A stretch of DNA of 32,381 nt from an uncultured Lachnospiraceae bacterium (GTDB lineage Bacteria; Bacillota; Clostridia; Lachnospirales; Lachnospiraceae), in NCBI GenBank assembly GCA_947564735.1, contig CANOEC010000043.1, forward strand, positions 1-32,381. The letters run 5' to 3'. The stretch's first letter is position 1. Every line of letters starts with the position of its first letter. The position numbers were made by a program, and so were the translations under genes. The notes below the pieces were generated by a model, which was given only the letters and a program-made list of their open reading frames with translations, was not told the DNA's origin and did not search any database. Of the stretch, positions 1 through 32,381 are shown piece after piece.

Positions 1-141
1 CTGAGTACAACTATGTCATGTCTGACATGAAGTTATACTAGGACTGCAAAGGACGCAGTCTGAGTACAACTATGTCATGTCTGACATGAAGTTATACTAG
101 GACTGCAAAGGACGTAGTCTGAGTATAACTATGTTATGTCT
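1..141. repeat. 59-bp tandem repeat, 2.4 copies, with internal hairpins
   Basis: Copies begin at 1, 60 and 119; the third fades after about 141. Copies 1 and 2 are nearly identical. Each full unit holds two inverted repeats. The larger one in copy 1 pairs 4-12 and 16-22 with 24-30 and 31-39, with a 3-nt bulge (ATG, 13-15). The smaller one pairs GACTGC (42-47) with GCAGTC (55-60). In copy 2 the small stem reads GACTGC/GTAGTC, so the change leaves a G-U pair and keeps the stem. The array touches the window edge and may continue upstream. No coding function is apparent. It is not a CRISPR, because there are no unique spacers. Confidence 0.85.
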
Positions 142-225
142 TGAAGAACCGGACGTCTTTTTGAAAAAAGCGAATATAAGGCAGAAAATAAGTGATAACA
201 ATATATGGAGAAAGGGTGAATTACG

Positions 226-708
226 ATGCAGGAGAAAAAAAATATTTTAACGTATGAAGGATTAAGAAAATATGAGGACGAGTTACACGATCTGAAAGTC
301 GTGAAGCGTAAAGAGGTGGCGCAGAAGATTAAAGAGGCGAGAGAGCAGGGAGATTTGTCCGAGAACGCCGAGTATGATGCTGCAAAGGATGAACAGCGTG
401 ATATTGAGGCAAGAATCGAAGAGCTGGAAAAGATTTTGAAAAATGCAGAGGTCGTTGTTGAGGATGAGGTCGATCTGGATAAGATTAACATCGGCTGTCT
501 GGTCAAGATATTGGATATGGAGTACAACGAGGAGCTGGAATACAAAATTGTCGGTTCTACCGAGGCGAACAGCTTAAAAGGTAAGATTTCCAATGAGTCT
601 CCGGTAGGAAAAGCGCTGATTGGCTCCAAAGTTGGCGATACGGTGGATGTAGAGACACAGGCAGGTGTGATTCAATATAAAGTGCTGGAAATCCAGCGGT
701 CAAATTAA
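226..708 (+). CDS. greA: Transcription elongation factor GreA
   Basis: A 160-residue protein of normal GreA length. The N-terminal half is a long antiparallel coiled coil (about residues 10-75) carrying the conserved tip [13 protein letters not shown], whose acidic residues reach into the RNA polymerase secondary channel and stimulate cleavage of backtracked transcripts. The C-terminal half (about 80-158) is the FKBP-like domain, ending in a conserved YKVLEI strand. The ATG follows an AAAGGG-type ribosome binding site about 8 nt upstream. The lysS start lies 96 bp downstream with no terminator between, so the two probably share a transcript; this greA-lysS pairing is common in Firmicutes. Confidence 0.97.
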
Positions 709-804
709 TGCAGGATAGACGAACGAAGATATGCGCGCTTTGAGGAAGGGATACAGGATAAATCCGGCATATCGGCAGCAGGCAGGAAAGGTGTAGGTAG
801 CGAC

Positions 805-2961
805 ATGGCAGAAGTACAAAATCAGGGAAACGAACAACAGGCACAGGACGTCAACCAGCTTTTGAAAGTAAGGCGGGAAAAGCTTTCCGCATTGCAGGAG
901 AGCGGCAAGGATCCTTTTCAGATTACGAAATATGACGTGACACATCACAGTCAGGAAATCAAAGATAATTACGATGCGCTGGAAGGCAAAACAGTCTCCA
1001 TTGCAGGACGTGTGATGTCCAAACGTATTATGGGTAAGGCGTCTTTCTGTAACGTACAGGATTTGCAGGGCGATATGCAGTGTTATGTGGCGCGTGACAG
1101 TGTCGGTGAAGAGCCCTATGCTGATTTCAAAAAATACGACGTGGGTGACATTGTCGGTATTGAGGGTGAAGTGTTTACCACGAAAACCGGTGAAAAATCC
1201 ATTCATGCTGCTAAAGTGACACTATTGTCAAAAAGTCTCCAGATTCTGCCGGAGAAGTATCATGGACTGGTGAATACGGACATTCGTTACCGCCAGAGAT
1301 ATACCGACTTAATTATGAACGAAGACGTGAAAAAGACTTTTGTGCTGCGTTCCAAGATTATCAGTTCCATCAGACGTTATCTGGACGGACAAGGTTTCTT
1401 GGAAGTGGAGACGCCTATGCTCGTGTCCAATGCGGGCGGCGCGGCGGCAAGACCCTTTGAGACGCATTATAATGCGCTGGATGAGGACGTTAAGCTGCGT
1501 ATCTCATTGGAATTATATCTGAAAAGACTGATTGTGGGAGGCATGGAGAGAGTCTATGAAATCGGGCGTGTTTTTAGAAACGAAGGTCTGGATACAAGGC
1601 ATAATCCGGAATTTACCTTGATGGAATTGTATCAGGCATATACGGATTATTATGGGATGATGGATTTGACGGAAAACATGTTCCGCCATGTGGCTAAAGA
1701 AGTGTGCGGCACAACCACTGTTCCTTACGGTGAGGAGATGATTGACCTCGGAAAAACCTTCGAGCGCATGACCATGGTGGAAGCGGTCAAGAAATATGCC
1801 CGTGTCGATTTCGATACAGTGAAGGATACCGAGGAGGCGAAGAAGCTTGCCGATGCGAATGGGATTCACTATGAAGAGAGGCATAAGAAAGGCGATATCT
1901 TGAATCTTTTCTTTGAGGAATTTGTGGAAGAGCATCTGGTGCAGCCGACCTTTATCATGGATCATCCGATAGAGATTTCTCCGTTGACGAAGAAGAAGCC
2001 GGACAAGCCCGAATATGTGGAGCGTTTTGAGCTTTTTATCACCGGACGCGAGATGTGTAACGCGTACTCTGAGTTGAACGACCCGATTGACCAGAGAGAA
2101 CGTTTCAAGGCGCAGGAAGAGGCGCTTGCCGCCGGTGACGAGGAAGCGAACACCACGGACGAGGATTTCATGAATGCGCTGGAAATCGGTATGCCGCCGA
2201 CGGGAGGCATCGGTTACGGAATCGACAGACTGGTTATGTTACTGACGAACTCTCCGGCAATCCGCGATGTTTTGCTTTTCCCGACGATGAAGAGTCTGGA
2301 CAAAGGGCAGGAGAAAAAATCCGCCGACCGTGGAAAAAACGCAAAGAAAGACGCGGAACAGCCTGCGAAACAGAGCAGTATTTCCAGAGAGCAGGCGTTG
2401 GAACTGCTGAAGAAATATAACAAAGAGCTTTTTCATATCCAGCACGCACTGACTGTAGAGGGTGTGATGAGGTGGTATGCGAAAGAATTAGGATATGCGG
2501 CGGAAGAAGAGTTCTGGGGAATTACCGGACTCCTTCATGATATTGATTTCGAGCTTTATCCGGAAGAGCATTGCAAAAAAGCGCCTGAGCTTCTGCGTGA
2601 GGCTGGGGTCGGCGAGGACATGATTTATGCAATTTGCTCGCACGGTTACGGACTTTGCAGTGAGGAAGAGCCGAAGCTTGAGATGGAAAAAGTGCTTTTT
2701 GCATCCGATGAGCTGACGGGACTCATCTGGTCCTGCGCGCTGATGCGTCCATCCAAGAGTACGATGGACATGGAAGTGAAGAGCTTGAAAAAGAAGTTTA
2801 AGGATAAGAAGTTTGCGGCGGGCTGTTCCAGAGAAGTCATTTCTCAGGGCGCGGAAATGCTCGGCTGGGAATTAGACGACCTTTTTGACAAGACGATTCT
2901 GGCAATGAGAAGCTGTGAAGCATCTGTTGCAGAGGCGATGGAGGAGAAGGCGTCAAGTTAG
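805..2961 (+). CDS. lysS: Lysyl-tRNA synthetase (class II) with C-terminal HD-domain extension
   Basis: Charges tRNA-Lys. The first ~500 residues are a standard class II LysRS: an OB-fold anticodon-binding domain (about 60-150), motif 1 around FLEVETPML, motif 2 with FRNEGLDTRHNPEF (about 256-270) and motif 3 with GIGYGIDRLVML (about 467-478). Bacterial LysRS normally stops near residue 500. Here, after a charged linker (about 495-530), another ~190 residues continue in frame and look like an HD-superfamily phosphohydrolase: a His in the FHIQHALTVEG segment, LLHDID near 576, a HGYG segment near 613 and an Asp in ASDELTGL near 634. Start ATG has AGGT about 7 nt upstream. A terminator follows. 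The synthetase call is certain; the HD call rests on motif reading. Confidence 0.96.
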   Translation: MAEVQNQGNEQQAQDVNQLLKVRREKLSALQESGKDPFQITKYDVTHHSQEIKDNYDALEGKTVSIAGRVMSKRIMGKASFCNVQDLQGDMQCYVARDSVGEEPYADFKKYDVGDIVGIEGEVFTTKTGEKSIHAAKVTLLSKSLQILPEKYHGLVNTDIRYRQRYTDLIMNEDVKKTFVLRSKIISSIRRYLDGQGFLEVETPMLVSNAGGAAARPFETHYNALDEDVKLRISLELYLKRLIVGGMERVYEIGRVFRNEGLDTRHNPEFTLMELYQAYTDYYGMMDLTENMFRHVAKEVCGTTTVPYGEEMIDLGKTFERMTMVEAVKKYARVDFDTVKDTEEAKKLADANGIHYEERHKKGDILNLFFEEFVEEHLVQPTFIMDHPIEISPLTKKKPDKPEYVERFELFITGREMCNAYSELNDPIDQRERFKAQEEALAAGDEEANTTDEDFMNALEIGMPPTGGIGYGIDRLVMLLTNSPAIRDVLLFPTMKSLDKGQEKKSADRGKNAKKDAEQPAKQSSISREQALELLKKYNKELFHIQHALTVEGVMRWYAKELGYAAEEEFWGITGLLHDIDFELYPEEHCKKAPELLREAGVGEDMIYAICSHGYGLCSEEEPKLEMEKVLFASDELTGLIWSCALMRPSKSTMDMEVKSLKKKFKDKKFAAGCSREVISQGAEMLGWELDDLFDKTILAMRSCEASVAEAMEEKASS

Positions 2962-2973
2962 TAAATTAAAGTG

Positions 2974-3009
2974 GACCGAACGGCTTGAGGGCTGTTTGGT
3001 CTTTTTTTT
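2974..3009 (+). terminator. Rho-independent terminator after lysS
   Basis: An 11-bp stem (2974-2984 with 2990/2991-3001, two G-U pairs), loop TTGAG, then eight T at 3002-3009. It ends the greA-lysS unit and separates it from the fic promoter. Confidence 0.92.
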
Positions 3010-3032
3010 GGAATTCTGTTTACAAAATATGG

Positions 3033-3061
3033 TTGAAGAAAGGAACTTTATTGAGTATACT
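3033..3061 (+). promoter_or_regulatory. Sigma-A promoter for fic
   Basis: TTGAAG (3033-3038), 17-nt spacer, TATACT (3056-3061), 29 bp before the fic start. The same TTGAAG -35 with 17-nt spacing recurs before the SIR2 gene. Confidence 0.75.
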
Positions 3062-3090
3062 ATAGAAAGAATGACGGAGGGAGACTTGCA

Positions 3091-4218
3091 ATGCCGGAGA
3101 CGAATCATTGGAAACTTGAGCTGGAACAATATATTAGACAGAATGAACCGACGAAAGTCGAAAAGAGCAGAGCATGGGGGACAGCGATTGGTCTGCAGGA
3201 CGTAGATGGGTTAAAGACTTCGGAGTATCTGCTGGAAACAGCAAAAGAACACATTGAGGGAAAGATTGATATTGGTGTTGCACAGGAGAGAATACAAGCC
3301 TATTATGAGGAGCAGGCGAATAGGGAGAATTTCTCATCAGACACAAAGGAAGCAGATATTGTAGCTTCTAGAATTGCGGCGCTTTTAGGAGAGCAGACAT
3401 TTCAGTTTTCACCTGCGGAGTGGCAGACGATTTACAAACGGCTTTTTGAGGGTGTGTTTCACCATGCGGGTGTGTTTAGAACGTATAATATAAGCAAGAA
3501 AGAATGGGTGTTGAAAGGAAATACGGTATTGTATGCTTCGGCAGAAAGTATTAAGCCAACGCTTGCATATGATTTTGATATGGAAAAACAGTTTTCTTAT
3601 GAAGGGCTTTCGGTTGCAGAGGCGATAAAGCATATTTCAAAGTTTACATCGGGTATATGGCAGATCCATCCTTTTTGCGAAGGAAATACAAGGGCAACAG
3701 CGGTATTTATTATTAAATATATGAAAACCTTTGGTTTTCATATCGGCAATGAAGTTTTTGCCGAGCATTCATGGTATTTTAGAAATGCATTGGTGAGAGC
3801 AAATTATAATAATTTTTCCGAAGGGATTACTGCTACAACAGAGTATCTGGAATTATTCTTTGAAAATTTGTTACTAAATAAAGGACATGAATTGAGAAAT
3901 AGATTTCTGCATGTTGATTATAGGAAGGATGTGCAGCAGAAAGATGTTCAAAGTGTCAATCAGAACGGCTCAAAGTGCCAAAATGGCACTTTGAATGACG
4001 CAGTAAATTGCACCTTAGATGAGTTGGCAATTTTACAGCTTATTGCAGCCAATCCGACAATCACACAGAAGGAATTGGCAAATAAAAGTGGGAAGTCAGA
4101 GCGTACCATAAAAAGAAAAACTGTCGAATTACAGGAAAAGGGTTATTTAAAACGTTTGAACGGAAAACGTAACGGACGGTGGGAAATTTATGTCGAACTG
4201 CCGTTTAAAATATTGTGA
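3091..4218 (+). CDS. Fic-family protein with C-terminal winged helix
   Basis: A 375-residue Fic-domain protein; the family mostly transfers AMP from ATP onto hydroxyl side chains of target proteins. The active-site motif HPFCEGNTR is intact at residues 193-201, with the catalytic His, the Asn and the Arg of the consensus. Before it are the flap-like segment YNISKKEWVL and the VLYASAESIKPTL stretch typical of the family. An N-terminal helical piece (about 44-75) resembles the VbhA-type antitoxin helix: E56-G57 are present, but the Ser/Thr four residues before the Glu of the usual inhibitory [ST]xxxE[GN] motif is Lys here. The C-terminus (about 308-370) is a winged helix-turn-helix, suggesting DNA binding or autoregulation. 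An AGGGAG ribosome binding site precedes the ATG. The target is unknown. Confidence 0.9.
   Translation: MPETNHWKLELEQYIRQNEPTKVEKSRAWGTAIGLQDVDGLKTSEYLLETAKEHIEGKIDIGVAQERIQAYYEEQANRENFSSDTKEADIVASRIAALLGEQTFQFSPAEWQTIYKRLFEGVFHHAGVFRTYNISKKEWVLKGNTVLYASAESIKPTLAYDFDMEKQFSYEGLSVAEAIKHISKFTSGIWQIHPFCEGNTRATAVFIIKYMKTFGFHIGNEVFAEHSWYFRNALVRANYNNFSEGITATTEYLELFFENLLLNKGHELRNRFLHVDYRKDVQQKDVQSVNQNGSKCQNGTLNDAVNCTLDELAILQLIAANPTITQKELANKSGKSERTIKRKTVELQEKGYLKRLNGKRNGRWEIYVELPFKIL
3971..3993. repeat. Perfect 10-bp inverted repeat inside fic
   Basis: CAAAGTGCCA (3971-3980), loop AAA, TGGCACTTTG (3984-3993). It lies in the linker between the Fic domain and the winged helix, encoding a low-complexity SKCQNGTLN stretch. 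Because it sits at a domain joint it is not required by the fold. It could be an operator for the protein's own winged helix, an RNA hairpin or a small palindromic insertion. Confidence 0.8.
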
Positions 4219-4235
4219 TAAAGGAGGAAATGAGT

Positions 4236-4916
4236 ATGCAGTACAGAATTATCGGAGACACGATGCCGGCGGTGGAGGTGCTTTTTGATGCACCGGGAGA
4301 GTCCATGTATACACAGTCGGGCGGTATGGCGTGGATGTCGGAGGGAATCACGATGGATTCCAATATGAAAGGTGGTCTTGGCAAGAGCATCGGCAGAATG
4401 TTTTCGGGTGAATCGCTTTTTATGGCGACCTATAAGGCAGAGCGTGCGGGCAGTCTGGTTGCCTTTGCCTCTACGGTAGCCGGAGAAGTGCTTCCGGTCG
4501 ATGTGGGTGCCTGCGGCGGCATGATTTGTCAGAAGGGGGCGTTTCTTTGCGCACAGGAGACGGTCAGCCTGAATGTGACGTTTACCAAGAAATTTTCAGC
4601 AGGCTTGTTTGGCGGAGAAGGTTTTATCCTGCAGGATATCAGCGGAACGGGCATGGTCTTTCTTGAGATTGACGGCAATAAGGTAGAGAAGAATCTGGCG
4701 CCCGGCGAGGTTATCAAGGTGGACACCGGCAATGTGGTCGCTTTTGAGAGGTCTGTGCGGTACGAGATTGAAACGGTGAAAGGGCTCAAGAATATTTTCC
4801 TTGGTGGTGAGGGATTGTTCTTAACGAAGCTTACCGGACCGGGAAAGGTTATTTTGCAGACACAGAACTTCAATGAGTTTGCCGGAAGGATTATCAGACT
4901 GGTGCCGTCGAGATAG
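4236..4916 (+). CDS. AIM24/TIGR00266 family protein
   Basis: A 226-residue, Gly-rich beta protein of the TIGR00266/AIM24 (DUF124) family, which adopts a double-stranded beta-helix-like fold; its bacterial role is not established. Typical features are the N-terminal YRIIGDTMPAVEV strand, SGGMAWM, GESLF, the repeated GEG-type turns (FGGEGFILQ, LGGEGLFLT) and the GPGKVILQTQ strand. A GTG at 4215 and an ATG at 4230 are also in frame. The ATG at 4236 is preferred because AGGAGG (4222-4227) is 8 nt upstream of it and too close to 4230. It begins 17 bp after fic, with which it is probably cotranscribed. Confidence 0.88.
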   Translation: MQYRIIGDTMPAVEVLFDAPGESMYTQSGGMAWMSEGITMDSNMKGGLGKSIGRMFSGESLFMATYKAERAGSLVAFASTVAGEVLPVDVGACGGMICQKGAFLCAQETVSLNVTFTKKFSAGLFGGEGFILQDISGTGMVFLEIDGNKVEKNLAPGEVIKVDTGNVVAFERSVRYEIETVKGLKNIFLGGEGLFLTKLTGPGKVILQTQNFNEFAGRIIRLVPSR

Positions 4917-4972
4917 GGGCGGAAGCGCTGGTCGAGAAGGCAGTTTCGGAAAGTAGTAAAGAAGATATTTTG

Positions 4973-5001
4973 TTGAAGAATGTCGTTTAAAATGATACAC
5001 T
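4973..5001 (+). promoter_or_regulatory. Sigma-A promoter for the SIR2-STAND gene
   Basis: TTGAAG (4973-4978), 17-nt spacer, TACACT (4996-5001). The expected start of transcription falls inside the adjacent inverted repeat. Confidence 0.65.
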
Positions 5002-5016
5002 TACCGTATCAAAACG
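4984..5016. promoter_or_regulatory. Inverted repeat overlapping the -10 of the SIR2-STAND gene
   Basis: CGTTT (4984-4988), four A, TGATAC (4993-4998), 7-nt centre, GTATCA (5006-5011), AAACG (5012-5016). The arms match perfectly apart from the four-A bulge. It overlaps the -10 box, a classic repressor position, but could equally be a 5' leader hairpin. Confidence 0.6.
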
Positions 5017-5035
5017 ATAGGGCAGGTGAATTTGC

Positions 5036-8000
5036 ATGAGCGGCATTCTTTTTTCAGAAATCATGGATTTTTATCCGAAACATAATGCGTCGGTGTATGA
5101 AGACTTAAAGAAGGATTATCAGAATGGAAGCCTCATTCCCTTTGTCGGAGCGGGGCTTTCTGCCTTTTGCGGCTATTCGGGCTGGTCACAGGTATTGAAA
5201 GAGCTTGCAGGATATATTTATGAGTCAGATATTAGGGATAGGACGATTCAAATGATTGATGGCGGAGGGCTTTTGCAGGCGGCTCAGACGATTTATGACA
5301 ATTACCCGCGGATGCTAAGAGAACTTCGGAAAATCATTGATTATAATAAACTTGCAAATTGTGAACCGGGTGCTTGGTATACCTCGGCGGCATATGTTTT
5401 GCCCTATCTGTTTGGGGCGGGTATGGTCATGACGACTAATTTTGATCGTGTATTGGAAGAAGTCTATGATAAGTGCCATGTGAAATTTGGCAAGGTCGTC
5501 TCGCCTTATGAGCCGGATATTCTTGCACAAATCCGGCAGACGTCGCCGCACTGTCTGTTTAAGCTGCATGGTGATATTGGACCGGAGACACATGATATTG
5601 ACAGGCTGGCATTTACACAGAAACAGTATGATATGGTTTATGAAAATAATGGATTACTCCTGCAGGAGTTGCCATTGTGGTTTCAGAATAAGAGACTGTT
5701 ATTCTTGGGGTGCAGCTTGATGCAGGACAAGACAATGGAGGTGCTGCAGCGAGTCACGGAGAAAAATCCGGGATTAGACCACTATGCGATTCTTGCATGT
5801 AAACCGGATGAAATCGGTCAGCGAAGCAGGGAATTGGGAAAAATGGGGATTTCACCAATCTATTACCCGGAAGGCAGATATGAGGCGGTGCGTGTGATAT
5901 TGGAACGGCTTCTGGAAGAAACTGCCTATAGTAAATATGAGGAAATGAAACAGCATGTAGAGAGACATGTGCCTGTCTCCAAGACCAAGCATCGCTTCAT
6001 GTATGATTCGGGTTACATTGGGTTCACCGGAAGAACGTCAGAATTTACGCAACTTATGGATTTCTGTCAAAATCCTAAGCAGATTTTATGGTGGGCAGTG
6101 ACCGGACCGGGCGGGATGGGCAAGAGCAGACTTGTCTATGAGTTTACCGAGGCGTGTAAAAAAGAGGGCTGGGAAATCGTCTGGCTGAATCAGAATATTT
6201 ACCCGAAAATGCTGAACTGGACGCCGCCTGCACAACGATGTATTTTGGTGGCGGATGACGTGCAGTCATATATTCAGGCAATTGGAGAGTGGATTGGTTC
6301 TGTCTCCACGAGAAAGCGCAGTGAGAAGCTGAGGATACTCCTGCTGGAACGTGAAGGAGAGAAGCTGGGTTCTGCCAAATGGGAGGAGATGATGCAGGCG
6401 GATGCGCCCTATGATGATACGATTCCGTCCTTGTGCTATTGTTCTGATTTTTTAAGGCTGACACCTCTGTCAGAAGACGAATTGAAGGCGATTATGACAG
6501 ATTTTGCGTCTGCTTCGGGAAAAACATGGAAGGACGATGGGCTGATGGAGCGTCTCCTAAAAACATTGCAGGAAGTAGATGGCGATTTGCAGCGTCCCTT
6601 ATATGCGCTGGCAATTGTTGATGCATGGTGTGCTGGGGAGAATCCCACCCATTGGGATAAGGAACAGATATTAAATGAATTGACGAATCGCGAATTGAGA
6701 TTCTATTACAATCGATTAAAGAATTTATCTTCTGACAGGATTTCTAAGGAATTGCGTGCGGAGTTTGAAAATCTTTTGGCACGGTCTTGTGTAAGGGGCA
6801 TTTTGCCATTGGATGAGGTTCGTCCGGAAGAGTATCGGAAGCTTCAGGACAGGGCGGATAAGTTAGAGATGGAGTTTCATGAATTACTCCGGGCAATGGG
6901 AGTAGTTCATCGGGTAAAGGATTATATTGGATTAAAGAGTCAAGGGGGAACAGAACTGTATGGAAGGGAAGAGGAATTCAGTGAAGCGGTGGCGTTAGAT
7001 TGCCCGGATTTGATAAAAGAGTATCTCGTTTTGCGACAGGCATTTGAGAAAGGGCGGATGAAGTTACTGCTTCCGGATGGGTGGGTCAATCAGCCATACC
7101 AGCTGCACTTTTTGTATAACGTGCTGTCTGATTATCCGGAAAAACTGCGAGGGAGACATCAGTTTTGGAAAATCATTTTTGATGGAAAACCGAGGTCTGA
7201 TGGTTGCGCGTGGCAGTATAGTGGTCTGTTGCTTGGTGTAATCGTGCACTTGCCAGAATTACAGGAATGTGCAGTAGAGCGATTAGAGGAAGTATCTCAT
7301 CAATTTCAACAGGATGAAGTTACAGAACTGGCATACGCTATGGGGCTGATAAAGCTTATAATAGAACGACCATTGAAGGAGCGCGAAGAGAGTGTAGTAA
7401 AGCTCTCGGCACTGTATGAACGGAACGATACGAACGAAAAAATAGCGGAACTCTATGCGAATGGCTTGTTTTTTCTGGCGGCAGAACAGCCATTGAAGGA
7501 ACGTGAAGAGAGCGTATCAAAACTTGCGGATTTATATGAACAGCATGATATAAATGAAGAGGTAGCAGAAAAATATGCGCAAGGGTTGTTCGGTCTGATA
7601 GCGGAGCAGCCATTGCATGAATGTGAACAGAGTGCATGTAAACTAGAGACTCTGTATGAACGGCATGATGCGAATGAAAAAATAGCGGAATTATATGCAA
7701 TGATCTTATATCACCGGGTATTTGAGAAATCGTTGAAAGATTGTGAAAAGAGTGTATCAAAACTTGCAGAATTATATGAACGGTATGGTACAAATAAAGA
7801 AATCGTGGCAGCCTACGCGAAAGGTTTGCGCAATCTGACAATGAAACAGCCCTTGAAAGAACGTGAAGAGAGTGTATCAAAACTCATGACTTTGTATGAA
7901 CGGAACAATGCAAATGAGGAAATAGCAGCGGTTTACGCGAGAGGGTTAGCCAATCTGTCAGGGCTACAGCCCTCGAAAGAGCGCGAAGAGAGTGTATTGA

Positions 8001-8368
8001 AACTTGTAGATTTATATAACGGGAGCGACAGGAATGAAGAAATGGCGATATCATTTGCGCTGGGGTTAGCTAATAGTGCCGCTGCGCAGGACTCGGAAGA
8101 AAAGGTACGTGAAATTCTGTTGCAATCAAAAGCATTGTTGAATGAGCGACCTCAAAACATAACATTACAATTTGCATATGCAGCGACATGGTTAGGCTTG
8201 ACATTCGTTCAATCCCTAGAATCCCTGCATCAGACGGTGCTGGAGCTACAAGCATTCCTACGGAAACATCCGAAGGCTAATGAGAGGTTTCAGTTTGAAT
8301 TGGCTAACTATCTCGCCAAACATCCCGAACAAAGGGAGCAGTATGCCCCACTCATATTGAAATCTTAG
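5036..8368 (+). CDS. SIR2-like / STAND NTPase / 40-residue-repeat protein, probable anti-phage sensor
   Basis: A 1110-residue three-part protein. Residues ~25-290 are a SIR2-like NAD-binding domain: FVGAGLSA (36-43), TTNFDRVL (133-140, catalytic Asn), LHGDI (177-181, His) and LGCSL (224-228). Residues ~325-700 hold a P-loop NTPase: GPGGMGKS Walker A (357-364) and ILVADD Walker B (403-408), as in STAND proteins. From 779 to about 1018 there are six helical repeats of exactly 40 residues (consensus PLKEREESVSKLxxLYERxxxNEEIAxxYAxGL), then a degenerate tail. Domain order matches the Avs5-like SIR2-STAND class, where the C-terminal repeats sense a phage protein and the SIR2 domain depletes NAD+. 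No helper gene is adjacent. The ATG has AGGTG about 8 nt upstream. Domain calls are strong; the defence role is inferred from architecture. Confidence 0.88.
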   Translation: MSGILFSEIMDFYPKHNASVYEDLKKDYQNGSLIPFVGAGLSAFCGYSGWSQVLKELAGYIYESDIRDRTIQMIDGGGLLQAAQTIYDNYPRMLRELRKIIDYNKLANCEPGAWYTSAAYVLPYLFGAGMVMTTNFDRVLEEVYDKCHVKFGKVVSPYEPDILAQIRQTSPHCLFKLHGDIGPETHDIDRLAFTQKQYDMVYENNGLLLQELPLWFQNKRLLFLGCSLMQDKTMEVLQRVTEKNPGLDHYAILACKPDEIGQRSRELGKMGISPIYYPEGRYEAVRVILERLLEETAYSKYEEMKQHVERHVPVSKTKHRFMYDSGYIGFTGRTSEFTQLMDFCQNPKQILWWAVTGPGGMGKSRLVYEFTEACKKEGWEIVWLNQNIYPKMLNWTPPAQRCILVADDVQSYIQAIGEWIGSVSTRKRSEKLRILLLEREGEKLGSAKWEEMMQADAPYDDTIPSLCYCSDFLRLTPLSEDELKAIMTDFASASGKTWKDDGLMERLLKTLQEVDGDLQRPLYALAIVDAWCAGENPTHWDKEQILNELTNRELRFYYNRLKNLSSDRISKELRAEFENLLARSCVRGILPLDEVRPEEYRKLQDRADKLEMEFHELLRAMGVVHRVKDYIGLKSQGGTELYGREEEFSEAVALDCPDLIKEYLVLRQAFEKGRMKLLLPDGWVNQPYQLHFLYNVLSDYPEKLRGRHQFWKIIFDGKPRSDGCAWQYSGLLLGVIVHLPELQECAVERLEEVSHQFQQDEVTELAYAMGLIKLIIERPLKEREESVVKLSALYERNDTNEKIAELYANGLFFLAAEQPLKEREESVSKLADLYEQHDINEEVAEKYAQGLFGLIAEQPLHECEQSACKLETLYERHDANEKIAELYAMILYHRVFEKSLKDCEKSVSKLAELYERYGTNKEIVAAYAKGLRNLTMKQPLKEREESVSKLMTLYERNNANEEIAAVYARGLANLSGLQPSKEREESVLKLVDLYNGSDRNEEMAISFALGLANSAAAQDSEEKVREILLQSKALLNERPQNITLQFAYAATWLGLTFVQSLESLHQTVLELQAFLRKHPKANERFQFELANYLAKHPEQREQYAPLILKS
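7370..8089 (+). repeat. Six in-frame 120-bp tandem repeats in the SIR2-STAND gene
   Basis: Units begin at 7370, 7490, 7610, 7730, 7850 and 7970, each starting near CCATTGAAGGAG or a variant and coding for 40 residues. The spacing is exact, with no indels across all six. Unit starts and the ESVSKL and LYER segments are most conserved; the unit ends vary most. Confidence 0.9.
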
Positions 8369-8414
8369 CAGGCTATGACGTGTGTGACAGAGCAGTTGTG
8401 TCTTAGCGTGACGA

Positions 8415-8453
8415 CTTAAAACGATTTCCGTAAAAAACGGGGCTTAAAACGAT
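8415..8453. repeat. Paired CTTAAAACGAT repeats in the gap after the SIR2-STAND gene
   Basis: CTTAAAACGAT occurs at 8415-8425 and again at 8443-8453, separated by a small CCGT/ACGG hairpin (8428-8440). AAACGAT also occurs at 5012-5018 in the promoter inverted repeat before the SIR2 gene. This gap (8369-8555) contains no gene; besides these repeats I see a weak TATGAT -10 box (8483-8488) and a short TGCAT/ATGCA hairpin near 8500-8514. Confidence 0.55.
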
Positions 8454-8555
8454 AATAAATTCAGTAGAACAGCATAAACCTTTATGATAAAATGGACTTG
8501 CATGTAAATATGCACAACTTGATTTAGTCAGTGTTTAACGAGGAAAACATATAAA

Positions 8556-9377
8556 ATGAAAACCATTGCTATCGTGAATAAAAATAATGATTATCAGAAA
8601 TTTGAAGTGTTGAAGAGCAATCGGAATAAAAGATTTAAATATAATCAATTTATTGTTGAGGGGGTACGGAGCCTTAATGAGGCAGTTAAAAATAACTGGA
8701 AGATAGTTTCTTTTATTTATGACAAAAATAATTTGTCTGATTGGGCGAAAGGGATGATAGCAACAGTAAGAACAGAAGTCAATTATACTCTTACAGCACC
8801 ACTACTGAAAGAATTAAGCGGGAAAGAAGATACCTCTGAACTGATGGCTGTTATTGAAATGAGAGAAGACAAATTAGAAAATACAGCAATATCCGAAAAT
8901 CCTTTTATTGTATTATTTGACAGACCGTCTAATAAAGGGAATCTGGGTACGATGATACGCTCTTGTGATGCATTGGGAGCTGATATGCTGATTATTACAG
9001 GGCATGCAGTTGATTTATATGATCCTGATGTGGTGGTATCAGCGATGGGGTCTTTTTTCAATCTTCCGGTTATCCGTATTGCTGATAACGATGTCTTATA
9101 CAAATATATTGAAAGTCTCAGAGCAAAGTACCCTGACTTTAAGATTGTAGGTACAACTGCACACAACGAAAAGCCCATTTATAACGAAAAATTGATGACG
9201 CCGGTTATGCTGATGATGGGAAATGAAACGATGGGATTGAATAAGGCATTTAAAGAGTATTGTGATGTTTTGTGCACGATTCCTATGGTTGAAAGTTCAT
9301 TTGCCAGTTCTTTTAACGTTAGCTGCGCTGCGTCTATCATGATGTATGAAATAGTAAGACAACGTGTTAATAAGTAA
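8556..9377 (+). CDS. TrmH/SpoU-family RNA 2'-O-methyltransferase
   Basis: A 273-residue SPOUT (SpoU-class) methyltransferase, using SAM to methylate a ribose 2'-OH in rRNA or tRNA. Residues ~1-110 are the substrate-binding domain (SNRNKRFKYNQFIVEG). Catalytic motif 1 is NKGNLGTMIRS (126-136, with the conserved Arg), followed by VSAMGSFFNLPV (161-172), MMGNETMGL and a motif 3 reading IPMVESSFASSFNVSCAASI. Motif 3 is about two residues longer than the usual IPMxGxxxSLNVS and has Phe for Leu, so the substrate may differ from TrmB/RlmB; thiostrepton-resistance-type enzymes are an alternative. By eye the gene is more AT-rich than the M18 gene after it. GAGGA lies about 11 nt before the ATG. Confidence 0.85.
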   Translation: MKTIAIVNKNNDYQKFEVLKSNRNKRFKYNQFIVEGVRSLNEAVKNNWKIVSFIYDKNNLSDWAKGMIATVRTEVNYTLTAPLLKELSGKEDTSELMAVIEMREDKLENTAISENPFIVLFDRPSNKGNLGTMIRSCDALGADMLIITGHAVDLYDPDVVVSAMGSFFNLPVIRIADNDVLYKYIESLRAKYPDFKIVGTTAHNEKPIYNEKLMTPVMLMMGNETMGLNKAFKEYCDVLCTIPMVESSFASSFNVSCAASIMMYEIVRQRVNK

Positions 9378-9415
9378 CCAAGAGTGTAAACAACAAAATA
9401 GAAGGAGCAGACCCG

Positions 9416-10720
9416 ATGGATAAACATACACAACAGCAATTTGCAGAAAACATGTTACAATATCTGAACGAAAGCCCGACTGCGTTCCATGCCGTAGAGA
9501 ATGCGGCGAAAATACTCAAGGCGCAGGGGTTTCAAGAGCTGAAAGAGGCGGACGCGTGGTCACTGCATACGGGCGGCAGATATTTTGTCGTGAAAAATCA
9601 TTCATGTATCCTTGCCTTTACGGTGGGAGAGGGAGATTTGGCGAAAGAAGGTTTCCGGCTGATAGGTGCGCACACGGATTCTCCCGGTCTGAAAATCAAG
9701 CCGGGCGATTGTATTGTCACGCCGGACGGATATGTAAAACTGAACGTGGAAGTTTATGGCGGCGCTATTTTAAGCACCTGGTTCGACCGTCCGCTTGCCG
9801 TGGCAGGGCGGGTAATCGTGAAGCAGAACGGGAGATTAGTGGAACGTCTGATTAAGATAGATAAACCTGTGTGCATCATTCCGAATCTGTGCATCCATTT
9901 TAATAGGGACTGCAATACCGGAGGCGGTTACAATAAACAGACGGATATCCTTCCTTTGCTGTCGATGAAAGAGGAAGGGGTGGAGAAAGAGGATTATCTG
10001 TATCGCCTGCTTCAGAAGGAGACCGGCATAGAGAAGGACGAGATACTGGATTATGAATTGTTTTTGTATGAGTACCAGAAGGGAAGCTTCATGGGGCAGG
10101 ACGAAGAATTTATTTCCGCGTCCCGCATTGATAATCTTTGTATGGTCTATGCCGGGCTGTCAGCGCTGACGGAAGCAGCAGGCAGTGGCAACTGCAAAGT
10201 ATTTGTCGCCTTTGACCACGAAGAGGTGGGAAGCACTTCGGCACCGGGCGCACGTTCCGGCTTCCTTGCGTATACATTGGAGCGAATCTGTAAAAACCTC
10301 GGTCTGACAGATGACGCATATTTTCAGGCGTTGGCAAATGCAACGTCCATCTCGGCAGACACGGCGCACGCAGTTCATCCGAATTACAGCGACAAGCATG
10401 ATGCGGGAAACCGCCCCGTGCTGGGCGGCGGACCGGTGATCAAATATTCTGCGTCGCAGCGGTACAGCACCAATGCATTCAGCGCCGCCTATTTCATGGA
10501 AGCGTGCAGGCGGGCGCAGGTGCCCTGTCAGAAGTACGTCAACAGAAATGATATTGTCGGCGGTTCTACAATCGGACCGGCATTGTCCAGTCTGACCACC
10601 ATCCCGACGGTGGATATCGGCACGCCCGTGCTTGCGATGCATTCCATCCGGGAGTTTGTGGCGGCAGTGGATAATTTTTATGCAAAAGAAGCGTTTCGTG
10701 CGTATTATGAGGGTATCTGA
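9416..10720 (+). CDS. M18-family aminopeptidase (aspartyl aminopeptidase type)
   Basis: A 434-residue zinc metallopeptidase of family M18, which removes N-terminal residues, preferentially acidic ones, in the cytoplasm. Expected metal and catalytic segments are present: GAHTDSPGLK (84-93, His86 and Asp88), FDHEEVGS (266-273) and the C-terminal MHSIRE (His409). The N-terminal FAENMLQYLNESPTAFHAVENA is also typical. AAGGAG lies about 9 nt before the ATG. The gene begins 38 bp after the methyltransferase and could be read through from it, although the two have no evident functional link. Length is normal for bacterial apeB/apeA-like proteins. Confidence 0.93.
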   Translation: MDKHTQQQFAENMLQYLNESPTAFHAVENAAKILKAQGFQELKEADAWSLHTGGRYFVVKNHSCILAFTVGEGDLAKEGFRLIGAHTDSPGLKIKPGDCIVTPDGYVKLNVEVYGGAILSTWFDRPLAVAGRVIVKQNGRLVERLIKIDKPVCIIPNLCIHFNRDCNTGGGYNKQTDILPLLSMKEEGVEKEDYLYRLLQKETGIEKDEILDYELFLYEYQKGSFMGQDEEFISASRIDNLCMVYAGLSALTEAAGSGNCKVFVAFDHEEVGSTSAPGARSGFLAYTLERICKNLGLTDDAYFQALANATSISADTAHAVHPNYSDKHDAGNRPVLGGGPVIKYSASQRYSTNAFSAAYFMEACRRAQVPCQKYVNRNDIVGGSTIGPALSSLTTIPTVDIGTPVLAMHSIREFVAAVDNFYAKEAFRAYYEGI

Positions 10721-10749
10721 TTGATGTACGGGAGAGGAGAAAAGACAGC

Positions 10750-11250
10750 ATGGAAGAACGAAAGATAAAAAGCGGATGGACAGGTCTTCGGATAGTAAGT
10801 CTGACGTTTGCTATTATAGGGGTTTCATATATCATTGTAGGCACCGCAGTGGGCGGACTGGGCATTAATCAAGAAGCTGTGATATTCGGATATACGTTTA
10901 GCGGTATGGGCGCCGTATTTCTGGTTGTCGGCGCAGTGTGTTACAGCTTGGAAATCCGCAAAAAAAGGAGAGATCAAAGGCTGTTAAATTCCGGACAGTA
11001 TATTTTGGCGGAAATTTCGGAAATTACGATGAATTATGCCGTCCGTATCAATCGCAGGTATCCTTACATTGTAAAATGCAGGTATCAGGATAGGAACGGA
11101 TGTATCCACACCTTCAGAAGCCGTAACCTGAATTTTGATCCTGCGCCGCTGTTAAGGGACAGTATGGTGAGAATTTATGTAGAGGGGGATAATTTCAAGC
11201 ATTATTATATGGATATCGATTCCATCTTGCCGACGGTGATTGAGCATTGA
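10750..11250 (+). CDS. Two-TM membrane protein, DUF3592-like
   Basis: A 166-residue protein. Two hydrophobic segments (about residues 14-37 and 44-67) are followed by a basic EIRKKRRDQR stop-transfer-like stretch and a soluble C-terminal domain of about 90 residues with alternating beta-like sequence (YILAEISEITMNY, YPYIVKCRYQD, SMVRIYVEGDN). This layout resembles DUF3592-type proteins, but I do not recognise it firmly and no function can be assigned. GGAGAGGAG precedes the ATG. It begins 29 bp after the aminopeptidase gene, so it is probably on the same transcript. Confidence 0.75.
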   Translation: MEERKIKSGWTGLRIVSLTFAIIGVSYIIVGTAVGGLGINQEAVIFGYTFSGMGAVFLVVGAVCYSLEIRKKRRDQRLLNSGQYILAEISEITMNYAVRINRRYPYIVKCRYQDRNGCIHTFRSRNLNFDPAPLLRDSMVRIYVEGDNFKHYYMDIDSILPTVIEH

Positions 11251-11307
11251 GGTTTTTAACCGTCATCTTTCACAAAAAACGGAAACTCTTTTTGTAAAAA
11301 TGGTTTC

Positions 11308-11336
11308 TTGTCAATATCATACGCTGATGCTACAAT
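11308..11336 (+). promoter_or_regulatory. Candidate sigma-A promoter of the TetR-symporter operon
   Basis: TTGTCA (11308-11313), 17-nt spacer, TACAAT (11331-11336). Two inverted repeats flank it: GAAAC/GTTTC around a TTTTT-GT-AAAAA core (about 11282-11307), and AAAGGAAACTG/CAGTTTCCTTT (11337-11370). Both are candidate TetR operators. Confidence 0.6.
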
Positions 11337-11381
11337 AAAGGAAACTGAAAAACAAAAAACAGTTTCCTTTTTCTTTTTTAT
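11337..11381 (+). terminator. Strong hairpin with T-rich tail between DUF3592-like gene and tetR
   Basis: An 11-bp perfect stem (11337-11347 with 11360-11370), A-rich 12-nt loop, then TTCTTTTTT. It should terminate transcripts from the upstream genes. It starts right after the -10 box of the candidate promoter, so it could also act as an operator or attenuator for tetR. Confidence 0.7.
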
Positions 11382-11408
11382 ATAACAGGAAATTCCTACG
11401 TTTATTCA

Positions 11409-11470
11409 CGAGTTCGCGAAGCGAAGCTCACAAACGAGCGAAGCTCGCAAACGAGCGAAGCTCGTTTTTT
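11409..11470. repeat. Three stacked short hairpins ending in a T tract, just before tetR
   Basis: GAG-TTCGC-GAA-GCGAA-CTC (11410-11429, one-nt bulge), then CGAGC-GAA-GCTCG twice (11435-11447 and 11452-11464) with a 17-bp period. The last stem extends to AAACGAGC/GCTCGTTT and runs into six T at 11465-11470. All have the same GAA loop. The tetR ribosome binding site begins about 5 nt later. Confidence 0.85.
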
Positions 11471-11486
11471 GAAAGGGGGAGGTGTA

Positions 11487-12056
11487 GTGGACTTAAAAGA
11501 AACAATTTTAAAAGGCACCATGCAGGTCTTTAACGACAAAGGTTTGAAATTTACGATGGACGACATCGCGGAGCGGCTGAAAATCAGCAAAAAGACATTA
11601 TATAAGGTTTTTGATGACAAGGAAGCGCTGTTCTTGACCATGGTGGATTATATTTTTGACTCGATTAAGGAAAATGAGCAGGAGGTGCTTGCAGATGAAA
11701 GTCTAAGCACGGTAGAGAAGATTCATAAAATATTAGGGGTGTTTCCGGAGGGGTATCGGGATGTGGATTTTCGCCAGCTTTATCTTCTGCGTGGTAAACA
11801 CCCGAACATATACAAACAGGTGGAGCGGCGTCTGGAAACCGGCTGGGAATCAACGATAGCGTTACTTGAGCAGGGAATTGAGGAAGGGTGTATTAGACCG
11901 ATTCGGATTCCGATTCTCAAATTGATGTTAGAAGCGTCGCTGGAACAGTTTTTCCAGAGGGATGTGCTGGTGCAGAATGACATTGCCTATCATGATGCTT
12001 TGGATGAGGTGGTGAATATCCTGATGGATGGCATTACGGTTCGCGGGGAAATATAA
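11487..12056 (+). CDS. TetR/AcrR-family transcriptional regulator
   Basis: A 189-residue TetR-type repressor. The N-terminal HTH is clear (DLKETILKGTMQVFNDKGLK, then TMDDIAERLKISKKTLYKVFDDKEALF), followed by an all-helical ligand domain. A TTG at 11469 is in frame, but the GTG at 11487 is chosen because GGGGGAGG (11475-11482) lies just upstream and because the HTH then begins at the usual distance from the N-terminus. The symporter gene starts 26 bp downstream, so the regulator probably controls its own operon in response to a transported compound. Inverted repeats around 11282-11370 are candidate operators. Confidence 0.9.
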   Translation: MDLKETILKGTMQVFNDKGLKFTMDDIAERLKISKKTLYKVFDDKEALFLTMVDYIFDSIKENEQEVLADESLSTVEKIHKILGVFPEGYRDVDFRQLYLLRGKHPNIYKQVERRLETGWESTIALLEQGIEEGCIRPIRIPILKLMLEASLEQFFQRDVLVQNDIAYHDALDEVVNILMDGITVRGEI

Positions 12057-12082
12057 AATAACAGGGAAGGAAGGTATTTCAC

Positions 12083-13465
12083 ATGAAATTAACAGCAAAG
12101 GAAAAAGTATCATACGGTCTGGGCGCGGTCGGCAAGGACATGGTCTATATGCTTTCCGCAAGCTATATTCTGTATTATTATCAGGATATTTTAGGTGTGA
12201 GCGCCATCGCAATGGGAGTCATTCTGATGGCAGCGAGGGTATTTGATGCGTTTAACGACCCGATTATGGGTGTTTTGGTGGCAAAAACAAGAACAAAATG
12301 GGGAAAGTTCCGCCCGTGGCTTTTGATAGGGACAATCCTGAATGCGGTGATTCTGGTTATCATGTTCTGTGCGCCGCCGTCGCTTAACGGAAACGGGTTG
12401 ATTGCATATGCTGCCGCAACATATATTGTATGGGGCGTCACATACACGATGATGGATATTCCTTACTGGTCCATGATTCCGGCTTTTACAGATGGAGGAA
12501 AGGAGCGAGAGGGACTTACCACGCTGGCACGTTCCTGCGCAGGCGTAGGTTCTGCGCTCATCACCATTATTACGATGATGTGTGTGCAGGGACTGGGAGG
12601 CGGAAACGAGCGCGAAGGGTTCTGGAAGTTTGCACTGATTATTGCGATTCTGTTCGTGGTGTTTATAGTGATTACATGTCTGAACATCAAAGAAAAGTCT
12701 ACTGTAGACGTAGAAGCGCCATCGGTTGGACAGATGTTTAAAGCGCTGGTGCAGAATGACCAGACAATGATTGTTGTGATATCCATCGTGCTGATAAATT
12801 GCTCATTATACATTACGTCCAATTTATTAATTTATTTCTTTAAATATGATTTTGGCGGAGATACATGGTACAACGGGTATACCCTGTTTAATATGTTTGG
12901 CGGCGCCATTCAGATTTTGTCCATGATGCTGTTTTATCCGCTGCTCCGTAAATTTATCAGTTCGCTGCAGGTGTTTTATGTGAGCTTTGTCATGGCAATC
13001 GTGGGATACGCGGTACTGTTTACGTTCATGTGCATCGGGCTTACGAATATTGCAGCCTTGTTTGTTCCGGCGTTTCTTGTCTTTGCGGCATTCGGTATGC
13101 TGACCGTGCTGACAACGGTATTTCTCGCCAACACGGTAGATTATGGCGAACTAAAAAATAACCGTCGTGACGAGAGCGTAATCTTTTCCATGCAGACGTT
13201 CGTAGTAAAGCTTGCTTCCGGCGTTGCGGCGCTGATTGCATCGGTATGTCTGTCCATCTGTAATTTAAGTGATGATACGTCGAGTACAGCGGCGGTGCAG
13301 GCAGCCGGGTCGTCGGTTTTCGGGCTGCGCATGACGATGACGGTGGTTCCTATTGCGGGATTGCTGCTTGCCGTATTTTTATTCCGCAGAAAGTATATCC
13401 TTACCGAACAGAAGGTGGAAGAGATTGCCGAGCAGATTAAAAATAATAAAGATAAACTGAATTGA
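12083..13465 (+). CDS. GPH-family sugar:cation symporter (MFS)
   Basis: A 460-residue membrane protein with about 12 hydrophobic segments. The start (KVSYGLGAVGKDMVYML) and the loop motif ARVFDAFNDPIMGVLVAKTRTKWGKFRPWLLIG are hallmarks of the glycoside-pentoside-hexuronide:cation symporters (MelB/XynP/YicJ relatives); the DxxxDP-type Asp pair and the TRTKWGKFRPW loop are intact. A second family signature, NTVDYGELKNNRRDE, occurs near residue 350. The substrate cannot be read from the sequence. GGAAGGAAGG lies about 10 nt before the ATG. It is the second gene of the tetR operon. Confidence 0.92.
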   Translation: MKLTAKEKVSYGLGAVGKDMVYMLSASYILYYYQDILGVSAIAMGVILMAARVFDAFNDPIMGVLVAKTRTKWGKFRPWLLIGTILNAVILVIMFCAPPSLNGNGLIAYAAATYIVWGVTYTMMDIPYWSMIPAFTDGGKEREGLTTLARSCAGVGSALITIITMMCVQGLGGGNEREGFWKFALIIAILFVVFIVITCLNIKEKSTVDVEAPSVGQMFKALVQNDQTMIVVISIVLINCSLYITSNLLIYFFKYDFGGDTWYNGYTLFNMFGGAIQILSMMLFYPLLRKFISSLQVFYVSFVMAIVGYAVLFTFMCIGLTNIAALFVPAFLVFAAFGMLTVLTTVFLANTVDYGELKNNRRDESVIFSMQTFVVKLASGVAALIASVCLSICNLSDDTSSTAAVQAAGSSVFGLRMTMTVVPIAGLLLAVFLFRRKYILTEQKVEEIAEQIKNNKDKLN

Positions 13466-13497
13466 CAAAAATTGGCAATAAATGTATTTCCTTTTGT

Positions 13498-13515
13498 AGA
13501 AGCTTCTGATACAAT
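13498..13515 (+). promoter_or_regulatory. Extended -10 promoter with adjacent palindrome
   Basis: TGATACAAT (13507-13515) fits an extended -10 (TGnTATAAT-like). A perfect 10-bp palindrome AGAAGCTTCT (13498-13507) abuts it and is a possible operator. The -35 region (TTTCCT) is weak. A GTGAAA/TTTTCAC hairpin follows at about 13528-13542. Confidence 0.45.
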
Positions 13516-13586
13516 CACTGTTATATTGTGAAATATTTTCACGAAGGATAGCAGTATCAATTATTTTCAGAGGAGGAGATAAGGAA

Positions 13587-14150
13587 ATGGGGAATTATCA
13601 AAATGCAGGTGCGGGGCTTAGGAAAATGTTTATTGCTTCGATCGGTGCGATTATTTGTACGGTCTTGGTGATGCTTCCGGTTGTCAACATTCTGGCGGGA
13701 ATCGGCGCGATTGTTTTTGGCGTCTTGAGTCTGGTAGGTCTGTATGGCGCAGGAAAGGATATTGAGGGATGTAAGACGGCATTCGTGCTCACCATCATTA
13801 ATATGGTAGTCAGTATGGTGGGCAGACTGGCGGGTACGGGATTCTTGGGCGTTATCTTTTCAATTGCGGATTCTGTGCTCAGCTTCTTGATTTGTTACTT
13901 TGTATGCACGTCTGTTTCTGAGGTGATGAACCAGATTGGCGCAGCCGATGTGGCAGGCAAGGGCGAACTGGTCTGGAAGATTAATGGGGTATGCTATGCA
14001 ATCTTAATCGTCATTGCGATTCTTGGCGGTATTCCGGCACTGGCTCTGATTGCTTCTTTGGCGGCAATCGGTGTATTGATTGCATCATTGGTTGCTTCGG
14101 TTTTCTATATGATTTTCTTAAACAAGAGCAGTCAAGAGCTGGGTGCGTAG
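13587..14150 (+). CDS. Multi-TM membrane protein of unknown function
   Basis: A 187-residue, very hydrophobic protein with about five membrane segments (roughly residues 13-32, 34-52, 63-82, 88-107 and 130-178, the last long enough for two). The N-terminal NYQNAGAGLRKMF and the Gly/Ala/Ile-rich segments are not diagnostic, and I do not recognise the family. AGGAGGAGATAAGGA gives a strong ribosome binding site. It has its own probable promoter upstream and a terminator downstream, so it looks monocistronic. Confidence 0.8.
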   Translation: MGNYQNAGAGLRKMFIASIGAIICTVLVMLPVVNILAGIGAIVFGVLSLVGLYGAGKDIEGCKTAFVLTIINMVVSMVGRLAGTGFLGVIFSIADSVLSFLICYFVCTSVSEVMNQIGAADVAGKGELVWKINGVCYAILIVIAILGGIPALALIASLAAIGVLIASLVASVFYMIFLNKSSQELGA

Positions 14151-14200
14151 GTTGCAGCATATGTGAAAGGGTAATAGTGCAGTATCATGAGAAAATATAA

Positions 14201-14244
14201 GAATAAGCCTGTGGATGCATGGGCTTATTCTTTCTTTTTGTTTT
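14201..14244 (+). terminator. Rho-independent terminator before the ROK kinase gene
   Basis: GAATAAGCC (14201-14209) pairs with GGCTTATTC (14222-14230), followed by TTTCTTTTTGTTTT. An 11-nt loop separates the arms. Confidence 0.88.
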
Positions 14245-14250
14245 ATGGGA

Positions 14251-14259
14251 TGATACAAT
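14251..14259 (+). promoter_or_regulatory. Extended -10 promoter for the ROK kinase gene
   Basis: TGATACAAT, the same extended -10 sequence as at 13507-13515. The -35 region falls in the terminator T tract and is poor (TTTCTT). Confidence 0.45.
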
Positions 14260-14306
14260 AAACGCAAGCCAAAAAAATAAACTGTGGAACAATGGAGGGA
14301 ATGGGA

Positions 14307-15179
14307 ATGAGACTGGGAGCGCTGGAAGCGGGCGGCACCAAGATGGTCTGCGCCATAGGAGATGAGACGGGGAAGATTTATGAGCAGGTATCAATACCGA
14401 CACAGACGCCGGAGATTACGATGCCGAAGCTGATTGCATATTTTGAGGAACGCAGTGTGGAGGCGCTTGGCGTCGCATGCTTCGGACCAATTGAATTGGA
14501 CAGGAATTCTCCGGATTATGGCTGTATCACCTCTACGCCCAAAATAGCATGGAGAAATTATAATATTGTAAAAGAACTGGCGGATAAGCTGCACTGCCCG
14601 ATTGGATTCGATACGGATGTGAACGGTTCTGTTCTGGGAGAGGTGACATTCGGACAGGCAAAGGACAAGAACTGTGTCATTTATCTGACGATTGGCACCG
14701 GCGTGGGCGGCGGCATCTATATAGAAGGCAAATTGCTGCATGGAATGGTCCATCCGGAGGCGGGGCATGTATTAATCCGTAAAAGAAGTGACGATACTTA
14801 TGAAGGAAAATGCCCGTATCATAAGACCTGCCTTGAAGGGCTTGCCGCCGGACCGGCGATAGAGGAACGCTGGGGCAAAAAGGCGGCGCTCCTTGCGGAC
14901 ATGGCACAGGTATGGGATTTGGAGGCGGATTACATTGCGCAGGCGCTCACGGGCTATATCCTGACGCTCTCGCCGGAAATGATTATACTGGGCGGCGGTG
15001 TGATGCATCAGGAGCAGCTTTTCCCATTAATCAGGCAGAAGGTATTGCAGATGCTGGGCGGCTATGTGCAGGCAAAGGAGCTGGAAGACATGGAGCATTA
15101 TATTGTTCCGGCAAGTCTGCACGATGACCAAGGCATCATGGGGTGTCTGGAACTGGCAAGAAGGGAACTGGTACAATAG
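14307..15179 (+). CDS. ROK-family sugar kinase (fructokinase-like)
   Basis: A 290-residue ROK kinase, phosphorylating a hexose (probably fructose or mannose) with ATP. Motifs are the N-terminal phosphate loop LGALEAGGTKM, the catalytic region GFDTDVNGSVLGE, the glycine loop IGTGVGGGI and the ROK zinc site HPEAGH ... CPYHKTCLEG (His, Cys, His, Cys all present), ending in an ILGGGVM motif. This matches the short, zinc-containing fructokinase group. ATGs at 14292 and 14301 are in frame, but 14307 has GGAGGG (14294-14299) about 7 nt upstream and places the phosphate loop at the normal position. There is no terminator before flgM. Confidence 0.92.
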   Translation: MRLGALEAGGTKMVCAIGDETGKIYEQVSIPTQTPEITMPKLIAYFEERSVEALGVACFGPIELDRNSPDYGCITSTPKIAWRNYNIVKELADKLHCPIGFDTDVNGSVLGEVTFGQAKDKNCVIYLTIGTGVGGGIYIEGKLLHGMVHPEAGHVLIRKRSDDTYEGKCPYHKTCLEGLAAGPAIEERWGKKAALLADMAQVWDLEADYIAQALTGYILTLSPEMIILGGGVMHQEQLFPLIRQKVLQMLGGYVQAKELEDMEHYIVPASLHDDQGIMGCLELARRELVQ

Positions 15180-15222
15180 CATCAGAAATTTTGCCTGAAA
15201 AAATAAAAAGTGAATTCTCCTC

Positions 15223-15248
15223 TAAAGTCTCACGGGAAATATCCGATA
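15223..15248 (+). promoter_or_regulatory. Sigma-28 (SigD) promoter of the flgM operon
   Basis: TAAA (15223-15226), 16-nt spacer, CCGATA (15243-15248). It lies 44 bp before flgM and has the same geometry as the flaG and flagellin promoters in this window. Confidence 0.85.
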
Positions 15249-15292
15249 CAATTAGTGTAAAGAAGTTATTTTATTGAAAGGAGGAGTCTCCT

Positions 15293-15574
15293 ATGCGTAT
15301 TGAATCTTACACACAGGTACAGCAGTTATATAATACGAAGAAACCTGCGAAGCTGCAGGGAAAATCCAGATTAGCTGCGTCCGATCAGATACAGATTTCC
15401 AGTATCGGTAAGGATATTCAGACTGCTAAGAACGCAGTTGCGGCAGCGGAAGATATCAGAGAAGAATTGACGGCTCCCATCAAAGCGGGTATTGCAAGCG
15501 GCACATATCAGGTGAGTGGCGAGAGCTTTGCGGAGAAGTTAATGAAGAAGTATGAAGAAATTGAGAGTCTGTAG
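15293..15574 (+). CDS. flgM: Anti-sigma-28 factor FlgM
   Basis: A 93-residue protein, normal FlgM size. It binds SigD/FliA and holds it inactive until the hook-basal body is complete and FlgM is exported. The N-terminal half is polar and likely disordered. The C-terminal half has the conserved sigma-binding helices (VAAAEDIREELTAPIKAGIASGTYQVSGESFAEKLMKKY), with the typical IAxGTYxVxxExxAEK signature. AAAGGAGGAG precedes the ATG. It heads the flgM-flgN-flgK-flgK-flgL-fliW-csrA operon behind a SigD promoter, giving negative feedback. Confidence 0.9.
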   Translation: MRIESYTQVQQLYNTKKPAKLQGKSRLAASDQIQISSIGKDIQTAKNAVAAAEDIREELTAPIKAGIASGTYQVSGESFAEKLMKKYEEIESL

Positions 15575-15598
15575 ACACAGTGAAGGAGAGATTTTAGC

Positions 15599-16117
15599 GT
15601 GGCAAGTTTAATGGAAGTCTTGATTGACGTTTTGGAGAAGGAGAGTCAGGAATATGAGAGGCTGTCAACTTTATCCATGCGTAAAACTCCGGTCATTGTG
15701 TCCGAGGACTTAGAAGAACTGGCAAGAATCACGGATGAGGAGCAGATCATAGTAAGCAGAATCAATCATTTGGATAACCAGAGAATTGAAGCTATTAATG
15801 ATATTGCAAATGTACTTAACAAGGATGTTAATAATTTAAAAATTGTCGATTTGATTAAAATGCTGGCGGCAAGACCGGAAGAACAGGAAAAACTGGCGGC
15901 TGTATTTGACAAGCTACAGGAGAATGTGCGTAATGTGAAGCGGACGAATGAACAGAATCGGGAATTGCTTCAAGAAGCGCTGGAACTGGTGCAGTTTAAC
16001 ATGAATGTTCTTCAGTCGATGAACAAGGCACCTGAGACCGCGAATTATAACAGGGGTGCGTTCAATACCGGAGATATGATAGGTGCAAGCCACAAAACTT
16101 TTGACGCGAAACAATAA
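15599..16117 (+). CDS. flgN: FlgN-family flagellar export chaperone
   Basis: A 172-residue all-helical protein fitting FlgN, the cytoplasmic chaperone that protects the hook-filament junction proteins FlgK and FlgL before export. The N-terminus (LMEVLIDVLEKESQEYERLSTLSMRKTPVIVSEDLEELARITDEEQ) has the usual FlgN pattern, and a C-terminal amphipathic helix (RTNEQNRELLQEALELVQFNMNVL) matches the substrate-binding helix. A GTG start at 15599 is chosen over the ATG at 15611 because GAAGGAGAG lies at a suitable distance. It sits 24 bp after flgM and directly before two flgK genes. Confidence 0.88.
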   Translation: MASLMEVLIDVLEKESQEYERLSTLSMRKTPVIVSEDLEELARITDEEQIIVSRINHLDNQRIEAINDIANVLNKDVNNLKIVDLIKMLAARPEEQEKLAAVFDKLQENVRNVKRTNEQNRELLQEALELVQFNMNVLQSMNKAPETANYNRGAFNTGDMIGASHKTFDAKQ

Positions 16118-16137
16118 TTGTTAAGGACGGTAGAGTT

Positions 16138-17808
16138 ATGTCATTAATGGGAAGCCTTTGGACGGGCGTATCAGGATTACAAACTTCAAATAATGCGTTG
16201 AATACAACGGCGCATAACATGTCGAATTTAGACACCGTAGGATATACCAGACAGCAGGTTGCGCAATCCACCAGAACGTATACGACGATGGAGAAGAGCA
16301 ACAAGACAAACTGGAAGCAAATAGGTCTTGGTGTCAATTATTCCCTAACAAGACAGGAAAGACATATATTTTTGGACAAAAACTATCGTCGCGAGTCGGG
16401 ACGGAGCGCTTTTTATGATGTCTCAACGAGCGCGATGGAGGAAATAGAGTATATATTGGGCGAGGAGAATTCCGGCGGCTCAATCGAAGGGCATGAGTTT
16501 TCGGTATCGTTATCCAATTTGTGGGTAGCAGTGCAGGAGATGAGCAAAGACCCTACGAGTTCCGTAAACCAGAATTTGTTTGTGACACGTGCATACGAAT
16601 TTGTGACACGTGCGTCAGCAGTGTATAACAGTCTGGCTGAATATCAGGATAATCTGAACAAGTCTGTGTTGAAGGAAGTAGACAATATCAATAAATATGC
16701 AGTGCAGATTGAAGAACTCAACGAGAGGATTGTATCAATCGAGGCGGGTTCGGAACATGCGAATGATTTGCGCGACAAGCGGAATCTTCTTTTGGATAAG
16801 CTGGCACAGTTAGGCAGTATCTCTTACACGGAGGATATCACCGGTTATGTGAGTGTGAGATTTGAAGATGTGGATCTTGTTAAGGGTGGTCTGGTTAATG
16901 AAATGGCAATTTATACAGACCCGAAGAACGGATTTTACACACCGTACTGGACGATGCTGGCAAATTTTGATTATGACAGTGAAGGAAAACGGATTATATC
17001 GGAGGAGGGAATCTCCGGCGCCAAAGTATTTGATTTGACCAGAGAGATATCTTCCGAGTTGAATACGGATATTGGCTCCCTTAAAGCCATGCTGCTTGCC
17101 AGAGGAGACCACAGGGCTACATACAAAGAGCTGAAGAACTTTCCGCCGGACGCTGACCCTACGGATCCGGAACAGGCGGTAGACGGCTGGTATGACCAGC
17201 ATATTTCGCAGTCTATTGTCATGAATATACAGGCGGAGTTCGACCAGCTGATTAATGCCGTGGTAACGAAAATCAATGATATTCTGGCGGAAGAAGCGGA
17301 AAGCGCCGGACCGGCAGAAACTTCGGATTATCTAAGGGACGAAAACGGAGAGCCATACAAGCTTTTCCTTAAGAATGTCGAAGAAGAAGACTGGACAGTG
17401 TCCAATCTTTTAATCAATCAGGATTTGCGCCAGAATCCGGCGCTTCTGAAGTTTCGTAAGGATGAGCATTCGGAAGACTATCCGGCGATGGTAAAAATGA
17501 AAGCGGCGTTTGAGGAGAAGATATATACATTGAATCCCAACGTAGAGACACCGCTCTGTTTTACGGATTATTATAAGAATCTGGTAGCACAGGTGGCAAA
17601 CAGCGGTTCGGTGTTCAGAGGCATTCAGGTTACACAGACACAGGCGACGGATGCACTGCTCAATGCAAGGGAACAGGTAGTTGGCGTTTCTTCGGATGAA
17701 GAACTGACGAATATGATTAGGTTCCAGAATGCATATAATGCATCCAGCAGATACATCAATGTTATCAGCGAGATGTTAGAGCATATTCTGAGTACGCTCG
17801 GCAGATAG
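16138..17808 (+). CDS. flgK: Flagellar hook-associated protein 1 (FlgK), first copy
   Basis: A 556-residue hook-filament junction protein, exported through the flagellar type III apparatus. The N-terminal D0 region (SLWTGVSGLQTSNNALNTTAHNMSNLDTVGYTRQQV) and the C-terminal D0 helix (NMIRFQNAYNASSRYINVISEMLEHIL) are the standard FlgK signatures; the middle (about 200-480) is the variable surface part. It is about 50 residues longer than typical Bacillus FlgK. A second, divergent FlgK follows after 17 bp. GGACGG-type ribosome binding site, 20 bp after flgN. Confidence 0.94.
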   Translation: MSLMGSLWTGVSGLQTSNNALNTTAHNMSNLDTVGYTRQQVAQSTRTYTTMEKSNKTNWKQIGLGVNYSLTRQERHIFLDKNYRRESGRSAFYDVSTSAMEEIEYILGEENSGGSIEGHEFSVSLSNLWVAVQEMSKDPTSSVNQNLFVTRAYEFVTRASAVYNSLAEYQDNLNKSVLKEVDNINKYAVQIEELNERIVSIEAGSEHANDLRDKRNLLLDKLAQLGSISYTEDITGYVSVRFEDVDLVKGGLVNEMAIYTDPKNGFYTPYWTMLANFDYDSEGKRIISEEGISGAKVFDLTREISSELNTDIGSLKAMLLARGDHRATYKELKNFPPDADPTDPEQAVDGWYDQHISQSIVMNIQAEFDQLINAVVTKINDILAEEAESAGPAETSDYLRDENGEPYKLFLKNVEEEDWTVSNLLINQDLRQNPALLKFRKDEHSEDYPAMVKMKAAFEEKIYTLNPNVETPLCFTDYYKNLVAQVANSGSVFRGIQVTQTQATDALLNAREQVVGVSSDEELTNMIRFQNAYNASSRYINVISEMLEHILSTLGR

Positions 17809-17825
17809 GATAGAGAGGTGGGCTT

Positions 17826-19697
17826 ATGGCATCTACATTTTTTGGATTAGAAATTGCAGCATCGGGGTTGAGAGCTTCTAATGCAGCGCTCAACACGACG
17901 GCGAATAATATCAGCAATACAAATACGGAAGGGTACAGCCGTCAGGAAGTAAAGCAGGAAGCCATGAATCCGCTGCGTGTATTCGCGACATATGGCTGTG
18001 CGGGTGCAGGTGTCAATACACTGGCAATCGAGCGTATCAGAGAGCAGTTTTATGATAATAAATTCCGCGATAACGAGACAAAGCTGGGTGAATATGACAC
18101 AAAAGCATATTACTGTAAGATGATTGAGGAATATCTGGAGGATGACAACAAGAGCGGTTTCAAGTCAATCTTTGACCAGTTCGGGCTTGCCTTGCAGGAG
18201 ATTACGAAGAATGCCAGCAGTGAATCTTACAAGAGAGCGTTTATTTCCCAAGCAAAGAGTCTGACGGATTATTTCAATAATTTGTATGGAGATTTACAGA
18301 ATTTACAGGCGGATGTGAACGATGAGATTAAGATTCGTATCGATCATATCAATTCCGTTGCACAGGATATCGCGACGGTCAACAAGCAGATTAACACGAT
18401 TGAGATGTCCGGAACGATAGCCAATGAACTTCGTGATAAGAGAGATGTGCTGATTGACGAGTTGTCTGCAGTTGTGGACGTTAAGATAGAGGAGTCCCCG
18501 ATTTATGACCAGTGGGGCAATGCGACGGGCGCAAACAGATTTATCGTGCGGATTGCCGGCGGGCAGACGCTGGTCGATCAGAATGAGTATAATCAGCTGG
18601 TATGTGTGGCGCGTGAATCGGATGAAAAAGTGAATCAGACGGATATAGACGGCTTATACGATATCCGCTGGACGAACGGGACAGATTTCGGTTTGTACAA
18701 TGCATCGATGCATGGTGAACTGAAAGGGCTGATTGAGATGCGCGACGGCAACAACGGTGAGTATTTTAACGGAAAGGTTTCCGACATCGTTTACAGCGGT
18801 AAGACCAGTGAAGTGACCATTCAGACTTCTGCTTCCTACCTCAACAGCATGAGCAAGTCTAATTTGTCGGATACGGGCGGTATCATCAATATCGGCGACC
18901 AGCTGTTCTATTTTACGGGCTGGACATTCGATGAGAAAACTGCATCCTATACGTTTACAATTGATAATGAGGCGACAAAAGAGGCGGGATTTGGTGATGC
19001 GCTTACCGGAGAACGGAAAGGCAAGACCGCAGCCGTCGGAGATGGAGTGGCTTATCAGGGCGTTCCCTATTATATGTCACAGATGAACGAGTGGGTTCGT
19101 GATTTTGCCAAGAAGGTCAATGAGATTTTTACGGATGGTATGACCGATGATGAGGAAGATGCAGGAATCCTCTTTACCGGTATGATGCCGAAGAACAACG
19201 GTGAGTATTCGGAAGACATGTTGAATGATTCCCTTAAGAACGGTAAGGGTTACTATTATATGACAGCAGGAAATCTGACGGTTGAGAGTACGTTGATGAA
19301 AAACGCTTCGCTGCTCGGTACAAGAGCCAAGGGCGAGAAAATCGGCGATGCGCAGGAGATTGACGGTGTTGAGCAGCACAAACAGGTGCGCAAAGTCATC
19401 TCCATGATGAGCGATAAGAATCAGTTCAGCTTCCGTGGAAGAGATGCGGGCGGTTTTCTGGAGTGTGTACTGTCGGATGCGATGCTGAATGCAAAGAATG
19501 CCAATACATTCTATTCCACGTATTTGAGTCTGGAGACGAATATCGACAACCAGAGAACGTCTATCTCCGGCGTCGATGAAGATGAGGAAGCGGTAAGCCT
19601 TGTGAAATATCAGAATTCTTACACGCTGGCTTCCAAGATGATATCCGTGCTGACAGAAATCTATGACAGATTGATTTTACAGACAGGTGTGTCATAA
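17826..19697 (+). CDS. flgK: Flagellar hook-associated protein 1 (FlgK), second copy
   Basis: A 623-residue FlgK paralogue. Its D0 regions (FFGLEIAASGLRASNAALNTTANNISNTNTEGYSRQEV and SLVKYQNSYTLASKMISVLTEIYDRL) are intact, so this is not a decayed duplicate. The central region differs from the first copy: it is longer and includes a Gly/Asp-rich stretch around residues 300-420. Either both proteins sit in the junction ring, or one acts as a variant cap or junction element. AGAGGTGGG serves as the ribosome binding site. The 3' end is partially duplicated (see the 28-bp repeat). Confidence 0.94.
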   Translation: MASTFFGLEIAASGLRASNAALNTTANNISNTNTEGYSRQEVKQEAMNPLRVFATYGCAGAGVNTLAIERIREQFYDNKFRDNETKLGEYDTKAYYCKMIEEYLEDDNKSGFKSIFDQFGLALQEITKNASSESYKRAFISQAKSLTDYFNNLYGDLQNLQADVNDEIKIRIDHINSVAQDIATVNKQINTIEMSGTIANELRDKRDVLIDELSAVVDVKIEESPIYDQWGNATGANRFIVRIAGGQTLVDQNEYNQLVCVARESDEKVNQTDIDGLYDIRWTNGTDFGLYNASMHGELKGLIEMRDGNNGEYFNGKVSDIVYSGKTSEVTIQTSASYLNSMSKSNLSDTGGIINIGDQLFYFTGWTFDEKTASYTFTIDNEATKEAGFGDALTGERKGKTAAVGDGVAYQGVPYYMSQMNEWVRDFAKKVNEIFTDGMTDDEEDAGILFTGMMPKNNGEYSEDMLNDSLKNGKGYYYMTAGNLTVESTLMKNASLLGTRAKGEKIGDAQEIDGVEQHKQVRKVISMMSDKNQFSFRGRDAGGFLECVLSDAMLNAKNANTFYSTYLSLETNIDNQRTSISGVDEDEEAVSLVKYQNSYTLASKMISVLTEIYDRLILQTGVS

Positions 19698-19726
19698 ATT
19701 GATTTTACAGACAGACATGTCATAAA
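19671..19726 (+). repeat. 28-bp tandem duplication spanning the flgK stop codon
   Basis: 19671-19698 and 19699-19726 match at 25 of 28 positions. The first copy encodes the last residues LILQTGVS plus the stop of the second flgK. The second copy would encode LILQTDMS and another stop, so it is untranslated. Differences are confined to three positions of the GTG/ACA block. Confidence 0.9.
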
Positions 19727-19814
19727 GTATAAAACAAAATTTGCAGGGTATCTTTTTTTAAAAGCGTAAACATAGTATTTTTCATTGACGAAACAGGAAA
19801 GAGGATGATAAGCC

Positions 19815-21395
19815 ATGAGAATGACCAATAAGATTATGCGGAGTAATTCGCTCTACAACATCAATCAGAATAAGATTCTGGAAGACAAACTGACGAATCA
19901 GATGACGAATCAGAGTAAGATTGCCAGACCTTCCGATGACCCGGTAGTGGCTATCAGAGCGCTCCGTTTGAGAAGTAATGTAACCACCATATCACAATAT
20001 TATGATAAGAATGTATCGGACGCAGATTCATGGCTGTCGGTGACGGCGGATGCGCTGAAGACGGTAGACGATGTATTGACAGATTTACAGCGGGAAGCAA
20101 GCAGCGCGGCAAACAAAGATTTGACGGCTGACGATCTTGAGATTATCATGACGCAGATGCAGTCATTGACAAAAGAGTTCTATGCGAGCGGTAATGTGGA
20201 TTATGCAGGACGTTTTGTCTTCTCCGGCTACAGGACGGATACGCCGATTACGTTTACGACGGAAGACATTGCCGAGATGAAGAAACATCCGGTGTCCTAT
20301 GAAATCAAAGAGAATATGGGCTATGCTGATATCAGTACGATTGACTATACGGATTACGATGCACTGTCTGCGGCAAATGATATTGGCGGTGACGGCATCA
20401 AAGGCGACAATACCAGTTACGAGCAGGCTGTTACCAACACGAAGCTGTACCGGATGCGTTTGTCATACGATGGGATAGAGGGTGCACCGAAGGATGCGGC
20501 AGGCACTCCGACAGGTCCGATTCCTTTTGAACTTAAGGTACAACGGAATGCGGCAGGATACCCGACGACTCCCGCAGTTACGGAATATAATGATGCGGAG
20601 GCTGCTTATAAGGCAGTTGCTGACGGAACGGAAAAGGGGATTGCTTATATCCCTTCAACGGGAGAGCTAGTTTTCAGTAAAGATTATTATGAAGCAAATT
20701 ACAAGGAAGGCGATACGTTCCAGCTTACTTATAATAAGTCTGACTGGCAGGAGGGCGACATCAATCCGGCGCATTATTTCCAGTGTGTTGAGACGAAGGA
20801 CATTGGCGACGGCACGATGAAGGATACCAAAAAGACTGCCTACAATGTTACGTCCTCGGATCAGGATATTTTTTACGATGTAGGATTTAATCAGCAGATT
20901 CAGGTAAATACTGTTGCGACGGAAGTGTTTACCCATGATGTCAGAAGAGACATGGATGATTTCCAGCATTGTCTGACGCAGCTTCGCGGTATCGAGACAC
21001 AGATTAGCGATATCGAGAAAAAGAGAGCGCAGTTCCCGGAAGACAGCGATGATTATAAGAACTGGACGAAGAAGCTGGAGGGCGCAAAGAAAGCGCAGAG
21101 TTATATTCGTGAGAACATTCATAATAAGTTTGAGAGTCAGATTACAAAGTATCAGAATTATTTGAATGACAATAATATCGCAATCACGAATAATGCGACG
21201 AGAGGAAGCAGATTGGATTTAATCAGCAGCCGTCTTGAGAACCAGAAGGCTACCTTTAAGGATTTGCAGACGGATAACGAAGGGATTGATGTGACGCAGG
21301 TTGCAGTGGAATTGTCCAGCTCTGAACTGACTTATCAGGCAGCGCTTATGGCGACCGGTAAGATTATGCAGACCAATCTGATGAATTATATTTAA
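19815..21395 (+). CDS. flgL: Flagellar hook-associated protein 3 (FlgL)
   Basis: A 526-residue FlgL, the second hook-filament junction protein. The N-terminal flagellin-like region (MTNKIMRSNSLYNINQNK, then KIARPSDDPVVAIRALRLR) and the C-terminal region (VAVELSSSELTYQAALMATGKIMQTNLMNYI) are diagnostic. It is far longer than Bacillus FlgL (about 300 residues), the extra length being a central insertion of about 200 residues (roughly 150-370) rich in Asp, Thr and Gly, probably a surface-exposed domain. AAAGAGG precedes the ATG. The 117 bp before it contain only the 28-bp repeat and AT-rich sequence. Confidence 0.93.
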   Translation: MRMTNKIMRSNSLYNINQNKILEDKLTNQMTNQSKIARPSDDPVVAIRALRLRSNVTTISQYYDKNVSDADSWLSVTADALKTVDDVLTDLQREASSAANKDLTADDLEIIMTQMQSLTKEFYASGNVDYAGRFVFSGYRTDTPITFTTEDIAEMKKHPVSYEIKENMGYADISTIDYTDYDALSAANDIGGDGIKGDNTSYEQAVTNTKLYRMRLSYDGIEGAPKDAAGTPTGPIPFELKVQRNAAGYPTTPAVTEYNDAEAAYKAVADGTEKGIAYIPSTGELVFSKDYYEANYKEGDTFQLTYNKSDWQEGDINPAHYFQCVETKDIGDGTMKDTKKTAYNVTSSDQDIFYDVGFNQQIQVNTVATEVFTHDVRRDMDDFQHCLTQLRGIETQISDIEKKRAQFPEDSDDYKNWTKKLEGAKKAQSYIRENIHNKFESQITKYQNYLNDNNIAITNNATRGSRLDLISSRLENQKATFKDLQTDNEGIDVTQVAVELSSSELTYQAALMATGKIMQTNLMNYI

Positions 21396-21416
21396 GAAGA
21401 AGGGCGGTTACAGGGT

Positions 21417-21872
21417 ATGCAGATAAAAACGAAGGTTTTTGGTGAGATTATTATAGATGACGATAAAATCATACACTTTCCGAAAGGAATTATCGGCTTC
21501 CCCGAGTTGACGGAGTTTACGTTGATACATGATGAGGAAAAGGGCACAGATACCATTCACTGGTTGCAATCCTTGCAGGAGCCGGCGTTTGCCATGCCGG
21601 TTATGGATCCGCTCATTGTGCGTCCGGATTACAATCCGGAGGCGGATGATGAATTGTTCAATGTTCTTGGAGAAATCAAGCCGGATGAACTTCTGGTTCT
21701 GGTGACGGTGACAGTGCCGAGCGATTTGAAAAAGATGACTGTGAATCTGAAAGGTCCTATTATCATCAATGTATCAGAGAAAAAGGCTTTGCAGGTTATC
21801 GTGGAAGGCGACGAATACCAAGTGAAATATCCAATCTATGATATATTGAATCAGAAGAAAGCAGGTGAGTAA
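21417..21872 (+). CDS. fliW: Flagellar assembly factor FliW
   Basis: A 151-residue FliW. It binds flagellin or CsrA: when flagellin is exported, freed FliW sequesters CsrA and relieves repression of flagellin translation. Typical segments are FGEIIIDDDKIIHFPKGIIGFPE, FTLIHDEE, FAMPVMDPLIVRPDYNPE and the C-terminal LKGPIIINVSEKKALQVI. It begins 21 bp after flgL, and its stop codon is immediately followed by the csrA ATG (TAAATG), implying translational coupling. Confidence 0.96.
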   Translation: MQIKTKVFGEIIIDDDKIIHFPKGIIGFPELTEFTLIHDEEKGTDTIHWLQSLQEPAFAMPVMDPLIVRPDYNPEADDELFNVLGEIKPDELLVLVTVTVPSDLKKMTVNLKGPIIINVSEKKALQVIVEGDEYQVKYPIYDILNQKKAGE

Positions 21873-22091
21873 ATGTTAGCTTTATCCAGAAAAAAGAATG
21901 AAGCGCTGGTAATCAACAATAACGTGGAGATTACAGTACTTGAAATCAAGGGAGAACAGGTAAAGCTAGGCATAAGCGCGCCGAGAGAAGTGCCTGTGTA
22001 TCGCAAGGAAGTGTATGTACAGATACAGGATGCCAATAAGGAAGCTGTGAATGTAGACGGCATGGAAGCGTTGAGAAATCTGTTAGGATAA
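21873..22091 (+). CDS. csrA: Carbon storage regulator CsrA
   Basis: A 72-residue RNA-binding protein of normal length. It forms a domain-swapped dimer that binds GGA motifs in mRNA leaders. The sequence MLALSRKKNEALVINNNVEITVLEI, GEQVKLGISAPREVPVYRKEVY is canonical, with the RNA-binding N-terminal Leu-Ser-Arg and the PREVPVYR segment intact. The start abuts the fliW stop. A likely target, the flagellin leader with ACAAGGATG and the GGAGG ribosome binding site, is at the right end of the window. A strong terminator follows 55 bp later. Confidence 0.97.
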   Translation: MLALSRKKNEALVINNNVEITVLEIKGEQVKLGISAPREVPVYRKEVYVQIQDANKEAVNVDGMEALRNLLG

Positions 22092-22146
22092 ACGCACATT
22101 TACGTGCCATATTAAGCGGCAGGACAGTGAATAAAATACAATAAGA

Positions 22147-22182
22147 GCGGACAAATCTAGAGATGGGTTTGTCCGCCTTTTT
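22147..22182 (+). terminator. Terminator of the flgM-csrA operon
   Basis: GCGGACAAA (22147-22155) pairs with TTTGTCCGC (22168-22176), then CTTTTT. The following gene is on the other strand and converges here; a separate CGGAAG/CTTCCG hairpin at about 22210-22225 may serve it. Confidence 0.92.
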
Positions 22183-22237
22183 CATAGAGTAGGAAATTCT
22201 TTCAAAGAGCGGAAGAATCCTTCCGAGGAGGATGTTT

Positions 22238-23494
22238 TCAAACAGTATTTTCAGATAAAATGCGGATCATCATGGCAATTCGTTGTTCATAGGTGTGGAA
22301 TTTTGCCACCTTTTCATAGCCGCTTATGGCGATTTCAATCCGTTCCTCTTCGTGCGTCAAGTAATATTGCACTTTCTGTTCCAATTCCTCCACAGATTCG
22401 TAAGCCTCCAAGTCCCTGCCAATTTCAAAATAATCGGGGAGCTCCGACTGATAATTGGTGAGCAGGAAGCCGCCGCAGCCGAGTACATCCCAGATGCGCA
22501 GGGAAAGACCTGTTTCAATGGGACGCATGGTCATGTTCAGGTTGATTTTACTTGCGTGGAATGCCTTGGGCATCTCGCGCAGTGTACTGATGCCGTGTCG
22601 GCAGTCAACACCTTTTAACGGCGAGCCGTCGCTGTTTGTGTAGAGCGTTACCCGAAAATGTTCTGCCAGCCGATTGAGCGTTCTTACGCGTTCCACCGCG
22701 GCAAGCTTGATGCCGATATACTGATGCGCCACCAGATAACGGTCAGGATTCGTGTAAGTATCGCTGCCATGGTAGAAATCCGGGTCGGCGCTCGCAATTT
22801 CACGAATGATACGCTCTGTCAGATTGTCGGAGATAAAATTGTACCCGTAGACCTTAAGCTGCGCCTCTATCAGTCCATTTACGAAACCTTGTGTATAGGA
22901 AGATATGACATTTGTGTCATTGTTGCGCTCCGGTTCGTTCAAGCTGGTGTTTGATATGACATTTCTGTCAGTTTGGGCGCGGAGCAAGGCGTCATACCTG
23001 CACTTCTCATTGTACAAAGAACCGACAAAGCATACGTCCGCACCATATTTTGCGTAATCCTCATCCTTCATGTCAAGAATTACTTTTTCCCACCGCTTCA
23101 CATTTGTGGCAAGGGGCAGATAGAAGATGCATTTCGGATTGATAGGATGGAAGAATTCATATTGCGCCTTGTCGAATAAGAAAATCCGGTTCCACTCGTT
23201 TTTTAGAGCATTGGAAAACAATTCCGGCACTGGGGAATCGACGCTCCAGCATACATAGGGAATTTGGAAGTGGTTACACGTATAGGAGATTGCCGGAAAA
23301 AAATTGATGCTGAACACGAAGGCAAAGGAGTGACTCGTAATCCAGCCGGTCAATTTATCAGCGCACTGTCTGGGTGTGACCGACTTGTCAGTCATCTCCA
23401 TTTCTTCGGTGTGAACCGTGATGCCAAAATCGGTAAAGACTTGTATGATGTCGGGTTCGCAGATACTGTTGTAGCGGTAGAATAAGATTTCCAT
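22238..23494 (-). CDS. DUF3880/CgeB-type glycosyltransferase
   Basis: A 418-residue GT-B-type glycosyltransferase of the DUF3880 plus CgeB-like C-terminal family, found next to surface-polymer and flagellar genes. The N-terminal half (MEILFYRYNSICEPDIIQVF, YVCWSVDSPVPELF) binds the acceptor. The C-terminal half has the donor-side signature NMTMRPIETGLSLRIWDVLGCGGFLLTNYQSEL and DLEAYESVEELEQKVQYYL. The open frame extends 22 codons upstream, but the ATG at 23494 is chosen because AAAGGAAC precedes it. It is the last gene of a three-gene minus-strand operon lying between csrA and flaG, pointing to flagellin glycosylation. Confidence 0.87.
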   Translation of the reverse strand: MEILFYRYNSICEPDIIQVFTDFGITVHTEEMEMTDKSVTPRQCADKLTGWITSHSFAFVFSINFFPAISYTCNHFQIPYVCWSVDSPVPELFSNALKNEWNRIFLFDKAQYEFFHPINPKCIFYLPLATNVKRWEKVILDMKDEDYAKYGADVCFVGSLYNEKCRYDALLRAQTDRNVISNTSLNEPERNNDTNVISSYTQGFVNGLIEAQLKVYGYNFISDNLTERIIREIASADPDFYHGSDTYTNPDRYLVAHQYIGIKLAAVERVRTLNRLAEHFRVTLYTNSDGSPLKGVDCRHGISTLREMPKAFHASKINLNMTMRPIETGLSLRIWDVLGCGGFLLTNYQSELPDYFEIGRDLEAYESVEELEQKVQYYLTHEEERIEIAISGYEKVAKFHTYEQRIAMMIRILSENTV

Positions 23495-23559
23495 ATTTTG
23501 AGTTCCTTTTTTATTTGAGGTATGCAAGTCTGCAGCCAGTATATTCTGATAGCAATACA

Positions 23560-24444
23560 CTATAGTGGACGCGAAGCAGGATTAAGGATGCATTCTTTGT
23601 GGCGGTTCAGCAGAGCGGCAAGATAGCTAAAAGCGCTGTTGGACAGAATCATCCCTTTGCACTGGCTCATAAGCTGCAAGTCAATATAATTATTGCCGTT
23701 TACGTTGCCTTCCACATAAGTTACAGTGTGAAAGGTGTTAAAGCCGAGAATAGCTGAATTAGCCCTGCACCAGTCGATATCATCCGAAAAGACAAATAAA
23801 TCCCAGCCGTTGGAATACAGTGTTATAAAGTCCTGCACGATTTGACGGCAGGTATCTACGGGGTAAGACCAGCCGAGAGAAACATAATCTCCGCGGCGGA
23901 TATGGATAGAAAGCGAATGCTGGCTGCGTATCCGTTCCATAAGCGCAATATTTGTGGGCGATACGAGGGGTGGGAAAGCCAGTTCTTTTAGGAAAATATC
24001 TTCATAGCGGTGAAACCACCCGGAATGGACCCAGTAACCGTGATAGTAGGTATCCTTTGGATAATCCTGTATTTCCGGATGATATTCTTTCGGCGGCAGA
24101 AGGAGCACTTCCCCGTCAAAGGGGTTAAATGATTTGTAGTTGTCAAATTCCGCTATCATAACGAACGGTATGCCGATTTCGGTCATGATTTGTGGGATGC
24201 TCTTGCCGTTTTGGCGGTTCTGCAGACAGAAGTCCCAGACATCAGTATCAAGACAATCGCTTAACATCGGCGGATGGAGAGAGAATACACGTTCCAGTTC
24301 ATAGCCATTATGCACGGTGTTTTGTGCAAAGTATGAATCGTCCAGATACATGATGTCTCCGTCGTGGGAAAGAGAATAGTATCTTGTAAACAAATATTGA
24401 AATACCTGATTCGCCAGTCCGCCGTTTAAAAACTGAATTTTCAT
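23560..24444 (-). CDS. GT11 alpha-1,2-fucosyltransferase-like protein
   Basis: A 294-residue protein matching glycosyltransferase family 11, which transfers fucose from GDP-fucose in alpha-1,2 linkage. All recognisable motifs are present: FLNGGLANQVFQYLF (5-19), SIHIRRGDYVSLG with HIRRGDY at 181-187, FVFSDDIDW, and NNYIDLQLMSQCKGMILSNSAFSYLAALL. The open frame extends 56 codons upstream, overlapping the neighbouring gene, but the ATG at 24444 has GAAAGGAC upstream and gives the normal family N-terminus. It lies 40 bp after the fucosyltransferase-like gene and 65 bp before the CgeB-type gene. Genes for GDP-fucose synthesis are not in the window. Confidence 0.9.
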   Translation of the reverse strand: MKIQFLNGGLANQVFQYLFTRYYSLSHDGDIMYLDDSYFAQNTVHNGYELERVFSLHPPMLSDCLDTDVWDFCLQNRQNGKSIPQIMTEIGIPFVMIAEFDNYKSFNPFDGEVLLLPPKEYHPEIQDYPKDTYYHGYWVHSGWFHRYEDIFLKELAFPPLVSPTNIALMERIRSQHSLSIHIRRGDYVSLGWSYPVDTCRQIVQDFITLYSNGWDLFVFSDDIDWCRANSAILGFNTFHTVTYVEGNVNGNNYIDLQLMSQCKGMILSNSAFSYLAALLNRHKECILNPASRPL

Positions 24445-24484
24445 ATCGTGTCCTTTCGGGGAGTTTTGTATCATGTAGCAAATA

Positions 24485-25678
24485 TTAATAAAGGTATGAA
24501 CGCAGCGTGAGAGCATCGTCAATGCCGTAACGTCCCAAATCCCACAGATGTGTCTTTTCAAATCCGTCGGAGAGAAGGAGTGATACAATGGAACCACTGG
24601 TACGTCCGCCAATGAAATACTGGCATTTCGATAATAGAACCAAAGCAGTCAGGTACTCAGTGTTTTTGCGATGGATATCGACTGCATGAGCAAGGTTAAA
24701 TTGATTGATGGTTTCCCCTAAATCAGATGCATAGTATATTTCCTGAGTGGTCAGCAGCCGTTCCTTTAAAACAGAACAAAAAAGCTGTGATATTTCATGA
24801 TCCTCCGTAGCGAGATAACAATAGCTGCAGTTGTATTTTTCCATATACTCTTGAGCTTTTGCAAGTACGATATCGGGCTTAGGCTGAACAGGATGGTTGT
24901 ATGGGGAAAGGTTCGTATAGTCTGTGCCCCTGCATAATACGCCAAGAATTTTTTTGTCGGAATCAAATGGCAGATGGTTTAAACACTGTACAATAGAATG
25001 TTCTGATTGGGATGAAAGAATCAGATATTTATGTGCCATCCTTTGCCAGAACGTCATAAGGTCTGGGTTCATCAGACAATCCATATTATAATTTGGCATA
25101 AAAGAGGGAATGCCGTCCAGAACAGAGACTTCCTCGTCGGTGGCAATATCTGTCAGGGAGATGGAAAAAGGCTGCTTAAAATACAGTTCCCATGCGTTGA
25201 AGGAATATGCCCGGCTTAAGTTAGTAAACATGTTATCTGCATAGGTTGTGTCGATAACGGGAAGATATCCGTTATGAAGGGCAGTGACAATCTGTCCGAG
25301 ATTTGTAATGATATGCGAAGCAAGTCCGGGCGTACTGTCATTGCGTCTGATTAGGCAAATATTTCTGCGGAATTTTATCGTATGTAAAAGAAGAACATCT
25401 AATATCGATAAGAAGCGGTCAATAAATGCACCCTCCTGTGCAGCGGAGTCAAGACCATGCACAAGTTTCGTCAGAGGTGTGATGTCTATGGCGTCTGTAG
25501 AATTGTACTCTAATGAGTCGTACAAAATTTTAAGCCGGCTCAACAAAGTAATATATGGCGAATATGCTTCCCGTCTTTCTGATGTGGTGTGATGGTTTAC
25601 AGACGCTTCTTTCAAAAAGCAGTTCTTCACTTCTTTACCTGCTTGAAATAATTCGTCCGCAATTTCTTTCTGTGTCAT
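24485..25678 (-). CDS. Putative O-fucosyltransferase-like (GT23/GT65-type fold) protein
   Basis: A 397-residue protein. The N-terminal ~100 residues are helical and unrecognised. From about 105 on it looks like the NodZ/alpha-1,6-FucT/protein O-fucosyltransferase superfamily: ASHIITNLGQIVTALHNGYLPVIDTTY, then LGVLCRGTDY (245-254, equivalent to the conserved Arg motif), CYLATEDHEI (287-296) and FIGGRTSGSIVSLLL. It is the first gene of the minus-strand operon, with a clear promoter, and is followed by a GT11 fucosyltransferase. A fucose transfer role is therefore plausible, but the family call is from motif shape only, and it could use another sugar. Confidence 0.65.
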   Translation of the reverse strand: MTQKEIADELFQAGKEVKNCFLKEASVNHHTTSERREAYSPYITLLSRLKILYDSLEYNSTDAIDITPLTKLVHGLDSAAQEGAFIDRFLSILDVLLLHTIKFRRNICLIRRNDSTPGLASHIITNLGQIVTALHNGYLPVIDTTYADNMFTNLSRAYSFNAWELYFKQPFSISLTDIATDEEVSVLDGIPSFMPNYNMDCLMNPDLMTFWQRMAHKYLILSSQSEHSIVQCLNHLPFDSDKKILGVLCRGTDYTNLSPYNHPVQPKPDIVLAKAQEYMEKYNCSYCYLATEDHEISQLFCSVLKERLLTTQEIYYASDLGETINQFNLAHAVDIHRKNTEYLTALVLLSKCQYFIGGRTSGSIVSLLLSDGFEKTHLWDLGRYGIDDALTLRSYLY

Positions 25679-25731
25679 ATCAGATATCCTTTATGCTCAT
25701 AATATTTATGGTTTGTGGTCAATATGGATAT

Positions 25732-25760
25732 ATTGTACCACGCGTGGACAGTCGTCACAA
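25732..25760 (-). promoter_or_regulatory. Sigma-A promoter of the fucosyltransferase operon, with palindrome in the spacer
   Basis: On the minus strand TTGTGA (25755-25760), 17-nt spacer, TACAAT (25732-25737). A perfect 10-bp palindrome CCACGCGTGG (25738-25747) fills the spacer right next to the -10 and is a candidate operator. The gap 25679-25977 otherwise holds only the opposing SigD promoter of flaG. Confidence 0.75.
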
Positions 25761-25851
25761 CGTAAAAAAGGAAATTCACAGAATTCGGTGGGCAGACAAA
25801 GTCAATATACGTCAATCATCATAAAACGGTCATAAATTTGTTCCCAATCAC

Positions 25852-25878
25852 TAAATTTTTACTAAATATATCCGATAT
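25852..25878 (+). promoter_or_regulatory. Sigma-28 (SigD) promoter of the flaG-fliD-fliS operon
   Basis: TAAA (25852-25855), 16-nt spacer, CCGATAT (25872-25878). About 100 bp of leader precede flaG. It diverges from the minus-strand sigma-A promoter about 90 bp away. Confidence 0.88.
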
Positions 25879-25977
25879 AAGCTATAAGAGATTACGTCTG
25901 TCTTTTTGCCGGAGATAAAAGACGTTATCATAAGACGATTCTATTAATTATACAATATCACACGGAGGTGATTGGAG

Positions 25978-26445
25978 ATGGCGATTGAACCATTAAACAG
26001 TGCCATAACTTATCAGGCACAGGCAGCAGCGAAGCCGCAGACAGTAACGCCGGTAAACACGGAGGTTCCGGAAGACGGTCAGACAGTCAATGTCGATGAA
26101 ACGACGGCAGCGGTGACCAGACCACAGGCTGAGGACGATAGAAGCAGCGGCGGACAGAGTGACAGTCAGCAGCAGGAGGCATCGGCAAACACGGCGAATC
26201 GGGGCAAGCAGCAGCCGATTAATAATGAGCAGCTTAAGAAAGCAATTGCTGAAATGAACAGAAAGATTAATAACAGCAATGAGGAAGCTGTATTTGGCGT
26301 TCATGAGGACACCAACAGAATTATGATTAAGATTATGGATAAGGATACCAAGGAAGTCATCAAGGAATTCCCGCCCGAGAAAACGCTTGATATGATTGCG
26401 CGTATATGGGAGATGGCAGGTATTCTTGTAGATGAAAAAAGATAA
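25978..26445 (+). CDS. flaG: FlaG-family flagellar protein
   Basis: A 155-residue protein. The C-terminal 70 residues match FlaG (LKKAIAEMNRKI, FGVHEDTNRIMIKIMDKDTKEVIKEFPPEKTLDMIARIWEMAGILVDEKR); the first ~80 are polar, Gln/Thr/Ala-rich and probably disordered. FlaG influences filament length or cap function in other bacteria. The frame starts with a TTG at 25972, but ATG 25978 is chosen with GGAGG (25964-25968) 9 nt upstream. It precedes fliD, as is usual. Confidence 0.92.
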   Translation: MAIEPLNSAITYQAQAAAKPQTVTPVNTEVPEDGQTVNVDETTAAVTRPQAEDDRSSGGQSDSQQQEASANTANRGKQQPINNEQLKKAIAEMNRKINNSNEEAVFGVHEDTNRIMIKIMDKDTKEVIKEFPPEKTLDMIARIWEMAGILVDEKR

Positions 26446-26465
26446 GTGGTTAGGAGGTAATTAGA

Positions 26466-28667
26466 ATGCCAATCAGAATTACAGGTATGTATTCCGGTCT
26501 GGATACGGAGAGTATTATCAGTGAACTGGCTTCGGCACAGAGTTACAAGAAGACGAAGCTTGTGAAAGAGCAGAAGAGGCTCAGCTGGAAACAGGATGCA
26601 TGGAAATCATTGAATACGAAGCTTTACAGTTTCTATCAGAAGCTCGACGATTTGCGTCTGCAGAGTTCCTATATGAAGAAGAAAACCATTTCTTCCAATC
26701 CGAATGCTGTCAGCGTAGTAAGTAATGGCAATGCGGTTGAGGGAATCCAGTCGATTTCCGTAACGGATCTTGCAAGAAGCGGCTATCTGACCGGTGGAGA
26801 ACTGAGAACAACCAGCGGCGCCAAGGCGACAGGAAGCACAACCTTGGAACAGTTAGGTTTTACGGGAACAGACGGCAGCATCAGCGTGAATACCGGTAAC
26901 GGAACGGTCAAGATTGACGTGACCAAGGATACGACAATCGACCAGTTCGTGAAGCAGTTAAGTAACGCAGGCATTAACGCGAATTTTGACGCGAATTATC
27001 AGCGTATTTATGTGAGCTCCAAGGAAACGGGCAAACTGGCGAACTTCACATTGACAGGCAACGATGCGGCAGGCATGAACGTGCTTGCATCATTGGGACT
27101 TTTGTCAAAGGAAGACATTAACAGCGGCGTTTACGATACATGGGCTGCATATAAGGATGCGGCAGGAAACAGGACGGCGGCGTATGAGCAGGTCATTGAC
27201 AATGAGATTGCAAAGCGTGCGGCTGCTTACAAGGCTGAGAATGATAAGCTTACGGCGGCGAACGAAACGCTTAAGAAGAAAAATGAAGAAGCAAAAGCTG
27301 CCTATGAGAAGGATTACCCGAATGCGGATCCGGCGGAAACCGCCAGCGTTTTGAAAGAGAGTCTCTACGGACATGATGAAGACCAAGTGGTAGGCGGTGA
27401 GACGAAGAAGGTTCATGTAGAGGGTACGCTTGAAAAGAAGGTCAATGATGCGAAGAAGGCACTGGAAGAGGCACAGAAGCATCTGAAAGATTTGAAGAAT
27501 AGCGGAGCTTCCGCGGCTGATATTGAAGCGGCAGAGAAGGCGGTGACAGAGAAGTCACAGGCGTCATCCGAGGCACAGAGTGAATTCAATACTGCCAAGG
27601 GTAAATATAGCTATTTGAATACAATCGAAGAGAATAATAAGACGATTGCCAAGAATGAAGCGAAAATCAATCAGAATGCGCCTAAGTTTTCAGTAGACGG
27701 AGACGGCAAGGTTACGGGTACTGCTGCGCTCAGAACGGAAGTGGAGACAGAGTTTGACAAGAAGGTTGACGAGTCTAAGGCGATTGTAGCAAATAAGGCA
27801 ACCTACGAGGCTATGGCAAAGGGCACCAAGATTGACGGTACCGATGCGACGATTACTTTGAATGGTGTAGATTATACTTCTAAGAGCAACAGCTTCAGCA
27901 TCAATGGAATGACGATTACGGCGCTTGATAAGACCACAAGTCCGGTTACATTATCAACGACAACCGATACAGACGGTATCTACGACATGATCAAGGGACT
28001 CTTTACGGAGTACAATAAATTGATCAATGAAATGGATGCTCTGTATAATGCGGATGCCGCGAAAGGGTATGATCCGCTGACGTCAGAGGAGAAAAAGGAA
28101 CTGACGGACGACGAAGTTGAAGAGTGGGAGAAGAAAGTAAAGGATTCTTTGTTAAGAAGAGATTCTTCCTTGAACAGCGTAGCATCCGTGATGAAAGAGG
28201 TAATGCTTCAGGGTGCCGAGGTGGGCGGAAAGACTTTATATCTGTCAGACTTTGGAATCAATACGTTAGGCTACTTTAATGCGGCGGACAATGAGAAGAA
28301 TGCTTACCATATTGACGGCGATAAAGATGACACATCTGTCAGCGGCAATAAGGATAAGCTTAAGACTATGATTGCATCCGATCCGAATACAGTCATGAAT
28401 TTCTTTACCAAGCTGACCAACAATATGCATGATAAACTGCAGGAAAAAATGGCTGCGGTGAAAGATACAAGCAGCGCGCTTACTTTCTATAATGACAAAT
28501 TGATGAAAAAGGAGTATGATGAATATACGACTAAAATCAAGAAGCAGGAAGATAAGGTAAATGCCCTGATGGATAAGTGGTATGCTAAGTTTTCAGCAAT
28601 GGAGACTGCTATGGCGAAACTGCAGTCCAAGAACAATGCGTTATCCGGTTTGCTTGGCGGAGGCTGA
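26466..28667 (+). CDS. fliD: Flagellar filament cap protein FliD (hook-associated protein 2)
   Basis: A 733-residue FliD; it caps the filament and folds flagellin subunits as they emerge. The N-terminus (ITGMYSGLDTESIISELASAQSYKKTKLVKEQKRLSWKQDAWKSLNTKLYSF) and the C-terminus (SSALTFYNDKLMKKEYDEYTTKIKKQEDKVNALMDKWYAKFSAMETAMAKLQSKNNAL) are canonical, and the FliD_C signature segments (SFSINGMTI, DGIYDMIKGLFTEYNKLINEMD) are present. It is about 230 residues longer than Bacillus FliD because of an Ala/Lys/Glu-rich, predicted coiled-coil insertion at roughly 240-430. AGGAGG lies 8 nt before the ATG. It begins 20 bp after flaG. Confidence 0.95.
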   Translation: MPIRITGMYSGLDTESIISELASAQSYKKTKLVKEQKRLSWKQDAWKSLNTKLYSFYQKLDDLRLQSSYMKKKTISSNPNAVSVVSNGNAVEGIQSISVTDLARSGYLTGGELRTTSGAKATGSTTLEQLGFTGTDGSISVNTGNGTVKIDVTKDTTIDQFVKQLSNAGINANFDANYQRIYVSSKETGKLANFTLTGNDAAGMNVLASLGLLSKEDINSGVYDTWAAYKDAAGNRTAAYEQVIDNEIAKRAAAYKAENDKLTAANETLKKKNEEAKAAYEKDYPNADPAETASVLKESLYGHDEDQVVGGETKKVHVEGTLEKKVNDAKKALEEAQKHLKDLKNSGASAADIEAAEKAVTEKSQASSEAQSEFNTAKGKYSYLNTIEENNKTIAKNEAKINQNAPKFSVDGDGKVTGTAALRTEVETEFDKKVDESKAIVANKATYEAMAKGTKIDGTDATITLNGVDYTSKSNSFSINGMTITALDKTTSPVTLSTTTDTDGIYDMIKGLFTEYNKLINEMDALYNADAAKGYDPLTSEEKKELTDDEVEEWEKKVKDSLLRRDSSLNSVASVMKEVMLQGAEVGGKTLYLSDFGINTLGYFNAADNEKNAYHIDGDKDDTSVSGNKDKLKTMIASDPNTVMNFFTKLTNNMHDKLQEKMAAVKDTSSALTFYNDKLMKKEYDEYTTKIKKQEDKVNALMDKWYAKFSAMETAMAKLQSKNNALSGLLGGG

Positions 28668-28716
28668 TGAGAACGGATAGAACGAATGGCAGGGTTGATC
28701 AAGGAGGAGAATGACT

Positions 28717-29097
28717 ATGCCGGCACGTAATCCCTATGCGGAATATACAACGAATAAGATAATGACGGCTACCCCAGCGGAAGTGACGTTAATGCTCTAT
28801 GAAGGTGCGATTAAGTTCTGCAATATCGCCATTACGGCAATTGAACATAATGATATCCAGAAGGCGCACACCAATATTATGAAGGCAGAGCGCATTATTG
28901 AGGAATTTCGTAATACCTTAGACCGTAAATATTCCGTGGCAGAAGACTTTGACAGAATCTATGTATATCTGCTGCAGCGTCTCTTTGAGGCGAATGTCAA
29001 GAAAGATAAGGAGATTCTGGAAGAAGTCAATATGCACTTAAGAAGTGTCAGAGACACTTGGAAAGAAGTCATGAAGCGTAATTATGAGGCAAATTAA
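28717..29097 (+). CDS. fliS: Flagellin export chaperone FliS
   Basis: A 126-residue helical-bundle chaperone that binds the flagellin C-terminus before export. NPYAEYTTNKIMTATPAEVTLMLYEGAIKFCNIAITAIE and the AHTNIMKAERIIEEFRNTLD helix are diagnostic; the length is normal. An ATG at 28711 is in frame, but AAGGAGGAG (28701-28709) is too near it. The ATG at 28717 gives normal spacing and the usual N-terminus. Confidence 0.95.
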   Translation: MPARNPYAEYTTNKIMTATPAEVTLMLYEGAIKFCNIAITAIEHNDIQKAHTNIMKAERIIEEFRNTLDRKYSVAEDFDRIYVYLLQRLFEANVKKDKEILEEVNMHLRSVRDTWKEVMKRNYEAN

Positions 29098-29120
29098 ACA
29101 GTGATAGAAAGGGATACGGC

Positions 29121-29597
29121 ATGAGTCAGAGCGGCGCGCAGATATTGATGGAGAGCCTTGAGAAAAAGAATCAGATACTTGACGAGATTATTCGGGAGAA
29201 TATGGTACAGGAGAAGATTCTGAAAGAAGAAGAACTGGACATGGATGCGCTGGATGTGTCTACGGACAGATTGGGTGAGCTTACGGAGCGTCTGGAACGG
29301 CTTGATGATGGCTTTGAGGCGGTGTATGACAGAACCAGAGAGGAACTGCTGGCAAACAAAGAGCATTATCGGCAGGAGATTACCAGAATGCAGGAATTGA
29401 TTGGGCAGATTACGGATAAGGTCGTGAAGATCAATGCCAGTCGGATGCGCAATAAAATGCAGGCGGAGGCGCAGTTTAAGAAAAGTCGGGATCAGATTGG
29501 CAAGGCAGTGTCTCAGGTCAGGGTAAGCCGCAGTTATTATAACAATATGAATCAGCTCAATTATGTGAGTCCTCAGTTTTATGATAATAAGAAATAA
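29121..29597 (+). CDS. FliT-like flagellar protein (putative chaperone)
   Basis: A 158-residue, entirely helical, highly charged protein with heptad-like spacing across about residues 5-35 and 50-125. It follows fliS by 23 bp in the place where FliT or an equivalent stands in other operons, and its start (SLEKKNQILDEIIRENMVQEKIL) resembles FlgN/FliT-type chaperones. Sequence alone does not settle the family, so no symbol is given. GAAAGGG-type ribosome binding site. A bidirectional terminator follows. Confidence 0.75.
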   Translation: MSQSGAQILMESLEKKNQILDEIIRENMVQEKILKEEELDMDALDVSTDRLGELTERLERLDDGFEAVYDRTREELLANKEHYRQEITRMQELIGQITDKVVKINASRMRNKMQAEAQFKKSRDQIGKAVSQVRVSRSYYNNMNQLNYVSPQFYDNKK

Positions 29598-29614
29598 GAT
29601 GTTTTTTAAGAATG

Positions 29615-29655
29615 AAAAAACGGTAAAGCAGGCGGATGCCGGCTTTACCGTTTTT
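29615..29655. terminator. Bidirectional terminator between the fliD operon and the radical SAM gene
   Basis: AAAAAACGGTAAAGC (29615-29629) pairs with GCTTTACCGTTTTT (29642-29655). The A and T runs at both ends make it work on either strand, and the flanking genes converge on it. Confidence 0.93.
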
Positions 29656-29682
29656 GGTATGTTGGGTAAACATGGGAAGAGC

Positions 29683-30816
29683 TTAAGTAATCACCCAGTC
29701 TTCCAATACGCTGCTTTTCCCGACAACTTCCCAAGGGCGTGACTGACCGGAAACACAGTAGTAACAGCGTTGCATAGGAAGCAGCAATCCGGTTTTCAGA
29801 CTGGTGAGGGTTAGCGTGTCGTCATATAAATCAATCCCCTCGTCAATCGGTAGATTCTGCGAAAAAGCATCGTTAAAATATTTGCTGGTGTAAGGCGCAT
29901 AGCAGGGCGCCAGCTTTCCGTCCTGAAGACAGGTGCAGGACGCCTGAAAACAACTGTAAAAGAAATTCTCGTCGGTATGGGGCTTAAACGTCTGCATTTT
30001 GCTAAATTCCGTGGTCAGTTCCGTGATTGTGTAAGGGATTTCTTTTTCGTAAAGAAAACGCTTTATTTCTTGAATTTTTTCTTGGAGCGGCGGATAAAAG
30101 GAAATATGTATAAAAGCCATCTTTTCTTTCATGAGTTCAATCAGTTCAGCATTCATTTGCTGGATTAGCAGTCCGTTTGTCACAACGGTGATGATGCTGG
30201 CAGGATATAATTCCCGAGTAAGCGAAATGAATCTGCCAAGTTCCGGATTCAGCAAAGGTTCGCCGCCAAGAATACGGATGATGCCAATATCCGGAATGTA
30301 GCGTTTCAATTGATGTAAATCGGAAGAGAATCTTTCGTAATCTGCAAAAACCGGCTCGGGAACAAGCGGTGAATAATGTGTACAGTATTTACAGTTCAGG
30401 TTACAGTGGTCTGCAACGTGAAATTCCAAATATGACAGATATGGATCGGACAGGATTGGGGTGATAAGCGAAGCCACCAGTTCCGGATTCGTCCGTACCC
30501 GCTCGCTTAATCGGATACCCGAATAGATATCATTTACATTCACTCCGTTTCGTAACAATGCCAAGACGATGTTGTTATGGCGGATATAATACTCCTTGGG
30601 AATAACGATGGAGATTAACTGACCTGAAGCATATTGCTGTGTAAAAGCATGCAGGGATATTTCACCGTCATTTTGCGGGGCGCCAAGGACAACGAAAGCG
30701 TCAACTTGGATTTCTTCTCCGCCGTTTTGTGTAAAAAGCTCGGAATATTCGTTTTCCAGAATATCCTTCATCAAAAGGCTCCATTTAGAATTTCCAAAAA
30801 CTGCGATATGTAACAT
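29683..30816 (-). CDS. Radical SAM protein in flagellar glycosylation locus
   Basis: A 377-residue protein. Residues ~1-105 form an unrecognised N-terminal region beginning MLHIAVFGNSKWS, possibly a Rossmann-like nucleotide-sugar or partner domain. The radical SAM core starts near 125 with CNLNCKYC (138-145, the CxxxCxxC cluster ligands), followed by IIRILGGEPLLNPEL (the GGEP SAM-binding motif) and TVVTNGLLI. A cysteine-rich C-terminus (CFQASCTCLQDGKLAPC, then MQRCYYC) suggests a second Fe-S cluster of SPASM/twitch type. GGAGGAATC precedes the ATG. It lies downstream of a CgeB-type glycosyltransferase gene and next to flagellin. Substrate unknown: a glycan sugar or a protein side chain are both possible. 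Confidence 0.88.
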   Translation of the reverse strand: MLHIAVFGNSKWSLLMKDILENEYSELFTQNGGEEIQVDAFVVLGAPQNDGEISLHAFTQQYASGQLISIVIPKEYYIRHNNIVLALLRNGVNVNDIYSGIRLSERVRTNPELVASLITPILSDPYLSYLEFHVADHCNLNCKYCTHYSPLVPEPVFADYERFSSDLHQLKRYIPDIGIIRILGGEPLLNPELGRFISLTRELYPASIITVVTNGLLIQQMNAELIELMKEKMAFIHISFYPPLQEKIQEIKRFLYEKEIPYTITELTTEFSKMQTFKPHTDENFFYSCFQASCTCLQDGKLAPCYAPYTSKYFNDAFSQNLPIDEGIDLYDDTLTLTSLKTGLLLPMQRCYYCVSGQSRPWEVVGKSSVLEDWVIT

Positions 30817-30877
30817 GATAGATTCCTCCAGTTATTACGAGATAAAATATGCAGCATTTGCTGCAAGTAAATGGCAG

Positions 30878-32062
30878 TTACAGCAGGGATAATAAATCGC
30901 GGTGCAGTTCCTGTGCTCTGGATTTCCATGTATGTTCCGTAGAGGTAAGGCGGTATCCGGCAGATGCAATGGACTGTAGTGTATTGTCACTTGCCAGTAT
31001 ATGCTTAATCTGCTGTGGTAAATCCTCCAGCCGCGCTGGATGAAGAGGAAAAGAAATCCATGTATCGGAAGGCAGAGTCTCTTCTAAATAAGAGGAAGTT
31101 TCTGAGACCACAACGGCTCCGCGCAGCATTGCATTGAAAATGCGTTCATGACTGCCATCTTTAAACCATGGCATTGTATTTAGGACAATTTTACTGTCCT
31201 CCATTTTTACAAGTACCTCTTCTGGAGCAATACGACCGCCATAATGCACATTGGGGTGGTCAATCCAGTCGCATCCGCCCCACCCGTCACCATATATGGT
31301 AAGGGGGATTCCGGCTGTCGCCACAGAACCGACGATTTTTTCTCTGTAATAGGAACTGACAACTCTTTCGATATAGACGCATGAGGAAATAAAGATGCGC
31401 AGTTCTTCGTCGGGCAGACGGATGCCGTTTTGCAGAAGTTGTTCCTCGACAACGGATTCTATTGTGCAATCCGGATGTGCAAGCAGCCAGTCAATGCTGT
31501 TTTTGCAGATTTGTTCCGCAGGGAAATGAAAGAGTGAAAAATCTGGTTTCTGGGATACTGCATAATCAGCGAACAGACTGCCGGCATATAGGACATCTAT
31601 CGTTCTTTCAGCGACCGGCTTCGGAGCGTGATGTGCAGGTGTGCCGCCGTGAGGGAGGAAACCGGTGAAGGGAATGTCGGGGTAAAACCGCTCTATATAA
31701 CGGCTGTGATTGCGGTCAATGCTCAGTACAATACCCGTGCGGGGCGTGCGCATTAAAATATTGTGATACCAATAGGGATGGTCCACCAGAATATTGATAC
31801 ACGGGATATCAAGAACTTCCCAGACATTTTCACCAGAAGGAAGCTGCATACCGAAAAATGGCATGTTAAAGCCGATCATGGCGGTTATGGGTTCCTTCTG
31901 TATAAATTCATAAAGTAAACCGAGGCTTAGGGCGCTCTGTTGCAGGTCAAATTCAAAAGTTTCATACCCCAGCGTTTCAAATTCCTGTTTCAGTTGATTG
32001 CTGAAGAGATTCAGAGTATCTAATTCACTGTGAAAGAAGACCAGCTTTCCGGATGTCCGCAT
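30878..32062 (-). CDS. DUF3880/CgeB-type glycosyltransferase, second copy
   Basis: A 394-residue GT-B-type glycosyltransferase of the same broad family as the 22238-23494 gene but clearly diverged from it. N-terminal part: LVFFHSELDTLNLFSNQLKQEF and INILVDHPYWYHNIL, then SIDRNHSRYIERFYP and DVLYAGSLF. C-terminal donor-side part: LTIYGDGWG, VHYGGRIAPEEVLVKMEDSKIVLNTMPWFKDGSHERIFNAMLRGAVVVSETSSYLEE. It begins the minus-strand operon that ends with the radical SAM gene, 62 bp downstream, and diverges from flagellin. Most likely adds a sugar to flagellin in the cytoplasm before export. Confidence 0.88.
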   Translation of the reverse strand: MRTSGKLVFFHSELDTLNLFSNQLKQEFETLGYETFEFDLQQSALSLGLLYEFIQKEPITAMIGFNMPFFGMQLPSGENVWEVLDIPCINILVDHPYWYHNILMRTPRTGIVLSIDRNHSRYIERFYPDIPFTGFLPHGGTPAHHAPKPVAERTIDVLYAGSLFADYAVSQKPDFSLFHFPAEQICKNSIDWLLAHPDCTIESVVEEQLLQNGIRLPDEELRIFISSCVYIERVVSSYYREKIVGSVATAGIPLTIYGDGWGGCDWIDHPNVHYGGRIAPEEVLVKMEDSKIVLNTMPWFKDGSHERIFNAMLRGAVVVSETSSYLEETLPSDTWISFPLHPARLEDLPQQIKHILASDNTLQSIASAGYRLTSTEHTWKSRAQELHRDLLSLL

Positions 32063-32110
32063 AATATACCTCGAATATGTTTTAGTGTAAAGTCCTTTGT
32101 GTGTACGGAA

Positions 32111-32139
32111 AGTATAGCATTTTTATGTTTGTATGTAAA
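32111..32139 (-). promoter_or_regulatory. Sigma-A promoter of the glycosyltransferase/radical SAM operon
   Basis: On the minus strand TTTACA (32134-32139), 17-nt spacer, TATACT (32111-32116), about 50 bp before the glycosyltransferase start. Confidence 0.8.
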
Positions 32140-32215
32140 GCTGGCGGCTTTATTTAAGGAAAGGGATGGGCAACTAGTAAAGAAAGAATCAAAAAGAAAA
32201 AAGTGAAAAAAGACC

Positions 32216-32242
32216 TAAAGGAAATGCAGAAACCGCCGATAT
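32216..32242 (+). promoter_or_regulatory. Sigma-28 (SigD) promoter of flagellin
   Basis: TAAA (32216-32219), 16-nt spacer, CCGATAT (32236-32242), preceded by an A-rich tract that may act as an UP element (about 32180-32210). It is followed by a ~120-nt leader. Confidence 0.9.
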
Positions 32243-32255
32243 AAATAACAAGTAA

Positions 32256-32372
32256 AGCAAGACAGGTTGCTTGACTGTAGCGGTTTTTCCGGTTGCGTAC
32301 AAACCGGGGGAAGCGTTACACAACACAAGGATGCGGCAGGGAAGCCGCAATAAATTCAAGGAGGAATATAAG
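32256..32372 (+). promoter_or_regulatory. Structured flagellin mRNA leader with CsrA-type sites
   Basis: Hairpins: AGCAA/TTGCT (32256-32271), CCGGTT/AACCGG (about 32289-32307) and GCGGC-AGGGAA-GCCGC (32333-32348). ACAAGGATG (32325-32333) closely matches the CsrA consensus core, and the ribosome binding site AAGGAGG (32358-32364) contains a second GGA. This two-site arrangement, one distal and one at the ribosome binding site, is the one known for the Bacillus hag leader. Confidence 0.7.
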
Positions 32373-32381
32373 ATGATCGTA
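32373..32381 (+). CDS. Flagellin, first three codons only (partial at window edge)
   Basis: ATG-ATC-GTA (Met-Ile-Val) at the window edge, 8 nt after AAGGAGG. MIV/MVV is a common flagellin start in Clostridia, and the SigD promoter, CsrA-type leader and neighbouring genes all point to flagellin. Too little sequence is present to prove it. Confidence 0.7.

What the first reader, a model, noticed from the sequence alone, without database searches (positions are those of the whole stretch)
5036..8368. SIR2-STAND protein with six exact 40-residue repeats: candidate single-gene anti-phage sensor
The sequence shows an intact SIR2-type NAD site (GAGLSA, TTNFD, LHGDI), a P-loop (GPGGMGKS) and a C-terminal array of six repeats with no indels. 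SIR2-STAND proteins of the Avs5-like class are established anti-phage NADases whose C-terminal repeats recognise phage proteins. The repeats here have a 40-residue period rather than the 34 of classic TPRs, and I know no described target for this variant. The conserved framework with variable unit ends suggests a recently expanded recognition surface.
Basis: partly seen in the sequence, partly recalled or inferred. Interest (0 to 1): 0.85.

Follow-up and report, generated by a model that had tools for sequence, protein, structure and literature searches.

The report
Bacterial immune receptor with swappable repeats
This is a single gut-bacterial protein that probably destroys the cell's NAD when an invader such as a phage is sensed, and its sensing end is a stack of 40-residue helical repeats that appears to be rebuilt or exchanged far faster than the rest of the protein.

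The parts
5036..8368 (+). SIR2-STAND-repeat protein, 1110 aa, whole ORF
5036..5935 (+). SIR2_2 NADase-type domain (residues 1-300)
5438..5440 (+). N135, predicted catalytic Asn
   Evidence: N in 19 of 19 SIR2 proteins aligned; aligned with TTNYD of ThsA
5567..5569 (+). H178, predicted catalytic His
   Evidence: H in 19 of 19 aligned; aligned with MHGDV of ThsA
6023..6955 (+). STAND-type NTPase, lid and winged-helix-like region (residues 330-640)
   Evidence: nSTAND_NTPase5 7.7e-8, 32.7 bits, just under Pfam's 34; limits read from the model
6104..6127 (+). P-loop GPGGMGKS (residues 357-364)
   Evidence: K363 invariant in A1 (3 rows) and A2 (8 rows)
7007..7342 (+). helical stretch and degenerate hairpins before the array (residues 658-769)
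   Evidence: identity to L087 is 53.5% over 641-769
7343..8062 (+). array of six 40-residue TPR-like units (residues 770-1009)
8063..8365 (+). degenerate hairpins and C-terminal cap (residues 1010-1110)
3091..4218 (+). neighbour: Fic-winged-helix protein, defence candidate PDC-S72 (not claimed as a partner)
   Evidence: 2.7e-125

Best explanation
A single-protein, NLR-like anti-invader receptor of the SIR2-STAND kind. At rest the C-terminal TPR-like solenoid and the nSTAND5-like NTPase hold the N-terminal SIR2 domain inactive. A ligand, most likely a phage protein, binds the repeat array; the NTPase then drives oligomerisation, and the clustered SIR2 domains destroy NAD+, stopping the infection by growth arrest or death. 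Specificity sits in the C-terminal module (about residues 640-1110), which turns over as a cassette: units are lost, gained or homogenised within a protein, and the module seems to be exchanged between lineages while effector and NTPase stay. Shown here: domains, predicted fold, kept catalytic residues, site, distribution, repeat statistics, C-terminal divergence. Inferred: NADase activity, phage ligand, oligomerisation, recombination as the cause.
Against: No activity, ligand or phage is tested. No match in 50,697 phage records or to A1 in viral contigs, so nothing ties it to a given phage. Variability at TPR ligand positions is raised in this array (P 0.007) but weak when five arrays are pooled (P 0.06; L093 P 0.87), and 2 of 39 shifted registers fit the pattern better. 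The own-protein rule is uneven: 6 of 6 units here and 9 of 9 in L089, but 2 of 5 in L087 and 0 of 3 in L088. Faster evolution or relaxed constraint could also lower identity, though not easily at silent sites; silent sites are near saturation and depend on alignment. L087's cap is only slightly nearer to an orphan cap of another species (62.4%) than to this one (57.4%), a tie at silent sites (0.68 against 0.70). G+C of the gene equals that of the window.
Confidence: 0.72

Rival explanations
1. It is an ordinary Avs5: same family, same NTPase, same kind of target.
Against: NCBIfam Avs5 23 bits against cut-off 1000; PADLOC Avs5 only 1.4e-6 on residues 169-233, weaker than LmuA and ThsA; NTPase nearest to nSTAND_NTPase5, no nSTAND3 match.
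Confidence: 0.08
2. The array is a scaffold for oligomerisation, not a ligand sensor; its divergence is drift and unequal crossing-over under weak constraint.
For: Unit number varies widely among relatives (about 2 to 10 full units); structural positions are kept (P 0.0006) while the ligand-position signal is weak when pooled (P 0.06).
Against: The non-repeated flanks and cap diverge too, silent sites included; C-terminal repeats of antiviral STAND proteins bind phage proteins according to PMC10907252 (passages), and PMC12931631 suggests the same for Avs5 (passages).
Confidence: 0.2
3. An NAD-consuming receptor of another kind of non-self: plasmids, conjugation, rival bacteria, or host stress.
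For: No phage-borne relative found; relatives lie beside genes that look, by eye, like tyrosine recombinases (L092) and transposase or replication genes (L090, L093); fungal proteins with such arrays serve allorecognition (PMC4986451, passages).
Against: Defence genes at the same place in related species; but these act on plasmids too, so this is not decisive.
Confidence: 0.18

Closest known systems
Avs5 (AVAST type 5; SIR2-nSTAND3-repeats; PDB 9nc9, 9jap)
   Same: Order of parts, SIR2_2 effector, variable C-terminal helical repeats, single gene
   Different: NTPase nSTAND5-like; far below the Avs5 cut-off; regular 40-residue units
DSR2 (SIR2 plus C-terminal helical part, recognises phage tail tube; PMC11087589, abstract in a listing)
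   Different: This protein has a P-loop NTPase between effector and sensor and a regular tandem array; that DSR2 lacks such an NTPase is recalled
ThsA and KomC
   Different: ThsA binds gcADPR (title of 8bto; that this is its trigger is recalled); here an intramolecular STAND sensor is expected
Fungal NLRs with highly conserved WD/ANK/TPR repeats (PMC4986451, passages)
   Same: Swappable effectors, NTPase, tandem repeats more alike within than between proteins, variable number
   Different: Bacterial; units less alike here (52%) than the 85% cited there; diversifying selection not shown here
Streptococcus plasmid DUF2971 protein (NZ_CP020429.2, L095)
   Same: Same repeat class, period 41
   Different: No SIR2 or NTPase match; DUF2971 at the C-terminus

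Membership tests
SIR2_2 domain proteins | Pfam PF13289 above cut-off | tested here: met
   74.6 bits against 24.5
SIR2 NADases | catalytic Asn and His | tested here: met
   N135 and H178 in 19 of 19 proteins aligned; that these are the catalytic pair is recalled from ThsA and DSR2
SIR2 NADases | NAD+ hydrolysis | not testable with these tools
   bench assay needed
nSTAND_NTPase5 (PF25199) | score above gathering cut-off | tested here: not met
   32.7 bits against 34, E 7.7e-8; relatives L022 31.4, L096 29.5, L092 25; L028, L030 and L075 no match at E 0.01: related, not a formal member
Avs5 | NCBIfam equivalog score | tested here: not met
   23 bits against 1000
Avs5 | nSTAND3 NTPase | tested here: not met
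   no PF20720 match at E 0.1; PF25199 and AAA_16 instead
Avs5 | overall fold | tested here: inconclusive
   top Foldseek match, but TM 0.18 to 0.25 and rmsd 34 over the whole chain
TPR proteins | tandem two-helix units of a TPR-like solenoid | tested here: met
TPR proteins | 34-residue period and a Pfam TPR match in this protein | tested here: not met
   period 40; only TPR_Slam, below cut-off
DSR2 | SIR2 followed by helical repeats without a P-loop NTPase (recalled) | tested here: not met
   P-loop at 357-364
Anti-phage defence system | protection in plaque assay | not testable with these tools
   bench assay needed

The most novel reading that the evidence does not exclude
A period-40 TPR-like sensor cassette circulates in Bacillota: it is joined to SIR2, to membrane segments, to DUF2971 and to uncharacterised N-termini, also persists as orphan arrays, and is exchanged between receptors by recombination, so that one bacterial NLR scaffold renews its recognition end the way fungal NLRs do.
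Probability: 0.4. Interest if true: 0.72.

Novelty: new variant of a known kind. Interest (0 to 1): 0.52.

Why it matters
How bacterial immune receptors keep up with phages without adaptive machinery is an open question. Here is a small, well-bounded family in which effector and NTPase change slowly while the sensor end is replaced, with a natural pair (this protein and L087: 81% identical in the first 630 residues, different arrays) that would let specificity be tested directly.

Tried and rejected
Recent tandem expansion of this array: rejected by silent sites; it does fit relative L092 (pS 0.30) and the orphan G613 units (83-85% alike by two counts). A diversity-generating retroelement: not searched for; none of the ten right-hand window proteins scanned matched a reverse transcriptase at E 1e-5. 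A conserved partner gene: Fic and AIM24 recur in L087 and, by eye, in several genus loci, but were not seen beside the more distant relatives. Relatives by patterns from the single protein: none; with alignment A1 eight loci. Viral contigs: none. Phage records: none. Ligand-position test: positive in this array, weak when pooled, and not unique to the TPR register. A within-genome donor for the array: none found (one match). The VIA list for the sensor model mixes TPR and ARM solenoids at tied Z (15.9-17.5), so it does not decide between them; the TPR_6 and TPR_14 scores of L022 are what favour TPR.

Papers seen: PMC12931631, PMC7159879, PMC4986451, PMC13092281, PMC10907252 as passages; PMC11087589 and the others as listings only. 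No description of this SIR2 / nSTAND5 / period-40 combination was found in eight searches of the open-licence library, which lacks most subscription journals and bioRxiv.

Full report
What is there. The ORF at 5036-8368 is intact and codes for 1110 residues. Pfam finds SIR2_2 at 130-275 (1.1e-20) and nSTAND_NTPase5 at 344-442 (7.7e-8, just under the curated cut-off). PADLOC gives LmuA 1e-14 and ThsA 1.5e-14 on the SIR2 part, Avs5 only 1.4e-6; NCBIfam Avs5 scores 23 bits against a cut-off of 1000. The AlphaFold2 model (8-row alignment, pLDDT 79.7, pTM 0.48, so domain orientation is not to be trusted) shows a SIR2-like alpha/beta domain (1-300), a P-loop domain, a winged-helix-like region and continuous helical hairpins from about 658 to 1095. 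Modelled alone, residues 721-1110 reach pLDDT 92.9 with 19 helices.

Repeats. Lag-40 identity is 41.7% against 10.6% for the next lag. Six units, 770-1009, are 30-65% identical to each other. The best lag is 40 in L087, L088, L089, L091, L092, L093, G613, G432 and, faintly (14%), G510; 39 with 40 close behind in L090; 41 in the G007 protein and the Streptococcus DUF2971 protein; 42 in a Rhodobacteraceae protein; 40 in G725 and 41 in G773. Full units found by an iterated profile: 6 here, 5-6 in L087, about 3 in L088, 9-10 in L089, 6 in L090, about 2 in L091, 10 in L092, 9 in L093, 8-9 in G725. The profile did not find the Rhodobacteraceae units, so their kinship rests on topology and period. 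Structural TPR positions are the less variable ones (P 0.0006) and ligand-binding TPR positions are more variable in this array (P 0.007), but over five arrays only P 0.06 (L087 0.11, L089 0.24, L092 0.04, L093 0.87); of 40 circular shifts of the pattern the TPR register ranks third, and the mapping was not blind. This is weak support for a ligand surface.

Modularity. The same repeat class occurs with other partners: a protein with N-terminal hydrophobic segments (by eye), a P-loop domain related to this one and repeats in G007 (L028, cut by the contig end); DUF2971 after about 20 units on a Streptococcus plasmid; and N-termini without a Pfam match (L096) or not scanned (L120). Conversely the SIR2 domain occurs with other NTPases and ordinary TPRs (L023 by Pfam; L079 and L121 by eye), with a SEC-C end (L030), and split from its NTPase in G176 (L027, by eye).

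Sensor turnover. Against L087 (= genome G311, same site), residues 1-630 are 80.6% identical, 641-769 53.5% and the cap 57.4%; against L088 the same parts are 61.3, 48.0 and 47.5%. Silent differences are 0.484 (395 sites) in 1-630 and 0.664 (110 sites) in the array's flanks, z 3.35; replacement differences 0.10 and 0.27. There is no clear unit-by-unit correspondence: the best in-order pairing is 46%, and 1777 of 20000 random pairings do as well (P 0.09). Over seven proteins 40 of 49 units have their nearest neighbour in the same protein; shuffled labels give 7.2 on average and at most 19 in 5000 (G613 and G432 were left out of this count). By protein: window 6 of 6, L087 2 of 5, L089 9 of 9, L088 0 of 3, L090 4 of 6, L092 9 of 10, L093 10 of 10. 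Shared ancestry of distant proteins alone would produce part of this, so the window-L087 pair is the telling one. Within-array silent divergence here (0.62) exceeds the core divergence from L087 (0.49), so these copies are older than that split or came from elsewhere; L092 (0.30) is a real recent expansion. I read this as replacement or homogenisation of a C-terminal cassette; faster evolution of that end is the main alternative. G343 carries an orphan cassette, about four units plus cap without SIR2 or NTPase, on the same contig, second gene downstream of M18; it opens within a unit and is either a remnant or a reservoir. L087's cap is a little nearer to it (62.4%) than to the window's (57.4%), a tie at silent sites.

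Site and distribution. The gene lies between AIM24 and SpoU/M18, downstream of greA and lysS. In the 61 genus genomes searched for lysS and AIM24, 11 besides the own genome have both on one contig; I fetched ten of them (one is L087's own, G686 was not fetched). Only in three of these (G311, G343, G341) is M18 on that contig too, so elsewhere only the left border is known. What follows AIM24 varies. Proteins chosen by eye from L087 and four others were scanned with PADLOC, and each of the five loci had matches to defence genes; one of the ten proteins had none. In G341 the OLD-type gene lies between lysS and AIM24. L101 and L102 hold chemotaxis-like genes instead; L100, L103 and L106 were not scanned. 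Close relatives of the SpoU neighbour (67-71% identical) also occur in only 3 of 50 other genus genomes. A match to the protein was found in 3 of 78 genus genomes, one of them only the orphan, 17 of 299 in the family, 23 of 392 in the order and, with the A1 profile, 14 of 291 in the class, G725 alone besides the own genome covering most of it. The own genome is counted each time and draws overlap; 11 of 16 other family and 15 of 22 other order genomes match by SIR2 alone. L091 lies beside LmuA/Avs1a-like genes and L092 beside genes that look like tyrosine recombinases (by eye; no PADLOC match for the one scanned).

Mechanism. From the kinds of proteins read about (Avs5, PMC12931631; fungal NLRs, PMC4986451; both as passages), the likely course is ligand binding by the array, NTP-dependent assembly, NAD+ loss. 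None of these steps is shown here.

Verdict. It is a SIR2-STAND receptor outside Avs5, at a place where relatives keep other defence genes; its period-40 array is a family trait and seems the fast-changing, exchangeable end of the molecule.

Noticed in passing
window 805-2961: Lysyl-tRNA synthetase of 718 aa with a C-terminal HD-like domain (weak Pfam HD 545-635). Of 49 genus genomes matched, 23 (own included) align to nearly the full length and 26 only to about residues 490-520, so the HD part comes and goes.
   Followed up: no
L125 5088-5870 (-), genome G343 C50: Orphan array of about four 40-residue units plus cap, without SIR2 or NTPase, overlapping the end of the gene after M18.
   Followed up: partly
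L095 4978-8661: Streptococcus plasmid protein with about 20 units of 41 residues (60% identity at lag 41) followed by DUF2971; likely another receptor with a repeat array.
   Followed up: partly
L096 2134-5871: Rhodobacteraceae plasmid protein with nSTAND5-like NTPase and highly alike 42-residue repeats (73% at lag 42).
   Followed up: partly
L105 (G307): Dnd/Pbe phosphorothioation genes (DndB, DndC, PbeA, PbeC) next to AIM24, downstream of lysS.
   Followed up: partly
window 16138-32062: Flagellar block: two FlgK-like genes, flagellin, FliD, glycosyltransferases and a radical SAM gene, perhaps flagellin glycosylation.
   Followed up: no
window 1-141: 59-bp tandem repeat, 2.4 copies, at the contig end; the window is the whole contig.
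   Followed up: no
window 11420-11464: 17-bp tandem repeat AGCGAAGCTCGCAAACG, 2.6 copies, between genes.
   Followed up: no
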